From contig NZ_CP058335.1 of NCBI RefSeq assembly GCF_013391105.1, positions 1,240,001 to 1,304,000 of the forward strand: DNA of 64,000 nt, read 5' to 3'. This document shows positions 1-64,000 of this stretch, one piece after another. The notes below the pieces were generated by a model, which had not been told where the DNA came from, made no database searches, and was given only the letters and a program-made list of their open reading frames with translations. Every line of letters begins with the position of its first letter. The stretch's first letter is position 1. This DNA is from Natronomonas salina (lineage in GTDB: Archaea > Halobacteriota > Halobacteria > Halobacteriales > Haloarculaceae). Made by a program: the position numbers and the translations under genes.

Positions 1-308
1 CATCACGGGCTTGCTCGACGGTATTGACGAACCCCTCGACGTTCACGCGTGCGCCCGTCGTCGGGTCTTCCTCGTGCATTGCGTACGACGAGAGCGCAGC
101 GAGGTGGAAGACGACGTCGACGTCGGTGGGAAGGTCGTCGTCGAGGACACTGGCCTCGACGAACTCGACGCTGTCATCGAGGTTCTCCGGCGTCCCGAGG
201 TAGCAATCGTCCAGTGCGATGACGTCGTTGTCCGCCGCGAGTGCGTTCGCGAGATTCGAGCCGATGAATCCTGCGCCCCCCGTGACGAGGACACGCTGGT
301 CCTGCATG
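1..308 (-). CDS. NAD-dependent epimerase/dehydratase, N-terminal part (runs off window)
   Basis: Extended short-chain dehydrogenase that should epimerise or dehydrate a nucleotide sugar in the cytoplasm. The minus-strand reading starts at ATG 308 with MQDQRVLVTGGAGFIGSN, the classical Rossmann GxxGxxG NAD site. It continues through a DDCYLG segment and VVFHLAALSSYAMHE, the usual position before the active-site Ser/Tyr. About 102 residues are visible and the catalytic YxxxK lies outside the window. It belongs to the same broad family as the epimerases at 33462 and 48579. The substrate (UDP-glucose, UDP-glucuronate or other) cannot be fixed from this piece. Confidence 0.85.
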
Positions 309-465
309 GAAGGGATGTGCTCTGAATGCGGGAAAAAGATTCCGAGGGCCGATTCCGGACGGAGGCCTGGCGATCAGGTCGCCCGATGCCTGCAATCACG
401 GACCCCCGGAGTGGGCATTGTCACCTCGTTCGAACTGAGGTGGCGCCTGCGTCTCTGGTTCTCGG

Positions 466-1851
466 TTAGTCGGCGACAGTAGAGCGTTCCTGTTCGAGAA
501 CGGTCTCGATGCGGCTCTGCGGGGCGACCTCGTAGCTGGTGACGTGATCGAGGTTGGCGAGTTCGCGTCGGAACCGCTCGAAGTCGCGGTAGCGCTCGGT
601 CGCGGCCGTGAGGTCGGCGAGCGTATCCGGTTCGAACAGGACTGTCGGCGCCAGGAAGATCTCCAGGAAGTAATCGCTGCGCCGCACCTCCCTGACGATC
701 TCGCGGATCCCCGAGCGGTCGGTATCGTCGGTGTACAGGACGATCCGTGCCGACTCGGGGAGGGTCTTGATTGCCGACCGGACGGCGGTCTGCAACGGGT
801 TCGATTCCGGGTCGGTCGCTGGCCGGGCCGTCGCGTACGGATCGAGAAGTCGGCCGAATCGCGTCTCGGTGTCGTACTGGGTCGGTCGACGCTGGATGGA
901 GGCTGTGCGGCGCGGCCGCGAGGAACCGGTCGAGGCCGTGAGACCGCGGAGTCGTCGTCTGGTGAGGTCGTACCCGCGGGCGGAGTTGGTCGGCGAGACG
1001 TATCGATGGACGCCGTGGTCGTCGATGCCGTAGCAGCCGAGCGGGTCGCCCATCCGCTGGATGGCGGTGACGTTCGATAGCGCGACCGTCCGGAGGTAAT
1101 CGAGGGCGGTCTCGCCCGCCAGGCCGGTCGCGAGACTCGAGCGAGCGTCGACGACGAAGAGCGTCGTCTGGTTCGATTCCGCCTCGTACTTCCGGATGTA
1201 CGGTCTCGAGAGGCGTGCGGTCGCCTTCCAGTCGATGTTGGAAGCGGGTTCGCCGGCGACGTACTCTCTGAGTTCCGTCGGCGTGAGCCCCGGCCCGGCT
1301 GCCTTGACGCTGTGCTCGCCGAAGGTGGTCGGCTGGGAGCGGCCGCCCTGGCCGACGTGGACGTTCCTGGGTCGGCGTGCCTCGACGAGAAGCGATCGCT
1401 GGATGCCTCGTTCGAACCGCTCACGGAACAGCCCGAGGGGGTCACGGACCTCGATTTCGGGGACCGCGAGGTGATGGGTGCCGGCGATATCGGATTCGAC
1501 CGTAAACGACGTTGACTCACCGAGAGTGATCTCGCGGTCGCCCGACGCATCGAGACCAGCGCTCGTGGCTGCCGTGACGGTGGTGCGGAGACCGGGGGCG
1601 TCACCTCTCGCGGTGAGCGTCGCCGTCACGGGGTCGCCGGTCGCGGCCGCCTCGCGGTCGAGCGTCTGGCCGATAGCCAGTGAGTCATCGAGGCGGCCGA
1701 CGGCGTAGACGAAGCCGAGTTGTGCGGCGAGCAACCAGGCGGCGATCCCGGCCGGCGCCAGCAGCAACAGCGGCTGGGCGAACGCGACGGCGGCCGCACA
1801 GAGCACCCCGGCGACCGCGAGCGTCTCCCAGAACCGACGAGTCGGCTGCAC
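466..1851 (-). CDS. DUF58 domain membrane protein
   Basis: 461 residues. Two hydrophobic segments at residues 10-50 are followed by an extracytoplasmic-type beta region, then the DUF58 signature around residues 190-225 (REYVAGEPASNIDWKATA, then RPYIRKYEAE). A von Willebrand-A-like fold follows, with VVDARSS near residue 235. DUF58 proteins usually sit beside a MoxR AAA ATPase and DUF4129 or transglutaminase proteins and are thought to act in envelope protein maturation. Here the divergent neighbour at 2104 ends in a DUF4129-like domain, but no MoxR gene is in the window. ATG 1851 precedes the first hydrophobic segment. The precise function is unknown. Confidence 0.85.
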   Translation of the reverse strand: MQPTRRFWETLAVAGVLCAAAVAFAQPLLLLAPAGIAAWLLAAQLGFVYAVGRLDDSLAIGQTLDREAAATGDPVTATLTARGDAPGLRTTVTAATSAGLDASGDREITLGESTSFTVESDIAGTHHLAVPEIEVRDPLGLFRERFERGIQRSLLVEARRPRNVHVGQGGRSQPTTFGEHSVKAAGPGLTPTELREYVAGEPASNIDWKATARLSRPYIRKYEAESNQTTLFVVDARSSLATGLAGETALDYLRTVALSNVTAIQRMGDPLGCYGIDDHGVHRYVSPTNSARGYDLTRRRLRGLTASTGSSRPRRTASIQRRPTQYDTETRFGRLLDPYATARPATDPESNPLQTAVRSAIKTLPESARIVLYTDDTDRSGIREIVREVRRSDYFLEIFLAPTVLFEPDTLADLTAATERYRDFERFRRELANLDHVTSYEVAPQSRIETVLEQERSTVAD

Positions 1852-2103
1852 TGGCCATCACTTCGGGGGTCGGGGTGTTGAAGGTTTGTTGTCCGCTCCC
1901 GCGCAGGCCGGGTCGGCGTTCGAGCTGGTGCAGAAGCGAAGCCTGCTCTAGGGAGGTGAAGAGCCGCTGTCGGGCTTGGTGGCAGCCAGCCGACACCGAC
2001 CCGGTAGACGAACAGACGTCCCTGTATTCGGGTATAGCGGCTGTCTCCGGTCCGCAGAGATGGAGGACGGCCCCTGGCGAGTGGCCTGGCTAGCAACTGT
2101 TTT

Positions 2104-4185
2104 ATGAGTCTGCGTTCCGGAAACACGGATATCGTGCGGAACCTCGACGGGATCGGACGCATCGGTGTCGTCCTTCTCGTGATGATACTGGTGCTCGGAG
2201 GGGCAGGCCTGGCAGTCGCCCAGCCGTCAGAGGGCCCCCAACACGAGAACCCCGACGAGGCCGACGACGACAGCGACCTGCAGGAGCTCGAACGCTGGTT
2301 CGGCGGGCGGATGGGGGAGATCCACGCCGACTGTACCGAGGGCATCACGGTCGGGAACTACGACGCCTGCGAGGACCTCGATTCGGAGTACGAATCGTAT
2401 CTGGAACGGTACGTGACCGTCGAGCGGGAGACGACGAGCAACGAATCCGAACGGGACGCCGAGACGTTCAATCAGACCCGGAACGACCAGCAGGAACTCG
2501 CCGAACGGCTGCAGGCGTTCAACGAGACCCGCCAAGAGTACGAGGCGGCCAGAGAGGCCGGTGACGACGATCGCGCCCGGGCGCGGGCCCGAGAGATGCG
2601 TCGGCAGGCCAACCGGATCAACGAACTGAGCGAGAACGTCTCCGGTGGCCTCCGTGCCCTCGACGACGATTCGTCGGCCAACCTGACGCGCTCGGCCGAA
2701 CAGATCGAGGGAACGGCCGCGGGCGTGAACGACACCGCCACGGAGGCCGAGTCCGCCTCCCTCGAGCCCGTCGAGCTCGCGGTCGATAGCGACGACGAGG
2801 CGTCCTACGCCAGTCCCGCGACCGTCTCCGGGCTGGTCCGGACGGGCGATTGGTCGGCGGTCACCGACGGTGTGGTGGTCGTCGAAGACGCGGCCGGGTT
2901 CCAGGCGAACACGTCGCTGAACGAGGACGGCCGCTGGTCGGTGTCGTATCGGCCGACAGCTATCGAGACCGGTGAGACGACGCTGTCCGTCCGGTACGTC
3001 CCCCGCAACACCTCGCGGTATATGGGGGTGAACGAGACGACGGCGCTCTCGGTCGCCGAAACGCCGACGACACTCGAGGTCGAGGACGCGACGACGCAGG
3101 CCGCATACGGCGAGAACGTCACGGCCACCGGGACACTCACGGCGGGCGGTGAACAGCCCGAAAACGTCACGGTCAACATCAGCGTCCAGGACGAGGTGGT
3201 GGGGACGACGCGGACCGATAGCGAGGGTCGGTTCGAGGTCACGGGGCCGCTCCCAGCCGCGGCCCCCGCCGGGAACGCGACACTCGGCGTCCACGGCGGC
3301 GCCCCGGGGACGGCGCTGGCCCCGTCGAACGAATCCCAGCCGCTCTCGGTGTCGGCGACGGCGACATCGATCTCGGCGCAAGTCGACTACGACGACGACC
3401 GGGCACACGTCTCGGGGCGACTGGAGACGGCCGACGGTGAGCCGGTCGCCAGACAGACGGTGCGGCTCGAGGCGGATGGCTCGAGCCGGCTCGCAACGAC
3501 GGATGCCAACGGCGCCTACAGCATCACTGTCGACCGGCCCGCCTCACGCCAGGAGGCGGTGGTGGGCTATCCCAGTAACGGGGGGAACCTGAACGGCAGC
3601 CAGACCGACGTGACGATCGAGCCGCGGTCGGATGACAGCTTCGCCGGGTTCGGCGACCTCTCGGAGTCACTCGGGATGCCGACCGTCGGGCAGACCCTCC
3701 AGTCGCTGTGGGCGAGCCACCCGATTCTCATGACGTTCCTGGGCGTGTTGTTCCTGCTGAACGCCGCGTTCTGGGTGTACGCAGCCTGGCGTCGCTTCGG
3801 TGGTGGAGCGGACGAAGCAGAGGCCGGTGGCGACGGCGTCGCGGAGGTGGATCCGCCGGCCTCGGCGGTGGCCGACGAGACGGGCGGGTTGGCCGCGGCC
3901 CGCGCCCAGCTCGAGCAGGCGCCCTCGACGGCCGTCCAGTTGGCGTTCGCGACCGTCCGGTCGGCACTCGGAATGGCCGATTCACGGACCCACTGGGAGG
4001 TCTATCAGGCCGCCAGCGAGAGCCTCGACGAGGACCGCAGGGCCGCGTTGCGCACCATCACCGAGACGTTCGAGGCGGCGACGTTCTCACCCGGCGGCGT
4101 CGATAGCGAACGCGCGAGCGACGCCGTGGACGACGCCGAACGCTGCCTCTCGACGACCGATGGCGGCGAGCGGCGCGACGAGTGA
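2104..4185 (+). CDS. Secreted/membrane-anchored protein with Ig-like repeats and C-terminal DUF4129-like domain
   Basis: 693 residues. The N-terminus has a hydrophobic segment ending near AGLAVAQP, consistent with a signal peptide or anchor. Residues about 40-215 are acidic and helical with coiled-coil character and many N-x-S/T sites. Residues about 220-500 look like three Ig-like or carboxypeptidase-regulatory-like beta repeats, each with VxGxVRTGDW or ATGTLTAGGEQ style starts. A transmembrane helix at about 540-562 follows (LMTFLGVLFLLNAAFWVY), then a cytoplasmic alanine-rich tail with the DUF4129-like RTHWEVYQA region. The gene is divergent from the DUF58 gene, matching the known DUF58/DUF4129 association. 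The 252 bases between them hold no other gene. Confidence 0.8.
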   Translation: MSLRSGNTDIVRNLDGIGRIGVVLLVMILVLGGAGLAVAQPSEGPQHENPDEADDDSDLQELERWFGGRMGEIHADCTEGITVGNYDACEDLDSEYESYLERYVTVERETTSNESERDAETFNQTRNDQQELAERLQAFNETRQEYEAAREAGDDDRARARAREMRRQANRINELSENVSGGLRALDDDSSANLTRSAEQIEGTAAGVNDTATEAESASLEPVELAVDSDDEASYASPATVSGLVRTGDWSAVTDGVVVVEDAAGFQANTSLNEDGRWSVSYRPTAIETGETTLSVRYVPRNTSRYMGVNETTALSVAETPTTLEVEDATTQAAYGENVTATGTLTAGGEQPENVTVNISVQDEVVGTTRTDSEGRFEVTGPLPAAAPAGNATLGVHGGAPGTALAPSNESQPLSVSATATSISAQVDYDDDRAHVSGRLETADGEPVARQTVRLEADGSSRLATTDANGAYSITVDRPASRQEAVVGYPSNGGNLNGSQTDVTIEPRSDDSFAGFGDLSESLGMPTVGQTLQSLWASHPILMTFLGVLFLLNAAFWVYAAWRRFGGGADEAEAGGDGVAEVDPPASAVADETGGLAAARAQLEQAPSTAVQLAFATVRSALGMADSRTHWEVYQAASESLDEDRRAALRTITETFEAATFSPGGVDSERASDAVDDAERCLSTTDGGERRDE

Positions 4186-4348
4186 AACGTCGGTTGCGGC
4201 CATCCACCACGTCTGCTGGAAGTTCTGAGGTGGACCGGGAGCATTCCTCGACGCTGGAGCAGCAAGCGCACTCGTGCCGTCTATCGCGCTACGTACACGC
4301 GTGATCGCTGCCTGGAGAAGCGGATGCCGATCGATTCGAACCCAGCCG

Positions 4349-5440
4349 TCAGTTGGAGGTCGTCGGGAGCTTGATCCGGAACTGTGCGCCCCCAACTGGT
4401 GACTCCTCGAGGTCTACGGAGCCGCCGTAGATCTCGGCGAGTCGCGAGACTAAGTAGAGACCGATTCCGTCGCCCTCGCTCTCGGGGCCTCGTTCGCCGA
4501 GTCCGAAGCACTCCTCTCGAACCTCGGGTGGGATGCCGCTCCCGTTGTCGCTGATCTCGACGATCGCCCAGGCTCCCTCGCGCGCGGCGCGAACGGAGAC
4601 CGTGAGGTCGTCGGTGTCGTTGTGGGCGACGGCGTTGCTCAGGAGGTTCGAGAACAGCTGGCGAAGGAGCGAATCCGCCGTCACAGCGAGCCCGTTGGTG
4701 ATCTCGGTGTCGAGGTCGACATCGGGATGTGTCTCCGAGAGCGAGCGCACCTCCGAGCTGAGGATGCCCGAGAGGTCGACGGGTTCGAACTCGCGGTCGT
4801 CGTCGAGGGTCTTCACGAGGGTGCTGGCGTCCTCGAGGAGTTCGATCGTATCGTCGATCCGCGTCTGGATGACCTCCATCGCGTAGAGTTCCTCGTCGAC
4901 GTGTTCGGCGACGATCTCTGCGTAGCCGTCCATGATCGCCATGTCGTTGCGGATGTCGTGACTCACGAGTCGGGTCAGCAACGCGAGGGTCTCTCGCTGT
5001 TCCTCGTTCCGGTCGGCCAGGAGCTTGTTCTTCGTCGCCCGGCCGCGGTTGACGCCAGCAATGACGCCGAAGGCGCCGCCGAGGCTCGTGAAGATCACGA
5101 AGTCGCTGACGAACCCCACGGTCAACAGCCCCTCGAGGATCGCCCCGAGATGCCCCCAGGTGCTCAGCAGGAACATGAGTGTGAACCCACCGTAACACCA
5201 GACCATCACCGAGAACCGTTCCTCCGGGAGGAGTTCGCTGCGTTCGACGTGGACGCCGAGTGCGAGGATGACGCCCCCGAAGAGGACGTGCATCGTAAGC
5301 TCGTACAGCGCCTGGTGTGTCGACCCGGCGTTCGGAGCGAGCTCGGTCACCCAGAGGGCGACACCCCCGATCACGTACACCAACCCCAAGAGCGCGACGA
5401 GCGCAGACCCATTGATAACTTGCCGCCGCCACCCATCCAT
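4349..5440 (-). CDS. Membrane sensor histidine kinase
   Basis: 363 residues. About five hydrophobic helices (residues 10-130) form an N-terminal membrane sensor. A short linker leads to the dimerisation helix with phosphoacceptor His161 in LVSHDIRNDMAIMDGYAE. The HATPase_c domain follows: N box LLRQLFSNLLSNAVAHN, G1 ISDNGSGIP and G2 GDGIGLYLVSRLAEIYGG. There is no receiver domain and no response regulator nearby, which is common in haloarchaea. It is transcribed divergently from a second kinase of the same architecture at 5607. A TATA-like stretch (5468-5476 read on the minus strand) lies about 32 bases upstream of ATG 5440. The signal is unknown. Confidence 0.9.
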   Translation of the reverse strand: MDGWRRQVINGSALVALLGLVYVIGGVALWVTELAPNAGSTHQALYELTMHVLFGGVILALGVHVERSELLPEERFSVMVWCYGGFTLMFLLSTWGHLGAILEGLLTVGFVSDFVIFTSLGGAFGVIAGVNRGRATKNKLLADRNEEQRETLALLTRLVSHDIRNDMAIMDGYAEIVAEHVDEELYAMEVIQTRIDDTIELLEDASTLVKTLDDDREFEPVDLSGILSSEVRSLSETHPDVDLDTEITNGLAVTADSLLRQLFSNLLSNAVAHNDTDDLTVSVRAAREGAWAIVEISDNGSGIPPEVREECFGLGERGPESEGDGIGLYLVSRLAEIYGGSVDLEESPVGGAQFRIKLPTTSN

Positions 5441-5573
5441 ACCAGTGTAGGTATTTATTACTTAGTTATAATTTGTTTGGCCGTTCCGGAATCGTAGCTG
5501 GAGGGTGGGTTCAAAGGTACCGCTGTCGTGCGGACTGTCCTGACATCGACGCAGAACCATCAACAGGAGGGAC

Positions 5574-5584
5574 ATTTTATTACC
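5574..5584 (+). promoter_or_regulatory. TATA box for the 5607 histidine kinase
   Basis: TTTTATTACC is centred about 27 bases before ATG 5607, which predicts a leaderless transcript. This spacing favours ATG 5607 over the in-frame ATG 24 bases downstream. Confidence 0.55.
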
Positions 5585-5606
5585 TATTAGTTTCAACTCC
5601 AGTCCA

Positions 5607-6701
5607 ATGGCAGGGTATCAGGGGGCCAGCATGCGGATAGACACGCGGCTGGGCAGCCTCACGCGGCCGATGGTCGAGGCGATCATCGTGCTGGTCGGCC
5701 TGCTGCTCGTCGGCGCCACCCTGTTCACCTGGTACTGGCTGGCGATCGACCCGGTCGACGCGTTGCTCGTCGGGTTGCCCGCCGCCCTCATCATCACCAT
5801 CATGGGTGTCGTCCATCGCAGTACGTACCCGGTGCGGGTGTACTCGGAGATGCTCCGGTGGACGCTGTTCGGTCTGTTCTCGCTGGGCGGCTTCATCGGC
5901 AGCATCATCGTCGTCAAACAGACCTCCCTGACCACCGGGCTCCAGCTCCTCCTGTTCATGATGGGGTTCGGCAGCATCGCCGGCCTGCTCGTCGGCTACA
6001 GTCGCGGCCAGAGCATCGAGGCCGCCCGGAAGTCGACGCGCCTGGAGCGACAACAGGACCGCATCGAGTTCCTCAATCAACTCCTCCGCCACAACGTCCT
6101 CAACAAGATCGCGATCATCAAGGGCAACGCAGCGTTGCTCGACGAGGAGTACGACATCGACGACCCGGCACTGGAGACGATCCTCGATCAAAGCGAGGAC
6201 GCCGCTGAACTCGTCGATAACGTGCGAGTCCTCGTGGCGTCGTTCTCGTCGCAGCTGTCCCAGCACCCGGTCGACCTCTCTCATGCGCTGAACTCCGAGC
6301 TCAAGTCGCTGGCCCAGTCGTTCGAGGACGCCGAGATCAGGGCGGAGGTCCCAGCCGGCCTCGTCGTCCGTGCGGACGGGTTGCTCCGATACACCTTCGA
6401 GAACGTCCTGCACAACGCCATCGAGCACAACGATGCCGAGACGCCCCGCGTCGAGGTCACCGCTGAGCGACGCTGTGACCGCGTCACCGTCACCATCGCG
6501 GACAACGGCCCTGGGATCGCCGAGCCCGTGCGGCGAGGTATCAACGAGAACGAGGTGACCGGCAACCACGGGATCGGGCTCTATCTCGTCGACTCGCTCG
6601 TCACCGAATACGGCGGGTCGATGCATATCGCCGAGACCACCTCACGCGGAAGCGAGGTCACGCTCACGTTCCAGGCGATCGACGACCCGGCGTCGTGGTG
6701 A
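5607..6701 (+). CDS. Membrane sensor histidine kinase
   Basis: 364 residues with four hydrophobic helices between residues 22 and 132, a charged linker, and phosphoacceptor His162 in LLRHNVLNKIAIIKGNAALL. The ATPase domain shows an N box (FENVLHNAIEHND), G1 (IADNGPGIAEP) and G2 (GNHGIGLYLVDSLVTEYGG). It resembles the divergent kinase at 4349 in architecture but differs clearly in sequence, so it is a diverged paralogue rather than a recent duplicate. A 28-base sequence just past its end recurs at 9131. No response regulator is adjacent. Confidence 0.9.
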   Translation: MAGYQGASMRIDTRLGSLTRPMVEAIIVLVGLLLVGATLFTWYWLAIDPVDALLVGLPAALIITIMGVVHRSTYPVRVYSEMLRWTLFGLFSLGGFIGSIIVVKQTSLTTGLQLLLFMMGFGSIAGLLVGYSRGQSIEAARKSTRLERQQDRIEFLNQLLRHNVLNKIAIIKGNAALLDEEYDIDDPALETILDQSEDAAELVDNVRVLVASFSSQLSQHPVDLSHALNSELKSLAQSFEDAEIRAEVPAGLVVRADGLLRYTFENVLHNAIEHNDAETPRVEVTAERRCDRVTVTIADNGPGIAEPVRRGINENEVTGNHGIGLYLVDSLVTEYGGSMHIAETTSRGSEVTLTFQAIDDPASW

Positions 6702-6725
6702 CCGCGGGATAGCGAGCGGACGCCC
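6698..6725. repeat. 28-bp repeat, copy 1
   Basis: The stretch beginning GTGACCGCGGGATAGCGAGC overlaps the kinase stop codon and recurs at 9131-9158 with two mismatches. See copy 2. Confidence 0.6.
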
Positions 6726-6731
6726 CGAGCC

Positions 6732-7193
6732 GTGAATGTAAACCCAGAAAAAGCATTATCAACCGCCGCTCGTCCGTCGTATGAATCGTACGATTCGTTC
6801 TCTAAGTTCCAGGCCTTGACAGCACCAAGAGCATCTCGCAAACTAGCCTGTATATGTGGAGTGCACTCGTCCCCAATGGCTGATTCCGTGGGAGATTACA
6901 TTTCCGGTATCCTCGGGACCACAATTGCTCTAATGGCAGGATATCTTGAGCCCCGCAGGGAACGTGCCGTCGCCGAAACGATAGACGTCTCACTACTCTC
7001 GAAAGGTGGCCGCTACGAGGTACAGTCCGCGTCCGGGAACCGGTACGAAGTCGACGTCATCGACGGGTCGTGTACCTGTCTCGACTGGTAGCAGCGCTCA
7101 CCCGAAGGCGGCTGCAAACACCGACGTCACGTCGATCATGAGATCAAACAGGGCCGCGTTCCCCGACTAGATGGCCGCCTTCCCTCTACGTAG
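6732..7193 (+). pseudogene. SWIM zinc-finger protein, interrupted by a stop codon
   Basis: The reading from 6732 gives 119 residues ending VIDGSCTCLDW, followed by TAG at 7089-7091. In the same frame it then continues QRSPEGGCKHRRHVDHEIKQ to a second stop at 7191. SWIM fingers have the form CxCx(n)CxH, so CTC before the stop and CKH after it form one finger cut by a nonsense codon. A CAG-to-TAG change would explain it. Residues from about RRERAVAETIDVSLLS onward look like the haloarchaeal SWIM family, usually DNA- or protein-binding proteins. The N-terminal 60 residues are not recognisable, so the gene may be doubly degraded. Confidence 0.7.
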
Positions 7194-7206
7194 GGCAGCG
7201 ATTGAG

Positions 7207-8010
7207 CTACTCTACGGGACGGACTGTGGCGCCATCTTGACGGACCCGGTCGAATGTTGAGAGATACGCGATCCGGTCGTGAATCTCGTCGGTATCCAGC
7301 TCCAGTTCCACGGCCAGTTCGTCAACGGTCATCGGCTCGTCGAGTGACTGGAGGACTTCGATTCCCCGATAGTACTTATCCGTGAGCTCTTGGATGCGGT
7401 CTTCGATCGGCGTGGTCACCCCGTACCGTTCTTCGAGTTCGACCAGGGCCTCGTTCGCGAACGTAGCGAACTGATCGTCACCCAGGCGTTCGATCTGGGC
7501 TTCGAGTTCAGCTCGGACGACGTCGTAGTCGAGACCAGTCTGCACGAGCATATTCATGTCCTCGATGTCGTCGTCTCGGCCTGCGATCAGTTTGAACAGG
7601 AAGATATCCTCGTTGCCGACCAGCCGGACCGTCAGTCGATCCGTGTCGAGGAACGGTTCACTGCGCTCTTGCATGCCGTCGGTGAGCACGAGCTTGTTCG
7701 CGACCTGCTGGTTGAAGATGTCGAGGCGACATCCATCGTCGTTCTCGACGCAGCTCGTCGCCCCCAGCGCCCGGTAATCTGGATCCAGCGGCTGGACCTC
7801 CACATATCCGAGGTCCATCAGGACGGCCCACAGCTGACCATATGCGTCGCCATCCGGGACGACCAGGTCGATATCTTTCGTCGCCCCCTTGAGGTCGCGC
7901 AGCGACATCGCACCACCTCCGATCAAGTAGACCGTAAGTGGGGCTGAGAGGCCGTCCCCGATTCGCTGGAATTCGTTCTCGATGTACTCGCTTCCGAATG
8001 TTGGTCTCAT
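7207..8010 (-). CDS. DUF6036-like nucleotidyltransferase-fold protein with C-terminal winged helix
   Basis: 267 residues. The N-terminal half has YLIGGGAMSLRDLKGATKDIDLVV, a nucleotidyltransferase-like GG...KDIDL core as in AbiEii/DUF6036 proteins. The last 60 residues (MTVDELAVELELDTDEIHDR) form a winged-helix-like segment. The ATG shares one base with the stop of the upstream gene at 8010-8933, so the two are translationally coupled. Nucleotidyltransferase-fold proteins paired with a DNA-binding partner are often toxin-antitoxin or defence components. Whether this one has catalytic activity is not clear from sequence. Confidence 0.75.
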   Translation of the reverse strand: MRPTFGSEYIENEFQRIGDGLSAPLTVYLIGGGAMSLRDLKGATKDIDLVVPDGDAYGQLWAVLMDLGYVEVQPLDPDYRALGATSCVENDDGCRLDIFNQQVANKLVLTDGMQERSEPFLDTDRLTVRLVGNEDIFLFKLIAGRDDDIEDMNMLVQTGLDYDVVRAELEAQIERLGDDQFATFANEALVELEERYGVTTPIEDRIQELTDKYYRGIEVLQSLDEPMTVDELAVELELDTDEIHDRIAYLSTFDRVRQDGATVRPVE

Positions 8011-8933
8011 TATTGTAGTGCCACCTCGTAGTCAGCCGCCAGCCCCTGGAACTCGTCCCACTCCGGGAGCCGGTCGTCGTCGACCTCGCCGTGGGTCTCG
8101 AGGTAGCGGAGCAAGGCGTCGATTTCGTCTTCGAGGTCATACTTCACCGCCTGCTCCCGGAGATCCTCCTCGTCGACGTCGACGTGGCTGAGCAGGAGGA
8201 GACAGTACGAGCGGTGGCGGCTGCCGTCGTCGATCAAAAGGGTGTGACAGCAGAGCTCCGCCGGCGAGACTGCGTCGAGCTCTTCGGAGTAGAAGTAGTA
8301 GCGGTGGCCGGTGAGCAAGAACTGGAGGTCGAAGGCCGCGAATCGAGCGAGGCCGGTTTCGTGGAACCCCGCCGCGTCGATCTCCGTCTCGGTCTGAGCG
8401 AGGAATTCGTCGTAGTCCTCCCAGAGGATCGTGCCCTTCGGGGTGACTGATTCGAGGCGGTGGCGATGCAGATGGTGTGCGAGTTCACGTGCGAACTCGT
8501 AGAGGCGGTTGAAGTCGGCGTTGAAGTCATAGCGACCGTCGTCTGTCCCGACGAGACCCCGGTCGCGAAACCGCTTGAGAACTCGGTTGACTGTGTTGCG
8601 GTAGTTGTCGCTCCGGTCGGCAATCTCGGAGACGGTCCGCGGCTGGTCGAGGTAGTACAGCACCTCGAGTGCTTTGCCGGTCAGCAGCTCAGGAAAGCCG
8701 ATGTGGGAGTGCTGGCGAACGAGGTCCTGATAGAGTTCGACGGCGCGAGCATCCGACGGGACGACTCGTTTTCGCCGGCCATCGCGTTCCGTGTAGACGA
8801 GCCCTTTCTCGACGAGGTCGCCGACGGCACGAGAGAGGTAGCTCTCGCTGTGGTTGAGCTTCGTCGCGAGCTCGGAGATCGTGTCGCCGCGATTGACGGA
8901 GGCGAGCACCTCGAGTTCGATGCGCCGAAGCAC
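8010..8933 (-). CDS. Double winged-helix regulator, partner of the 7207 gene
   Basis: 307 residues from GTG 8933. The first winged helix (residues 5-65) reads ELATKLNHSESYLSRAVGDL. A second (about 85-140) contains ALEVLYYLDQPRTVSEIADR. An unassigned acidic C-terminal domain follows with a central YYFYSEELDAVSPAELCC segment. The start is supported by a TATA element about 27 bases upstream and by the lack of an earlier in-frame start. It is the first gene of a two-gene operon and probably the repressor of that operon, given the inverted repeat around its promoter. Confidence 0.75.
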   Translation of the reverse strand: MLRRIELEVLASVNRGDTISELATKLNHSESYLSRAVGDLVEKGLVYTERDGRRKRVVPSDARAVELYQDLVRQHSHIGFPELLTGKALEVLYYLDQPRTVSEIADRSDNYRNTVNRVLKRFRDRGLVGTDDGRYDFNADFNRLYEFARELAHHLHRHRLESVTPKGTILWEDYDEFLAQTETEIDAAGFHETGLARFAAFDLQFLLTGHRYYFYSEELDAVSPAELCCHTLLIDDGSRHRSYCLLLLSHVDVDEEDLREQAVKYDLEDEIDALLRYLETHGEVDDDRLPEWDEFQGLAADYEVALQ

Positions 8934-8935
8934 GG

Positions 8936-8985
8936 TGTAACATAGTATGAAGCTATTATATAAAGATATTTCGAGTGATGTTACA
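8936..8985 (-). promoter_or_regulatory. TATA box flanked by TGTAACA/TGTTACA inverted repeat
   Basis: Read on the minus strand, TCTTTATATAATA (8954-8966) is the TATA region of the 8933 gene. TGTAACA at 8936-8942 and TGTTACA at 8979-8985 are perfect inverted copies on either side of it. The layout fits an operator for the encoded winged-helix protein. This is inference. Confidence 0.55.
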
Positions 8986-9728
8986 GATATCGTGAACCCG
9001 ACATATCTAGCTGCCGGTGAGAACGTTCCCGATCAGCGCCCAGGCGAGCTCTTCGAGAGCTGCTGGCACTGAGAGCATAGCTTTGTTAGCTACCCACCCC
9101 TGAAGGGGTGGGCTTCCGCGCTGTAACGCTGTGACCACGGGATAGCGAGCGAACGCCCAGAGTCAACTGTGACTGACGTCGATCTGGTCAGGTCGGGTCC
9201 CGGTGGTACAAACAGGGCCACTGGAGATGCAGCGTAGAGACGCCACCACACCTTCGGCCACTATCTGACGGTCGAACGGGAATGGGATACTGATCGACGT
9301 GCCGGTCCCAGAAAGACGGCCGGTGGTTAGTTATGGCAGGTAACCGGGAGTGGCCGTCGATTACGCCTTCCACTGGAAGATATTCACACACAGGTCTATG
9401 TGTCTAGAATCGATTCGAGCAAACCTCGTGCGAGCAAAACGGGAGAACTGCCTTGAGTACTGCTGAGGAGTCAGTTCCGGCTTCACAGTAGTGCCGATTG
9501 ACCGATGCGGCGCGGCGCGACTCGATCCCGTTCCCCACGCGTGGCACGGTGAAGAAGGGGCGTCCACCCATCCGCGTCGTCGGGGGATGGCAGTGGACGA
9601 TCGCTCAGGGCGCCACTGCCAGCGGTCGGCATGTACTCGCCGTTCGTGTTCAGCGACCCGAAGTTCAGAGCGGTCCTTGAAGCGACCTTCCAAAGAGGCT
9701 TTCTCGACGGCTCCCCGAGCACTCGCTG
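8986..9728. other. Intergenic region with solo IS hairpin and repeat copy 2
   Basis: No convincing gene. A perfect hairpin (9093-9112, CCCACCCC-TGAA-GGGGTGGG less one base pair) followed by GCTTCCGCG matches the terminal hairpins of the TnpB elements elsewhere in the window, so it is probably the end of a vanished IS1341-type element. The 28-bp repeat copy is at 9131-9158. The rest shows only short frames without coding character. Confidence 0.5.
9131..9158. repeat. 28-bp repeat, copy 2
   Basis: GTGACCACGGGATAGCGAGC and the next eight bases match 6698-6725 with two mismatches, in the same orientation. The two copies bracket the SWIM pseudogene, the 7207/8010 gene pair and the solo IS hairpin. 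Confidence 0.6.
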
Positions 9729-10277
9729 ATGCTTCCCTGGGGCCACCTCGCAGTCGGCTATCTCGTCTTCACGTTCTTCACCGACGTCCGATACCAGACG
9801 CCCCAGACGTTCGGCACGCTCGTCGCCGTCGCGGTCGGGACGCAACTTCCCGACCTCATCGACAAGCCGTTCGCGTGGTACCTGCACGTCCTTCCGAACG
9901 GCCGCTCGTTCAGTCACTCCATCTTCGTCAGTGTGCTCCTCGTCGGGCTCGTGTACGTGGTGGCACGCCGCTACGATCGCCCGCTCGTCGGCGCCGCGTT
10001 CGGCTGTGGCTACCTGACCCACCTCGGCGGTGACGCACTGTATCCTCTGCTCCGTGGGGAATGGGCAGAACTGGTCTTCCTGCTCTGGCCCGCGGCCACG
10101 TTCCCGTACGACGATGCCGATTACACGATCCTGCAGATGCTGGTCGACGGGGCGCTCACACCGACCGGGGTCTTCGAAGCCGGGCTGCTCGTCCTCGCGG
10201 TCGCCGTCTGGGTGCATCTCGAGATGCCCGGGCTCCAGCCCCTCCGGGCTCGCTGGGAGAGGCTTCAGGACGCGTAA
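9729..10277 (+). CDS. DUF457/YdjM-type membrane-bound metal-dependent hydrolase
   Basis: 182 residues with four hydrophobic helices. Conserved polar residues are those of the DUF457 (LexA-binding, inner-membrane hydrolase-like) family: His in WGHLAVGY near residue 5, DLIDKP near 45, SFSHS near 60 and HLGGD near 98. These are the likely metal ligands. The family is membrane-embedded and of uncertain substrate. The TAA stop lies directly against the right end of the TnpB element that follows, so the insertion spared the coding sequence. Confidence 0.85.
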   Translation: MLPWGHLAVGYLVFTFFTDVRYQTPQTFGTLVAVAVGTQLPDLIDKPFAWYLHVLPNGRSFSHSIFVSVLLVGLVYVVARRYDRPLVGAAFGCGYLTHLGGDALYPLLRGEWAELVFLLWPAATFPYDDADYTILQMLVDGALTPTGVFEAGLLVLAVAVWVHLEMPGLQPLRARWERLQDA

Positions 10278-11740
10278 ACTACCCCACCCTACTCCCTCGG
10301 CGCTCCGCGCCTCGGTCCTTGAGGGTGGGGCTTTGATGTGGACTCCCGGCAATCAGTCCCCGGCGATAGGCCGGTGGCTCTCGCCGTTCAACGTCCCACC
10401 ATTTATACGCAGGTCTACTTCTGCGTCTCCGCTCCCCGACGTGGGCGAGGAACGGAGGCTGTGTATCCGCTTCCGGGCGTACCGGAGCCCGATGTTCTTC
10501 GCACCGTTATAATCCGCGTTCACCTCGTAGCCGCACTTCTGGCACTCAAAATGTTCGCCGTCGCGGTTCGCGTCGTGCGTGAACCCACAGTCAGCCCGAG
10601 AACAGCGTTGAGACGTGTGGTTCGGCTCAACTTGCTTCACGGAGACACCCTTCTCAGGTGCTTTGTAGGAGACGTACTCGAACAGGCGTCGGAACGCCCA
10701 GACGTGGTGCCACTTCGCCTGCGGCAGTCGCTCGCGGATGTCGGTTAAGTCCTCGAACGCGATAACGTCGCAGTCATGGTCGACGGCTTCCGTGACGAGT
10801 TCATTGGCGACGGTGTGGATGTACTGTTTCCGCCACGCTTCTTCGCGCTTGCCGAGGCGAAGCAATGCGTTGTGAGCGGCTTGCGTGCCGCGCTGTTGCA
10901 TCTCTCCACGTCGCTTCTCGAACTCACGGCACCAATGGTCGTACTCGTCACCCTGCCAGAACGTGCCGGTTGAGGAGACAGCAAGACTGTTGACGCCGAG
11001 GTCGATACCGAGGACCGTTTGGTCGGGGGGCCCGGTATCTGCCGGAACCTCTGCGTCGTCGCCGTCAACCCGCCGTGTCGAGATGTTGAGGTAGAACTCG
11101 TCGGTGGCCGCGTCGTACCGAAGCGTACTCTCGCGGAACTCGTAGTCCTCGGAAAGGACGTACCGTTCGTAAGGAGTCGGGCTGTCGGCCGGGAGAACGA
11201 ACGTGGGTTCGACCCGCCCCTCGACGGTTGCCAGCGACACCTTCTTTCGGTAGAATGTCGCGCTTCGGGTGTCGTAGTCCATTGTCTCGGCGGTGAACGT
11301 TGGACGGGAGACGCGCTGTCCCTTCTTCCAGCGTTCTATAACGCCTTTGATGGCTTCGACGGCGCGACGTATTGCGGCTTGGACGAGTTGTGCCTGTAGG
11401 TCTGTCTCCTTGCGGAGGTCGGAGTAGATCGCGTCACGAACCTCCCGCTTATTGGTCTTACACTCGGTGTAGGAGGTGTCCGACCAACAGTAGTCGGCGG
11501 TTCGGTTCGCGCAGTACAGGTATTGCTCGGCGGTTCGGTGGAGTGCGTCGCGTTGCTCGTCAGAAACGGCGAGTTTCACGACGGCCGTTCGACGCACATC
11601 CATACTTCAGAGACAGGCCGACGTTACTTATACGCTCGGGAGTCGTCCGGTCGGAGTGTATAGGTTGTGTCGTACCATGTCGGTTTCCTCCCCGACCTAC
11701 TCGCTCACTCCGTTCACTCCTTGAGGTCGGGGGCTCCACC
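10274..11740 (-). mobile_element. IS1341-type (IS200/IS605 family, TnpB-only) element
   Basis: A single tnpB gene lies between two structured ends. The right end, read on the minus strand, is an AGGGTGGGGTAGTTTAC boundary at 10274-10290 with a stem pairing 10284-10292 and 10323-10331. The left end carries an imperfect palindrome at about 11692-11732 (CCCCGACCT ... AGGTCGGGG). No tnpA is present, so movement would need a transposase in trans. The right-end boundary matches that of the element at 43996. Confidence 0.65.
10353..11603 (-). CDS. tnpB: TnpB-type RNA-guided endonuclease (IS200/IS605 OrfB)
   Basis: 416 residues, full family length. The RuvC-like triad appears intact: Asp201 in GIDLGVN, Glu284 in IAFEDL and Asp364 in NADYNGA. 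A zinc ribbon uses Cys334, Cys339, Cys354 and Cys357. Members use an RNA from the element right end to cut DNA, which favours element retention. ATG 11603 sits behind a TATA-like CGTATAAGTAA about 28 bases upstream. About 60 residues after NADYNGA are variable, as usual. The downstream 70 bases hold the structured right end that would provide the guide RNA scaffold. Confidence 0.92.
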   Translation of the reverse strand: MDVRRTAVVKLAVSDEQRDALHRTAEQYLYCANRTADYCWSDTSYTECKTNKREVRDAIYSDLRKETDLQAQLVQAAIRRAVEAIKGVIERWKKGQRVSRPTFTAETMDYDTRSATFYRKKVSLATVEGRVEPTFVLPADSPTPYERYVLSEDYEFRESTLRYDAATDEFYLNISTRRVDGDDAEVPADTGPPDQTVLGIDLGVNSLAVSSTGTFWQGDEYDHWCREFEKRRGEMQQRGTQAAHNALLRLGKREEAWRKQYIHTVANELVTEAVDHDCDVIAFEDLTDIRERLPQAKWHHVWAFRRLFEYVSYKAPEKGVSVKQVEPNHTSQRCSRADCGFTHDANRDGEHFECQKCGYEVNADYNGAKNIGLRYARKRIHSLRSSPTSGSGDAEVDLRINGGTLNGESHRPIAGD

Positions 11741-11949
11741 TTGAGTTACGCTGATGGGGAGGCGACCGGCGCATTCCAGGACCCTGGATAGCCTGGAACC
11801 CCTCGCTTCGCTACTCGGTTCCCATTCGTGGAACGGAATCCAGCCAGAAGACTACCATCCACATTTGGTACAGTGTACATCCATCCAGCGGTGCAATCGA
11901 CGGCCGACGAGAACTGCTTCGTGTGGGTGTTCGCGTTCCTTTGCAATCT

Positions 11950-12381
11950 TCACGTGGCCGGCACATCTTCTGGACGAGGCATCTCCTCCAGTTGGCTGAT
12001 CTCGGCGGACTTCTCGACGCGGCCGTACTGTCGCTGCCACGCCTCCCGAGGGAACAGGTCGTTCCGGTCGAACAGTTCGCGGGCGTCGTCGGTCAGCGTG
12101 TAGAACTTGTAGGGGTAGCCGCGCACCCGGTCGCCCGGCTCCACCACCAACTCCTCGATGACGCCGACTTCCCGCAGGATCTGGATGTGCTTGCGGATGG
12201 CATCCTCACCGAGGTCGGGGTTCATGTAGTCGAGTTCCGCGACGCTGGGTGCGCCCTTCGGATGCCCGACGACGTCCGCAAGCAGGTTCGCCCGCTTCTC
12301 GTCGGTCGCCTTCTGGAGGGCGAGCCATGGCTGGAACTCGCCATCCCCCGCGTGTTCCGGCGGCGTTTGCGTCGGGTCCAT
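11950..12381 (-). CDS. Haloarchaeal winged-helix transcriptional regulator
   Basis: 143 residues from ATG 12381, chosen over a longer frame because a TATA box lies 28 bases upstream. The winged-helix core spans residues about 25-110: KRANLLADVVGHPKGAPS, then GEDAIRKHIQILREVGVIEE (recognition helix) and the wing RVRGYPYKFYTLTDDAREL. It ends with an AWQRQYGRVEKSAEI helix and an acidic tail. It is clearly homologous to the regulator at 55194, which shares the RGYP.KFY.LT wing and C-terminal helix. The gene is alone and its targets are unknown. Confidence 0.85.
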   Translation of the reverse strand: MDPTQTPPEHAGDGEFQPWLALQKATDEKRANLLADVVGHPKGAPSVAELDYMNPDLGEDAIRKHIQILREVGVIEELVVEPGDRVRGYPYKFYTLTDDARELFDRNDLFPREAWQRQYGRVEKSAEISQLEEMPRPEDVPAT

Positions 12382-12401
12382 ATCCAGTTGTACGCCAGTA
12401 C

Positions 12402-12412
12402 CTATAATAAAA
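12402..12412 (-). promoter_or_regulatory. TATA box for the 12381 regulator
   Basis: Minus-strand TTTTATTATAG, about 27 bases before ATG 12381, gives a leaderless transcript. Confidence 0.55.
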
Positions 12413-12930
12413 ACCTGGACGCTGATTTCTACAGGCAGGGCAGGCCGAGTGCCTCGGGACTTGACTCTGAGGCGGTTCACCGTCTTGTCGACGATTCTAT
12501 ACGAGAACCATCGCCGTGGATGTTCGCGGGGAGAGAACGCCGTACTCGGGCGAACGGTATACATCGACGCCTTTCTTACGCCCGTTCGAAAGAGGGTAAA
12601 ACACTAATAGGGTGTGACGAGAGGGTTCGGGTGTCCATCAAGCGATGGGCACCGGAAGGGAGAGTATGCCTCTCCACACTGGGACTCGATCGTCTCGAGG
12701 TGGGTCGGTTGGCTCGCGACGCCATCGATCGAGTTCCCGATAGGATCGGACTGGTCCGACCCCCCTGGACCAGTTTGCATCCCCACCCCCACCCCACCCT
12801 ATCTCGATCCTTTCCGAACCGATTTTGGTCGATAGGCGTCGTCTCGACATCTCGCATCTGGTGTCTGTCCTCCTTCCGTGGAGCAAGCAAAAAAGTAGAT
12901 AGCAGCCAGGCTGGTTACTGGACGGGCCAA
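12413..12930. other. Intergenic region, no gene seen
   Basis: About 500 bases with no frame of coding character. A run of six A at 12889-12894 is a T-tract on the minus strand, just past the secreted-protein gene, and is a likely archaeal terminator. Confidence 0.5.
12889..12894 (-). terminator. Poly-T terminator downstream of the 12931 gene
   Basis: Six T on the minus strand, about 37 bases past the stop codon. Archaeal polymerases terminate at such tracts. Confidence 0.4.
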
Positions 12931-13617
12931 TTACGATTCGTCCGCGTCGACGTTGCCGCGGACAGATCCAGACGTGGTGGCTGTGGCGGCACGATTCCCG
13001 ACCGTGATAATCATCTCGCCGGTGGCGACGTCTTCCTGGAGACGGGTCCCCCCGTTACCGGGTTCTCCGTTGTAGACACGTCCCGTGTATCGGAACTCGA
13101 CGACCGTGTCCTTCTCGGCGCCGTCTTCGTCGGTATTGAAGACGGACGTGTCGTAGGGATTCTCGACCGGGCGCATGTTGTCAGGGACACTCCCGGCGAG
13201 GACGTAATCCTCGTTGTCGTGGTAGGCACCGAACTTGAACTGCCAGTATCCGTCAGTGCCCGTATCTTGGGTGTAGTCATTTCCGCCACCCCAACTAGCA
13301 CCGAGCTGGCCGTAGTCGGTACCATGGCTCCGCCAGCTGCTGAACTCGCTTTCCCCCTGCTGGCGGACGCGTGTTTCGGTCTGGTACCAGCCGTAGTTGG
13401 CGTCTTGATCGAGGCCATCCCATTCGAACTTGAATCTGCCCCCGAAGGAGACACGTTCTATCGTGCCGTCGTCGGTCGTGACAGCCTCCGGTTCATGGAC
13501 TTCGAGCGTCGATTTGGCTGCGGCTGAGCCGCCGAAGAATGCGAGGGCACCTATCCCACCTGCTACAGTTGCTGTGCCGATCGTACCGACCGTCTTCAAG
13601 ACATCTCGTCGTTCCAT
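12931..13617 (-). CDS. Secreted protein with Tat-type signal peptide
   Basis: 228 residues from ATG 13617, which follows a GGGGGGAG ribosome binding site. The N-terminus MERRDVLKTVGTIGTATVAG has twin arginines and a hydrophobic stretch ending in SAAAKS, a Tat signal as common in haloarchaeal secreted proteins. The mature part is aromatic- and glycine-rich with WYQTETRVRQQGESEFSSW and GYWQFKFGAYHDNEDY, suggesting a beta-rich fold. No enzyme motif is visible and I do not recognise the family. It is monocistronic, with a T-tract downstream. Confidence 0.75.
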   Translation of the reverse strand: MERRDVLKTVGTIGTATVAGGIGALAFFGGSAAAKSTLEVHEPEAVTTDDGTIERVSFGGRFKFEWDGLDQDANYGWYQTETRVRQQGESEFSSWRSHGTDYGQLGASWGGGNDYTQDTGTDGYWQFKFGAYHDNEDYVLAGSVPDNMRPVENPYDTSVFNTDEDGAEKDTVVEFRYTGRVYNGEPGNGGTRLQEDVATGEMIITVGNRAATATTSGSVRGNVDADES

Positions 13618-14127
13618 AGTTGACTCCCCCCTGTTTCGTATCATTGCGCCGGAGCGGCGCTCCCATCCCCATTTGGGGACGTGAGTCGGCATGTGAGAGA
13701 GTGGCATAAAGCACCAGAATCGTTCTATCCCACAGAGTAATCTTAACGAAATTACCCGCCAGAACACGTCATTCGAACAATGTGAACGCCTTTACTAACC
13801 ATCTGAAATGGTTAGATGGGAAATTATTGTTCAAAATGTAATTCCACACCCATTTTGAGTCGCTGGGTCTGTCTTCCAGAGCAGCAACATCGTTGATCCG
13901 TCGCAGTAGAGCAAGTCGTAGGACCCGTTCTGCTATCGCAATCCAGTCGACGATCACCCGAATCGGGCCGCTGCTCGATCCCCATTACGTTGAATCGCTG
14001 AGCCGGGTTACGAAGTCGGCTTCATCCCGATACGTCTCGAAGCGGACGACAGCCTCGGCTCTCGCCTCGGGGTCGTCGGTGGCGATGAATACGCAGCGGA
14101 TCCCGATTCAGAGTCAATGCCTCCGGG
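13618..14127. other. Intergenic region with one gene fragment
   Basis: Contains the broken frame at 13985-14107. Other short frames here lack coding character. Confidence 0.4.
13985..14107 (-). pseudogene. C-terminal gene fragment, family not recognised
   Basis: A minus-strand frame of 40 codons has strongly haloarchaeal codon use and ends in TAA at 13985. It includes RCVFIATDDPEARAEAVV and FVTRLSDST. It is closed upstream by TGA with no start codon, so it looks like the tail of a lost gene. I cannot assign it. Confidence 0.4.
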
Positions 14128-14610
14128 TTAGACCGTGAGCGTGAGGAGGTCGGCGAAGTACACCTGGATCTGCTGGGATATCAAGAGGCTGTTGTTGATG
14201 GCGATCACGCCGAACAGCAGCGAGAGACTACCGTAGATGAAGGCCTTCGAGAGGAGGGCCAGGCGGTCCATCCGGAGGCGGCGATGGATTATCAGCGCCA
14301 GCCACTCCGTCGTGAGGACGGTGATGATGACCGTCAGGAAACTCAGGAACGCCAGCCCGGCGAGCGTGCCGCTGTCGGCGAAGACGGCGTCGGCGAAGGG
14401 GTTCCGCTCGACGATCGAGGGGACGTAGCGGAGCCCGACAGCCGTCGTGATCGCGTCGGCCGTCTTCGTCCCGATGAGGAACACCATCCCGTAGAAGCGG
14501 AGGTAGCTGTTCGCCGACCACCACCACTCGTCGTCCCGTATCCGCTGTCGCCCCTGGAAGGACCCGGGAGTCGTCTGCTGTCTCGACGAGGAATCCCAAC
14601 CACCAGTCAT
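14128..14610 (-). CDS. DUF5658-like small membrane protein
   Basis: 160 residues from the second ATG (14610). A hydrophilic N-terminus of about 40 residues is followed by three to four transmembrane helices. The first loop carries GTKTADAITTAVGLRYVP and EERNPF-like VERNPFADAV, resembling DUF5658 proteins of archaea and bacteria. Later helices include FLSFLTVIITVLTTEWLALI and SLSLLFGVIAINNSLL. No function is known for the family. The gene is alone. Confidence 0.65.
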   Translation of the reverse strand: MTGGWDSSSRQQTTPGSFQGRQRIRDDEWWWSANSYLRFYGMVFLIGTKTADAITTAVGLRYVPSIVERNPFADAVFADSGTLAGLAFLSFLTVIITVLTTEWLALIIHRRLRMDRLALLSKAFIYGSLSLLFGVIAINNSLLISQQIQVYFADLLTLTV

Positions 14611-14736
14611 GGTACGTAGAGTGGGTGCTGTCACGAAGGGCCTACCGCCGGGAGTAGCAGGGGTATTAAGCCAGCAGCTCGGCGTGGAATCGGCAGCGAA
14701 AAATGGATGGTTGCGATGTCGGACCGTGGCCGTGAG

Positions 14737-14862
14737 CTACTTCAGGCGGACCATACAGCGCCGATGGTAGAGTTCGCCATCGGGGCCGGTAGACCGGGTT
14801 CCGATCGGTTGCTGGCAGGCGTTACAGATAGCGATACGCGTTTCCTCCCCTTGTGAACGCAT
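14737..14862 (-). CDS. 41-residue zinc-finger microprotein
   Basis: ATG 14862 to TAG 14737 on the minus strand gives MRSQGEETRIAICNACQQPI followed by 21 more residues. One half-site is CNAC and the second is HRRC, arranged CxxC-x(17)-HxxxC, a plausible single zinc knuckle. Haloarchaea encode many such small zinc-finger proteins that act in regulation. A TTAATC-like TATA element lies about 30 bases upstream. It was too short for ordinary gene finding, but codon use and cysteine spacing support it. Confidence 0.6.
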   Translation of the reverse strand: MRSQGEETRIAICNACQQPIGTRSTGPDGELYHRRCMVRLK

Positions 14863-15454
14863 CACACAGTAGCCATCGAACAGTTCCCGGATTAAGCTAC
14901 CGGAATATTACAGGACTGAGCGACAAAAATATGCGAGATAGAGCAGGGATGGTGTATCCAGTGCGATTCCAGTGAGAGCGCCAGCAGTAACGATTTCGAT
15001 TCACCCAGTTTACTGGTCGATCGGTGTCGGGGTTGCAACCGAAACGTACTTCAGCCAACAGGAGTTGTTACCCGATGTAAGAAGTTAGTAATGGGTTGGG
15101 TTTAATAATAGACCGAATATTCGTCGCAAAACGGGGATAGGGACGCGAGGAGACGACTAGACCAAGAGTGACACTCACGCAACAATTACCGATGGTGGGA
15201 AGAGATTTAAACGAGAGCCTATACAGATACCTCAAGGGCCGGACGCATCGGTCCACTCACGGGGGCATGGGATACTGTATGTCTGAATCATCGTACGGCA
15301 ACGGGTCTGGGGAATCGAGGTGGGGAAATGAGACATCCATCTACGGAATGACGAGCTGGCTCCCAACTATGGATTACACAGCAGATTCGGTCTCGAACAA
15401 GAGTTCAAGGGAGATACTCAAGCAAAGGATTCACCAGACACAAGTGAGGCAACA
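14863..15454. other. Leader region of the glycan operon
   Basis: No firm gene. A TATA-like TTTAATAATA (about 15098) and a second AT-rich stretch near 15205 may drive the operon. A 96-codon frame at 15168-15458 overlaps the first gene by ATGA, but its sequence (repetitive GNGSGESRWGNE, no hydrophobic core) is weak. It could be a leader peptide or non-coding. Confidence 0.35.
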
Positions 15455-16846
15455 ATGAGCGGCTCAAGCGGGGAACAGACAGACGACTCCAAGGCCGGTG
15501 AAGAGAACCGATCAGCAGTTATAAACGGATCTGATATTTCTCTACCGGTCAAGATCGACACGCCGACTGAGGGTTACAACAAACCCGCTGTCGGCGTTGT
15601 CGCGACAAGTAAGAACGTGGACGAAGTCGCACGTGTCGTCATGCGTGCTAAGAGCGCCGATTATCCCGTCCTAATTACGACGCCAGAAGGCGGTGAGTCC
15701 GGGCTCTTCGAACTAACCAACATCGAAGGGGTCCACTACATCCCCGTCGACATGGAAACCGACGCTACCTCATCGGAGCTCAGTGCGTGTCATCGCCTCG
15801 CTGCAGCGGCTCGTGCCCTTGCTTTCTCGGGTCTCATCTTCGTCGAGAACACTGGCCAGCGCGTGGACTTCGAGCGGAGTTCAGTGGCCGACGAGGGGTA
15901 CATCAAACGGGCCATTCCGACCGACCTTGATGCTGACGTGGGGACGCTAGTCGCCATCCCAGCGTACAACGAGGAGAACACAATCGCGTCGGTGGTTGAA
16001 GATGCCCAGGGGATGGCCGACTCGGTGATCGTCGTCGACGACGGGAGTAGCGACGAGACGGCTGCTAGGGCGCGAGAAGCTGGTGCGACCGTTGTTGCCC
16101 ACGAACGGAACAGAGGCTACGGTGCAGCACTCCAGACCGCGTTCGAGACCGCGGAGCTCCACGACGTCGGCTGCCTCGTCATCATCGACGGCGACGGCCA
16201 GCACGATACAAGTGACATCCCGGTCCTCGCCGAGAAGGTGACCGAGGGGGAGGCGAACGTTGCTATCGGGAGCCGGTTTGCCGGTGAGAACCGGAGTGCC
16301 ATTCCTGCCTACAGGCGGTTCGGGATCGGCGCGATCAACGTGATGTCGAACCTTAGTATGGGTACGTTGAATCCAGCAGATTGGGTCAGCGACACCCAGA
16401 GTGGATTCCGGGCCTACGATCCCCATGCCATCGAGACGTTGGCTGACGCCAATCTCGGTGACGACATGGATGCGAGCCTAGATATTCTCTACCATATTCA
16501 CAAGGAAGACTTCCACATCGAGGAGATGCCCACTATTGTAAATTACGATGTGGAGAACGGGCACAGTCAGAATCCAGTCACGCACGGAGTTCGGTTAATC
16601 AGTACAATTCTCCGGACTGTGGAAAAGGATCATCCCATCAAATTCCTGGGTGTTCCTGCAGTCATTATGGTGCTAGTCGGTTCTGGCTTCGGATACTGGA
16701 CGATGGCGAACTACCTTACGTCACAGACATTCCCTCTGGGTTTGGCTCTCGTCTCAGTATTCCTTATCCTCCTCGGAGTCTTCTCTGGATTTACTGCGAT
16801 TATGCTGCATTCGTTGAGTACACACATGGATGGAACACATGAATAA
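15455..16846 (+). CDS. GT2 glycosyltransferase, dolichol-phosphate sugar synthase type (AglJ-like), with extra N-terminal domain
   Basis: 463 residues. Residues 1-165 are an extra domain (VGVVATSKNVDEVARVVMRA, then FVENTGQRVDFE) absent from the paralogue at 37205. The GT-A catalytic domain follows: AIPAYNEENTI, VIVVDDGSSDETAA, the DGDGQH metal site and the acceptor-side SDTQSGFRAY. Two transmembrane helices at about 395-455 anchor the C-terminus. DPM1/AglJ-like enzymes transfer a sugar from a nucleotide to dolichol phosphate, the first step of archaeal N-glycan or polysaccharide assembly. The next gene overlaps its end, which marks it as the first gene of an eight-gene operon. Confidence 0.88.
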   Translation: MSGSSGEQTDDSKAGEENRSAVINGSDISLPVKIDTPTEGYNKPAVGVVATSKNVDEVARVVMRAKSADYPVLITTPEGGESGLFELTNIEGVHYIPVDMETDATSSELSACHRLAAAARALAFSGLIFVENTGQRVDFERSSVADEGYIKRAIPTDLDADVGTLVAIPAYNEENTIASVVEDAQGMADSVIVVDDGSSDETAARAREAGATVVAHERNRGYGAALQTAFETAELHDVGCLVIIDGDGQHDTSDIPVLAEKVTEGEANVAIGSRFAGENRSAIPAYRRFGIGAINVMSNLSMGTLNPADWVSDTQSGFRAYDPHAIETLADANLGDDMDASLDILYHIHKEDFHIEEMPTIVNYDVENGHSQNPVTHGVRLISTILRTVEKDHPIKFLGVPAVIMVLVGSGFGYWTMANYLTSQTFPLGLALVSVFLILLGVFSGFTAIMLHSLSTHMDGTHE

Positions 16847-17963
16847 ATCTTCATCACATCTTGCGTTTATACTCGGGACACGACCGGAGATCATCAAGAT
16901 GGCACCGCTCATCCGGGAGTGTCAAGAGCGGGGTCAATCGTTCGTTCTCATCCACACGGGCCAGCACTACTCGGACTCGCTGGATTCCGTGTTCTTCGAG
17001 CAGCTCGAACTCCCAAAACCGGATTATCACCTTGGTGTCGGATCAGCCTCCCACGGTGAACAGACCGGCCAGATGCTCATCGCGATTGAAGAGGTGCTGC
17101 TCGATGAGGAACCCGATGTCGTCTTCGTCCAGGGTGACACCAATTCCGTGCTTGCTGGCGCTATCGCGACCAGCAAACTCGACTGCGAACTGGCGCACGT
17201 AGAAGCCGGCCTTCGGAGCTTCGACCGAGGGATGCCCGAGGAGACGAACCGGGTCCTCGCTGACCACGTCTCCGACTACCTGTTCGCACCCACAGAGCAA
17301 AGTCGCGAATATCTGCTCGACGAAGGACGACCTGAGGAGAATATCTCGGTGACCGGGAATACAATCGTCGACGCTCTATATCGGAATCGGGAACTCGCTC
17401 GCGAGAAGAGCACCGTCATCTCCGACCTCGGATTAGAAGGCGAGGAGTTCTTCCTCATGACTTCCCATCGTGCGGAGAACGTTGACGACGAGAAACGGTT
17501 TCGCGGTCTCCTTGAGGGAGTCGCGGCAGCTGCCGCGGAACATAACGTTGAGGTCGTCTATCCAATCCATCCACGGGCTGAATCCAGGATCGACGAGTTC
17601 GGACTGGAGATTCCCGACTGCATCACACTGATCGAACCGCAGGATTACCTGGACTTCCTCCAGCTCGAAGCGGAGGCAAGCCTTATCTTGACCGATTCCG
17701 GAGGCGTACAGGAGGAGGCCTGTGTGTTGCGGATTCCTTGCGTAACACTACGAGAGAATACGGAACGGTCCGAGACAGTTGATGTCGGGGCGAACACCCT
17801 CGCCGGGACGGACCCGGACTCGATAGTATCCGAATCGTCCAGTATGCTACAGGAGGACCACCACTGGGAGAATCCCTTCGGTGATGGTCAATCTGCTGAA
17901 CGGATTATCGACGAAGCCACCGCTAAAGGTGAGACACGAGACCAGATATCTCAGCATGATTGA
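16839..17963 (+). CDS. wecB: UDP-N-acetylglucosamine 2-epimerase (non-hydrolysing)
   Basis: 374 residues from ATG 16839, overlapping the previous stop (an ATG 9 bases upstream is also possible). Family motifs are all present: FILGTRPEIIKMAPL at the start, FVQGDTNSVLAG, HVEAGLRSFDRGMPEETNR, MTSHRAENVDD and LTDSGGVQEEACVL. The enzyme interconverts UDP-GlcNAc and UDP-ManNAc in the cytoplasm. With wecC three cistrons downstream the pair would make UDP-ManNAcA. A 29-residue stub of a second copy survives at 38245, again right after an AglJ-like gene. Confidence 0.95.
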   Translation: MNKSSSHLAFILGTRPEIIKMAPLIRECQERGQSFVLIHTGQHYSDSLDSVFFEQLELPKPDYHLGVGSASHGEQTGQMLIAIEEVLLDEEPDVVFVQGDTNSVLAGAIATSKLDCELAHVEAGLRSFDRGMPEETNRVLADHVSDYLFAPTEQSREYLLDEGRPEENISVTGNTIVDALYRNRELAREKSTVISDLGLEGEEFFLMTSHRAENVDDEKRFRGLLEGVAAAAAEHNVEVVYPIHPRAESRIDEFGLEIPDCITLIEPQDYLDFLQLEAEASLILTDSGGVQEEACVLRIPCVTLRENTERSETVDVGANTLAGTDPDSIVSESSSMLQEDHHWENPFGDGQSAERIIDEATAKGETRDQISQHD

Positions 17964-18002
17964 ACCGCTTTCGATATAATACTCGAATCACGACAATTAC
18001 AC

Positions 18003-18920
18003 ATGGCAGCTATCCTAGTCACAGGCGGCCTGGGCGCAGTTGGAGCACCACTTACTGAAGAGTTGGAGTCACGCGGCCACGACGTGTGGGTCGCGGACCT
18101 CCCGTGGAGCGAACGCGAGAAGTACTACAAGTGCGACGTCAGTGAATATCGACAGTTAGCGTCGATCTTTGAGGACCACTCCTTCGATTACGTCTACCAC
18201 TTGGCGGCGGAATTCGGTCGGAAGAACGGTGAAGACTTCTACGAGACGATGTGGCAGTCGAACGCTATCGGGACCAAACATATGCTTCGGTTGCAGAAGG
18301 AACACGGGTTCCGGATGATCTTCTCCTCATCCAGTGAGGTCTACGGTGACTACGACGATATAATGGACGAGGCGGTACCGTTGGAGGAAGGTCCTCGGCA
18401 GCTCAATGACTATGCAATCTCAAAGTGGGTCAACGAACAGCAAATCCTGAACGCGGCGGATCGACACGGCAACGAGACCATTCGGGTCCGCTTCTTCAAC
18501 ACGTACGGGCCCGGCGAGAAGTTCAGCGAGTACCGGAGCGTCATCGCGAAGTTCTGCTATCACGCACTGCACGACAACCCCTATCACGTCTACGAGAACC
18601 ACCACCGTTCGTTCACCTACATCGGGGATACCGTCCGAACACTGGCGAACATTGTTGAAAACTTCAAGCCAGGCGAGGTCTACAACATCGCTGGCGAAGA
18701 GTACTACAACATCAAGGAGCTCTCGGACATGATACTGGACTATCTGGACAAAAATGATGAGAAGGTCGAGTACCGAGGGAGAGAAGAGCACAACACGTTG
18801 AACAAGCGGGCGAGTGTCGAGAAGGCGAAACGCGATCTCGATCACGAAGCGACGGTCTCGCTTGAAGAGGGAATCCCAAAGACCATCGATTGGATGCGAG
18901 ACTACTACGATGTCGAGTGA
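18003..18920 (+). CDS. NAD-dependent sugar epimerase/dehydratase (SDR)
   Basis: 305 residues. The NAD site is ILVTGGLGAVGAPL. Ser of IFSSSSEVYGDYDD and Tyr-x3-Lys of DYAISKWVNEQQ are the catalytic set, and a substrate loop reads RFFNTYGPGEKF. The C-terminal part has YNIAGEEYYNIKELSDM. The substrate is a nucleotide sugar. The EFGRKNGE loop and lack of a GalE-type N-terminal LDN motif make UDP-glucose 4-epimerase less certain. Its end overlaps wecC by 11 bases, so the two are coupled. Confidence 0.85.
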   Translation: MAAILVTGGLGAVGAPLTEELESRGHDVWVADLPWSEREKYYKCDVSEYRQLASIFEDHSFDYVYHLAAEFGRKNGEDFYETMWQSNAIGTKHMLRLQKEHGFRMIFSSSSEVYGDYDDIMDEAVPLEEGPRQLNDYAISKWVNEQQILNAADRHGNETIRVRFFNTYGPGEKFSEYRSVIAKFCYHALHDNPYHVYENHHRSFTYIGDTVRTLANIVENFKPGEVYNIAGEEYYNIKELSDMILDYLDKNDEKVEYRGREEHNTLNKRASVEKAKRDLDHEATVSLEEGIPKTIDWMRDYYDVE

Positions 18921-20181
18921 CGGCGTAGAGAACGAAAGTGGTCAAGGTAGGACCATCGAGAAGATCAACGTCATCGGTACTGGCTTCATCGGCCTTCCAT
19001 TAGCGTTGCAATTGGCCTACTCTGGGAAGACCGTCGTCGGTGTCGATATCGACGAGAATCTCGTCAAGGCGATCAATGACCAGTCGCTGCATTTGGACGA
19101 ACAGGACCTCCAGCGGTTGCTTGAGAGTGAGGAGGTGGAAGAAAACCTGATTGCAAAGACCTCTCCGGAGGAAGGGGATGCATTCGTAATCTCAGTTCCG
19201 ACGCCACTGACACACCCTCAGAAGAGCCCTGACCTGAGCGCCGTGGAAGCGTCCATAGACTCGATTATTCCGCACCTGTCAGAGGGCGACATCGTCAATG
19301 TGGAGTCAACGATTCCGCCTCTCACCTGTGATGATTTCATCGTACCCAAACTTTCAGAGGCCGGTTTTGATCCGGGAGTGGACGTACACCTCGCACATTC
19401 CCCTGAACGTATCCTTCCGGGGAACGTGTTCAAGGAAATCGTACACAACGATCGGGTCATCGGGGGTATCACACCTGAGAGCGCCAGAGAGGCGACGAAA
19501 ATCTACGCGCCATTCCTGAAAGGAGAGGTCCATCATACGGACATGCTGTCCGCCGAGCTCTGTAAGCTGATGGAGAATACATACCGGGACGTGAATATTG
19601 CCCTGGCCAACGAGTTCGCCCTCATTGGAGACGAGTTGGACAAGGACATGACGGACGTTATCGACCTAGCGAACAAGCATCCACGGGTCGACATCCTACG
19701 TCCTGGGATCGGCGTCGGGGGCCACTGCCTCCCGATCGACCCCTGGTTCCTCAATGAAGTCGATCCGGAGCACACGAACCTCATCACGACCGCCCGGCGC
19801 ATCAACGACATGATGCCGCAGGTCGTCACCCGGAAAATCCGACACGCGCTTCGGGACTACGACGATCCGAAGCTGCTCGTCCTCGGAGCTGCGTACAAGC
19901 CCGACACGCAAGATGCGAGAGAAAGTCCGGCCCGGGAGATCGTTGAGGAGCTCCGCCAGGATGGCTACGACATTGCCCAATACGATCGGTTCATCGACGG
20001 GATGGGCTACGACGACCTCGGAGTACTGATTGACGAAATTGAACCCGTCCTAATTCTCCAGCTCGTAGACCATACCGAGACGACGAAGGAACTGGAACGT
20101 CTCAAGAATGAACTCGTAGCTGGGGAAATCGACGTGTTGCCCATAGCGAGAGGTAATCCACTGTTGCCTACCGATGAGTGA
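18910..20181 (+). CDS. wecC: UDP-N-acetyl-D-mannosamine dehydrogenase
   Basis: 423 residues from ATG 18910, inside the end of the previous gene. The Rossmann motif is VIGTGFIGLPLALQLA. The catalytic cysteine is in GVGGHCLPIDPWF, and the lysine/asparagine helix reads AELCKLMENTYRDVNIALANE. The C-terminal NAD-binding half has LGAAYKPDTQDARESPA. The HCLPIDPWF form is typical of ManNAc dehydrogenases rather than UDP-glucose dehydrogenase. It oxidises UDP-ManNAc to UDP-ManNAcA with two NAD, consuming the product of WecB from the same operon. Confidence 0.93.
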   Translation: MSSDGVENESGQGRTIEKINVIGTGFIGLPLALQLAYSGKTVVGVDIDENLVKAINDQSLHLDEQDLQRLLESEEVEENLIAKTSPEEGDAFVISVPTPLTHPQKSPDLSAVEASIDSIIPHLSEGDIVNVESTIPPLTCDDFIVPKLSEAGFDPGVDVHLAHSPERILPGNVFKEIVHNDRVIGGITPESAREATKIYAPFLKGEVHHTDMLSAELCKLMENTYRDVNIALANEFALIGDELDKDMTDVIDLANKHPRVDILRPGIGVGGHCLPIDPWFLNEVDPEHTNLITTARRINDMMPQVVTRKIRHALRDYDDPKLLVLGAAYKPDTQDARESPAREIVEELRQDGYDIAQYDRFIDGMGYDDLGVLIDEIEPVLILQLVDHTETTKELERLKNELVAGEIDVLPIARGNPLLPTDE

Positions 20182-21424
20182 CAAATTAGACGTTCTAATC
20201 GTCACGCAGTTCTTCCCACCTGAGTCGATGGGGGGTGCGCACCGCTGGGAGAAACTTGCTATGAATCTAGATGAAGACATTGAACCACACATCTTGACTA
20301 CTCAGCCCACGTACCCGTTTGGAGAGTTCGAGAAAAGGTGGCGCATAACTGAACAGGAGAGAGTGAACGACATTTCAGTGACGCGGTTATTTACCTACCA
20401 GCCAACGGACGATACTGTGCTTGGACGAGTGCTGAATTACGGTGTGTTTTCAGTGCTCAGTTCTCTATACGTCTTGGCGACGTTCTGGCGATACGACCAA
20501 ATCGTTACTATGTCTACTCCCCATACAACCTTTCTCCCGGGTTTAGTTGGGAAAATTACTGGTCTAAGCTGGGTTATAGATATTTTTGATTTGTGGATCG
20601 ATAATGCTGCAGATTTAGGATATGTTGAGAAAGGATCGCTCCCCTATTGGTTGGTTCGTTTGCTCGAAGAGATTTCATTTAAATACTCTGACGAAGTATT
20701 CGTGGTGACCGAAACGATGGCTGAACACTACGAACGACGGTATCCAGAACGGGAATTTGATATACACACCGTGCCTTTTGGTATGGATACTGACTCTTTT
20801 TCACCAGATATCGATTCCATGGGTACAATCGACATCATTTATACGGGAAACCTCGGTACATGCCAGGCATTCACTCCATTTTTCGAGGCGTTTGCTAAGC
20901 TTGAGGAGGATGCTGTTTTGACTATAATCGGGGATGGTGAAAGACGCAAGGAACTGGAATCACTCGTAGAAACCCTCGATATTACGGACCGGGTATCGTT
21001 TGAAGGATATGTTCCTCGAGGAAATATTCCACATCTGTTGGCGGGGGCAAAAATCAGCCTTGTTCCACTGAAGACGGAATACGAACTCGACTATGCACGT
21101 CCTACGAAATTATTAGAGACAATGGCGGTTGGTACTCCATACGTGGCAAGTGACGTTAAGGAAATGAAAAAGCTGAGTGAAAAGTACTCCACTGGATTTG
21201 CGGTCGAAAACGATTCCGAGGAAATCAGTGAAGCGATGTCTACTTTGTTATCGGACTCCTCTCTCCGTATGAGGATGGCAAAAAACGGTCGGGAGGTCAT
21301 TGAAAGCCAGCACGATTGGTCTGAAATCGGTGATATGGTTTCAGCAATCCTCAACAGATTGTATCAAGAGGAATCCTCTGATGAGTCAACATCAAGACTC
21401 ACAGAAGACCGGACGCACCAATGA
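20174..21424 (+). CDS. GT4-family glycosyltransferase (WbuB-like)
   Basis: 416 residues, GT-B fold. The N-terminal domain begins VLIVTQFFPPESMGGAHRW. A DIFDLWIDNAADLG segment matches the DLWP region of WbuB-type fucosaminyl or GlcNAc transferases. The C-terminal nucleotide-sugar site has IYTGNLGTCQAFTP, IIGDGERRKEL and the EX7E-like region RPTKLLETMAVGTPYVASDV. It probably adds a sugar to a lipid-linked intermediate on the inner membrane face. The start overlaps wecC by eight bases. Confidence 0.88.
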   Translation: MSDKLDVLIVTQFFPPESMGGAHRWEKLAMNLDEDIEPHILTTQPTYPFGEFEKRWRITEQERVNDISVTRLFTYQPTDDTVLGRVLNYGVFSVLSSLYVLATFWRYDQIVTMSTPHTTFLPGLVGKITGLSWVIDIFDLWIDNAADLGYVEKGSLPYWLVRLLEEISFKYSDEVFVVTETMAEHYERRYPEREFDIHTVPFGMDTDSFSPDIDSMGTIDIIYTGNLGTCQAFTPFFEAFAKLEEDAVLTIIGDGERRKELESLVETLDITDRVSFEGYVPRGNIPHLLAGAKISLVPLKTEYELDYARPTKLLETMAVGTPYVASDVKEMKKLSEKYSTGFAVENDSEEISEAMSTLLSDSSLRMRMAKNGREVIESQHDWSEIGDMVSAILNRLYQEESSDESTSRLTEDRTHQ

Positions 21425-21642
21425 GTTCTATGAAATCAAAAAGCGCTTGTCTCACACTTGATCTAGAACACGACTTCACTATTCCAGGAACTCCCACTCC
21501 AAATCCCACTTTCGAGTACATCAAAGGATATATTGATGCTCATCACCGGCAGGAGAAGCTCGATCGAAAAGCTGAACAAGCGGTTTGGGAATCAGTTGGT
21601 GTCGAAGCTCCCTTGGAAACCAACGGCGCATACGCAAAATGA
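21421..21642 (+). CDS. 73-residue protein resembling the N-terminus of the following deacetylase
   Basis: A short gene with ATGA overlaps on both sides (start inside the GT4 stop, end overlapping the deacetylase start). It begins with KSACLTLDLEHDFTIPGT. This mirrors KRVYLTLDFECDYGTALS, the first strand and metal-site aspartate of the polysaccharide deacetylase at 21639. The remaining 45 residues do not continue the deacetylase fold. It may be a truncated duplicate that kept its reading frame, or a small accessory protein. Function unknown. Confidence 0.55.
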   Translation: MSSMKSKSACLTLDLEHDFTIPGTPTPNPTFEYIKGYIDAHHRQEKLDRKAEQAVWESVGVEAPLETNGAYAK

Positions 21643-22481
21643 GAGACCGGACAGAAGAGAAGTGTCAATTGGATTGGCCCGACGAAAAGCGGGTATATTT
21701 GACTCTAGATTTCGAATGTGACTACGGGACGGCGTTGTCGACGAACCACTTCAACACCGTCGAACATTCCGACCAACTTGCAGAACTGCTGGAAGAGCGA
21801 GGGACACCGATGTCCTGTTTTCTGCAGACGGAAATCCTCGAGACTTGTCCTAAAACCATCACACCATTTCGTGACGCCACGGTCCCAGTCGACTTCCACG
21901 CCCATTCACATACGCACCCAAACAGAGAAGATGCGGACGTTGAAACTGAAGTCGAAGAGAGTGTCCATCGTATCCGGGAGAATTTTGAGACGGACCCCCT
22001 CGGCTTTCGTTTCCCAGATGGAGCGGTCGGGTCTCAAGACTACGAGATTCTAGCTGACCACGATGTCGCGTTTAGCTCGAGTCTATTCCCCTCATGGCGG
22101 CCAGGCCGGTTCAACAACTTTCGCGGGTCACGGAACCCGCAAAGCATTTCGAATAGAGATATCATTGAAATACCCTTCACAGTGTACTCTGATTTCCTGC
22201 GGATTCCAGTGGCCCTGTCTTATCTGAAGTTGTTTGGGGCTGCTTTCGAGCGACTCGTTAGGTCTAACCCCCCGGATATAATCATCTTCGACTTTCATAT
22301 GCATGATCTAGTCGTTCCAAAGACATTCGAGCAGTTACCGCTTCCGTATCGTGCTGTCTATTCCCGCCGAAAACACGATGGGTTTGAATTACTTGATCGG
22401 TTCATATGTGATTTACAGGACAAGGGGTATGAATTCGGATTAATTGCCGATCTGTACAGAGAGGTACAGAAGGATGCGTAG
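21639..22481 (+). CDS. Polysaccharide deacetylase family protein
   Basis: 280 residues from ATG 21639. A NodB-like TIM-barrel: metal motif 1 at YLTLDFECDYG, motif 2 at DFHAHSHTHPN (HxxxH), then RENFETDPLGFRFPDGAVG as motif 3 (arginine and acidic residue) and IIIFDFHMHDLV as motif 5. These metalloenzymes remove N-acetyl groups from GlcNAc-type sugars or polysaccharide. ATG overlaps the upstream stop. Its last codons overlap the formyltransferase start, suggesting that the two enzymes work on the same amino sugar. Confidence 0.85.
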   Translation: MRDRTEEKCQLDWPDEKRVYLTLDFECDYGTALSTNHFNTVEHSDQLAELLEERGTPMSCFLQTEILETCPKTITPFRDATVPVDFHAHSHTHPNREDADVETEVEESVHRIRENFETDPLGFRFPDGAVGSQDYEILADHDVAFSSSLFPSWRPGRFNNFRGSRNPQSISNRDIIEIPFTVYSDFLRIPVALSYLKLFGAAFERLVRSNPPDIIIFDFHMHDLVVPKTFEQLPLPYRAVYSRRKHDGFELLDRFICDLQDKGYEFGLIADLYREVQKDA

Positions 22482-23289
22482 TTCCGATTCGACGGGCAGT
22501 GAAACCCTTGAAGTTCTCGTCATCACCATAGACGAACACTACTACATCCCGAAATTCCTAGGGGATATCGTTGAGGCGGAGGCAATCAACGTGGTGGGAA
22601 TCACGACGATGCCCCCATCGCTTGGGACACAAAACCTGGTTATGTTCGCATTCGATCTGTTTCGACGATTTGGCCCGAAGGTGTTTGCTCAACACAGCTT
22701 GTTCTATGCGAAGTTCATGCTCTTGGATCTCTTCGGTCGATTTACAGGGTGGGGGCCAGCTTATTCGCCAAAGACTCTCGCCCATCGGTACGATATCGAC
22801 TACCGTCATACGACTGATGTCAACAGCGATCTGTATCGAAAATACGCCAAGGCGAAAAATCCTGACGTCATAGTCTCGGTCGCTGCAACCCAAAAGTTTG
22901 GCTCGGATTTGCTTGGAGTTCCGGAGCTGGGTGGGATAAATGTCCACTCGTCATTGTTGCCGGAGTATCGCGGCGTATCCCCCAGCTTTTGGGCTTTGCT
23001 CCATGGGAATGAGAAAACGGGTATCACCGTTCACTATATGGACGAGGACATTGATACAGGAGACGTGATCATTCAGGAACCGCTGACAATCCAAGAGGAG
23101 GATACCCTCCACTCATTGAATGAACGAGTTGCAGAACGTGGATCCGGAGTTCTTCGACGAGCATTGGATGATATCCGGGCAGGGACAATCGATGCTGAAC
23201 CTATAAATCCGGATGCGGGGACCTACTATTCTCTACCTAGTCGAGAGGATGTCCGCGAATTTCTTCATCAGGGTAACGAATTCTACTGA
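22474..23289 (+). CDS. Formyltransferase-family protein (methionyl-tRNA formyltransferase-like sugar N-formyltransferase)
   Basis: 271 residues from ATG 22474. The formyl-transfer domain carries LGGINVHSSLLPEYRGVSP, with the conserved Asn-x-His of N10-formyltetrahydrofolate enzymes, and HYMDEDIDTGDVIIQE with the conserved Asp. ArnA, WbtJ and VioF-like sugar formyltransferases have the same core and lack a tRNA-binding C-terminus, as here. It would formylate a free amino group on a sugar. No sugar aminotransferase is in the window, so the amine may come from the coupled deacetylase. It is the last gene of the operon. Confidence 0.85.
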   Translation: MRSSDSTGSETLEVLVITIDEHYYIPKFLGDIVEAEAINVVGITTMPPSLGTQNLVMFAFDLFRRFGPKVFAQHSLFYAKFMLLDLFGRFTGWGPAYSPKTLAHRYDIDYRHTTDVNSDLYRKYAKAKNPDVIVSVAATQKFGSDLLGVPELGGINVHSSLLPEYRGVSPSFWALLHGNEKTGITVHYMDEDIDTGDVIIQEPLTIQEEDTLHSLNERVAERGSGVLRRALDDIRAGTIDAEPINPDAGTYYSLPSREDVREFLHQGNEFY

Positions 23290-23377
23290 TTAATGGGTCT
23301 TGGTCGCGCAATTCAGAGACGCATCCATTGCCAGTAATGGTTGTATTGTATGTCTATCCCGAATCTGTAACTAATCC

Positions 23378-24523
23378 TCAATACAATAAGTCGGCATACA
23401 TATTTTTGTGTCTTTTTACGCATCTGTTGAGAGAGAATTTCGATTTCACTCGTTTACGAGCAGCTTCACTTCGGTTTTTAGCTTCGTTGGGTTTTCTAAG
23501 CACCTCACTCATAGCTTCAGAAAAGGAAACTGGATCTCTGGGTGGAACTAACCACCCGTGTTCCCCATCAATGATTTCTTCCGGTATTCCTCCAACCTTT
23601 GTCGCGACTATGGGAAGTTCCATAGCCATAGCTTCGAGTATAGCTATAGGACATGCTTCCTTAACTGAAGGGAATACGAACATATCAAGTGAATTTAGGA
23701 ACTGAGGGATATCAGTAGTATATCCAATGAATTCTACTATTCCATCTAAACCCAAGTTATTTCTAAGACTCAAAAGTTCACCATAATAAGGCTTGCGTGA
23801 GTCTAAGACCGAGCCGGCGATATGGACTTCTATATTGGAAAATTCATTTAGAAGATATGGTAGTGATTGAAGTAGATACTTATGGCCCTTTACTGGATTA
23901 ATATTCCCTACAGTCCCAATTGTTATGGTATCGCTTTCAGTATCTACGATTTCGATTGCTTCAGTATTATCAGATTCTAGACTATTTGGATCAAACTTGC
24001 TTATATCTACTGGAGGATAGATGGTCCGAGAATCAACTGATTCATTAAAGAAATGTTCATGGACCGCATCTGCCGCAACTGATATATCGTCAGCTAGTAG
24101 CTGAGCAGCACGCCCGGCGAGGCGGTTTAAAGGCCATGGAGTTCCAGTATCATTGAAAAACCAAGCTAATGGAACATCTGTTTTCGATGAAGCTATAGCT
24201 GATTGGAAGTTGAGAGTCATGCTAGCATGAACGATATCAATATTCTCTTCTCTAATGATACGCCCGATCCGCTTCGTTCCCGGGATAAAATCTAATATGT
24301 ATTTTGAGTTTCCTTTTATATCACTAATAGGATTAAGCTGTTGGAACCCTGGTCTACAAACATCAAAACCATTGTCTCTAGCTAACTCTGCAAAATCCCC
24401 AGTACCATTAGGAAGAAGAAACACCGTCTGAACACCTATTTCTCTTAATTCAATCGCCACTTCCAGTGCTCTAAGCTGTGGGCCACCAATCCGTGGATCT
24501 ACGAGAGAGTTTAGCACCCGCAT
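23378..24523 (-). CDS. GT4-family glycosyltransferase
   Basis: 381 residues, GT-B fold. The start MRVLNSLVDPRIGGPQLRAL has the glycine loop typical of GT4. The C-terminal site shows GTVGNINPVKGHKYLLQSL, FIGYTTDIPQFLNSLDMFVF and FPSVKEACPIAILEAMAMEL (EX7E), then KVGGIPEEI. The gene is visibly AT-rich compared with the operon that converges on it, which points to acquisition from another source. The acceptor is unknown. Confidence 0.88.
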   Translation of the reverse strand: MRVLNSLVDPRIGGPQLRALEVAIELREIGVQTVFLLPNGTGDFAELARDNGFDVCRPGFQQLNPISDIKGNSKYILDFIPGTKRIGRIIREENIDIVHASMTLNFQSAIASSKTDVPLAWFFNDTGTPWPLNRLAGRAAQLLADDISVAADAVHEHFFNESVDSRTIYPPVDISKFDPNSLESDNTEAIEIVDTESDTITIGTVGNINPVKGHKYLLQSLPYLLNEFSNIEVHIAGSVLDSRKPYYGELLSLRNNLGLDGIVEFIGYTTDIPQFLNSLDMFVFPSVKEACPIAILEAMAMELPIVATKVGGIPEEIIDGEHGWLVPPRDPVSFSEAMSEVLRKPNEAKNRSEAARKRVKSKFSLNRCVKRHKNMYADLLY

Positions 24524-24597
24524 TTAGATTCAATATTTGGTATCGTTACTTAATTGTATCGCTAAGTAGGCTTGCCGTCTCTGAATCATATATTTAT

Positions 24598-25521
24598 TTA
24601 TCTTCTTGGTAGTTTGTCCCTAATTGCTCTTTTTAGACCAATTATTATATTCCACATTAGCTCTATAATTTTAAACGAGGAATATATATTTGATTTTCGT
24701 AAGTATTCATACCCCTTATTATAATTGGAGTTTCTAAAATAGGCTATTGCGACTCTGAGATAGTGCCGGCCATGCACATCAAACCCATCACTTTCTATTA
24801 CATCTATATCATCCGAAAATTTATCTAAATATAGGAGAGCGGACTCTTCAACTATTTCGGGCTGTATTTCAGACGAACCATATTTTGTAACAAGCTTTTC
24901 ATCAACAAAGCCTAATGATCCCTCTTTTAAAATTCGATTCCTGAATTCCCAATCTTGGTGTCGGGAAAATCGTTCATCAAACCCACCCAATTTATTAACA
25001 AGTGCGCTTTTAATAAGTAGAGTTGAACAACCTCCGGTTGAAAAATTCCTCATCAGGAGTGAATCTCGAAGTAATTCGACTCCTCCTTCCTTTCCAGAAA
25101 GTGAATTTTTACCAAATATGGACTCAACAATTTTTCTTATCCGAGGATATTTTCTCTCATATATCCTATCTATATCACAATATACTGCATTATACTGAGC
25201 TTTTTCAATATAATCTATCTGCTTTTTTAATTTTTCTGAGTGCCACCTGTCATCTGCATCTAAGAATGAAATATAGTCACCAGATGCTATTGATATACCT
25301 GTATTTCGAGCATTGCTCCCCCCTCTATTTTTATTGTGCTCAAAATAATTTACTCTAGTATCATCTATCGAATTTACTTTTTTATATGTGTCATCCGTTG
25401 AACAATCATTTACTACAATTATCTCTAGATTTGTGTATGACTGGGTTAGAACACTTTGTATTGCTCTTACTATTGTATCTTCATTATTATATGTGGGGAT
25501 AACAACACTAACTTTCGGCAT
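24598..25521 (-). CDS. GT2-family glycosyltransferase
   Basis: 307 residues from ATG 25521, preferred over an ATG 15 bases earlier because of the TATA spacing. The GT-A core is VSVVIPTYNNEDTIVRAIQS, EIIVVNDCSTDDTYKK, ARNTGISIASGDYISFLDAD (DxD) and ERFSRHQDWEFRNRI, which holds the ED-like catalytic base region. No membrane anchor is visible. It transfers a sugar from an activated donor to a growing glycan. It is strongly AT-rich. Confidence 0.88.
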   Translation of the reverse strand: MPKVSVVIPTYNNEDTIVRAIQSVLTQSYTNLEIIVVNDCSTDDTYKKVNSIDDTRVNYFEHNKNRGGSNARNTGISIASGDYISFLDADDRWHSEKLKKQIDYIEKAQYNAVYCDIDRIYERKYPRIRKIVESIFGKNSLSGKEGGVELLRDSLLMRNFSTGGCSTLLIKSALVNKLGGFDERFSRHQDWEFRNRILKEGSLGFVDEKLVTKYGSSEIQPEIVEESALLYLDKFSDDIDVIESDGFDVHGRHYLRVAIAYFRNSNYNKGYEYLRKSNIYSSFKIIELMWNIIIGLKRAIRDKLPRR

Positions 25522-25550
25522 ATTATGCTGGCACATTATTCAATTGCTTG

Positions 25551-25557
25551 TATTTAA
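25551..25557 (-). promoter_or_regulatory. TATA box for the 25521 glycosyltransferase
   Basis: Minus-strand TTAAATA is about 33 bases before ATG 25521 and gives a very short leader. Confidence 0.45.
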
Positions 25558-26184
25558 CGGAGAATCGCTCAGTTTCACATACCATAATCAAGAATCTCAA
25601 ACGCTCTATAGTGGTATATCGTTGCGCTATAAGAGTCTCACGAATTGTATTCTTGAATGGAAATCTTTGGCCTGCTTCTGTATAGTTCTTATCATGGCTT
25701 AAGTCATAGAGCTCCTACCACAAAGAGATCTATTACGATACATTGCGGGATGACCACTGCATCAATTTTGCGACGAGGCCACTCGCAGGTAATAGTGGTA
25801 TCGTATTTTCGGCGCATTCGTTATTATCATTAGAATTTCACTTTCTTATTCTCTAATCAACATAGAATTTTAAACTGGCTCGATCATATATTTAATTACT
25901 ATCATATTGTTTGGCATTATACCCATAGTGATTATAGAGTCCATACAGCAGATTCAATCATACGAGAAACCGATGCTTCATAATTCTTAGATAGGATCTT
26001 TCGACAGTGTATCGTTGTATGGTCTATAAGAAGTAGAATTGTAAGAAATTAGGGGATTCTTCATCCGTACTGGAGGGTATGATAAGGTCAGCTATCTTAT
26101 CGACAACCCTAAGGTACACCGAACCCTCCTACAAATTCAGGATATACGCGCCCTGGCTGTTGTTTAGTGGGATTTTGAAAACCA
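25558..26184. other. AT-rich intergenic region, no gene seen
   Basis: Over 600 AT-rich bases between divergent genes. All frames are short and broken. It presumably carries both promoters. I see no repeat or IS end. Confidence 0.5.
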
Positions 26185-27768
26185 ATGTTTGGGATTAGTA
26201 AAAAGAGATTTAGTACGCAAGGGATTCTAAAAATGGGTTTAATTTTATCCTATCTTTCCTGTGCTATTATGGTGGCCCAGCTTCGAGGGCTTCTTTCCGG
26301 TTCCATCATGATTCCTACCCTCGGATTTGTATTCTATCCTGTACTCCGATTTAAACAAATGCGGTCAACTATTATATATGATTCTTTATATCTCATTGCT
26401 GTGTTTGCAAGTCTTGGAGGGGTACTAGCCTATCCTTCCGTGATGCCAGTTGGATTTGGCGACGTACATACCCATCAGGCCATAATTGAACAGCAGTACT
26501 CAGATGGACATATTTTCCCTGAAAACCCGGCACCATCATTTAATTTCATAGGCTATTATGTTTTTACCATTTTACTTATAAAATTACTTAACTCGTCCCT
26601 CGCTATGGTCGCAAAATTTTCTCCAGTTATTCTACTTATGCTTACTGTATTACTTTTTTATTGGACTATATCTAGAAAGTACCTTTCTCCAAGAGTGGGG
26701 GTTCTTGGAGCACTACTATTTGGACTCCAATACGGAGTGTATCGGTTCTCAATTGAGTACCGCACCCTTAATCTGGCACTCCCACTTGCTGTACTAATAT
26801 TCGCCCTGGTGTTTTCGTATTCAAACCCACAGCACAATCTAAACTATATTTTTAATATGGTGTATGTACGCCAGAGGATTTTGGGGATAATTCTAATTGC
26901 TGCATTCACTACGGTTCACTTTACATCGGTGTTCCTAATGGCGATCATGATATTTTTGATAGCAGCTGTCTCTGCGTCTTATAAAGACAAGTCCAACGCC
27001 CTCTTCTATTCTATCTTATTAGTATTAATACTCTTTGTATATTTAGCTTATATAGGGGGTGGTTTCGATCGAACTATTTCCACGATTTTCACAGGTTCAA
27101 TCGTACCACTCTTTTTTGCGGAGGATGCTGTCGCCAGCAACAATCCTGATCGTGCTATTGGTGCCGGGACAGTGCTGGTAACCTGGTTGGTTCGAACAGG
27201 ATTTCTCCTAGCATCAGTAGCCTTGGGATGTAAGTGGCTTTTCGGTGAACGTGACCCGGATACTGCAAAATTATTTGTTTGTACGAGTGTATTCGGTTTC
27301 CTTGCACTCCTTCCGATGCTCGGAGTCGATATTATTCTGAATCCAGGTAGGTTATTGACATTCTTCGCGATACCTTACGCCTTAATATACGCATCGGGTG
27401 TTGAAACTGTGTATAAGGATACAGGATCTTGGAAGAGAGCGGTGAGCTCAGCTGGTATCCTCTTGCTCTGTTGTCTAGTGGTTTTAAGTGTGCTATCACC
27501 GCTCCCTAGTGTCTTAATTGGGGACACTAGCTATATCCAAGATTCTTACGGTGAAGGGGAAGAAAACTACCAGTTGAATGAACAAAATGAGGATGCAAAG
27601 ATTTTTGCTCTAAATAGACTTCAAGGTAATAGCACCATTGGGTCTAATGTTCCACGCATATACTACACGTTGTGGATAGGTACAAATAACCCAAGATATC
27701 TCATTACCATGAAGCAATGCGAAGATAATATATATTCAAATGGGAAAATAAATATATGTGTTAAATAA
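26185..27768 (+). CDS. Multispanning membrane protein, GT-C-like
   Basis: 527 residues with about ten to twelve transmembrane helices and a hydrophilic C-terminal region of about 90 residues. The first large loop carries GFGDVHTHQAIIEQQYSDG, reminiscent of the acidic-plus-histidine loop of GT-C glycosyltransferases. A second protein of the same layout at 40334 has YGLDALFHNRVVGEIAAQG at the matching place. A later loop has NPDRAIGAGTVLVTW. It may transfer lipid-linked sugars outside the membrane, but it could also be a polymerase. AT-rich. Confidence 0.6.
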   Translation: MFGISKKRFSTQGILKMGLILSYLSCAIMVAQLRGLLSGSIMIPTLGFVFYPVLRFKQMRSTIIYDSLYLIAVFASLGGVLAYPSVMPVGFGDVHTHQAIIEQQYSDGHIFPENPAPSFNFIGYYVFTILLIKLLNSSLAMVAKFSPVILLMLTVLLFYWTISRKYLSPRVGVLGALLFGLQYGVYRFSIEYRTLNLALPLAVLIFALVFSYSNPQHNLNYIFNMVYVRQRILGIILIAAFTTVHFTSVFLMAIMIFLIAAVSASYKDKSNALFYSILLVLILFVYLAYIGGGFDRTISTIFTGSIVPLFFAEDAVASNNPDRAIGAGTVLVTWLVRTGFLLASVALGCKWLFGERDPDTAKLFVCTSVFGFLALLPMLGVDIILNPGRLLTFFAIPYALIYASGVETVYKDTGSWKRAVSSAGILLLCCLVVLSVLSPLPSVLIGDTSYIQDSYGEGEENYQLNEQNEDAKIFALNRLQGNSTIGSNVPRIYYTLWIGTNNPRYLITMKQCEDNIYSNGKINICVK

Positions 27769-28046
27769 AAAATCTTAAATATATATGGTTTAGATAAATA
27801 AATTACTGCCTGATAGGTCCACTCAGGTCAATCTTGATACAATGCGAAGAGTGGTATGACGTGGAGTGATTATAGTTCGTCAAGATATTTGAAAATACGA
27901 TATTTATCTGGCGATTATCTTTGATATTCGGCATTGGATATGAAGCTACCAAAACAATTATTTATTGAACTGAACTGCTGTTACTGGACTATGTAGTTAC
28001 ATTACTTTCCCATCTTTTATATCTATCCCTGGTCTATTCCCCGATA
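27769..28046. other. AT-rich intergenic region
   Basis: No gene visible. The promoter of the pyruvyl transferase operon is at its end. Confidence 0.5.
28016..28022 (+). promoter_or_regulatory. TATA box for the pyruvyl transferase/MurB/flippase operon
   Basis: TTTATAT is centred about 27 bases before ATG 28047, predicting a leaderless transcript. Confidence 0.55.
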
Positions 28047-29249
28047 ATGGTTAAGATTGGGGTTCTCACTTTCCATAACAATGAAAATCGAGGCGCAATT
28101 CTCCAAGCATACTGCCTATGTAATCTTCTCGGAGACATTTTTGATGCGAAAGCAGAAGTAATTGAATATAGGACCGAAGCAAAGGAGCGAGCAAGAAAAA
28201 TTAACCTCATACTCTCAAAGAGACCACTGAGATTACCCCATAAATATAGAGATCGTAGAATTGTAGAAAATTTTATTGAATCAAACATCCCGAATAGCCA
28301 GCGAAGTTTAACTACTAATGATCACGATGCTGCGGTATCATGGCTTCGTGACCAAGAATACGACATTTTAGTGACCGGGAGTGATGAAATCTGGAAAATA
28401 CGTAATCGATCGCGAAATAGTATTGGTATGGAGTTAAAAAATAGCCTGGTTAAGAGAATTTCACCGACACGACCCTTCCCAAATTTGTACTTCTTAGATC
28501 CATCACTTTCCGCTACCAAAGTAGCATACGCCGCGTCAGGGAACACAACTAATCTAACAGAGTTATCGGATAATCAAATCAATACACTCAGACGACATCT
28601 CCGGACCTATGACGCCATCAGTGTTCGGGACCGCCACACGAAACAGTTAGTTGAGGAGCTAGGATTTGGAGATGTCTCCCAGGTTCCTGATCCGACTCTT
28701 ATGATCGAAATCCCTCAAAAAGATGCTGCCACCATACTTCATCAGCTGGGTATAGATACAAAACAGCAAATTCTTGGGTTCCATGCTCCTGATACCCCAC
28801 TACTACAAGAAATATGTGATATATATCGCGACAAAGGTTACCAGATTGTTGCTCTCAGATCTTCAAGTTTTGCGGATGTTGAACTTGAAGGGGTGGTTGA
28901 TCCGTTTGAATACTATGGGATGTATGGTCTCTTTGATATGGTGGTCACTAGTAGTCTCCATTCAACAATTTTTAGTATTAAACACGGTACACCATTCGTG
29001 ACTATTAACGAGAGTGAAATATATCGAACTCTTGAAAGTAAAACGTTCTCGCTACTGAACGACTTTTCTTTACTTGAGAGACATATCCACGCAGTTGACG
29101 GGGACATTTCGAAGTTCTATGAGAAACAGAACTATTTAGAGGAGAAGCCTGACGTCGAACATATTTCTAATCGGATTACTAAACTGAAGGAGAAGGGGTA
29201 TGAATTCCTTGAGGAGGTGAAAAATCTTCATGAAACAAACAACCGATGA
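28047..29249 (+). CDS. Polysaccharide pyruvyl transferase family protein
   Basis: 400 residues. The start KIGVLTFHNNENRGAILQAY is the family signature (NxGAxLQAYAL). YDILVTGSDEIWKIRN and YAASGNTTNLTELS follow. The C-terminal GT-B-like half has YDAISVRDRHTKQLVEELG, VPDPTLM and VVTSSLHSTIFSIKHGTPFV. Members such as CsaB and WcaK transfer a pyruvyl group from phosphoenolpyruvate to a sugar, usually as a ketal. Its last 20 bases overlap the MurB-like gene, so the two are made together. Confidence 0.88.
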   Translation: MVKIGVLTFHNNENRGAILQAYCLCNLLGDIFDAKAEVIEYRTEAKERARKINLILSKRPLRLPHKYRDRRIVENFIESNIPNSQRSLTTNDHDAAVSWLRDQEYDILVTGSDEIWKIRNRSRNSIGMELKNSLVKRISPTRPFPNLYFLDPSLSATKVAYAASGNTTNLTELSDNQINTLRRHLRTYDAISVRDRHTKQLVEELGFGDVSQVPDPTLMIEIPQKDAATILHQLGIDTKQQILGFHAPDTPLLQEICDIYRDKGYQIVALRSSSFADVELEGVVDPFEYYGMYGLFDMVVTSSLHSTIFSIKHGTPFVTINESEIYRTLESKTFSLLNDFSLLERHIHAVDGDISKFYEKQNYLEEKPDVEHISNRITKLKEKGYEFLEEVKNLHETNNR

Positions 29250-30075
29250 CCTTTCAAACTACACTTGGCTGAAAATTGGTGGTCCAGCTAAGGTTGCAAT
29301 TCCAGAGAGCAAAGAAGAGTTCGTGGGATTGCTTCAAGAGTGTCAAGAGACGAACACGCCGTTTCGAATTCTGGGTAATGGTTCTAATATTCTCGTTAGT
29401 GACGAAGGGATTGATGAGCTAGTCATTAAAAGCACTAATGCCTGTACTGAACTTAAATTTGAGGGGAATTGTGTTAATGTCGGTTCATCCGTAATGGTGC
29501 CACAATTTATCTCTGCATGCATCAACAACGATTTAGGAGGATATGAGTACCTTTATTCGGTCCCCGGAACAGTCGGGGGGGCAATATACATGAACGCCGG
29601 ACGTGGCAAGGGCCATAACCAAACAATCTCGGATCACTTATCCTCAGTCGAATTTTATTCGGAGGGTGGGGTTAGGGAGGTGCCTGTCGAGGACCTTGAA
29701 TTCGAGCATAGGTACTCGATATTTCACGAACATGACAATTGGGTTATCCTCTCAGCTACATTCCAATTACCAAGCCAACCCCGTCATGAAGGAAAGAAGT
29801 TAGCGAGGGAGCGGATGGAGAAGGTAAGTCAACGAGAGCGGACGAAGCCAAATGCAGGGTCAGTATTTAAATCTGGTGTCAGATTCCCGTTTCATAAGAT
29901 TCCTCCCAGAGGGCTCTCTGTCGGTGATGCCAGGTTCGTCTCTGGGAACAGGATCTGCCATAATGGCGATGCGACTTTCGACGATGTAAAGCAACTGATT
30001 TCTAGAGCCAAGTGGGTTAACCGATTAATTCCACCATTTAAGGAACCTGAAGTCGAATGGGAGATTTGGGAGTAG
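29230..30075 (+). CDS. murB: MurB-like FAD-dependent UDP-N-acetylenolpyruvoylglucosamine reductase homologue
   Basis: 281 residues. It opens TWLKIGGPAKVAIPESKEE, then the FAD-binding motif ILGNGSNILVSDEG (48-60) and VPGTVGGAIYMNAG (111-124), all MurB hallmarks. The catalytic set is conserved: Arg161 in HRYSIF (E. coli MurB Arg159), Ser211 in NAGSVFKSG (Ser229) and Glu in the C-terminal EPEVEW (Glu325). The short length fits type II MurB. In bacteria MurB reduces the enolpyruvyl ether of UDP-GlcNAc to UDP-MurNAc for peptidoglycan, which haloarchaea lack. Translational coupling to a pyruvyl transferase suggests a lactyl-ether sugar or a related reduction in surface glycan. No MurA homologue is in the window. 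A transferred gene with a new substrate is possible. Confidence 0.88.
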   Translation: MKQTTDDLSNYTWLKIGGPAKVAIPESKEEFVGLLQECQETNTPFRILGNGSNILVSDEGIDELVIKSTNACTELKFEGNCVNVGSSVMVPQFISACINNDLGGYEYLYSVPGTVGGAIYMNAGRGKGHNQTISDHLSSVEFYSEGGVREVPVEDLEFEHRYSIFHEHDNWVILSATFQLPSQPRHEGKKLARERMEKVSQRERTKPNAGSVFKSGVRFPFHKIPPRGLSVGDARFVSGNRICHNGDATFDDVKQLISRAKWVNRLIPPFKEPEVEWEIWE

Positions 30076-30094
30076 TGTCCACTCTACTCCAAAA

Positions 30095-31612
30095 ATGAGT
30101 AGCCGAAAAGTTGTAGGGTTTATCTCCGTACTGGGAGGAAAATTCGGTTCACTTCTCCTGGGAGTATTTATTAACCCCCTTATAGTTCGTATCTTGGGTA
30201 GCGAAAACTACGGTGATTACGCATTCGTTCTCTCGTTATTTGCGATTTCTACAACCTTTGTCCATGCTGGAATGTCCGCAGGAATACGAAAGTACGTTGC
30301 TGAGGACCGATCCGAAAGTTATTGGGAGGAACAGGTTTTCGCTTTTTACAGTCGTCTTGGCGTTGCCCTGGCATTCCTCGGCGCGACCGTTCTGGTTGTA
30401 TTCGGCCTTATCGGACCCGTGGAACGATTGTTCGGAGACAATTTTTCGCTATATTTTGTTCTCCTAGCTTTAATGGTTGTGACAAACCAGCTCTTCTATA
30501 TCTCTCGGTTCACCTTGATAGGATTACACTTGGAGAGAAAATCTGAACCACTCCAGGTACTTAAACAGGCTCTTTTTGGTACTATCGGTATTTCTCTGGC
30601 ATACGCAGGATTCAACGTAGCCGGTGTACTTCTCGGAACTGCGATTGCATCCCTTATCTGTGCGCTTGCAGCAGCTTGGATATTACATAAGTATATCAAT
30701 CTGAAAGTTGTGTTTCACTCAGCCCCCAACCATTTTCCTAAATCCGACCTTCTCCGTTTCAACCTCTATAATACCATCTTTATCTTACTGACAATTTCTC
30801 TCTACAATATTGATTTGCTCCTTCTTCAGCCGATATCCGGCAGCCATCAAACGGGGCTCTACAAATCTGCTCTTATTATCTCCCAGTTCATCTGGATGGT
30901 CCCTCAAGCGGTTCAGATTGTTTTCATTCACTCTTCTTCTGAGATGTGGTCGAAGGAAGAGTTTGACGAGATCACGGATATGGTGAGTCAAGCTACGCGA
31001 TACACGCTTCTCTTCACGTTGCTAATAATCATCGGGATTGCAGCTCTAGCATCTGACTTCATCTACTACTACTTTGGTAGTGAATTTGTTGATGCAGTCA
31101 CCCCACTCTTACTCCTGCTACCAGGCGTCCTGGGTTTTGCTATTGCTCGACCCATCTACGCAGTTGGACAAGGAAAAGGTGAACTCCGAGTGCTTATACT
31201 GGCTACAGGTACTGCGGCGATAATAAACCTTGTACTGAATCTCTTGTTAATTCCTCGCTATGGGATGAATGGAGCGGCTGTTGCGACGAGTATTGGATAC
31301 GGCTCAATGCTCGTCTTCCATGGCTTTGCAGCGAGGATAATAGGATACAATCCTTTTGCAGATCTTCGTTCTCTGAAGATTTTCTTCACTGCATTAGTGA
31401 CTGCCATCGTTGTGTTTGGACTCTCAGCTACAATCCAAAATAGTATATTATCACTCTTAATCGTCCCAATAATTGGGTTCTTTATTTATACAATTATTGC
31501 GGTTAGAGTTGGAGCAATCGACACAATTGAGCTTCTTCAAGTAACCGATCAACTTCCCGATCCAATAGCACGCTACTCTACAAAATTAATTCAGAAAATT
31601 GAACCGAAGTGA
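30095..31612 (+). CDS. Polysaccharide flippase (Wzx/MOP superfamily)
   Basis: 505 residues with about 14 hydrophobic helices. The N-terminus (FINPLIVRILGSENYGDYAF) and the GLFKSALIISQ-like segment TGLYKSALIISQFIW are typical of Wzx/RfbX exporters and of the haloarchaeal AglR-type proteins. The C-terminal LNLLLIPRYGMNGAAVATSI motif is shared with the paralogue at 42318. It would flip lipid-linked glycan to the outer face. It is 19 bases downstream of the MurB-like gene in the same operon. Confidence 0.9.
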   Translation: MSSRKVVGFISVLGGKFGSLLLGVFINPLIVRILGSENYGDYAFVLSLFAISTTFVHAGMSAGIRKYVAEDRSESYWEEQVFAFYSRLGVALAFLGATVLVVFGLIGPVERLFGDNFSLYFVLLALMVVTNQLFYISRFTLIGLHLERKSEPLQVLKQALFGTIGISLAYAGFNVAGVLLGTAIASLICALAAAWILHKYINLKVVFHSAPNHFPKSDLLRFNLYNTIFILLTISLYNIDLLLLQPISGSHQTGLYKSALIISQFIWMVPQAVQIVFIHSSSEMWSKEEFDEITDMVSQATRYTLLFTLLIIIGIAALASDFIYYYFGSEFVDAVTPLLLLLPGVLGFAIARPIYAVGQGKGELRVLILATGTAAIINLVLNLLLIPRYGMNGAAVATSIGYGSMLVFHGFAARIIGYNPFADLRSLKIFFTALVTAIVVFGLSATIQNSILSLLIVPIIGFFIYTIIAVRVGAIDTIELLQVTDQLPDPIARYSTKLIQKIEPK

Positions 31613-31697
31613 CGGTCCATAGGAAATACTTGAGAGAACGTAAAATTCAGTTTGCTCGTCTGATTGTATATGGACTGTTCAGGGGCGCGGTGGGAAA

Positions 31698-31823
31698 TCA
31701 CTCCGTTGGGAAACTCTCCTCGTTGACGACGTGTATCCACACCCTGCCCGACATATCATAACAATGACACAAAACTGAACACTCGTAGGGGATATCTTCG
31801 ACATGAGAGATACCGACATTCAC
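31698..31823 (-). CDS. Candidate 41-residue protein behind a strong ribosome binding site
   Basis: GTG 31823 on the minus strand is preceded by GGAGGTGATT (31830 region), a near-perfect anti-16S match at good spacing. The product includes SHVEDIPYECSVLCHCYDMS with three cysteines, and ends VVNEESFPTE. Codon use is haloarchaeal. It may be a real small protein or the tail of a longer lost gene, as the frame stays open upstream. Confidence 0.35.
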   Translation of the reverse strand: MNVGISHVEDIPYECSVLCHCYDMSGRVWIHVVNEESFPTE

Positions 31824-32148
31824 ATCAATCACCTCCTTACTCCCCCTTGATCCAGCCCAAAGCTGGACCGGTAGAGACCTCTCAAATCGGTGATGCCATC
31901 TCAAGTGTACTTAGGAGGCTAATTACCGTACTTGGAGTAATGGTTGGGTTTGCTATTGTTATCCGTACGGCCTCCGCGACTATCGAAACTGGCGACCCGA
32001 CGTACTCCGTTTCAATCTGGATAATCGTTACACCAATCTCATCTTCATCGATTAGTAGATACGACTACTTCCACGACTACAATGCCATTGGTGGGCAGCG
32101 GACGGTGGAGGTCGACGACACGTGGGCAAATTCCAGTTCAGTTCTTGA

Positions 32149-32358
32149 TTAGAAGGACTCCTGCGACTGTGCTAAGGTGTGAATCTCTAAACCCCCTTCC
32201 TTGCTAATGCCCACTTCATGTAAAAAATCTTTGGCTAATGGCCATTGGACCTCGTTTGCGAGATCCCACATATGGCACCACAGATGAACGTGTTCAGCAT
32301 ATACGGCAACAGCCAAAGCAGTCGATAAATATCTTCTATGAATCTCCTTCCTGATCAC
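32149..32358 (-). pseudogene. Polysaccharide deacetylase, C-terminal remnant
   Basis: A minus-strand frame with VHLWCHMWDLANEVQWPLAK, then DFLHEVGISKEGGLEIHTLA. The HLWxH pattern near the end of the barrel and the following helix resemble the last part of NodB-family deacetylases. The N-terminal two thirds, with metal motif 1, are missing. It is not from the deacetylase at 21639, whose matching segment reads FDFHMHDLV. Confidence 0.45.
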
Positions 32359-32512
32359 TGTAGGATTACTTGTTTACTGGGATGGAATTCGTTTTGACCG
32401 GCTTCGAGGAGAATCGAGGTAAGCGATGGACCAGTGGAACAATACGCGAGCAAGACCCCATCTTCCCACTCGGGTTCTGCAATCGCAGGTTTTCAAGTCA
32501 GGTTCCATATGA

Positions 32513-32698
32513 AGCGTTCTACAAGACGACCATCTTCTGGATAATTATCGATCGCCACTCGATCCCTTTGAGGGACCGTTAGAACAGATATCTCGTTTTC
32601 CCGAAGCACACCAAGAGGGGTTGATCTGTGCTGAGGGGCGACGAGTGACGTCGGGACTTGATAACCATTCTATTCCTGAAGTTGCCTCGACTTTTTAG
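32513..32698 (+). pseudogene. Unrecognised coding remnant
   Basis: A 61-codon frame closed by TGA upstream contains NYRSPLDPFEGPLEQISRF and EGLICAEGRRVTSGLDNHSI and ends in TAG. A second frame just downstream reads FPIYDFTRHLLHWNVKTG. Together they look like one gene broken by a frameshift. The family is not recognised. Confidence 0.35.
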
Positions 32699-32827
32699 TT
32701 CCCAATCTATGACTTCACCCGACATCTTCTACATTGGAATGTGAAAACTGGTATGCGCAGATTTTGTGATTAGCATTCTGTTCTGCAACCATTTCCACTA
32801 AATCTGGAGCATAATATGGTCGATGAG

Positions 32828-32953
32828 TCAATCCCTTTCGGCGATGGCGTTGAAGCGGTCGGTCTCGACACACTCGCCCGTGCAGGGGTTATCGTAGCCG
32901 ACCGTCGTCTCGGTCGTCCGCGATAGGTCACGGACCGCCTCTGCGAAAGTCAT
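32828..32953 (-). pseudogene. Unrecognised C-terminal gene remnant
   Basis: The frame from ATG 32953 reads MTFAEAVRDLSRTTETTVGY, then NPCTGECVETDRFNAIAERD to TGA. Haloarchaeal codon use is clear. Upstream the frame is KVET preceded by a TAG that would be CAG in an intact gene. The fragment cannot be assigned. Confidence 0.4.
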
Positions 32954-33071
32954 CACCGTCTCGACTTTCTAGCGAGTTCGACACCACTCGGGGAGTCACT
33001 GGTTCATCTTGCTTCAACGCCTGTGAACACTGTCATCGTTCAAAGCCTTCAATCGAGTCCTGGGGGACAGC

Positions 33072-33259
33072 GTCCAGATTCAGGCTGAAGCTCGACTAGA
33101 GGATACAATTATTGAAAACTCGATCATCTCCCTAAGGGAGCTATTACAGGCTGTGAGGTTCGCCGTTCCATTATCGACGAGGACACAGAAGTTGAGTTAT
33201 TGAATCTGTCAGAGGCTATCATCGGGGCGCACACCCGACTGAACGGCAAAAATCACTAG
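33072..33259 (+). pseudogene. Glucose-1-phosphate thymidylyltransferase (RmlA long form), C-terminal remnant with frameshift
   Basis: One frame gives EARLEDTIIENSIIS. A second frame then gives CEVRRSIIDEDTEVELLNLS, followed by EAIIGAHTRLNGKN and a stop. This hexapeptide-like pattern of isoleucines matches the left-handed beta-helix tail of archaeal RmlA-type sugar nucleotidyltransferases. The frame change between the pieces and the lack of the catalytic domain show that it is dead. dTDP-sugar synthesis was probably once part of this locus. Confidence 0.55.
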
Positions 33260-33461
33260 GCCTTACCAACATTTTCAATCATTCCGATTCCAGGAAGGCT
33301 CCCAAACGCTCTTTTCTGATTTCTAGAGAACGAAGAGTAGCACGCTCTTTTGGTTCAGAAATCCTTGAGTATCCTAAAATCTGCAGATGCAACACTCCGT
33401 CTGGTTCAAAAAAAAGAGAGGTTCCAAATGTATATGAGTCTGTCACCTCTGAGGATAATTG

Positions 33462-34361
33462 ATGTTCGAACAGCGGGAGATACTTATTACTGGGGGCGCA
33501 GGTTTCATCGGTAGTCATCTTGCAACAGCTTTTAAAGAGGATAATCGCGTCACCATTCTCGACAATTCAATCACACCGAATCAGTTTATACCAGACGATG
33601 TAGAAGTAATCGAGTCTGACGTCCGTGACGCTGAAACTGTTGATGCAGCTGTCGAAGCTACCGACGTGGTTTTTCACCAAGCAGCGCTCGTGAGCGTCTC
33701 TGGATCCATTCAAAACCCAAAACAAAGTCACAGTATCAATGCTACTGGGACACTCAATATACTAGAGGCAGCTCGGAAGTATGACTCACGGGTCGTGGTC
33801 GCCTCTAGCGCGGCCGTCTATGGTCAGCCTGACGTGACACCGATTCCGGAGAGCCATCCACTCGAACCGGCATCACCCTACGGCCTCAATAAGCTGACCT
33901 CTGACCATTACGCTCGACTCTACAACGATTTATACGGACTCGAAACAGTCGCGCTTCGATATTTCAACGTCTATGGAACCGGTCAGAAGGGTGGCGACTA
34001 TACAGGTGTAATCGAGGTCTTCCTTGAACAAGCTCAAGACGGTGGACCAATCACAGTACACGGAGATGGACAACAGACTCGTGATTTCGTCCACGTGCAC
34101 GACGTAGTAGACGCAAATAGGCTAGCCGCCGAGACTGACGCGGTGGGAAAAGCATTCAATATCGGTACTGGAAGTGCCATCACCATCCGTGATCTTGCCG
34201 AGCTGATCAAGAACACAGGGGATAGCAGCGCCGAGATCGTTCACAAGGATCCACGTGAAGGTGATATCAGGCATAGCTGTGCTGATATCTCGCTCGCTCG
34301 CAAACAACTGGGCTATAGTCCAGAAAGATCCATCGAGGAGGAGTTAGGTACGTTTCTATAG
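33462..34361 (+). CDS. NAD-dependent epimerase/dehydratase (UDP-glucose 4-epimerase-like)
   Basis: 299 residues from ATG 33462, about 27 bases behind a TATA-like TGTATATG. The NAD site is ILITGGAGFIGSHLA with TILDN after strand 2. The catalytic residues lie in VASSAAVYG and SPYGLNKLTSDHYA. Also present are LRYFNVYGTGQ and the TRDFVHVHDVV region, all as in GalE/WbpP-like SDR enzymes. It supplies an epimerised nucleotide sugar to the glycan locus. Codon use is closer to the chromosome core than the AT-rich genes upstream. Confidence 0.88.
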   Translation: MFEQREILITGGAGFIGSHLATAFKEDNRVTILDNSITPNQFIPDDVEVIESDVRDAETVDAAVEATDVVFHQAALVSVSGSIQNPKQSHSINATGTLNILEAARKYDSRVVVASSAAVYGQPDVTPIPESHPLEPASPYGLNKLTSDHYARLYNDLYGLETVALRYFNVYGTGQKGGDYTGVIEVFLEQAQDGGPITVHGDGQQTRDFVHVHDVVDANRLAAETDAVGKAFNIGTGSAITIRDLAELIKNTGDSSAEIVHKDPREGDIRHSCADISLARKQLGYSPERSIEEELGTFL

Positions 34362-34421
34362 AAACGCTCTCAATTGCTACCCGAGAAGTCACCACTGATG
34401 GACGCTTCTCCATTCCTCGTA

Positions 34422-34934
34422 CTACGATGTCGATAGCAGACGGTTACAGTTCGCACAATAGTGGAGGTCCCGGTTAGCGATAGTCGTCTCGATACTCAGC
34501 CCAGTGTCGCTACTGATTGTCCGGCAGTTCGCACAGGTATCTTCGTCTCGCCGTTCTCGCCGTCGCTGCTTCGCATCCTCGAGGTGGGCCATCATCGCCT
34601 CGACAGCGTCTGATTCGTCGGATATCGATAATTGCGCTTGCGAAGACGACCGTTCAACAGTCGTCGCTAAATCCCGTGAGTCCTCTCGTTCAACGCGTCG
34701 TACCCACGAGTCGATAGCGCGGATATCGACCTCGATCTCGACCGGATTGTCGTCCGCAACGACCTCCATCACCTCGCCCCTCACGATACAGACGTCTCCG
34801 GGAAGTAGCTTCGACCCATCTGATGAACTGAACGACTTGATTCGGACCCCATCAGCGAAATTCATGACGAATACCGCTTCACTGTTCCCCACCCCCTCAA
34901 TCAGCATCTCGCCGACCATCCCTGGTTCCGTCAC
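34422..34934 (-). CDS. OB-fold-like protein with C-terminal zinc ribbon
   Basis: 170 residues from GTG 34934. Residues about 1-75 form a beta-rich OB-fold-like segment (VFVMNFADGVRIKSFSSSDG, then LLPGDVCIVRGEVMEVVAD). A charged linker follows, and the C-terminus has CANC-x(18)-YCANC, a four-cysteine zinc ribbon. This looks like a single-strand nucleic acid binding protein, but I do not recognise a named family. It is divergent from the truncated TnpB at 35055. Confidence 0.6.
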   Translation of the reverse strand: MTEPGMVGEMLIEGVGNSEAVFVMNFADGVRIKSFSSSDGSKLLPGDVCIVRGEVMEVVADDNPVEIEVDIRAIDSWVRRVEREDSRDLATTVERSSSQAQLSISDESDAVEAMMAHLEDAKQRRRERRDEDTCANCRTISSDTGLSIETTIANRDLHYCANCNRLLSTS

Positions 34935-35054
34935 CCATCCTCACGCTCGCATAAGGCCACGTTTCTCGTACTCTAAATAAACCTTCGTTCGGTAACGTCG
35001 GAGGACACAATCGGTCCTCTTGGCTCGAATTAGATTGAGTCGCTGAAAGCGTAT

Positions 35055-36125
35055 ATGAAGAACCAGTTATGCTGGAAAGACTTGAACGCACAATCCAGTC
35101 AGAAAGTCATCGAAGAACTTTCTGACGCTTTCCAGTCGTGGTTCGATTTGCGACAGAATGACCCAGAGGCGAATCCATCCGGCTACCGCAAACACGGTGA
35201 CACCCGACCGCGTTCCACGGTGACGTTCAAAGCAGACGGGCTCAAACACGACCGCGAGAACAACCGCGTCCGGCTCAGCAAAGGCTCGAACCTTAAAGAA
35301 TCGCGGCCGGACTTCATCCTCTGTGATTACCAAACCCACCCGGACGTTGACCTCACCGAGGTCAACAAGGTGCAGAACGTTCGTGCGGTTTGGAACGGTG
35401 ACGAGTGGGAACTGCACTTTGTCTGCAAAGTCGAACTCGAAACCAACGACTCAGCAGGCGGCGAAGTGGCAGGCATCGATCTCGGTATCAAGAACCTCGC
35501 CACGGTCGCGTTCCCCGACCAATGCGTTCGGTACCCCGGCAACTCGCTCAAGCAGGACAAGCACTACTTCACCCAAGCCGAGTACGACAAGGAAGGCGAG
35601 AACAGCCCCTCTGAGAAGTCGATGTGGGCACGTCGAAAACACGCAGACCGTGTAACCAACTTCTACCACGTTCTCACGGACACCGTCATCACCGAGTGTG
35701 TCGAACGCGGTGTTAGCACGCTCGCGGTGAGTTGGCCTGAAGACGTGCGAGAATCTGATTGGGGCAAGACCGACAACAAGAAGTTGCACTCGTGGGCGTT
35801 CGACCGTCTATATCAGTACCTCGAATACAAAGGAGAGACCCACGGTGTTGAGGTGCTGAAAGAGAACGAGTGGAACACCTCGAAGACGTGTTCGGGGTGT
35901 GGTGACGACACGAAGTCGAACCGTGTCGGACGTGGCCTGTACGTCTGCTCGTCGTGCGAGTTGGTCGGGAACGCGGATTGTAACGGGGCGGAGAATATGA
36001 GGCAGAAGATAACTCCGAGTCCTCACGGCGAGGATAGGAGTAACGGCTGTGTGGCACAGCCATCGGTACACCGGTTCGACCGCGAGAGCGGGATGTTTCG
36101 CACGAGAGAACAGGTCGTGTCGTAG
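35055..36125 (+). CDS. tnpB: TnpB-type RNA-guided endonuclease, N-terminally truncated
   Basis: 356 residues, about 50-60 short at the N-terminus. It starts at KNQLCWKDLNAQSSQKVIEE, which is internal in complete relatives, and the 70 bases upstream do not restore the missing part. The RuvC parts are GIDLGIKNLATVAF, STLAVSWPEDVRE and NADCNGAENM. The zinc ribbon is CSGCGDD...CSSCEL. The wedge domain that binds RNA is partly lost, so activity is doubtful. The downstream HGEDRSNGCVAQP tail corresponds to the conserved right-end structure. Confidence 0.8.
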   Translation: MKNQLCWKDLNAQSSQKVIEELSDAFQSWFDLRQNDPEANPSGYRKHGDTRPRSTVTFKADGLKHDRENNRVRLSKGSNLKESRPDFILCDYQTHPDVDLTEVNKVQNVRAVWNGDEWELHFVCKVELETNDSAGGEVAGIDLGIKNLATVAFPDQCVRYPGNSLKQDKHYFTQAEYDKEGENSPSEKSMWARRKHADRVTNFYHVLTDTVITECVERGVSTLAVSWPEDVRESDWGKTDNKKLHSWAFDRLYQYLEYKGETHGVEVLKENEWNTSKTCSGCGDDTKSNRVGRGLYVCSSCELVGNADCNGAENMRQKITPSPHGEDRSNGCVAQPSVHRFDRESGMFRTREQVVS

Positions 36126-36161
36126 ACCGGCAAATATCCCAACCTGCGGTACGGTAAGCCC

Positions 36162-36506
36162 CGACGTTTACAGTGGGGAGGATGTCACGCGTTCATCGCT
36201 GTCGACTCCGCCGGTGAGGTACTCATCTATCGCGGCGTTCCCCTGGCCGTGGCCGTCTGGCTTGACGCCAGCCCGCTCATCGCAGTCGTGCTCGGGACGC
36301 TGCTGTGGGCGAGCCTCCACCCGATTCATAAAATCCCGGATACCGTCCTCACCGGAGCGCTGTACGCGTGGCTGTGCCTGAGCGGGGCAGGACACCTTGC
36401 GATCGTCATCCACGTCGGCACCAACGTGGTCGGACACAGTCTCTGCCGAGCCAACTCCTGGGCGGATCACGGCCGCTATCCACACCACTCAGAGACGGAT
36501 GCGTGA
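36162..36506 (+). pseudogene. CPBP-family intramembrane protease, C-terminal remnant
   Basis: A frame without a start reads AGEVLIYRGVPLAVAVWLD, then GTLLWASLHPIHKIPDTVL and HLAIVIHVGTNVVGHS. These resemble the EExxxR, FxxxH and HxxxN/B motifs of CPBP (CAAX protease-like) proteins, with the first motif already altered. It follows the TnpB element directly, so the insertion probably removed the 5' part. Confidence 0.45.
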
Positions 36507-36976
36507 ACCGAGTGCGATGCCCCCGCGAACCTCTGCTGGGTTCACTCCCACGGGACGGTAGTCGCTCGTGGAGCCACAAACTGAGCTATCGACTCAACAT
36601 CAACACACCGCAGAGTCTCCGGTGGAAGGCCGATAACCCGCGCGGGAACGCCGCCATTCTGTGGGTAACGGTTGATCTCGTAGACAGAGGGCGGTCCTGT
36701 ATCGTCCGAGTGTCGCGTGAAGCACTGAAGCGGTTCAACGATATCATCCCGCCGATGCCCGCGTTCGTGCCCTTGATAGGCGAGCGGACGAACCGGCATT
36801 ACGAGATCAGCATCGAGGCGCCAGAAGCGATCGACGTGTTCGTCCTCGGCGAATACGATCCGGACGACGGGGAAGCGCTGACGGAGTACCTGGACGGTGA
36901 GTTCTCGTACGTCCCCGAGTATTCGGCGAGGGGGACGCGGTCACACTCGGCGTTCGTCTTCGTCCCCGTCCGCTGA
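36503..36976 (+). CDS. Hypothetical protein, start uncertain
   Basis: 158 residues if GTG 36503 is used. The C-terminal part looks coding: AAILWVTVDLVDRGRSCIVR, then AFVPLIGERTNRHYEISIEA and DVFVLGEYDPDDGEALTEYL. The first 40 residues are arginine/serine-rich and doubtful, so the true start may be lost or lie later. It is a small soluble acidic protein of unknown family between broken genes and the second glycan module. Confidence 0.45.
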   Translation: MNRVRCPREPLLGSLPRDGSRSWSHKLSYRLNINTPQSLRWKADNPRGNAAILWVTVDLVDRGRSCIVRVSREALKRFNDIIPPMPAFVPLIGERTNRHYEISIEAPEAIDVFVLGEYDPDDGEALTEYLDGEFSYVPEYSARGTRSHSAFVFVPVR

Positions 36977-37190
36977 TTGAGATAATAACCAATTACTAAC
37001 CAACCAGGTCGTAACATGGCTGATTGTCGCTGCACAATTAGGTGGGTGATAACCAAAGGAGTGGCAGAGTTCTCATATTATAGACGGTGGCCATCGAATG
37101 ATGGAGATTAAGGACAGAATGAAAAACGTAGGTGGGTACGTCGGCCCGGTCATAGATGTCCATCACGGAGCCCCGATTCTACGCTCTCAA

Positions 37191-37199
37191 GGGGAGGAG
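37191..37199 (+). promoter_or_regulatory. Strong ribosome binding site of the 37205 gene
   Basis: GGGGAGGAG ends five bases before ATG 37205. It decides the start and is unusual here, where most first genes look leaderless. Confidence 0.6.
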
Positions 37200-37204
37200 A
37201 GATA

Positions 37205-38239
37205 ATGGATTCACCTGAACAATCAACATCACAAACGCGTGAATCCAGCTCGTCGCTGACCGACGGGTCCGAGTCGGAGCAACGACTCGGACCCGAAGAG
37301 CATCGGTCGAACCCAGCATCTGTGGATACCAGTCGGGAGTTTCAGACCGACGACCGAATCATCGTTGGGATCCCGACGTACAACGAGGAGGTCGCTATCG
37401 GCAGCGTCGTCCTCAACAGCCAGCAGTACGCCGACGAGGTGATCGTCGTCGACGACGGGAGCACCGATCAGACGGTCGAGATCGCCACTCAGGCTGGTGC
37501 AACGGTCATCAAGCATCCCGAGAACAAAGGGAAGGGTGGCGCAATCAAGACGCTGTTGAGCCACGCCCAGAATCGTGACCTCGACGCACTGGTCCTGCTC
37601 GACGGCGATGGCCAACACGTGCCTCGAGATATCCCCGACGTCGTCGAACCGATTCTCCAGAAGGAGTGCGATTTCACGATCGGGAGTCGGTACCTCGATG
37701 AGGAGACGACTGAGACGCCGCTACACCGCCGGATCGGCCAGCGTGTGCTCGACTATCTGACCCTGGGGTCGTCAGGGCAGAACCTCACTGACACCCAGAG
37801 TGGCTTCCGTGCGTTCTCACCGGGAGCGGTAGCTAAAATGAACCTCCGGACTGATGGAATGGGCGTCGAAAGCGAGATGATCGGGGAGGCCACAGCGAAC
37901 AATCTCGACATCAAAGAGGTTCCCATCGACGTCCGATACGACAACATCGACGGACAGACGTATAGCTCGATGCAACACGGCTTGACCGTTGCGGCCTTCA
38001 TTACACAACTTATCCGTGATCGGCACCCGATGTTGTTCTTCGGGGTGCCCGCGCTCCTCATGCTGATCGCTGGAGGTGGGGTAATGACGCACAGCGCGTG
38101 GTTGTACCAGGCCACAGGCCAATTTCACCAGTGGCGCGTCATCATCAGTGGGTTCACCATCCTGGTCGGGACGATCTGTCTCTTCTGTGGGCTCGTTCTA
38201 AGCCAAGTTCAGCATATGATTCGAGGCCACCTGAACTAG
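37205..38239 (+). CDS. GT2 glycosyltransferase, dolichol-phosphate sugar synthase type (AglJ-like)
   Basis: 344 residues. A serine-rich tail of about 50 residues precedes the GT-A domain: VGIPTYNEEVAIGSVV, VIVVDDGSTDQTVEIA, LVLLDGDGQHVPRDI and LTDTQSGFRAFSP. Two transmembrane helices (about 275-340) close the protein. It is paralogous to the enzyme at 15455 but lacks its 165-residue N-terminal domain and is nearer to the standard family. It begins the second glycan module and, like the first copy, is followed by wecB sequence, here only a stub. Confidence 0.9.
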   Translation: MDSPEQSTSQTRESSSSLTDGSESEQRLGPEEHRSNPASVDTSREFQTDDRIIVGIPTYNEEVAIGSVVLNSQQYADEVIVVDDGSTDQTVEIATQAGATVIKHPENKGKGGAIKTLLSHAQNRDLDALVLLDGDGQHVPRDIPDVVEPILQKECDFTIGSRYLDEETTETPLHRRIGQRVLDYLTLGSSGQNLTDTQSGFRAFSPGAVAKMNLRTDGMGVESEMIGEATANNLDIKEVPIDVRYDNIDGQTYSSMQHGLTVAAFITQLIRDRHPMLFFGVPALLMLIAGGGVMTHSAWLYQATGQFHQWRVIISGFTILVGTICLFCGLVLSQVQHMIRGHLN

Positions 38240-38244
38240 AGAAG

Positions 38245-38334
38245 ATGGATCAGCAAGAATCACATCTCGCCTTCGTCTTGGGAACGCGACCCGATGAGTG
38301 GAAAGATGCTGGTGTGACCGTTCGACGGATATAG
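38245..38334 (+). pseudogene. wecB stub (29 codons)
   Basis: The frame reads MDQQESHLAFVLGTRPDEWK and ends nine codons later. SHLAFVLGTRP equals the start of WecB at 16839 (SHLAFILGTRPEIIK). After that point the sequence leaves the family, so nearly the whole gene has been deleted. Four bases separate it from the next gene. Confidence 0.65.
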
Positions 38335-38337
38335 ACA

Positions 38338-39402
38338 ATGAGTGATACGCGTCCAACCGCTTGGCTGGATCTCGTCAGTCCGTCCCACCCGTTCTTCTTC
38401 TCGGCATTACTCGATGAGCTGCCGGGTCTCGATGTAAAGACGACAGTGCGGAAGAAGACTGAAACCGTAGACTTGGCTGAAACCGAGGGGTTCGATTTTG
38501 AGATCGTCGGCCGGGATTTCAACAATACCCTGTTGCGGAAAGTCGGGATCCCCCTCAGGACCGCTCAGTTGAGCGTGCAGGCACCTGCAGCGGACATCTC
38601 ATTGTCGTCTCGCAACGCGATGTGCATTCTCGCATCGAAGGTTCGAGGAATTCCGTCGATTCACTTCACCGATAACGATATCACAGCCCACGTAGATGGC
38701 CTCACGGTCGAAGAACTCTACAATCGATTCGAGGCCCAAGCGACTCACAACGTTGTCCCCGCAGCGTTTCAAACCGAGGAACTGACAAAATGGGGCGCGG
38801 ATCCATCCCAGATTCACACCTACCAGGGGTACAAAGAGGACGTCTACGTGGCCAACTTCGAACCCGACCCGGATTTCACGTCCAAGTTACCGTTCGAGGA
38901 CTTCGTCGTTATTCGGCCGGAAGCACTCGATGCGGCGTATGTAGATGCTGAATCGTCGCTCGTCCCTCGATTACTCGAGGGATTCGTGGCTGAAGGAATG
39001 AACGTCGTGTACCTGCCACGCGGTCGAGGAGATATCGAGTACGCCGACGGCTACAGCCGAACGCAAGTTTTCACCCCGAATCAAGCGTTAGATGGCCTGC
39101 AACTGGCATGGCACTCTCGTGGGATATTGACCGGGTCAGGCACCATGGCACGTGAAGCCGCTTGCATGGAGAAGCCCGCGGTTTCATTCTTCCCGAGTTC
39201 GCTGCTATCGGTCGACCAGGAGATGGTCGAGAACGATATGATCTTCCATTCTCGCGACCCCCAGGCCATCGTCGAATTCATCATGTCGACGTCAGAGGAA
39301 GAACGGACACCAGATACGTCCAGATCGAACGAAGTATTCGACGACGTAGTGCAGATCGTCGATAGGCTGATCGAGTCGGAGACGGGGATGGAGTTCGAAT
39401 GA
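38338..39402 (+). CDS. DUF354 family protein (GT-B-like)
   Basis: 354 residues. The N-terminus AWLDLVSPSHPFFFSALLDE and the central IRPEALDAAYVDAESSLVP region match archaeal DUF354 proteins. These have a GT-B fold like WecB and are found in surface-glycan loci. Further features are IHFTDNDITAHVDG, YLPRGRGDIEYADGYS and GILTGSGTMAREAACMEKPA. The role is unknown, perhaps an epimerase- or glycosyltransferase-like enzyme. The ATGA overlap with the next gene shows coupling. Confidence 0.82.
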   Translation: MSDTRPTAWLDLVSPSHPFFFSALLDELPGLDVKTTVRKKTETVDLAETEGFDFEIVGRDFNNTLLRKVGIPLRTAQLSVQAPAADISLSSRNAMCILASKVRGIPSIHFTDNDITAHVDGLTVEELYNRFEAQATHNVVPAAFQTEELTKWGADPSQIHTYQGYKEDVYVANFEPDPDFTSKLPFEDFVVIRPEALDAAYVDAESSLVPRLLEGFVAEGMNVVYLPRGRGDIEYADGYSRTQVFTPNQALDGLQLAWHSRGILTGSGTMAREAACMEKPAVSFFPSSLLSVDQEMVENDMIFHSRDPQAIVEFIMSTSEEERTPDTSRSNEVFDDVVQIVDRLIESETGMEFE

Positions 39403-40337
39403 AGGTTCTCAATCTGATCAACGCTCGGAAACCGTTCCTGATGGAACAGATCCGAGCCGTAGAAGCGACCGGCGTCGAGTGTGACACGATTTGCGTCCCA
39501 GGGGACTTCTATGCGGACGATTCGGACTTTACCAGTCGATCGGTGTGGGATTACGTGAAGTTCTATCCGATGGTCCTCTCCCAGGTTTCGTCGGAGTATG
39601 ACGTGATCCACGCACACTACGGACTCACAGCGCCGTTCGCACTCGCACAACCCCATCGTCCAGTTGTCCTCTCACTCTGGGGGCGAGACCTATTCGGCCC
39701 CGCCTCTGGCGTGACCAAGGTATGCGCTCGGCTGTGTGACGAGGTCATCGTGCGAAGCGAGGAGATGAAGAACGAACTCGGGAGAGACGCCCACATCGTC
39801 GAACGCGGGGTCGATATAGAGAAGTTCAAACCACAAGATCAAGAGGAGGCTCAGAAAGAGGTTGGGTGGGAGAAAGATAGTAAACATGTGCTCTTCCCCT
39901 ACTCACCGAAACGGGAGAAGAAGAATTATCCGCTTGCTGAGGACGTGGTTCACTCAGTCGATGAAAATCGTGACGAGGGTGTCGTCTTGCACGCTGTCCA
40001 CAACCAGCCTCACGAGAAGATACCAGCCTACATGAATGCAGCTGATGTCTTGCTTATGACCTCTCGACCGAAAAGCGAAGGATCACCAAATACTGTCAAA
40101 GAGGCCCTTGCGTGTAACCTCCCGGTTGTGTCCACACCAGTTGGAGATGTCAACGAGCTTCTCGATGGTGTCTCGAACTCGTTCGTTTGTCAATCGGAGG
40201 AGGAACTCTCTCGAAGGACACTCGAGATACTGGAACGTGGGGAGCGATCGAACGGTGCGGAAAAGGTTGCAACGCTCACCTGGGATAATACGTCCAACCA
40301 ACTATTGTCTATTTACGAGAGTGCCATTATTTCATGA
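39399..40337 (+). CDS. GT4-family glycosyltransferase
   Basis: 312 residues, GT-B fold, shorter than usual. The N-terminal half has VIHAHYGLTAPFALAQPHRP and SLWGRDLFGPASGV. The C-terminal half has ERGVDIEKFKPQDQ, FPYSPKREKKNYPLAE, NAADVLLMTSRPKSEGSPNT and VKEALACNLPVVSTPVGDV (EX7E region). It starts inside the DUF354 stop and its own stop overlaps the following membrane protein. Confidence 0.88.
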   Translation: MKVLNLINARKPFLMEQIRAVEATGVECDTICVPGDFYADDSDFTSRSVWDYVKFYPMVLSQVSSEYDVIHAHYGLTAPFALAQPHRPVVLSLWGRDLFGPASGVTKVCARLCDEVIVRSEEMKNELGRDAHIVERGVDIEKFKPQDQEEAQKEVGWEKDSKHVLFPYSPKREKKNYPLAEDVVHSVDENRDEGVVLHAVHNQPHEKIPAYMNAADVLLMTSRPKSEGSPNTVKEALACNLPVVSTPVGDVNELLDGVSNSFVCQSEEELSRRTLEILERGERSNGAEKVATLTWDNTSNQLLSIYESAIIS

Positions 40338-42334
40338 AGGCCATGATTCCAAGACTATCTTCTGAATTGACTAAGATACTGCCAATACTCAGAACCGTTA
40401 TCTTTTCACGGAAGTTCTTAACCGGCCTATTGCTGATAGCCTCTCTAGCCGGTGCAGGCGTAGCGGTAATTCTTCCAAACGCGTACACCTATCTTGTACC
40501 ACCGGCGCTGTTTTTCTCAGCAGTAATTTCATTTAAGCAAAGAGAAACACCAGAATGGCCCACTATAAATATCGATCCTCGCGTTCCACTACTGGTGTAC
40601 TTCGTTACCGTATCCGGGATTGTCTATACGTATTATTCGTCTGGTGTTCTTGTCGGCCGTCCATGGAAGATCCACCTTGGACTAATGGTCCTGTATTTAC
40701 TGACCATTCCTCTCATAACCTCCTCAGCCCCCCGTTGGGTTTCTATTTCGGCCATAGTTCTGGCAGCCAGCCTCCATCGGGGTCTCGGATACTATGCGTC
40801 AGCAACTCAATACGGGCTTGATGCCCTCTTCCACAACCGAGTCGTGGGCGAGATAGCAGCTCAGGGAACCATCTCCCCATTATCCGCCACAAGCTTGGCT
40901 GAAGGTAAATACTACTTCGCGCCTGTCTACTATGCGTTAACAGCTCAGGCAGAGATAGTGACCAGCGCCACGACCCGTGACGTCGTGTTTTTAATTGCGA
41001 GTCTCGGGAGCATTGTCACTATTATCCTTATTGTCTATTCACTTGCCACAACTATATTCGAAGAGGAAAATGGCCTGTATGCCGCGCTCTTGATCGCCTC
41101 AGCTGATTTCGCCCTCTACTGGTCGTTGTTGCCACAACCAAACCTCCTCGGCGCAGTCTTCTTCGCACTGATACTTTATTTCTATATCCGGTACTTGAAG
41201 GGACAGGAATTGATCTACCTCCTATTGCTCCTCGGGTTCATCGTCCTCCAGACAATCACTCACCAAGCATCGATTTTCATCACCTGTACCGGGCTCGCCG
41301 CACTCATATTACTCCAGACGATAGGGACCGAAAATATTGAAATCCCATACTATCTCTCTGGGTTCTTCGCGTTCCTGGTGTTGGTGGTTTCGTGGTTTGT
41401 AACCCGAACTGGAGAAGGTTCCCAGTCATTCTTAGAGAAAGTCATTGCGGCGCTCGTCGATGGCTTAACGAGCGCTGGTGGTCGGTCTAGTACATTCCCC
41501 CAATCGGAACGCTATGCAGTAGCAGGCGCCAACGCACTTCCGATAGATCATCTAGTGGGGCTCGCCATACTCCTATTCTTAGCTGTCCTCGGGATGTTGG
41601 CAGTACTTAGGTACGAATCCAGAGATAAACAGGTGATTGGAATGATGTTTGCAGGAGTGGTGGGTGTTTATTCCTTCTTCATCTTTAGCGGCCCCCTCAT
41701 CTCGTTCTCAGTTGGATTACCTTTCCGCTGGTTCATATTCATGTACATCCCCGCAGTCATCCTGGCGGCATATGGACTGAAAACGCTCAGTGGCGAAGTT
41801 GCTGGACTGTCCAACGCGACGACCGCAATGCTCCTGATTTGTCTCCTCGCAGCACCTTATATCGTCTCCATGGGTGGGAGTAAATCAGGTGCGCCCGACA
41901 ACCCGGTCCTAGGTGGGCCTGGCGCAGACCGACTGGGTACCACCACGCAAGAAGAGGCCAGCTACGAGTTCGTCACCCAGTATAACACGAACGGCGTCGT
42001 TGCGGATAAGTTTGCCCGACAACAACTCCAGCGTCATTACACCCATCCTGCGGAGAGCTACCAGGTGGATGCTCAGACGCATAATATTACGAATCCACCC
42101 GACACTCAATATTTATATCGAGATTACGATCGAACGGATAGAGGCCCGTTGCAAATCCACCATGATAACCGGTTGTGGGACGTCCGTGGACCGATTCCAT
42201 ATCCAGGGGGTTCACCGGTCTACTCAAATGGGAGAGTAGAGGTGATTGACGGGCAGAACAAAAGTAGTCAAGAACGGGCTGGAGATCCGCGACCATTCGC
42301 TCAGATACACCCATTAGTCATATTTTTGGTATGA
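40334..42334 (+). CDS. Multispanning membrane protein, GT-C-like
   Basis: 666 residues with about 12-13 transmembrane helices and a soluble C-terminal domain of about 140 residues. A long first loop has YGLDALFHNRVVGEIAAQG and TSLAEGKYYFAPVYYAL, resembling the acidic/His loop of GT-C enzymes. It shares its layout with the protein at 26185. Each is encoded near a flippase, so each module seems to have its own pair of exporter and membrane transferase or polymerase. The 3' end overlaps the converging flippase gene by 17 bases. Confidence 0.65.
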   Translation: MKAMIPRLSSELTKILPILRTVIFSRKFLTGLLLIASLAGAGVAVILPNAYTYLVPPALFFSAVISFKQRETPEWPTINIDPRVPLLVYFVTVSGIVYTYYSSGVLVGRPWKIHLGLMVLYLLTIPLITSSAPRWVSISAIVLAASLHRGLGYYASATQYGLDALFHNRVVGEIAAQGTISPLSATSLAEGKYYFAPVYYALTAQAEIVTSATTRDVVFLIASLGSIVTIILIVYSLATTIFEEENGLYAALLIASADFALYWSLLPQPNLLGAVFFALILYFYIRYLKGQELIYLLLLLGFIVLQTITHQASIFITCTGLAALILLQTIGTENIEIPYYLSGFFAFLVLVVSWFVTRTGEGSQSFLEKVIAALVDGLTSAGGRSSTFPQSERYAVAGANALPIDHLVGLAILLFLAVLGMLAVLRYESRDKQVIGMMFAGVVGVYSFFIFSGPLISFSVGLPFRWFIFMYIPAVILAAYGLKTLSGEVAGLSNATTAMLLICLLAAPYIVSMGGSKSGAPDNPVLGGPGADRLGTTTQEEASYEFVTQYNTNGVVADKFARQQLQRHYTHPAESYQVDAQTHNITNPPDTQYLYRDYDRTDRGPLQIHHDNRLWDVRGPIPYPGGSPVYSNGRVEVIDGQNKSSQERAGDPRPFAQIHPLVIFLV

Positions 42335-43829
42335 GTGTTATTATTGAGCGCATCTTTGTCTCGTAGCGGGCGGGCAGCTTGCTTAGTATTGGATCTACTT
42401 CGTCTGGTGAGAAAACCCCGAGTGCAATCGTCCCGACACTATACAACGCAAACCCAACGATGGGAACAACAGCTAAGGATACTAATGGGGGAAGGAGCCA
42501 AGCCAGTCCAAAGATAGGTCCTGCAGAAAGAAGAGCGACTAGTATAATCCGAAGGAATCGAACGTCTGCAAAGAGGGAGTAGCCGAGCAATCGGGCTGCA
42601 AGAGCTTGGAATATGACGAGACTGCCGTATCCTATGGACGTTGCGATAGCGGCACCTGCCATGCCATAACGAGGTATCAGAAGGAGATTCAGACCGAGAT
42701 TTATAGCGGCGCATGCTCCTGTTGCGAGGATAAGCGGGCGGAGTGATCGTTGAGCTTGATTGATCGCGAGCGACGGCCGGGCTGTTGCAAATCCGACGAC
42801 CCCGGGGAGAAGTAGCAGTAACGGGAGTATTGATGGGCGAAACTCTTCGCCAAGGTATAGTGGCACGAAGGCGTCTGCAAGCGCTGCCACTCCCATCACC
42901 ACTAAGACGGTGAACCCCAGGGAAAATCGAGTTGTTATGGTCGCTCTCTGCTGAATCAGGGTCAAATTCCCTTCGTCCCAGTGGTTCGACATCCGTTGAA
43001 GAAGAGCGAGCTGGAGTGACCCTGGGATGATCCACAATGTTTCAGCGATCATCAGTGATCCCTTGTAGTATCCGACGATCTGCTCTCGTTCGTATTGTTG
43101 GAGGATGAGAATATCGACGTGGTAGAGTGACATCAGGAGGCCAAAATAGAACATCGTACTGACCGTGTATCTGTAAATAGAATTCCTGGGAAGTTGGACC
43201 GAGCTAGTCGATAAAATAGCGCCGATATCTAGATATTTTGTTAACGCAAATAGGGCAAGTAGAGAGGCAACTGCGGTCGCTAAGATGTGGGCGATCATGA
43301 CCCCAGCTACGTCATATCCGAGATAGGCGGCTGAGAGGGCAGTAGCAACGAACAGGAAGCGCTGGAATACTTTGATGGGTTCTGAGTAGGTCTCTAATTG
43401 TAACCCCATCAAGGTCCTGAGAAGGAAGTCAAATGACTGCCTGCTAATTGCATAAATAGCGAGTAGATAGAACAACGCCACGAATCCGGTTCCAAATACG
43501 CGTTCGACGATCCCTGTTACGGCTCCTGCCAGGAAGGAGAAGGAGATCAGTAGCGCTAAGGCTAGTGCGATTTGCCCGATCTTTCCGAAGACCGCTGTTT
43601 GCCATTCGAGGTCATCGTTCTCGGAGATGAACTTCCGGATAGCATCATTCGTTCCAGAGCCCATGACGAAGTTCGCAACTGCAAATACTGAGAGGATTAC
43701 AGCATATCGGCCGTAGGAACTAGGCCCTAGAAACCGAACGAGCAAGGGCGTGAAAATCACCCCCGCCAGGAGGATCGCGATTCGGGCCCCTGCGATCGAG
43801 AGGAAGCCTGAAGCGAGTGACCGAGACAC
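42318..43829 (-). CDS. Polysaccharide flippase (Wzx/MOP superfamily)
   Basis: 503 residues, about 14 hydrophobic helices. The N-terminus FTPLLVRFLGPSSYGRYAVI and C-terminal NLGLNLLLIPRYGMAGAAIA correspond closely to the flippase at 30095, so these are paralogues. The family exports undecaprenyl- or dolichol-linked glycans. It faces the rest of the second module and its stop overlaps the end of the 40334 gene. Confidence 0.9.
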   Translation of the reverse strand: MSRSLASGFLSIAGARIAILLAGVIFTPLLVRFLGPSSYGRYAVILSVFAVANFVMGSGTNDAIRKFISENDDLEWQTAVFGKIGQIALALALLISFSFLAGAVTGIVERVFGTGFVALFYLLAIYAISRQSFDFLLRTLMGLQLETYSEPIKVFQRFLFVATALSAAYLGYDVAGVMIAHILATAVASLLALFALTKYLDIGAILSTSSVQLPRNSIYRYTVSTMFYFGLLMSLYHVDILILQQYEREQIVGYYKGSLMIAETLWIIPGSLQLALLQRMSNHWDEGNLTLIQQRATITTRFSLGFTVLVVMGVAALADAFVPLYLGEEFRPSILPLLLLLPGVVGFATARPSLAINQAQRSLRPLILATGACAAINLGLNLLLIPRYGMAGAAIATSIGYGSLVIFQALAARLLGYSLFADVRFLRIILVALLSAGPIFGLAWLLPPLVSLAVVPIVGFALYSVGTIALGVFSPDEVDPILSKLPARYETKMRSIITLIPKI

Positions 43830-44000
43830 ATTTGTGGGTGAACTAGAGATACTAAAACAATTACGTAGTTAAGCAGTGGCGCATAATCGACCGGAGGCCC
43901 GATCCGTTCGTCCACCACCGAAAATACGGGATTCACTCCAGACTCCGACCAGTTACCGCTCCGAGAGATATCTTCGATACCCCCTTGGAAAAGTGGTGAA

Positions 44001-45230
44001 CTACCCCACCCTGCGTGGCCTGACGGCCTCGCTGAGGACGGGGCTTCCTGTTTCTACGACGCGCTTTGCAGGAACCGAATCGGTCCCCACAGGGAGTGCA
44101 GTCTCCGCAGGCACTGAATCGGGGTGAACCACCCCTACTTGATCGAGACCGCGTGAAAGGATGTTGTACGCCGCATTGAGATCGCGGTCCGCTTCGAACC
44201 CACACGAGGGACACGAGTGTTCGCGCACCCACAGTGGCTTGTCGGTCGAAACGCCGCACTCGGAACACTCTTTGGTCGTTCCGCGTGGATCGACGGCGAC
44301 GAAGTGCGTCCCTTCTCGCTCACACTTGTATTCGAGCAGCCGCAGGAACGTCCCCCAGGCCGCTCCGGCGCGATTGCGGCTGTTCGACGGCAGTTCCATC
44401 AACCCCTTCACGTCAAGGTCTTCGACCGCTACGAGATCGTATTCCCGCGCGTAGTAGTTCGAGAGCTTGTGCAGGAAATCCCGCCGTTTTCGCGTCAGGT
44501 CGGCGTGGCGTCGGGCGACGACGCGCTGTTGCTTGCGGTAGTTGTTCGACCCGTGGTCCTTCCGTGAGAGGTTGCGTTGGGCGCGCTCCAACCGTTCGCG
44601 TTCGTCCGAGAGGTCGGGACCGTCGACGGCGGTTCCGTCGCTGTCGTGAGCATACGTCAGGATTCCTACGTCGATCCCGACGCATTTCTCGGGGTTCTCG
44701 GGCTTCGTGGGCGCGTCGTTTTCGGTTTCGATTCCGAGGATGGCGAACCACTCGCCGGTCGGCTCCTGCTTCACGACAACTTCCTTGATCGATGCGTCGT
44801 CGGGGACCTCGCGGTGGTAGACCAGTGGGATATCGCCGATCTTGGAAAGAGAGAGTACAGGCCGACCGCTCGTGTTGTTGAGCTCGAAGCCGGTCTGACT
44901 GTACGTGATCGAACGGTATTCCTGCGGGGATTTCCACTTGAGTTCGCCGACGCGGTAGCCGTTGGCCTTCCGGCCTTTGAGCGTCGAGAGGTTGTCGTAC
45001 AAGCGTTGTACGACTTTTTGAAGGACCTTCGAGTGAACGTCCTGCAGGTCTGGCCACTCGCCTTTGAGGTCCGGAAGGATAGACTGTTCTGAGTAGGCGG
45101 AGGTGTCGTCTACTCGGTTGAGTCGGTGCAGGAAGTGGTTGTAGACCTGTCGGCAGGTATCGACAGTCCACGCTAACCGCTCGTGGAGTTCGTCGGTCGG
45201 TTTGAGCCGATACCTGTAGTTGTAGCGCAT
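44001..45230 (-). CDS. tnpB: TnpB-type RNA-guided endonuclease
   Basis: 409 residues, complete. The N-terminal RNA-binding region starts MRYNYRYRLKPTDELHERLA. RuvC residues are Asp187 (VGIDVG), Glu270 (VAVEDLDVK) and Asp350 (DRDLNAAYN). The zinc ribbon is CSECG...CPSCG. It is only distantly related to the TnpB at 10353. The DUF2080 gene lies 10 bases upstream on the same strand. The stop codon is part of the right-end sequence, so guide RNA and coding sequence overlap. Confidence 0.93.
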   Translation of the reverse strand: MRYNYRYRLKPTDELHERLAWTVDTCRQVYNHFLHRLNRVDDTSAYSEQSILPDLKGEWPDLQDVHSKVLQKVVQRLYDNLSTLKGRKANGYRVGELKWKSPQEYRSITYSQTGFELNNTSGRPVLSLSKIGDIPLVYHREVPDDASIKEVVVKQEPTGEWFAILGIETENDAPTKPENPEKCVGIDVGILTYAHDSDGTAVDGPDLSDERERLERAQRNLSRKDHGSNNYRKQQRVVARRHADLTRKRRDFLHKLSNYYAREYDLVAVEDLDVKGLMELPSNSRNRAGAAWGTFLRLLEYKCEREGTHFVAVDPRGTTKECSECGVSTDKPLWVREHSCPSCGFEADRDLNAAYNILSRGLDQVGVVHPDSVPAETALPVGTDSVPAKRVVETGSPVLSEAVRPRRVG

Positions 45231-45240
45231 TTATGATGGG

Positions 45241-45387
45241 TTACTCGTCGTCGGCTGGATCGGTGACGCGGACGACCTTGACGGTGGCACCTCGCCACCG
45301 CTTCGGGACGAGGACGTGGGCACCGTTGCCGGTGGGTTTGACCTCGGATTCGTGGACTTCGTGGCCTTCGATCTCGTACCGATCCAT
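45241..45387 (-). CDS. DUF2080 family transposase-associated protein
   Basis: 48 residues, MDRYEIEGHEVHESEVKPTG then NGAHVLVPKRWRGATVKVVR and an acidic tail. This small AbrB-like beta protein is known next to archaeal tnpB genes (DUF2080). It is probably a DNA-binding regulator of the element. A GTATAAA box lies about 20 bases upstream of the ATG. It is shorter than usual gene-finding limits. Confidence 0.8.
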   Translation of the reverse strand: MDRYEIEGHEVHESEVKPTGNGAHVLVPKRWRGATVKVVRVTDPADDE

Positions 45388-45554
45388 AACCAATGTTTAT
45401 ACGAGGTAGAAACATAAAGCCACCGATTGATTGCACTGCGGGACGGCAGTATCGCATTGATGAAAAGCGATGACAGCGCTGTATCCCCTTCCTACTCGCT
45501 CCCTTCGGTCGCTCGTTGAGGAAGGGGCCTTAGCGCCTGCGGTTAGGTAAATAC

Positions 45555-45950
45555 CGCCCCGCCATGGTTTTGGTGACATCCTCCCCGCCGTAAACGGCGA
45601 GGCTTCCCACGCCCACCAAAAGGGCGGTTCGTTGGTCTCTTCGGGTTCCCGGCCCGACAAGCCGGAGGGGGTGCCACGCCCCCGTTACTCCTATCCCGCA
45701 TGGGACTCGGAGATACCTTGTTGTTTGCTGTCGGTCCGCGCGTCCACGGGCTTACGTTTTGATAGGGCAAACACCGAGTCAACTGCCAGTTTGTGGACCG
45801 TCGAGACACGACGAGAATCCGTCGCGGCGACAACAGAATAGACGTGCGGGAAGCACTCAAACCTGCCGATTCGACCGTTTGGTTCCCTAAGACGACGCTG
45901 TATCCCCGCCCTAAAAGGCGAGGTTTTAGCGCCTGCAACCACAGATAACC
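45555..45950 (-). mobile_element. Solo ends of a deleted IS1341-type element
   Basis: Minus-strand hairpins of the form CCTCGCC..TTT..GGCGGGGA occur at both ends (about 45577-45603 and 45900-45925). Between them is a degraded tnpB tail (KVSPSPMRDRSNGGVAPPPA). The right boundary GGGGAGGATGTCACC matches that of the remnant at 52142. The core tnpB is gone, leaving about 400 bases, MITE-like. Confidence 0.55.
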
Positions 45951-45953
45951 CGT

Positions 45954-46913
45954 ATGACCGGTTTGATGTCGAGAGTATCTCACAGCCGAATTCTGGAGAG
46001 GTTGGTGAAGATACGGACGACCATACGCAAGGTTGGGCTCTCTGGGCTTTGTAAGGAGGTATGGCTTACACTTGTCATTCGAGGACCGCTCTATCCATTG
46101 TTTAGTTTCGTATTCGATCGGGTAACACACGAGAAGATCGCTCAAGCACCCTGTGTCGGATATTGGCCACGATTGGAACACCCGCAGACATTCAATGAAA
46201 AGATCTCGAACAGGAAATTCTTCTCCGATTCGGAACTATACACCACTGTCTCTGACAAACATGCTGTCAGAGGATTTGTGAGGGGCAAAGACTGCGAAGA
46301 GACCCTAAATAGCCTCTATTTTGTTACTGATGATCCTCGTGAGATACCATTCGAATCACTGCCCCAGGAATTCGTCGTGAAGGCTACGCACGGCTCTGGC
46401 CAGGTCCATATAGTGGATGAGAAGAGAAAGGAAGATTACGACGAGATCCGGTCCAAGTGTGAAGAGTGGTTATCGCAGGATTTCGGAACCAGAAATGCGG
46501 AATACTGGTATACGAACATTGAGCCGAAAATCATCGTCGAAGAACGAATGCAAGTAGAGGGTCGGGAAGTCCCGCTCGATTACAAAGTATTTGTTTTCGA
46601 TGGGAATGCCGAGTATATCCAAGTGAATATCGACCGATTCTCCGACTTATCAGAACGGTTCTACGACACCGACTGGTCCCCGATGGAGTTTACCCACGCA
46701 TACGAGAAGGGGCCGCTGGTAGATGAGCCAGATAATCTGGATGAATTACTCGAAGTCGCAGAGAGAATCGGTGACGAATTCGACTTCGCTCGCGTCGATC
46801 TCTACGATACCGCTGATGGGATCAGATTTGGCGAGATAACATTAGCCCCAGGGTCTGGATATCTCTGGTTTCGGCCCAAGGAATGGGATTTTACACTGGG
46901 TTCACTCTGGTGA
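45954..46913 (+). CDS. ATP-grasp protein of the TupA family
   Basis: 319 residues (an ATG four codons later is also possible). Signature segments are FNEKISNRKFFSDSELYTTV, SDKHAVRGFV, the ATP-binding EFVVKATHGSGQVHIVDEKR, EPKIIVEERM, YKVFVFDGNAEYIQVNIDR and a C-terminal DFARVDLYDTADGIRFGEIT with the metal-binding Glu. TupA-type ATP-grasp proteins form an amide between an acidic sugar or amino acid and a partner, as in teichuronopeptide synthesis. A ManNAcA-containing glycan would be a fitting substrate. It lies directly behind an IS remnant. Confidence 0.85.
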   Translation: MTGLMSRVSHSRILERLVKIRTTIRKVGLSGLCKEVWLTLVIRGPLYPLFSFVFDRVTHEKIAQAPCVGYWPRLEHPQTFNEKISNRKFFSDSELYTTVSDKHAVRGFVRGKDCEETLNSLYFVTDDPREIPFESLPQEFVVKATHGSGQVHIVDEKRKEDYDEIRSKCEEWLSQDFGTRNAEYWYTNIEPKIIVEERMQVEGREVPLDYKVFVFDGNAEYIQVNIDRFSDLSERFYDTDWSPMEFTHAYEKGPLVDEPDNLDELLEVAERIGDEFDFARVDLYDTADGIRFGEITLAPGSGYLWFRPKEWDFTLGSLW

Positions 46914-46986
46914 CTTCTCCCGGGGAATATCTGCCACGCTACGACGGTAGTAGGATTCTTAACTCCAGACGTGGCTACTCAGTACC

Positions 46987-48432
46987 ATGACTAGGAATAT
47001 CGTTCTGATTGTGTTAGATACTGTTCGCAAAGATTACTTTGACAGATATGCGTCAAGAATACCAAAGGCCTCCGGCACATCGTTTTCGAACTGCAGGGCA
47101 GCCAGCTCCTGGAGTGTGCCCAGCCACGCATCCATATTCACTGGATTGCTCCCCCATCAGCACGACATCCACTCGGAGAGTTTCGACGCGGATTTCGATT
47201 TTGGAGAGAGGTTACATAATCCTTCGATTTTTGAGAACCTCCAAGAGTACACCACGTTTGGCATAAGTTCGAATCTATATATCAATGAGGAATTTGGGTT
47301 TGATTCTCTCTTCGACGAATTCACCGATCACTCTATTGGAACGCATTACACTGCTGCCCCCTTCCCCGAAGTTTCAACCGATCTCACGTCGGATGCCGAC
47401 TCCTGGTTCGCAAAACAGGTTCACGGGTTTCGAAAGGCGCTACAAAGCGAGAATCCGTTCAAGAGTCTCTGTAACGGTGTCTGGTATACCTTCGGCGATA
47501 CAATCGAGCGGTTACCGCTTCCTCGAGTCGGCGACAATGGAGCAAAGGCGAATGCGAATGGGATAAGAGAGTTTGCTGAACGGACTGATGGGCCGTTCTT
47601 CGTGTTCGCGAATTTTATGGATGCACACAATCCCCTTCAGAATTCCCTGGTATACGAGCAGAGCCTCCATTCAGCCTCGAATTCCTGGTCCTCTAACGAG
47701 AAGGATAAGTGGGAGTTGTTGATTGAAGGTTCGGAATCAGAACAGTATAGAAACAATTATCGGGATTTGTATGGGGCGTCCATAGAGTATCTCGACAGAG
47801 TAGTAGATGAACTGGTAGATGACCTGGATTCAGCAACGGCGAACGAGACGACGGTGCTGATCACTGCGGACCACGGGCATAATCTAGGCTATGAGCACGA
47901 GGATGGATACTATCATCATACTGCAAGCCTGTCCGAAGGGATTCTACACGTCCCCCTAGAGGTCATCAATCCGCCCGAATCTTGGCCGGATGAAGTGCCA
48001 GAGTACGTTTCGCAGATCCAGTTACCGTCTCTGATTGCGGCTATCAAAGAGGAAACCTGGGACGATGCGCTCATACCAGAAACGCCAGTGGTAGCAGAGA
48101 ATATAGGCTTGCTAGGCGAAACGAGCGAGATAGATTACGACGGTGAACGAGATGTTGATCGTGATTTCTGGAACCGCATGATCCGGTGTGGGTACGTAGA
48201 TGAGTCGAAATATGAGTGGGACTCGGAAGGTGGCCGCTACAAATACAGACTGGACCAACAAAAACCGTGTTGGCAAGAGCTGGTCGAATCAGATTGTGAG
48301 ATTCCCGCTGATCTCCGAGAACGGTTCGATGAGAGTCTAGAAGCCTATAAATCGCAGTGGGAGAAATCGAATCAAAACCTTTCCTTCGATGAGGGTGTTG
48401 CAGACAATCTAAAAGATCTCGGGTACTTGTAA
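46987..48432 (+). CDS. Sulfatase/alkaline phosphatase superfamily protein
   Basis: 481 residues. The metal site starts NIVLIVLDTVRKDYFDRY. The nucleophile region is SSWSVPSHASIFTGLLPHQH, where Ser replaces the Cys of formylglycine sulfatases and His follows PS instead of Arg. The second metal site is VLITADHGHNLGYEHEDGYY with His further on. The family includes sulfatases and phosphoglycerol or phosphoethanolamine transferases. No transmembrane helix is seen, so it is a cytoplasmic hydrolase or a transferase-like protein acting on glycan groups. The start has a TATA-like element about 30 bases upstream. Confidence 0.82.
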   Translation: MTRNIVLIVLDTVRKDYFDRYASRIPKASGTSFSNCRAASSWSVPSHASIFTGLLPHQHDIHSESFDADFDFGERLHNPSIFENLQEYTTFGISSNLYINEEFGFDSLFDEFTDHSIGTHYTAAPFPEVSTDLTSDADSWFAKQVHGFRKALQSENPFKSLCNGVWYTFGDTIERLPLPRVGDNGAKANANGIREFAERTDGPFFVFANFMDAHNPLQNSLVYEQSLHSASNSWSSNEKDKWELLIEGSESEQYRNNYRDLYGASIEYLDRVVDELVDDLDSATANETTVLITADHGHNLGYEHEDGYYHHTASLSEGILHVPLEVINPPESWPDEVPEYVSQIQLPSLIAAIKEETWDDALIPETPVVAENIGLLGETSEIDYDGERDVDRDFWNRMIRCGYVDESKYEWDSEGGRYKYRLDQQKPCWQELVESDCEIPADLRERFDESLEAYKSQWEKSNQNLSFDEGVADNLKDLGYL

Positions 48433-48578
48433 ACCCGGTTCGAATGGTGGTTGTCGAACTGAGTCTCCGTTCCAAGGTCGCCAGAGCCCGATACGCGAAT
48501 TACGTCATCCTTCGAAACTGCCGGCACGTACTGAGAGATACCAAAACTGATACCGCCGCCGTGACTGAAACCTAGCAG

Positions 48579-49574
48579 ATGGCAACCAAACGTGTCCTGA
48601 TCACGGGCGGGGCGGGCTTCATCGGCGGGCATATCGCCGAAGGGCTCGCCGCGGGGGGTCACGACGTCACGGTCCTCGACAACTTCGAACCGTATTACGA
48701 CCTCGGAATCAAGGAACACAACGTCGACGCCGCCAAGCAGGCCGCCGAGGAGAACGGCGGCACCTACGAACTAGTCAAAGCGTCCATTACGGACGCTGAG
48801 AAAGTCGCCGACCTCGTCGCCGACGTCGACGCCCTCTACCACCAGGCCGCCCAGGCCGGCGTCCGTAAGAGCGTCGAGGAGCCCGCCAAAGTCAACAGCT
48901 ACAACGTCGACGGCACGATCAACGTCCTCGAGGCAGCCCGCAAACACGACATCGAGCGGGCCGTCATCGCCTCCTCGTCGTCGGTGTACGGCAAACCAGA
49001 GTACCTGCCGTACGATGAGGAGCATCCGACGACACCGGTCTCGCCGTACGGCGTCTCCAAGCTCGCCACAGAGCAGTACGCCCGCGTCTACAACGAGATC
49101 TACGGCCTGCCGACCGTCGCCCTCCGCTATTTCACGGTCTACGGCCCGCGGATGCGTCCGAACATGGCGTTCACGAACTTCGTCTCGCGGTGCCTCCACG
49201 GCGAACCGCCAGTCATCTACGGTGACGGCTCGCAGACGCGTGATTTCACCTACAAGGACGACATCGTCCGCGTCAACGAACAGCTGTTAGAAGACGACAG
49301 CGCCGATGGTGAGATCATGAACATCGGCAGCACGGACAATATCGACATCCTCACACTCGCCGAGATCATCCGCGACGAGATCGACTCGAGCCTCGAAATC
49401 GAGTTCGACGAGGCCCGAACGGGCGACGCCGAACACACCCACGCCGACATCTCGAAGGCGAACGAACTACTCGGCTACGAACCGACCATCGACATCCGCG
49501 AAGGGACACGGACGTTCATCGACTGGTACCGAGACAACGAGGCGTGGTACGACCCGCTCGTCCGGAACTCCTGA
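48579..49574 (+). CDS. NAD-dependent epimerase (UDP-glucuronate/UDP-glucose 4-epimerase type)
   Basis: 331 residues. VLITGGAGFIGGHIAEGLAA is the NAD site and VTVLDNFEPYYDLGIKEHN the adenosine loop. The catalytic set is ASSSSVYGKPEYLP and SPYGVSKLATEQYA. LRYFTVYGPRMRPNMAF has the Pro-Arg-x-Arg-Pro loop frequent in UDP-glucuronate 4-epimerases. The gene is GC-rich with core codon use, unlike the neighbours at 46-48 kb. Confidence 0.88.
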   Translation: MATKRVLITGGAGFIGGHIAEGLAAGGHDVTVLDNFEPYYDLGIKEHNVDAAKQAAEENGGTYELVKASITDAEKVADLVADVDALYHQAAQAGVRKSVEEPAKVNSYNVDGTINVLEAARKHDIERAVIASSSSVYGKPEYLPYDEEHPTTPVSPYGVSKLATEQYARVYNEIYGLPTVALRYFTVYGPRMRPNMAFTNFVSRCLHGEPPVIYGDGSQTRDFTYKDDIVRVNEQLLEDDSADGEIMNIGSTDNIDILTLAEIIRDEIDSSLEIEFDEARTGDAEHTHADISKANELLGYEPTIDIREGTRTFIDWYRDNEAWYDPLVRNS

Positions 49575-49826
49575 GCAAACTGGCCGTTCCCTCCCGCTCG
49601 ATTCCGTCGCACTGTTACAGAATGGCACAAGCATTATCGGGTCAAACAATCTGGCTGTACTCGTCAACGTCTGGAAGGCTGCTGCTCAAACTGAAACGGG
49701 TCGCTTCTCGTCGCTCGCCTCCGACTGCCAGGACACCAGTTTGAAGAGCACGGCAGAGAGGTCGTATGGGCGTTGACATCCCCTCACCCCTGAGGTGGTG
49801 GGCTTCCGCTCGTTAACTGTCATGTC
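49575..49826. other. Intergenic region with solo IS right end
   Basis: No gene. At 49783-49812 the minus strand reads CCACCACCTCAGGGGTGAGG then GGATGTCAACG, matching the hairpin and right boundary of the TnpB remnants at 45555 and 52142. The body of the element is missing. Confidence 0.5.
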
Positions 49827-51305
49827 TTACTCGCTTGGTGACGTCGAAAACATCGTCTGCATACCTCCGAAAACGAGGAATCCGAAGACGAGGACTGCAA
49901 GCACACTACTGCTGCTCCAGTTGAACAAGCGATAGGCCTCGAACTGCTGATGGGCAGTGAAGCCGACCCCGAGTGCAAGCGCTGCCACACTGGCACCGCC
50001 CTCAGCCTCACGCCCTTCTCGCAGTCCAGCTAACAGACTCGACGCCATCAGCATTGCGTACGCGGCGCCGCCGAGCAGGCCAGCGCGAATCGCGACCGTG
50101 AGATAAGAGTTATGTGGACTCCATTCTGCGCCCCCTTGATACGGGGCGATGTATGCGCCAGGGTCCACAAACCCTGCTCCAAGGAGCGACGGTTGCTCCA
50201 GAATCGCGGCGACTGCTGGATACCAGCGATCTGCACGGGTCGGGATGTCTTCGGGCAGCCAGAGAAACCCGGTATGGACGGCGGCGATCCCACTCACCAG
50301 ATAGACGAACCCGCCCACGACGGCGATCGGTACCGCGCTACGACCGAACACCATGTACGCGACGTAGACGCCGAGTGCCATCGGTGTAATCACCCAGAGC
50401 GCGCGACCATACGACAGCGCCAGTCCAGCAGCGTTGACGCCCAACAACAGCACAGGAACGAATAGCGTCCAGCGCGGGCGTTCCCGCACGACCGTCTGAT
50501 GAAACTCAGCGACCGCACAAACCAATCCAGCGAACACGACCACTGCGAAGGCGTTCCGATTGACGAAAAGGGATCGAGTCGCCCGGACCTCGACGTCGAG
50601 AACCGGTATCGTGTACGCCCCGTGGAACGTGAACGACATCCCGAATAGCGTGTACTCACCGATGACGTAGATCGGCAGCGCCAGTATCACCAAGCCGGCC
50701 GAGAAGCGATTGACCGCCCAGAGGAACTGCTCGCGAGAGAGGTACTGTGGCAACGCCACGATCCCGACCGCCATGATTGTCCCGTACCAGAAGGGCTGGC
50801 GGGCCTGGCTACTCGTGATCGAGATGGAGAGAGCGTGATAGAAGAAGATCCCAGCGACGGTAGCGATACAGCCGATCACCAGCCACTGCAGGGACGAGTA
50901 CCGGCGCGGATCGTTCGCCAGTACGCAGAATCCGATCAGTACCAGGAAGACAACCAATGAGGAGGTCGCGCGGTCGAAGACGAGGCCATATCCTGCTGTC
51001 GCGCTTTGCGACAGGATGAGGAACAGCACGAAGAGCAACAGGACCTGGACGCTGTAACGGTATGGATCGAGGTCGGATTCGAAATCGGTCCAATCGGTCA
51101 GGAGGATGTGGCCAACGACGAGAGCACTCGTCAGGAGCATCATCCCGGATGCGACCTGACGAGGGCCGATCCACTCGGGACCACCAGGAGCCGCGCCGAG
51201 AACAGCCACCCCCAGCACTGCCATCAGGCCGAGCCCCCCGAGCCGCTCGAAAACCACCGGAAGTCTGTACCCCCAAGCCGGTGATTCGACTTCAGTATGG
51301 GCCAT
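49827..51305 (-). CDS. O-antigen ligase/polymerase-like membrane protein (Wzy_C)
   Basis: 492 residues, about 11-12 transmembrane helices. The large periplasm-side loop contains TRADRWYPAVAAILEQPSLL, then GAEWSPHNSYLTVAIRAGLL, the Wzy_C signature with the conserved HNSYL. An earlier loop has YGRALWVITPM. Bacterial members join glycan to lipid A or polymerise repeats. In this locus it may polymerise or ligate exported glycan units. It is GC-rich. Confidence 0.82.
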   Translation of the reverse strand: MAHTEVESPAWGYRLPVVFERLGGLGLMAVLGVAVLGAAPGGPEWIGPRQVASGMMLLTSALVVGHILLTDWTDFESDLDPYRYSVQVLLLFVLFLILSQSATAGYGLVFDRATSSLVVFLVLIGFCVLANDPRRYSSLQWLVIGCIATVAGIFFYHALSISITSSQARQPFWYGTIMAVGIVALPQYLSREQFLWAVNRFSAGLVILALPIYVIGEYTLFGMSFTFHGAYTIPVLDVEVRATRSLFVNRNAFAVVVFAGLVCAVAEFHQTVVRERPRWTLFVPVLLLGVNAAGLALSYGRALWVITPMALGVYVAYMVFGRSAVPIAVVGGFVYLVSGIAAVHTGFLWLPEDIPTRADRWYPAVAAILEQPSLLGAGFVDPGAYIAPYQGGAEWSPHNSYLTVAIRAGLLGGAAYAMLMASSLLAGLREGREAEGGASVAALALGVGFTAHQQFEAYRLFNWSSSSVLAVLVFGFLVFGGMQTMFSTSPSE

Positions 51306-51419
51306 TCACTCTGGTAATTGAGGGGCAATCCGTAGTTATCTGGTTCCTACTGTCGGATCGAGCCAGGAGTAAATGTAAATGTCGCAACAACTGGAGGCAA
51401 TTGCTGAAGGCGAGAAGTC

Positions 51420-52121
51420 TCCAGGACTGAAGGGGTGTACTTCCGCTCGCTACGTGTCATGCGCCAAGACCGTCTTCGGCAAGCGAGATGGCAAACTCGG
51501 AGAGTCGATACTGATACGCGGGGTTCCGAAAGATGACCCGGCCATAGTCATCTCCCGTATTGACGGCTCTACCGCACGCGAACTCGTCGCCGTGACCACG
51601 CACAAGATGCACTCGTCCGTGATCTCATCGAGCGGCTGTATGACGAGGGCATCGCGACAGTGTATGTGTGCGATCTCAGAGAGGTGTTGTCGGCGCACTG
51701 GTCGGCAGTGGTCAACGAGAAGACCCACCAGTTCTGGGCGTATCAGTCGTTCATCGATCGGCTCGCTACCACCGCCGAAGAGTACGGCATCACCGTTGAG
51801 GTGCGGTCGGAAGCGTACACGACCATGAAGTGTCCAGCGTGTGGCGAGCGAGATCGGACAGCACGGAGCGGCGACGTGTTTCGGTGCCCATGTGGCTATG
51901 AAGGCCATGCGGATCTCGGAGCGTCTCGGACGTTCCTTGCACAGCAGGCTGGCGAAGCACAGGCAGTCAGGTCGATGGCACGGCCCGTGCGCCTCCAGTG
52001 GGACAATCACGAATGGCGTTCCACTACAGACGCCCCACCCATACGGTGGCCAAAGCCCAACGAGGAGCGCACAAACCAGAGTACCCCCGAGGGGAAACTT
52101 GCCTCCGTGGGAACAGCGTAG
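51420..52121 (+). pseudogene. tnpB remnant with frameshift and N-terminal loss
   Basis: The readable C-terminal part starts near 51594 with DALVRDLIERLYDEGIATVY and continues to KTHQFWAYQSFIDRLATTAE, the zinc ribbon CPACG...CPCGYEG and HADLGASRTFLAQQ, which holds the last RuvC aspartate. Upstream, TARELVAVTTHKM is in another frame, so at least one frameshift exists, and the first half with GIDLG is missing. A left-end-like CTGAAGGGGTG...CTTCCGCTCG sits at 51426-51450. Confidence 0.75.
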
Positions 52122-52141
52122 CCACCATCCCCACCGGAGGA

Positions 52142-52173
52142 ATCCCACCCCTTCAGGGGTGGGAGGATGTCAA
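52142..52173 (+). repeat. IS1341-type right-end hairpin
   Basis: CCCACCCC-TTCA-GGGGTGGG minus the outer bases (52144-52163), followed by AGGATGTCAAC, is the right end of the remnant at 51420. It is nearly the reverse complement of the solo end at 49783 and similar to 9093-9112. Confidence 0.6.
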
Positions 52174-52435
52174 CGACGCTCGATTCGACGTCCGGTGGTT
52201 CACCAATGGAGACGTCTCTATCCACTATGTCGAATCTGGAGCCGATGGGCCCAGCTGGGAGTGTCGGTGGGACCGGCACCCGAACGACCACAACGCCCGC
52301 CTGCACTTCCATCGCCCACCGGACGGAAGCGAGGTCGAGGATCTCTCCCTGCCCTCGCTGCATCCCCTCGAGATTTACGCGACGGTCCTCGCGGCGATCA
52401 CAACGCGGCTCGAATCCCACTGGTCGGGAGCGTGA
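52174..52435 (+). pseudogene. Hypothetical gene truncated at its 5' end by the IS
   Basis: The frame directly after the right end reads DARFDVRWFTNGDVSIHYVE, then CRWDRHPNDHNARLHFHRPP and ends LESHWSGA. It is acidic with core codon use and histidine-rich HNARLHFH. There is no start codon, and the 5' part was displaced by the insertion. The family is not named. Confidence 0.5.
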
Positions 52436-52600
52436 GTACAACCGCGATACGGGGCACGACGAGATTACAGGATCGGATAGGGACGCGACAGCCGGCATAC
52501 CCATCCCAAGTAGGAATCCGCCATCGCCTCCAGTCTCGGCGGGTCAGTCACGTATCGGCCAGCAGCCGACAGTCAAGGTTCGAAATCGCGGTCGCGGACC
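52436..52600. other. Intergenic region
   Basis: No gene seen. Confidence 0.4.
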
Positions 52601-52861
52601 TCACTCGAAGAGGTCTCGAAGCCCGACGTCGTCGTCCGCGTGCTCCCGATCCCACTGGATAAGTATCCCCAGAAATATCCCGACGAACAGTACGAGCCCG
52701 GGGAACGGGTCGAACCCGGAAGAGAGCCCGACCCAGAGGATGACCGCGAGCATGAGCAACCCGACCCATCGAGAGGGCGCATCGGCGAACGACATCACTA
52801 CCAGGATGGTCGCCAACGGAGATAAAGCGCGCGCTGCCCCGGCGATAAGAAAATGACGCAC
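52601..52861 (-). CDS. Small membrane protein
   Basis: 86 residues with two to three hydrophobic helices (ATILVVMSFADAP, VGLLMLAVILWVGLSSG, PGLVLFVGIFLGILIQW) and an acidic tail DREHADDDVGLRDLFE. ATG 52861 is used, but a TTTATC element places an alternative start at the MSFADAP methionine, giving 64 residues. No family is recognised. Codon use supports expression. Confidence 0.55.
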   Translation of the reverse strand: MRHFLIAGAARALSPLATILVVMSFADAPSRWVGLLMLAVILWVGLSSGFDPFPGLVLFVGIFLGILIQWDREHADDDVGLRDLFE

Positions 52862-52967
52862 AGCTTAAATCGGATGCCCGGCCCAGGCGTGGGCTACAGC
52901 GATGGCGACCTAGGAATACCAGATACGCTCTGGTCGATCAGAGTCCGCGGTTTCTCGGACACTCGGA

Positions 52968-53545
52968 TCAGGACGATTTCTCGAGGCGCTGTAGCAATTG
53001 GGCAACGTATGGGCTGTTGTCCCAACTCCGGTGGGGGCTGATTGCGCGAATGAGCGTTCTCGCTTCCGCAGCGGTCATATGTCCGTTCCGGGCGTAATCA
53101 CAGATGAGCCGCGGCGTCGGCACGATGCGCGGCCCCTGGAGCACTGCGTGGATGAGCGGGAAGTTCGTCCCGCCGAACTCGTCGGTGAGGAAGCGTCGAC
53201 GTCGAGGGCATTCGCGAGGACGATCCCGTCGGTTTCGCCGTCGTCGAGGCCGAACGTCGGCCGCGAGTCCGGGGTCTCCGCACGTTCGTAGGGGTCCTCG
53301 ATGGCGTAGTAGTCGCGAGCTGCAAGGACGTTCGTCGCTGCGGCGCCATGGATATCCTGATACTGGGTGAGGTCCCGAAGTTCTGTGACTCCCTCCGGTG
53401 GGACGAATACGTCACACGAGGAGAGCAGATACTGAAGGGGATCGGGGGCAGTTTTCGTATCGGACGCTGCATCGGCGCGGGCTACGGCCAGACTGACCAA
53501 GGCGCTTGTGTCGGCGACAACCGTCCGCAGTCGGAGACCGCTCAT
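52968..53545 (-). pseudogene. PIN-domain toxin, frameshifted
   Basis: The frame from ATG 53545 gives TVVADTSALVSLAVARADAA (first PIN aspartate), VTELRDL and GLDDGETDGIVLANALDVDA (second acidic cluster), then goes out of frame near 53190. Skipping one base restores FLTDEFGGTNFPLIHAVLQG, with the third acidic residue, and a tail to TGA at 52968. The total length of 578 bases, not a multiple of three, agrees with a one-base loss. PIN proteins are toxins that cut RNA. The intact antitoxin gene overlaps the start. Confidence 0.75.
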
Positions 53546-53910
53546 CGCCCGTCGGCATCACCGGTGTCGACGCTCGTCGCGCCATCGCCGTAGATATCGG
53601 TGTCGTCAGGGGCGGGGAGATCCAGCGGCTCGTCTCCGAGATCAGCTTTGAGGAGGCGAAGCCGCTGGGCGGTCTCAGCGCCGACCAACTGCTTGACCGT
53701 CTCGAACTCGAGCTGGTCGTCATAGTACTTCGTCGCGACGAGTTCCTGGAACGTCTCGCTGTCAGCAGTCTCCTCGATATACTCGCGGATGGCTTCGACG
53801 AGAAGATCCGTCCGATCCTTGTCAAAAAGCTCCGCGATTGCATCGAGCCGGTCGACGAGATACTCTGGCGATTGGAAGTGAACCCGTCGTGGGTCGTCGC
53901 TTGCACCCAT
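53542..53910 (-). CDS. Ribbon-helix-helix antitoxin of the PIN module
   Basis: 122 residues. The N-terminal RRVHFQSPEYLVDRLDAIAE, then LFDKDRTDLLVEAIREYIEE, is a CopG/RHH DNA-binding fold. The rest is a helical, acidic toxin-binding tail. The stop overlaps the PIN ATG (ATGA), the classic antitoxin-first order. An inverted repeat lies just upstream of the ATG. It remains intact although its toxin is frameshifted. Confidence 0.8.
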   Translation of the reverse strand: MGASDDPRRVHFQSPEYLVDRLDAIAELFDKDRTDLLVEAIREYIEETADSETFQELVATKYYDDQLEFETVKQLVGAETAQRLRLLKADLGDEPLDLPAPDDTDIYGDGATSVDTGDADGR

Positions 53911-53914
53911 CCTA

Positions 53915-53931
53915 TGTGCAAGTTGTGCACA
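53915..53931 (-). promoter_or_regulatory. Inverted repeat operator upstream of the RHH antitoxin
   Basis: TGTGCA-N5-TGCACA, 5 bases before ATG 53910, with an overlapping direct copy of TGTGCA. RHH antitoxins usually bind such sites to control their own operon. Confidence 0.5.
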
Positions 53932-54029
53932 TGGAATGAAAACGGTTTCGCTGACTACGCAGAGCGACCATCATCCAGGCAGTCTCGACGCACGATCCAG
54001 AAGACGGGGGGACGGGGTAGCCTATGTCG

Positions 54030-54550
54030 AGACCAAGTGGCTATAGAGGATTCCGGACCCGGTCTGTGGCTGCGCGCGCAGCGGACGCGAGGCGCGACCG
54101 GTGCGTGGTCGACCAACGGGAGACCACGAGTAGCGAGCGGGGAGTGAAACGACCCGCGAGCAGGGAGCGTCTCGGCCAGTCGAACGGCGAGCACAGCGAG
54201 CCGTGAGCGCCGTGAGCGAGCACGGAGCGGAGGGTGGGGCGGCGGGCGCGGAGTGGTGGCCCCCGAAAAAGGGGAGGAGTCCCTCAGTCGGCCTGGGCCA
54301 GCCCCGTCACCGCAGGCAGACTGCCCGGAATGGTCGGGCGCGAGGGAGGCGAGGCGCGAACGGAGGTCCCGCGAGCGGAAGCCAGCGGGAGCAGTGGAAG
54401 ACGAACGAAGTGAGTTTTCCTGAGTGAGCGCCTCGATGTGAACGACGAACACAGCGAGCCGTGAGCAAACGGAGGCCGACAGCGGCGAGCGCAGCGGGCT
54501 GTCTACATAGAAAAGCGTGTTTGGGCCACTCCGATAGCAACACGACGACG
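54030..54550 (-). repeat. Relic of a TFB locus: both flanks kept, gene deleted
   Basis: Read on the minus strand, 54550-54325 matches the upstream flank of the TFB gene at 57475-58550 (the 59090-58880 stretch). The segment 54310-54050 matches the TFB 3' end and its downstream flank (57510-57318). The junction carries codons for VTGLAQAD and a stop, against MMGLVQAD and a stop at the end of the TFB copy. Almost the whole reading frame has been lost between the flanks. The flanks themselves are GC-rich and full of short inverted repeats and have no gene. Confidence 0.6.
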
Positions 54551-54590
54551 TGCGCTTACTCGTCGGTCAATCGTTTCGACTTGGCACCCG

Positions 54591-55124
54591 TCATGGGAGT
54601 TCCTCGGTTACATCGATGAGGTCCTCATCGGTCCGCCACCGATACAGTCGATCCTCTTGGTCGAAGAGTTCGAAGACACCGTCCTGCATCCAGCCGAACG
54701 GATGCTCCTTCTCCTCGTCCTCGTACTCTCGCTTGAGGACGTGACTTTTTGAGAAATACTCTGTCGTGCCGACGAGCAGCCCCTGTTCGACGAGGAAGTC
54801 GCTTGGTTCCTTCTCGGCGACGCCGACGAGGAATGTTACGATATCTGCGATCAGGCAGAACTTCTGGATGCTGTTGTCCCATTCCCCACGGATGTCGACC
54901 ATTCGGAATGCGTAGGCGTCCTGTCGGCGGTTCAGGCGGTCGACCACGAGGTTCAGCCGTCGGATTGGGTCTCGGTCGTAGTTTCCGAGCACGAAGTACG
55001 AGCGGTCGTTTTCGTAGACAGGCGTCAATTCACTTAGTGCGTGGAGAATCTCCTCGTTGTCCGCCAGCGATATCTCTTCCTTGTCGAGTTGCTCCCCACC
55101 ATTCGTTAGCACCTCCACAATCAC
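54591..55124 (-). CDS. Hypothetical acidic protein divergent from the 55194 regulator
   Basis: 177 residues from GTG 55124. It reads MIVEVLTNGGEQLDKEEISL, then SYFVLGNYDRDPIRRLNLVV, FRMVDIRGEWDNSIQKFCLI and TTEYFSKSHVLKREYEDEEK. No known motif is found. The fold looks alpha/beta and soluble. It shares its promoter region, with three 15-base-spaced sites, with the winged-helix gene on the other strand, so it is a probable target of that regulator. Confidence 0.65.
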   Translation of the reverse strand: MIVEVLTNGGEQLDKEEISLADNEEILHALSELTPVYENDRSYFVLGNYDRDPIRRLNLVVDRLNRRQDAYAFRMVDIRGEWDNSIQKFCLIADIVTFLVGVAEKEPSDFLVEQGLLVGTTEYFSKSHVLKREYEDEEKEHPFGWMQDGVFELFDQEDRLYRWRTDEDLIDVTEELP

Positions 55125-55127
55125 CTG

Positions 55128-55166
55128 GTAGTTTACCTTGGCGTAATTTACCTGGGAGTAAACTAC
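55128..55166. promoter_or_regulatory. Three-site operator array with 15-base period
   Basis: GTAGTTTAC at 55128-55136, GTAATTTAC at 55143-55151 and GTAAACTAC at 55158-55166 (the reverse complement of the first). Starts are exactly 15 bases apart. They fill the gap between the divergent genes at 55124 and 55194. Binding by the 55194 winged-helix protein is inferred. Confidence 0.6.
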
Positions 55167-55193
55167 TCATTGCCAAGGCGTGTATCCGGTCAT

Positions 55194-55607
55194 ATGAGCA
55201 CCGAACTGGGGACCGCTGAAGGAACAGATACACGTGAACTCGTTCACTTCGTCACACAACAGACGCGGTTTACGCTCGTCAACAACATCCTCCAGCACCC
55301 CGAACAGCTCCCGTCGATGTACGAACTCGAGGCGCTCAACCCCAGCGTGAGCGACGCTACCGTCTACAAGCACATCCAGAAGCTGATCGACGCCGGCATC
55401 GTCGAGGAGGTCGCACTCGACGACGATCGACGCCGACAGGGGTATCCCTGGAAGTTCTACGGCCTCACCGAGGCGGGCCGAGCCTTCCTGGAAGAGCACA
55501 ATCTGCTCGCCGCCGAGGAGACCCTCCAGCGAATCTACGAGACCATCTCAGACAAACCCGAGAAGATGATCAAATACGAGGACGCACCTCGCCCGACCGA
55601 CGCGTGA
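55194..55607 (+). CDS. Haloarchaeal winged-helix transcriptional regulator
   Basis: 137 residues from ATG 55194. The winged-helix core is TRFTLVNNILQHPEQLPSMY, then SVSDATVYKHIQKLIDAGIV and the wing RRRQGYPWKFYGLTEAGRAF. It is homologous to the protein at 11950 (same RGYP/QGYP-x-KFY-x-LT wing). It ends PEKMIKYEDAPRPTDA. It is divergent from 54591 across an operator array that it probably binds. Confidence 0.85.
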   Translation: MSTELGTAEGTDTRELVHFVTQQTRFTLVNNILQHPEQLPSMYELEALNPSVSDATVYKHIQKLIDAGIVEEVALDDDRRRQGYPWKFYGLTEAGRAFLEEHNLLAAEETLQRIYETISDKPEKMIKYEDAPRPTDA

Positions 55608-55622
55608 CGTCCGCCAGAGCAG

Positions 55623-56381
55623 TCAAACCAGGACTGATACCAGGACGACCAGGGCGATTGCCACCAGGACGCTGGTCAACGTGCCGACGAGGAAGTACTC
55701 GGCGAACGCGCGTTGCTTCAGCTCCTCGAACCGAGCGATCGACTCCACAGCGACGACAATGGCGATCGCCTCCCACAGGCCAGCGACCCCGAGGAGGAGG
55801 ATAATCCACCGTTCAAGAGTCCCGATGAGGTACCCCACCGCCAGATCATCCGCCGCGGAGTCGGGGGCCTGCTTCGGCAGGACGCCACGCACGATGGTGT
55901 TCCCGCCTTCGTGAGCGAAGACGAACGCGGAGACGTACACCGCTCCGGTGGTCAGCTCGGTCCAAGGCAGTCGGCCCACGTCACCGAGGGCAGCGACCAC
56001 TGGTGCGGCTGTCCAGGTCGAGGGGGCCAGCAGGAACCAGCCCCCGAGGAGGACGAGGAGGTGGGCCAGCTGATCACCGAGAAAGAGGTGCGGCGCGGTC
56101 GACGCCGCTCGATGTCGTACGCGAGCGGAGACGGCGTCGATGAGGAGGTGGAAGCCGCCGACGAACGCCACGAGCAGCGCCGTCCGGGGAGTCAATAGTG
56201 GAAGGAATGCGACGAGATGGACGAGAGTTACGATCCCGGCGTGGGTGAGGAGGGGACCGACTCGGTGCTTGTTCGTGGCTATCTCGTCTGTCTGAACGAC
56301 GAAATCGCCGAGGACATGGCCCAAGAGGAGCAACGCGAGGGCGGTTCCCGCAGGGCCGAGCGCGGTCAACCAGCCGCTCAT
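55623..56381 (-). CDS. DUF3307 family membrane protein
   Basis: 252 residues, six to seven transmembrane helices. The signature is at the N-terminus: LLLGHVLGDFVVQTDEIATN with the conserved His and Asp, then LLTHAGIVTLVHLVAF and GGFHLLIDAVSARVRHR, with LFLGDQLAHLLVLL. DUF3307 proteins of bacteria are encoded next to SatD, as here. The ATG overlaps the SatD stop. The function of the family is unknown. Confidence 0.85.
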   Translation of the reverse strand: MSGWLTALGPAGTALALLLLGHVLGDFVVQTDEIATNKHRVGPLLTHAGIVTLVHLVAFLPLLTPRTALLVAFVGGFHLLIDAVSARVRHRAASTAPHLFLGDQLAHLLVLLGGWFLLAPSTWTAAPVVAALGDVGRLPWTELTTGAVYVSAFVFAHEGGNTIVRGVLPKQAPDSAADDLAVGYLIGTLERWIILLLGVAGLWEAIAIVVAVESIARFEELKQRAFAEYFLVGTLTSVLVAIALVVLVSVLV

Positions 56382-57043
56382 GGGACGTCAGCTCCGGCCA
56401 GGCGATCCTGTAACAGCGTTGCGAGCGAACGTTCGGCAGTACGTACCTCCTGGACGTGGCCGGCACTGAGTGATTCACTGACGGTCGATTTCGAGACGCC
56501 GAAGCGCTCTGCGACGCGGTTCTGGGCCCCCTCCTCTTTCAGGGCTACCGCGAACTGGACCTGGCGTTCCGTCCATCCCTCCCGGACGCACTGTACCAGG
56601 TCAAACATCGAGTTGACGTGGCCATCGAGGCCGTTCGACCACCCGCCGACGCGTAGCCAGGCCCCGTTCTCTCGAGCCGAATGGATCGCGTCCCGAGCCT
56701 GGTGGAAGCAGGGGCCATCCATGCCGATCGCTTGATTCGGATTCACCTCGGTGTCCAGGTCACCGCGGCCGAGCCCGAAGCGGAGTCGGACAGGGTGGAA
56801 CTGATCGCTCACCGAAACTGCTGCTTCGACGGCAGCCGACGCATCGGTGAGGAGCCCCTGGAACTCGTCGCCGGTCGTCACGGTGAACCGTGAGGCGATC
56901 ACGTCGTCCGGAAGATGCTCGTTGAGCGAGTCGACGACCCTCTTGAACTCCTGTTGAACGTCCTGTCGATCGTCTAGCTCCCGGGAGCCACGAATATCAC
57001 CGATCAGGGCGACGAATGCAGAGTTGGCACCGTTATCAGTCAT
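56378..57043 (-). CDS. SatD family protein
   Basis: 221 residues. It begins FVALIGDIRGSRELDDRQDV, the SatD signature, with FTVTTGDEFQGLLTDASAAV and VRLRFGLGRGDLDTEVNPNQ in a nucleotide-cyclase-like alpha/beta fold. The last 50 residues form a helix-turn-helix (NRVAERFGVSKSTVSESLSA). SatD is known from Streptococcus acid-tolerance operons (satCDE). In bacteria it accompanies DUF3307, as in this pair. Coupled through ATGA. Role in archaea is unknown. Confidence 0.82.
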   Translation of the reverse strand: MTDNGANSAFVALIGDIRGSRELDDRQDVQQEFKRVVDSLNEHLPDDVIASRFTVTTGDEFQGLLTDASAAVEAAVSVSDQFHPVRLRFGLGRGDLDTEVNPNQAIGMDGPCFHQARDAIHSARENGAWLRVGGWSNGLDGHVNSMFDLVQCVREGWTERQVQFAVALKEEGAQNRVAERFGVSKSTVSESLSAGHVQEVRTAERSLATLLQDRLAGADVP

Positions 57044-57474
57044 GAGTTCGCCTCAAATCCCGAATCTGGGACGAGTTCGGTATTATCCCCTAAGCGACAT
57101 CAATATTTCGGTGGGCAGATATGTTCGTCCATATAACCGAATAGTCAACCAGTTCGTCCCAGAAGGCGAACGTTCTACTCTTCGATGAGACTGTCGAACC
57201 CGATGCTCGACCCCGGCCTACAGTTGGTCGTGACTCTTCCTCACCATAAACGGCGAGCCTTCACGTACCGCACGTGGAGATAGGGCCACGGTCATACTAG
57301 GTATGCAATCCAGCCAGGTCGTGGCTGCGCGCGCAGCGAACGCGAGGCGCGACGCCAGGAGCGCCTCGGCCAGTCGAACGGCGAGCACAGCGAGCCGTGA
57401 GACGAGCGAGCACGGAGCGGAGGGTGGGGCGGCGGGCGCGGAGTGGTGGCCGCGAAAAAAGAGGGAAGACCCTC
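57044..57474. other. Intergenic region with IS trace and repeat
   Basis: 57229-57270 (CTTCCTCACCATAAACGGCG then AGCCTTCACG) is a degraded version of the IS1341-type end at 45577-45603. 57318-57474 is the downstream flank of the TFB gene, repeated near 54050-54280. No gene. Confidence 0.5.
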
Positions 57475-58550
57475 CTAGTCGGCCTGGACGAGCCCCATCA
57501 TCGCCTCATCGGGCTGGAGTCGGGTTTCAGCCGCATCGTGGATCTCCGTCGAGTAATCCTTGACCTGGAACTTCGACGTGGGCACGACCGTCGACGCCGC
57601 CTCGACCACATCGTCCTGGGTGATACTCTTGCCGTCTGTCAGCCGGTCAGCCGCGTACACTGCCGCCCCAGCCACGGCCGTCCGATGCGTGCCCGGCCCG
57701 ATGCACTCGCTGTCGGCCAAGCCCAACAACCGCTCTGCGAGTCGCACCAGCTCGATCGCCGTCTCGACACTGACCGTCTCACCGAGGGCAGCAACCCACT
57801 TGATCGACTGCTCTGTCGCGCACTGGTGGCGCCTCCACGTTCGTCTGCATCCGGATCTTCCGCGCTGCTGCACAGACCCGGTCCAGCGAGTCCTTCGCGT
57901 AGGTGGCCACATCTGCTGGCTTACGCTCGATGCCAGCCTTCCGCGTTGCGAGCAGCATCGCACCACCCGCGAGTGCCTCCCAGGACATCCGACCACCCGG
58001 GAGTCGCTCGGCCTTCGCGGCCTTCAGATAGTGCGATGCATCGGTCTGGACGTGCTCGGGCAAGTGCAGGTTCGCTCCCAGCATCCCGATATCGCGCATC
58101 CCCCTCGTTGAGTCGCTGATTCCGACGGTTGTGCATCGTGAACCGCTTGTGCCGTCTTCGGAGTCGCTCCATCTTGTCCTTCTTCGCCGGCGTCAGCGTG
58201 TTGCCCTTCGCATCCGAACTGAGGAAGAACGTGGTGTGCAGGCCCTTGTCGACCCGCAGGTCGTTCGTCACCTCACACGCCCACTCGCCACTTCGATCGT
58301 GGGTCTCCGGCGCGTGCGCTTTCAGCGTCGGCGCCCGATCCAGCGACTCGACCGCGACCACGAGTCCGCACTCCGAGCACACCGACTCGTGCCCACGCTG
58401 CTGCACTCGACTACTGCACTCCGGGCACATCGCCTGCCAGTCCGCACCGCGAACGTCGACGACGATCTCCTCGTCGCCCTGCTCGCTTTCGTTCTGATCT
58501 GCATCCTGTGCATCCGAACCTTCAAATTCGATGATTTCTCTAGAACTCAT
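57475..58550 (-). pseudogene. tfb: Transcription initiation factor TFB with two frameshifts
   Basis: From ATG 58550 the zinc ribbon CPECSSRVQQRGHESVCSECGLVV and B-reader (THDRSGEWACEVTNDLRVDKG) are intact. After RNQRLNEG (about 58105) one extra base shifts the frame. The next piece begins MRDIGMLGANLHLPEHVQTD and runs through RLPGGRMSWEALAGGAMLL to TNVEAPP (about 57830), where a second extra base shifts it again. The third piece CATEQSIKWVAALGETVSVE ends DEAMMGLVQAD at 57475. The two cyclin folds would together have normal size. TFB recruits RNA polymerase and haloarchaea carry many copies. A relic of a second copy lies at 54030. Confidence 0.85.
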
Positions 58551-59468
58551 TGGGTGTAGTACCCTGAAGGCGCTCGCTGAGCGCCCGACGCCGCGATGTC
58601 CCAGCATCGCGGCTTTTCCACAAACACGACCGACCAGTCACGACTCGACTGCGCGCTCTCGCTCGCGCCTTCGCGAGCGCCCCCTGGGCGCGAGCGAGAG
58701 CGCGCCTTAGGAAGGGCAATCAACCAGCCGCGCGCGGTGAGACCGGCCGGAGCGAGCGGCCAGCGGAGTAAGCGTGGGGGGGTGAGCAGCGACGCCGCGC
58801 AACCCCCTGCGCTTACCCGCTGGCGTCGAGACCAGATGCACTTTAGCCCGGAACGGGCGCGGGCGGTGTGGAGAGCGCCCGCACGCCCGGAATGGTCGGT
58901 CGCGAGCGAAGCGCGGTTCGGAGCGAACGCAGTGAGCGAGAACCGCGACAGCGAACGGCGACCGGAGGTCCCGCGAACGGAGTGAGCGGGAGCGTTGGAA
59001 GACGAGCGGAGCGAGTCTTCCTGAGGGAGCCGTGAGCAAGCGGAGGCCGGCAGCGGCGAGCGCGGCGTGCCGCCTAAGACACACCGACCACCCACCAGCG
59101 CCGACCCTGTTCCACCGTCCGTCACAAGCGGCTCACGGGCGCCACAGCCCCGGGCCCGCCGACTGGCTGACCACTGCGTCGAACGCACGAGGAACCAGTT
59201 CTACGGCCCGTGTATCAGTCTCTCTCCGTCCGTCACCGACCGAGTGCCTCAAGGGTGTTCGAGGAGGAGCTGGTCGAGGACCCGCCATGCTCGAGCGGCT
59301 ACCCACGGTCACCCGATGCGACCTCCAGACGAACGCGTCTGTGATGCCAGCCAGTAGGAGTCGGGTTGTCCGAGGGGAGCTGTCTCTGTGCGGTAGAATG
59401 GTTGGAAGCGCAAGCTGGTCGACGACCCGTTCCAAAGGTCTATACTTGGAGCTATCTTAGGGACAGGT
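58551..59468. other. GC-rich non-coding region
   Basis: About 900 bases with only spurious frames. The first 540 bases belong to the repeat described at 58850. A TATA-like CTATACTT near 59440 precedes the small gene at 59469. Confidence 0.45.
58850..59090 (-). repeat. GC-rich upstream flank shared by the TFB copies
   Basis: Contains AGTGAGCGAGAACCGCGACA-like inverted motifs and ends GAGCAAGCGGAGGCCGGCAG with CGGCGAGCGC. The same tract is found near 54330-54515 and a short copy at 60196-60260. Non-coding. Confidence 0.55.
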
Positions 59469-59567
59469 ATGCCGGTGAACTGGGAGGCCCAACGAGAGAT
59501 GGATCGGGACGTCGAGGAGAACGCGGAGCTGTATCAGGCCCTCGCCGACGATCCGGAAGACGAGTAG
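59469..59567 (+). CDS. 32-residue acidic protein facing the Fic gene
   Basis: MPVNWEAQREMDRDVEENAE followed by LYQALADDPEDE and TAG, seven bases before the end of the Fic/Doc gene on the other strand. The sequence is one acidic helix. It resembles the tail that follows the DNA-binding part in haloarchaeal antitoxins. It could be a stand-alone toxin-neutralising peptide. Codon use is good, but the size limits certainty. Confidence 0.45.
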   Translation: MPVNWEAQREMDRDVEENAELYQALADDPEDE

Positions 59568-59573
59568 GCGGTC

Positions 59574-60083
59574 TCAGTCTGTTTCGCGAACCACGACGAG
59601 TTCGTCGATGAAGAATTCCAGCCAGAGTTCATAGAGCGGGTCTCGACGGTAGAGCGTGTCGAGTTCGACGGGGGCGATCTCCTGTCTTACGTGATGTGAG
59701 TCGACTCGAGCTCGTCGCAGCCGGTCGATATCCCACGGTTCGTATTCGATGTTGTTCTCGGCGAGAAGTCGACGGAGCAGTGCAATCGCGGTTCGGTGGT
59801 TGGCATCGGGAAAGAAGTGTTTCCCGGCGACGGCATGCATCCAGAGTGCACATTGCTCCCGAAGTGGTTCGTGAGTCGGAAACTCTCGAAGCACGGTCCG
59901 GAGATTGCCGTTGCGCACGCGCCAAATCTCCTCACGGAGTGCCTCCGGAGTGTCGCCGCGGCCGGTTTCGTACGGCTGGTCGGAATCCTGGAGGAACTTG
60001 GTATTTCGGAGTTTGAAGTCTTCGGCGTCCAGCGAAGAGACATCGGTGATCTGGGGCCAATCTGAAGGCGTGGACACCGACAT
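59574..60083 (-). CDS. Fic/Doc family toxin-like protein
   Basis: 169 residues from ATG 60083 (an upstream ATG at 60098 is possible). The Fic motif HFFPDANHRTA (His89 to Arg97) is close to HxFx(D/E)(A/G)N(G/K)R, with His in place of Gly/Lys. It lies after RNGNLRTVLREFPTHEPLRE. Fic proteins AMPylate or phosphorylate targets, and Doc proteins are kinase-like toxins that phosphorylate EF-Tu. No upstream antitoxin gene is in its own operon, and only the small convergent gene at 59469 is near. Confidence 0.8.
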   Translation of the reverse strand: MSVSTPSDWPQITDVSSLDAEDFKLRNTKFLQDSDQPYETGRGDTPEALREEIWRVRNGNLRTVLREFPTHEPLREQCALWMHAVAGKHFFPDANHRTAIALLRRLLAENNIEYEPWDIDRLRRARVDSHHVRQEIAPVELDTLYRRDPLYELWLEFFIDELVVVRETD

Positions 60084-60195
60084 CGATACTGGACGTATCA
60101 TCCGACGCCCCGAAAAGGTATCTCCGGTCAGCTTACAGAAACGAGCGTTCTGGTATCGGGGTACCTCACGGACGAATAGCGAACGGAGTGACCCG

Positions 60196-60260
60196 TGAGC
60201 AAGCGGAGGCCGGCAGCGCCGCGCGCGGCGGGCCGCCCACAACACACCCTCCAGCCGATT
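60196..60260 (-). repeat. Short copy of the TFB-flank repeat
   Basis: GTGAGCAAGCGGAGGCCGGC then AGCGCCGCGCGCGGCGGGCC, followed by ACAACACACC. It is closely similar to 59030-59092 and 54460-54515. Confidence 0.55.
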
Positions 60261-60437
60261 GTTTCAGCCCGGCCGGCTGACCCACCGCGAGCTACACACC
60301 CGAGAGGAAGCGGACATAGCCCAATCCGTCGACCAAGAGTGAGCACTCACCGGAAATGAGTCGCTTCCATACTGACCGAGGTGAACTGTCCCTGGTGGAC
60401 TGAAAGGGCGAGGCGGGCTCGCGTTCAGTAGAGTCGT

Positions 60438-60480
60438 CTCGGCGACCACTATCCGACCGGAGGGAGGATATGTCGCCGAG
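60438..60480. other. Nested stem-loop, possible structured RNA or replication/transfer site
   Basis: CTCGGCGAC (60438-60446) pairs perfectly with GTCGCCGAG (60472-60480). Inside it TATCC pairs with GGATA, and the loop is GACCGGAGGGA. It is bordered by GGACTGAAAGGGCGAG upstream and CGAGGGCTTTCGAGG downstream, which extend the symmetry. No gene is adjacent for 440 bases. An RNA, or an origin or transfer site of the element that carries the ATPase gene, are both possible. Confidence 0.45.
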
Positions 60481-60924
60481 CGGCCGCGAGCGCGCCGAGG
60501 GCTTTCGAGGTAGTGCTGTCCTGTGAGTCGCCACGCTCACCGACCAACCCCGGATCGGTCGGTACAGAGGACCAACCCAACGATCGCTATCGCACCGAGG
60601 ACGTTCGAGGGGCTGATGGGAGGGAAGATCGCCCCGACCGACGAATACGGCTGGAGCTATCGGAAGAACTCGAGTCACGACCGTATCGCGGTCCCCCTCA
60701 GCGCCGTTATACCAAGTTACTTGCTGCTTCCCTGCATGACACGCGATAATTACTCGCTCGGATACCATCAAGTATCGGTCGGTGCGGCCGAACACTACGG
60801 ATGCAGCCTGCAGCCAGCGACCTGACGTTCGCCGAACCGACGCCACGCGGCCCGGCCGCCGAGGCCCGCTCGAAGCACGTCGCCCGCGACGAGACCGAGG
60901 GCACAGTCGAGCACTGACCGAGCG

Positions 60925-63900
60925 ATGCCAGAGACAGGCGCTCACCTCGTCGAGATGCGTCGCTATCTCCGGATCCAGCCGGCCGAGACGGCACTGACAG
61001 CCGAGACGGTCCAGCGGTCGCTCGCGGCCCTCCACGAGACGGTCGCGGAGCCGGGACGGCTCGGCGGCATCGAGTACCCGACCTACGAGGTCCTCCTCGC
61101 CGCCACGGGCACGACCGGCGATGCCGGCACCCGCTCGCTGGAGTGGTACGTCGGCGTCACCCCCGACGACCACCTCGCGGCGACCCGGCGTACGCTCCAG
61201 CAAATTCTCCCGGCCGCCTACGACGTCCACGACTGCGAGGCGAGCTACGTCGACCTCCTCAACCTGCCGCTCGCCGACGACTACGACCCCGAGACGGCCG
61301 CCCCAGAATATGCACCGCTCGAGGACTGGGAGCCGGCCGGCGTGGAGTACCACGGCGTCGGCACCCGCCCGAAGGACTGGCAGTACCCCCTCGAGCCGAT
61401 GGAGTCCTTCGCTGGCGTCGCCGACAGCGACCCTGACTGGCCGTTCGCGCGCGTCTTCGACGGCCTCGCGAGCGGCGACGCGCCGGCACTGTTCCAGCTG
61501 CTCGTCGAACCCAAACCGGACTGGTCGTACGACCGCGACGCCCGCATCCGCGCCATCGAGGGGCGACGCGACCTCTGGCGGCACTCGATCGCCAACGCCA
61601 TCGCCGAGGCGTTCTCCGGCCCGAGTGACCGCGAGCCACAGCGGTCCCGGACCGCACGGTCCACAGCCACGTCCACGTCGTCGTCCCCATCCACCTCCGC
61701 ATCCTCGTCCTCGAAGCCCTCGTATCGCCGCGAGTCGAGCTACGGCGAGCCCTCCAGGGACCCGTCACCCACAACCGGCGGTAGCGGTGGCAGCGATGGC
61801 GATAGCTCGTCGCACACTGCTTCCGACCGCGACCTGTCGCGGGCGGCGATCGAGCGTCTCGAGGCCCTGGAGCGCGTCGACACCCAGCAGTCGTTCACGG
61901 TCAACGCCCGCGCCATCGCCCTCGATACGGACGCCGACCGCGCCGATCGGACGCTCCGCCCGCTCGTGAACGCCTACAACCCGCTCAAGACGACGCACTA
62001 TCGCGTCGCGGGCCTCCAGCACCGGTACGGGTCGACCGACGCCAACGACCTGCTCACGCGACTGCTCAGCCGCGAGCTGACGACCGACCCCGAGCGGCTC
62101 CGCCACAAGATACCGTTCACCCCGAACAACAGCCCGGCGATCGTCGCCGGGCCCGACGCCCTCGGCGCGCTCTGTATCACGGGCGGGGCGGCCCTCTCCA
62201 GTGCGGCGCGACGCGCCCTCGCGACGACGCCCGAGGAGAAGACCGGCCTCCCGCTGCCGCCACGCGAAATCTTGAACCGCTATCTCGACACCGAGGGCAT
62301 GCCCGTCGGCCATCCCCGAACGGCCGACCGCGAGCCGCTCGAGGCCACCGTCGCCATCCCGCCCGGCGAGCAGTCGAACCACACGGCGATCCTGGGCCGC
62401 TCCGGCGCGGGGAAGTCGGTGCTCGCCCAGGGGATGAGCCTCGGGAACGACGACGCGACCGAGGGCGCGACCATCATCCTCGACTCGAAGGGTGACGGCG
62501 GCCCCGAGACCTACAAGCGCATGCACTACGCCAAACACGGCGACCTCGAGCACATCTATCACTTCGACTGCGAGGAGCTCCTGCCGGCGCTGCCCGTCCT
62601 CTCGATCGAGCCGCAGCTCGAGGCCGGCATCGACCGGACGCAGGCCGTCGAGACCGTCGCCGACCACTACCAGGAACTCATCGCCGGCTACATGGGCCAG
62701 GACAACTTCGAGGACGCGTCGATGGCCGTCGACGCCCTCGAGGACATCGTGAAGGCGATGTTCGACCCCATCCACGGCGCCGACGCCGTCTCCCATATCG
62801 ATATCGTGCACGCGGCCGGCCGGATGCATCGCACCGGCGAGCCGCCGACCGTCTCCGACCCGCTCCTCCAGGAGAGCCTCGAGGCGAAGACCGCGAACGA
62901 CCGCGAGATGTTCGACACCATCATGGGTGCCGTCACCCGCCGCCTCGGAAAGGTCACGAACGACAGCCGCCTCACACCGCTGTTCACGCATACCGGGATC
63001 CACAGCCACAACAACACCGACACCGACGATGATGATGCCGATGCCGCCCCCAGCTTCGACTTCCTGGACGTCCTCGACGAGCCGTGTACCGTCATCATCG
63101 ACACCAGCGGCTACCACGACGACCCCCGGAAGCTCCTGACGATCACGCTCATCTCGGAGCTGTGGCGGGCGCTGAAGCGCCGCCAGGCGCTCGCCGACCC
63201 GGGCGTGGCCCTCCCGCAGGTCAACCTGTTCGTCGAGGAGGCCGCCGACGTCGCCAGCTTCGACGTCCTCACGGACCTGCTCTCGAAGGGCCGCAGCTTC
63301 GGCGTCGGCGTCACCCCCATCCTCCAGTTCCCCGAGCAGGTCCGCGAGGAGAGCCTCCGCGCCTACCTCGAGCTCCACAAGGACATCGGCACGCACATCA
63401 CCGGGCCTCTCAACGACGCCGACGACCTCGCGAGCGTCTACAAGACCAGCGACCGCGACGCCGAGGAGATGGCCACCCGCATCGCGAGTCTCGACCGCGG
63501 CGAGTGGCTCGTCCGCCTCGACGCCCCCTACATGGAGGGCCGGCCCCGACCCCTCGTCTGTGAATCCCGGGCGCTCCCGCCCGGCCACCCCGAGGGCGAC
63601 GCCCCCCTCTCCGACCGCGAGGAGACGGACTACGAGGCCCGGAACACGCTCATGGAGACGCGGATGTACCGCGAGTACGGCCTCGCCGTCAGCGAGTACG
63701 CGCCCTCGGCCGCCGAGGACCCCGACGCGGGCGAATCCATCGACATCGACATCGAGGCGTTCGAACACGCCTTCGACACCACCATCCCGCACACCGAGCG
63801 GCTCCCTGACTGTGTCACCTACCGGCCGGAGCCGCCGTATCCGCTGTTCTGTACGAACTGCGAGACGCGACACGCGCCCAACACCCGCGGCATGGAGAAC

Positions 63901-64000
63901 GCGATTACGTGCTGTCACGACCTCGCGTCGGTCGACCGCGAGGACATCCCCATCACGAACCTCGATCTCCGCTTGACCGCCGCCGAGCGCCGCGCCAGCG
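60925..64000 (+). CDS. VirB4/HerA-like ATPase of a conjugative or integrative element (3' end outside window)
   Basis: More than 1025 residues from ATG 60925. Residues 1-210 are an N-terminal domain (GIEYPTYEVLLAATGTTGDA, then SLEWYVGVTPDDHLAATRRT). A serine-rich linker follows (about 235-290). The ATPase domain has Walker A GRSGAGKS at about 491-498, TIILDSKGDGGPETYKR, Walker B VNLFVEEAADVASF and a sensor-like GVTPILQFPEQVRE. Late in the sequence, CTNCETRH...CCH could bind zinc. The family drives DNA or protein export in type IV-like transfer systems of haloarchaeal plasmids. Strong GC-rich codon use. Confidence 0.82.
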   Translation, partial: MPETGAHLVEMRRYLRIQPAETALTAETVQRSLAALHETVAEPGRLGGIEYPTYEVLLAATGTTGDAGTRSLEWYVGVTPDDHLAATRRTLQQILPAAYDVHDCEASYVDLLNLPLADDYDPETAAPEYAPLEDWEPAGVEYHGVGTRPKDWQYPLEPMESFAGVADSDPDWPFARVFDGLASGDAPALFQLLVEPKPDWSYDRDARIRAIEGRRDLWRHSIANAIAEAFSGPSDREPQRSRTARSTATSTSSSPSTSASSSSKPSYRRESSYGEPSRDPSPTTGGSGGSDGDSSSHTASDRDLSRAAIERLEALERVDTQQSFTVNARAIALDTDADRADRTLRPLVNAYNPLKTTHYRVAGLQHRYGSTDANDLLTRLLSRELTTDPERLRHKIPFTPNNSPAIVAGPDALGALCITGGAALSSAARRALATTPEEKTGLPLPPREILNRYLDTEGMPVGHPRTADREPLEATVAIPPGEQSNHTAILGRSGAGKSVLAQGMSLGNDDATEGATIILDSKGDGGPETYKRMHYAKHGDLEHIYHFDCEELLPALPVLSIEPQLEAGIDRTQAVETVADHYQELIAGYMGQDNFEDASMAVDALEDIVKAMFDPIHGADAVSHIDIVHAAGRMHRTGEPPTVSDPLLQESLEAKTANDREMFDTIMGAVTRRLGKVTNDSRLTPLFTHTGIHSHNNTDTDDDDADAAPSFDFLDVLDEPCTVIIDTSGYHDDPRKLLTITLISELWRALKRRQALADPGVALPQVNLFVEEAADVASFDVLTDLLSKGRSFGVGVTPILQFPEQVREESLRAYLELHKDIGTHITGPLNDADDLASVYKTSDRDAEEMATRIASLDRGEWLVRLDAPYMEGRPRPLVCESRALPPGHPEGDAPLSDREETDYEARNTLMETRMYREYGLAVSEYAPSAAEDPDAGESIDIDIEAFEHAFDTTIPHTERLPDCVTYRPEPPYPLFCTNCETRHAPNTRGMENAITCCHDLASVDREDIPITNLDLRLTAAERRAS

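Follow-up and report, generated by a model that had tools for sequence, protein, structure and literature searches.

Lactyl ethers are known from bacterial surface glycans and are present in polysaccharides of Shigella and Butyrivibrio. In the Salinivibrio O-antigen, 4-O-lactyl-mannose is found where similar repeats have 4,6-pyruvyl-mannose (PMC8466920), a contrast compatible with a single pathway that has or lacks a reductase. A literature search, with most subscription journals outside it, found no assignment of genes to lactyl ethers and no report of MurB or lactyl groups in haloarchaea, and comparison with the E. coli O-antigens gave no lactyl gene assignment. The three polysaccharide pyruvyl transferases (PvTs) of family PF04230 characterised up to a 2019 review all form (4,6-)ketals, and none forms an enolpyruvyl ether (PMC6801904). 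CsaB, a ketal PvT, pyruvylates a lipid-linked and not a nucleotide-linked sugar, and CsaB alone exchanges deuterium into C3 of PEP (PMC6030368). Activation of PEP at C3, as carried out by MurA, is thus found already in a PF04230 enzyme.

The window, that is, the whole stretch of 64,000 nucleotides analysed here (Natronomonas salina, NZ_CP058335.1, positions 1,240,001 to 1,304,000), contains a MurB-like gene between a PvT gene and a flippase gene. Haloarchaea have no peptidoglycan. A sequence-only reading had reported these open reading frames, a 20-base overlap, and a pyruvyl transferase followed by a flippase, and all were found on the same strand at the window positions listed here.

28047 to 29249, + strand: PF04230 polysaccharide pyruvyl transferase (PvT), GSDxxW subtype (400 aa; PF04230 E 3.4e-28)
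29230 to 30075, + strand: MurB paralogue, candidate FAD-dependent enolpyruvyl reductase (281 aa; MurB models below cut-off)
29230 to 29249, + strand: overlap of the PvT 3' end and the start of the MurB paralogue (20 bases, read from the sequence)
30095 to 31612, + strand: flippase of the polysaccharide-synthesis (Wzx) family (505 aa; PF01943/PF13440; Polysacc_synt E 9e-14)
26185 to 27768, + strand: 11-TM protein in the same low-GC stretch (11 hydrophobic segments, GC 0.40)
29710 to 29712, + strand: Arg161 codon of the MurB paralogue (Arg in 29/30 paralogues)
29860 to 29862, + strand: Ser211 codon of the MurB paralogue, proposed proton donor (Ser in 20/30 and Thr in 10/30 paralogues)
30055 to 30057, + strand: Glu276 codon of the MurB paralogue, catalytic Glu (30/30 paralogues)

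The ATG of the MurB paralogue lies inside the final 20 bases of the PvT gene, and comparable overlaps of 4-17 bases were found in the corresponding gene pairs of relatives. The genes within 26185-31612 have a GC content of 0.40-0.46, in comparison with 0.63-0.64 in the window flanks, and the cassette is surrounded by genes for glycosyltransferases, a UDP-GlcNAc 2-epimerase, a nucleotide-sugar dehydrogenase, epimerases, a deacetylase and a formyltransferase. The low GC and the glycan-type neighbours identify the region as an acquired surface-glycan locus. The product of 26185-27768, which had no family match in a Pfam search, may be a polymerase or ligase and lies outside the conserved cassette. 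Elsewhere in the window, consecutive genes for a UDP-GlcNAc 2-epimerase, an NDP-sugar epimerase, a UDP-ManNAc-dehydrogenase-like protein, a deacetylase and a formyltransferase (15455-23289) suggest an N-acyl, possibly formyl, uronic sugar. The glycan island also contains two TnpB-type genes (35055-36125 and 44001-45230) and a TupA-like ATP-grasp protein (45954-46913), which may ligate an amino acid to the glycan. We propose, with moderate confidence, that the PvT and then the MurB paralogue act as a two-step module that makes a lactyl ether on a lipid-linked sugar of the surface glycan.

The 29230-30075 product matched the MurB models NF010480 (E 4e-50) and TIGR00179 (E 6e-39), and among solved MurBs it matched 4pyt (E 1e-27). 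However, it missed all MurB equivalog cut-offs (170 versus 259 bits for NF010480, 134 versus 144.5 bits for TIGR00179), a Pfam search gave no match to MurB_C (PF02873), and the sole Pfam match was the generic FAD_binding_4. The protein is not MurB itself; it is a MurB paralogue, of a kind that scores as MurB-like or bears the name 'FAD-binding protein' in public records. Its AF2 model (pLDDT 91) has the three-domain fold of MurB, and the first 18 Foldseek matches were all MurB over the full length, with TM scores (by query) of 0.80-0.88. The next fold family was DprE1, with a TM score of about 0.5. This placing of DprE1 and the generic Pfam match would agree with an FAD-dependent sugar oxidase or epimerase of the DprE1 or VAO type, which is nevertheless improbable in view of the full-length MurB fold (TM 0.88 versus about 0.5), the conservation of the MurB Arg, Ser/Thr and Glu across the clade, and a partner that belongs to a PEP-using transferase family.

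To compare residues, 30 paralogues were aligned with 18 MurBs (17 housekeeping and one from genome G034, described below). The sequence-only reading had credited the protein with every MurB hallmark. This holds for the FAD motifs (GNGSN, PGTVGG and MNAG) and for Arg161 and Ser211, which it had correctly picked as catalytic positions (Arg in 29 of the 30 paralogues; Ser in 20 and Thr in the other 10), but not for MurB_C or the equivalog cut-offs. The Glu of the C-terminal EPEV, also offered as a hallmark, is not conserved in relatives; the conserved Glu, present in all 30 paralogues, is Glu276 in VEWEIW. Residues invariant in the substrate domain of true MurBs, for example Arg214, Pro219, Gly248 and His260 in reference L103, have been lost from the paralogues, which carry a signature of their own (SVP, MNAGRG, Arg195 and Asn240). 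Catalytic residues kept while substrate-domain residues are lost are what would be expected of MurB chemistry on a different substrate, and a MurB-type chemistry of the paralogue is well supported. The Thr found for Ser at the acid position in one third of the paralogues counts against the lactyl-ether module.

The 28047-29249 product passed the PF04230 gathering score (99.8 versus 25.3 bits) and missed the cut-off of the CsaB equivalog TIGR03609 (27.8 versus 213 bits). Its AF2 model (pLDDT 90.7) showed a GT-B-like two-domain fold, and a search of PDB sequences with the PvT profile gave spurious Cdc24 matches only. In a PF04230 tree that compared the module PvTs with E. coli WcaK as the ketal enzyme and with other haloarchaeal PvTs, the module PvTs formed a subclade (SH-aLRT 99) apart from the rest, with the signatures T8, Q20, GSDxxW and P216. 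Arg194, Asp215 and His305 are invariant in all 32 module PvTs and, by motif and by alignment with WcaK only, are the counterparts of R217, D240 and H339 in the modelled PEP site of Pvg1p. The Arg of the RLH motif, the counterpart of Pvg1p R337, is replaced in 28 of the 32 (Ser303 in the window protein) and kept in four, and it is retained in WcaK and in 34 of 36 other haloarchaeal PvTs. This Arg is a PEP contact in a model of the ketal enzyme Pvg1p (PMC6801904), a contact that may or may not define ketal chemistry. PvTs of the subclade were also found without a MurB neighbour, on Ruminococcus albus pRUMAL01 and in genome G195, where only a MurB remnant is present, which counts against the lactyl-ether module.

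The sequence-only reading had noted that no MurA lies nearby and that this must be explained. No PF00275 gene was found within the module, and the absence of MurA extends to the whole genome, whose single gene of the EPSP-synthase family is AroA-type, as in every haloarchaeon tested. The haloarchaeal cassette genomes likewise have one gene of this family each and no MurA. Going beyond the earlier reading, we suggest that the PvT stands in for MurA; a PvT that makes an enolpyruvyl ether would explain the missing enzyme.

A MurA-type gene was found in one genome among the 391 haloarchaea, G034 of the Natrinema pellirubrum genus group, in which adjacent MurA-like and MurB genes lie in a glycan locus (G034:C38; L016:3846-6003). 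The MurA-like product scored above the cut-off of NF006873 (369 bits) and below that of TIGR01072. The adjacent MurB scores above the MurB cut-offs, contains MurB_C and groups with housekeeping MurBs instead of the paralogue clade, and G034 may make UDP-MurNAc itself. A 'muramic-acid-like' product in the strict sense of UDP-MurNAc, as had been offered for the window, was not supported, since MurA is absent and the substrate-domain residues of MurB are gone. If AroA or an enzyme not seen here took the place of MurA, the product could still be true UDP-MurNAc. This reading has the MurB fold, the catalytic residues and the G034 pair in its favour, but it is highly improbable: the G034 MurB is a different protein by its scores, its MurB_C domain and its clade, the window protein misses every cut-off and has none of the conserved substrate-domain residues, and a separate housekeeping MurB is kept in 20 of 22 bacterial carriers.

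A survey of 391 haloarchaeal genomes for the gene pair, of the kind that the sequence-only reading had called for, showed that it is rare but conserved. MurB matches were found in eight genomes, namely six with the paralogue, G195 with the remnant, and G034 as a different case. The trio of PvT, MurB paralogue and flippase occurs in six further haloarchaeal genomes from several families at 46-67% identity, with one MurB remnant and one frameshift among them, and the flippase orthologues in six other haloarchaeal loci are 59-63% identical. The trio is kept while the neighbouring genes of the glycan loci differ between genomes; in G060 its order and strand are rearranged, and the three genes are still together. 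In one of these genomes it is plasmid-borne, on Natrinema pellirubrum pNATPE01, where the pair (NATPE_RS21585 and NATPE_RS21580) is annotated 'polysaccharide pyruvyl transferase' and 'FAD-binding protein'. PF04230 is present in 68 of the 391 genomes, but PvTs of the P0002 type (E <= 1e-25) were found only in the six paralogue genomes, in G195 and, as a broken fragment, in G261. None of 40 other haloarchaeal PF04230 loci examined had a MurB neighbour, and only the P0002 clade adjoins MurB.

In G195, PvT and flippase are both intact, and between them only a MurB remnant of 48 residues is left (L017 about 9654-9797). Among the six paralogue carriers, G272 (Halostagnicola) has a C-terminus frameshifted in a tract of eight G, so that the catalytic Glu is no longer in frame (L014:10230-10407); this may reflect phase-variable switching, gene decay or an error in sequencing. 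These two relatives, the patchy distribution and the low GC (0.41-0.46 versus 0.63-0.64 in the flanks) would suit a fragment of a foreign glycan island that was acquired recently, is decaying and has no current function here. We consider this very unlikely, as the three genes of the window are intact, and the conservation of catalytic positions across 46-67% identity needs selection.

GTDB genomes were also scanned with the haloarchaeal profile, and 28 paralogue loci were recovered, two from haloarchaea and the others from Bacillota, Bacteroidota, Planctomycetota, Campylobacterota and Peregrinibacteriota. A same-strand PvT lay within 5 kb of the paralogue in 26 of the 28 loci, mostly adjacent or overlapping, and the other two loci were cut by contig ends. 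In contrast, none of 20 housekeeping murB loci in the same bacterial genomes had a PvT neighbour (Fisher p 1e-11), and 20 of the 22 bacterial carrier genomes tested had one or more MurBs in addition to the paralogue. In a tree with bacterial MurBs, which the sequence-only reading had also suggested, the paralogues from haloarchaea, Bacillota, Bacteroidota, Planctomycetota and others separated as a single clade (support 100/99), within which the five haloarchaeal paralogues included were nested as a clade of their own. The module is present in both Archaea and Bacteria. What had been read as a haloarchaeal system is present in haloarchaea without being confined to them, and is a cross-domain module common to many bacteria. 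Adjacent genes annotated 'polysaccharide pyruvyl transferase' and 'FAD-binding protein' were found on Cetobacterium and Novosphingobium plasmids. In Butyrivibrio, a match of paralogue strength was present in only 2 of 61 genomes, which weakens the idea of crediting the lactyl sugars of that genus to the module.

On plasmid pAES7 of Paracoccus aestuarii, PF04230 and MurB are fused in one protein of 845 aa. The MurB domain of the fusion grouped with housekeeping MurBs in the tree, which suggests that it was recruited separately; an AU test did not reject a single clade of this domain and the paralogues (p 0.14), and convergence is not claimed. The data showed that the PvT and the MurB paralogue are physically and evolutionarily coupled. 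An ordinary ketal-forming PvT, with the MurB paralogue acting on another group of the same glycan precursor, would accord with the 4,6-ketals formed by the three characterised PF04230 enzymes (PMC6801904) and with the fact that PF04230 and flavoenzymes are each common in glycan islands. It is nevertheless unlikely, because consecutive steps are favoured by the fusion, the overlapping frames and the near-exclusive pairing across phyla, a ketal offers MurB chemistry no double bond, and the haloarchaeal cassette genomes have no MurA as a second enolpyruvyl source.

The idea of a lactyl-type ether or an enolpyruvyl reduction, already raised by the sequence-only reading, was strengthened by synteny, fusion, co-occurrence and the catalytic residues; the chemistry that we infer for the lactyl-ether module is as follows. 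The PF04230 enzyme would join PEP to a hydroxyl of a lipid-linked oligosaccharide sugar, and probably not of UDP-GlcNAc, and would release an enolpyruvyl ether by losing a proton instead of closing a ketal with a second hydroxyl, thus doing the job of MurA on an unrelated fold. Using FAD and NAD(P)H, the MurB paralogue would then move a hydride to C3 of the enolpyruvyl group, and C2 would be protonated by Ser211 with the assistance of Arg161 and Glu276, giving a 1-carboxyethyl (lactyl) ether; this reduction is predicted from the conserved chemistry. The adjoining flippase would export the decorated repeat for the surface glycan. The ketals formed by every PF04230 enzyme characterised to 2019 count against this scheme. 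Mass spectrometry of the surface glycan for a +72 Da lactyl or a +70 Da pyruvyl mark had been put forward as a check; +70 Da is shared by an enolpyruvyl ether and a pyruvate ketal, which mass cannot separate. No glycan structure was found for any carrier strain.

PF04230 proteins were also found with other flavin enzymes. PF04230 is fused to a nitroreductase on a Paracoccus alcaliphilus plasmid (L123:4587-7136), PvT and nitroreductase genes lie in one cluster on an E. coli plasmid, and FrhB-like proteins lie near PvTs in Pseudobutyrivibrio. A nitroreductase was present within 5 kb in 4 of 40 other haloarchaeal PvT loci (L185, L189, L197 and L203). In the tree, these nitroreductase-linked haloarchaeal PvTs group on the side of WcaK; links to flavin reductases thus extend beyond the module subclade. 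In Fuchsiella alkaliacetigena (L050:4082-6750), the MurB paralogue is truncated, and it and a PvT have a nitroreductase gene beside them, an arrangement that looks like the exchange of one reductase for another. The finding of unrelated flavin reductases coupled to PF04230 suggests recurrent reduction of the pyruvyl-derived group. A wider reading, which we hold tentatively as possible rather than probable, is that a PF04230 subclade is a second class of enolpyruvyl transferase, unrelated to MurA, whose members are paired in Bacteria and Archaea with MurB paralogues, nitroreductases and possibly FrhB proteins, flavin reductases of two or more unrelated folds, to make lactyl-ether sugars on lipid-linked precursors of surface glycans. 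If the proposed lactyl-ether module is correct, the chemistry of MurA evolved twice, the second time on a fold unrelated to it, lactyl-ether sugars of polysaccharides other than peptidoglycan would have a biosynthetic route, and the presence of a MurB-fold enzyme in peptidoglycan-free archaea would be explained. Lactyl decorations would also become predictable from genome sequence, and the MurB-like or 'FAD-binding protein' annotation would be corrected.

In comparison with known systems, the predicted product belongs to the same class as the lactyl-ether polysaccharides, such as that with 4-O-lactyl-mannose in Salinivibrio, whose biosynthetic genes were not found in the literature searched. 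The module PvTs resemble the ketal PvTs (CsaB, WcfO, WcaK and Pvg1p) in family, in the Arg, Asp and His of the PEP site and in their glycan-locus context, but they form a subclade separate from WcaK, mostly lack the RLH Arg and are coupled to a flavin reductase. The paralogue resembles type IIa MurB (for example 1HSK and 4PYT) in its whole fold, FAD motifs and catalytic Arg, Ser and Glu, but it falls below the equivalog cut-offs in a clade of its own, without MurB_C and with a remodelled substrate domain; it adjoins a PvT and, in haloarchaeal carriers, never occurs with MurA. The proposed logic, enolpyruvyl transfer followed by flavin reduction to a lactyl ether, is that by which MurA and MurB make UDP-MurNAc, but the transferase of the module is a PF04230 protein and not of the EPSP-synthase fold, and its acceptor is probably lipid-linked rather than UDP-GlcNAc.
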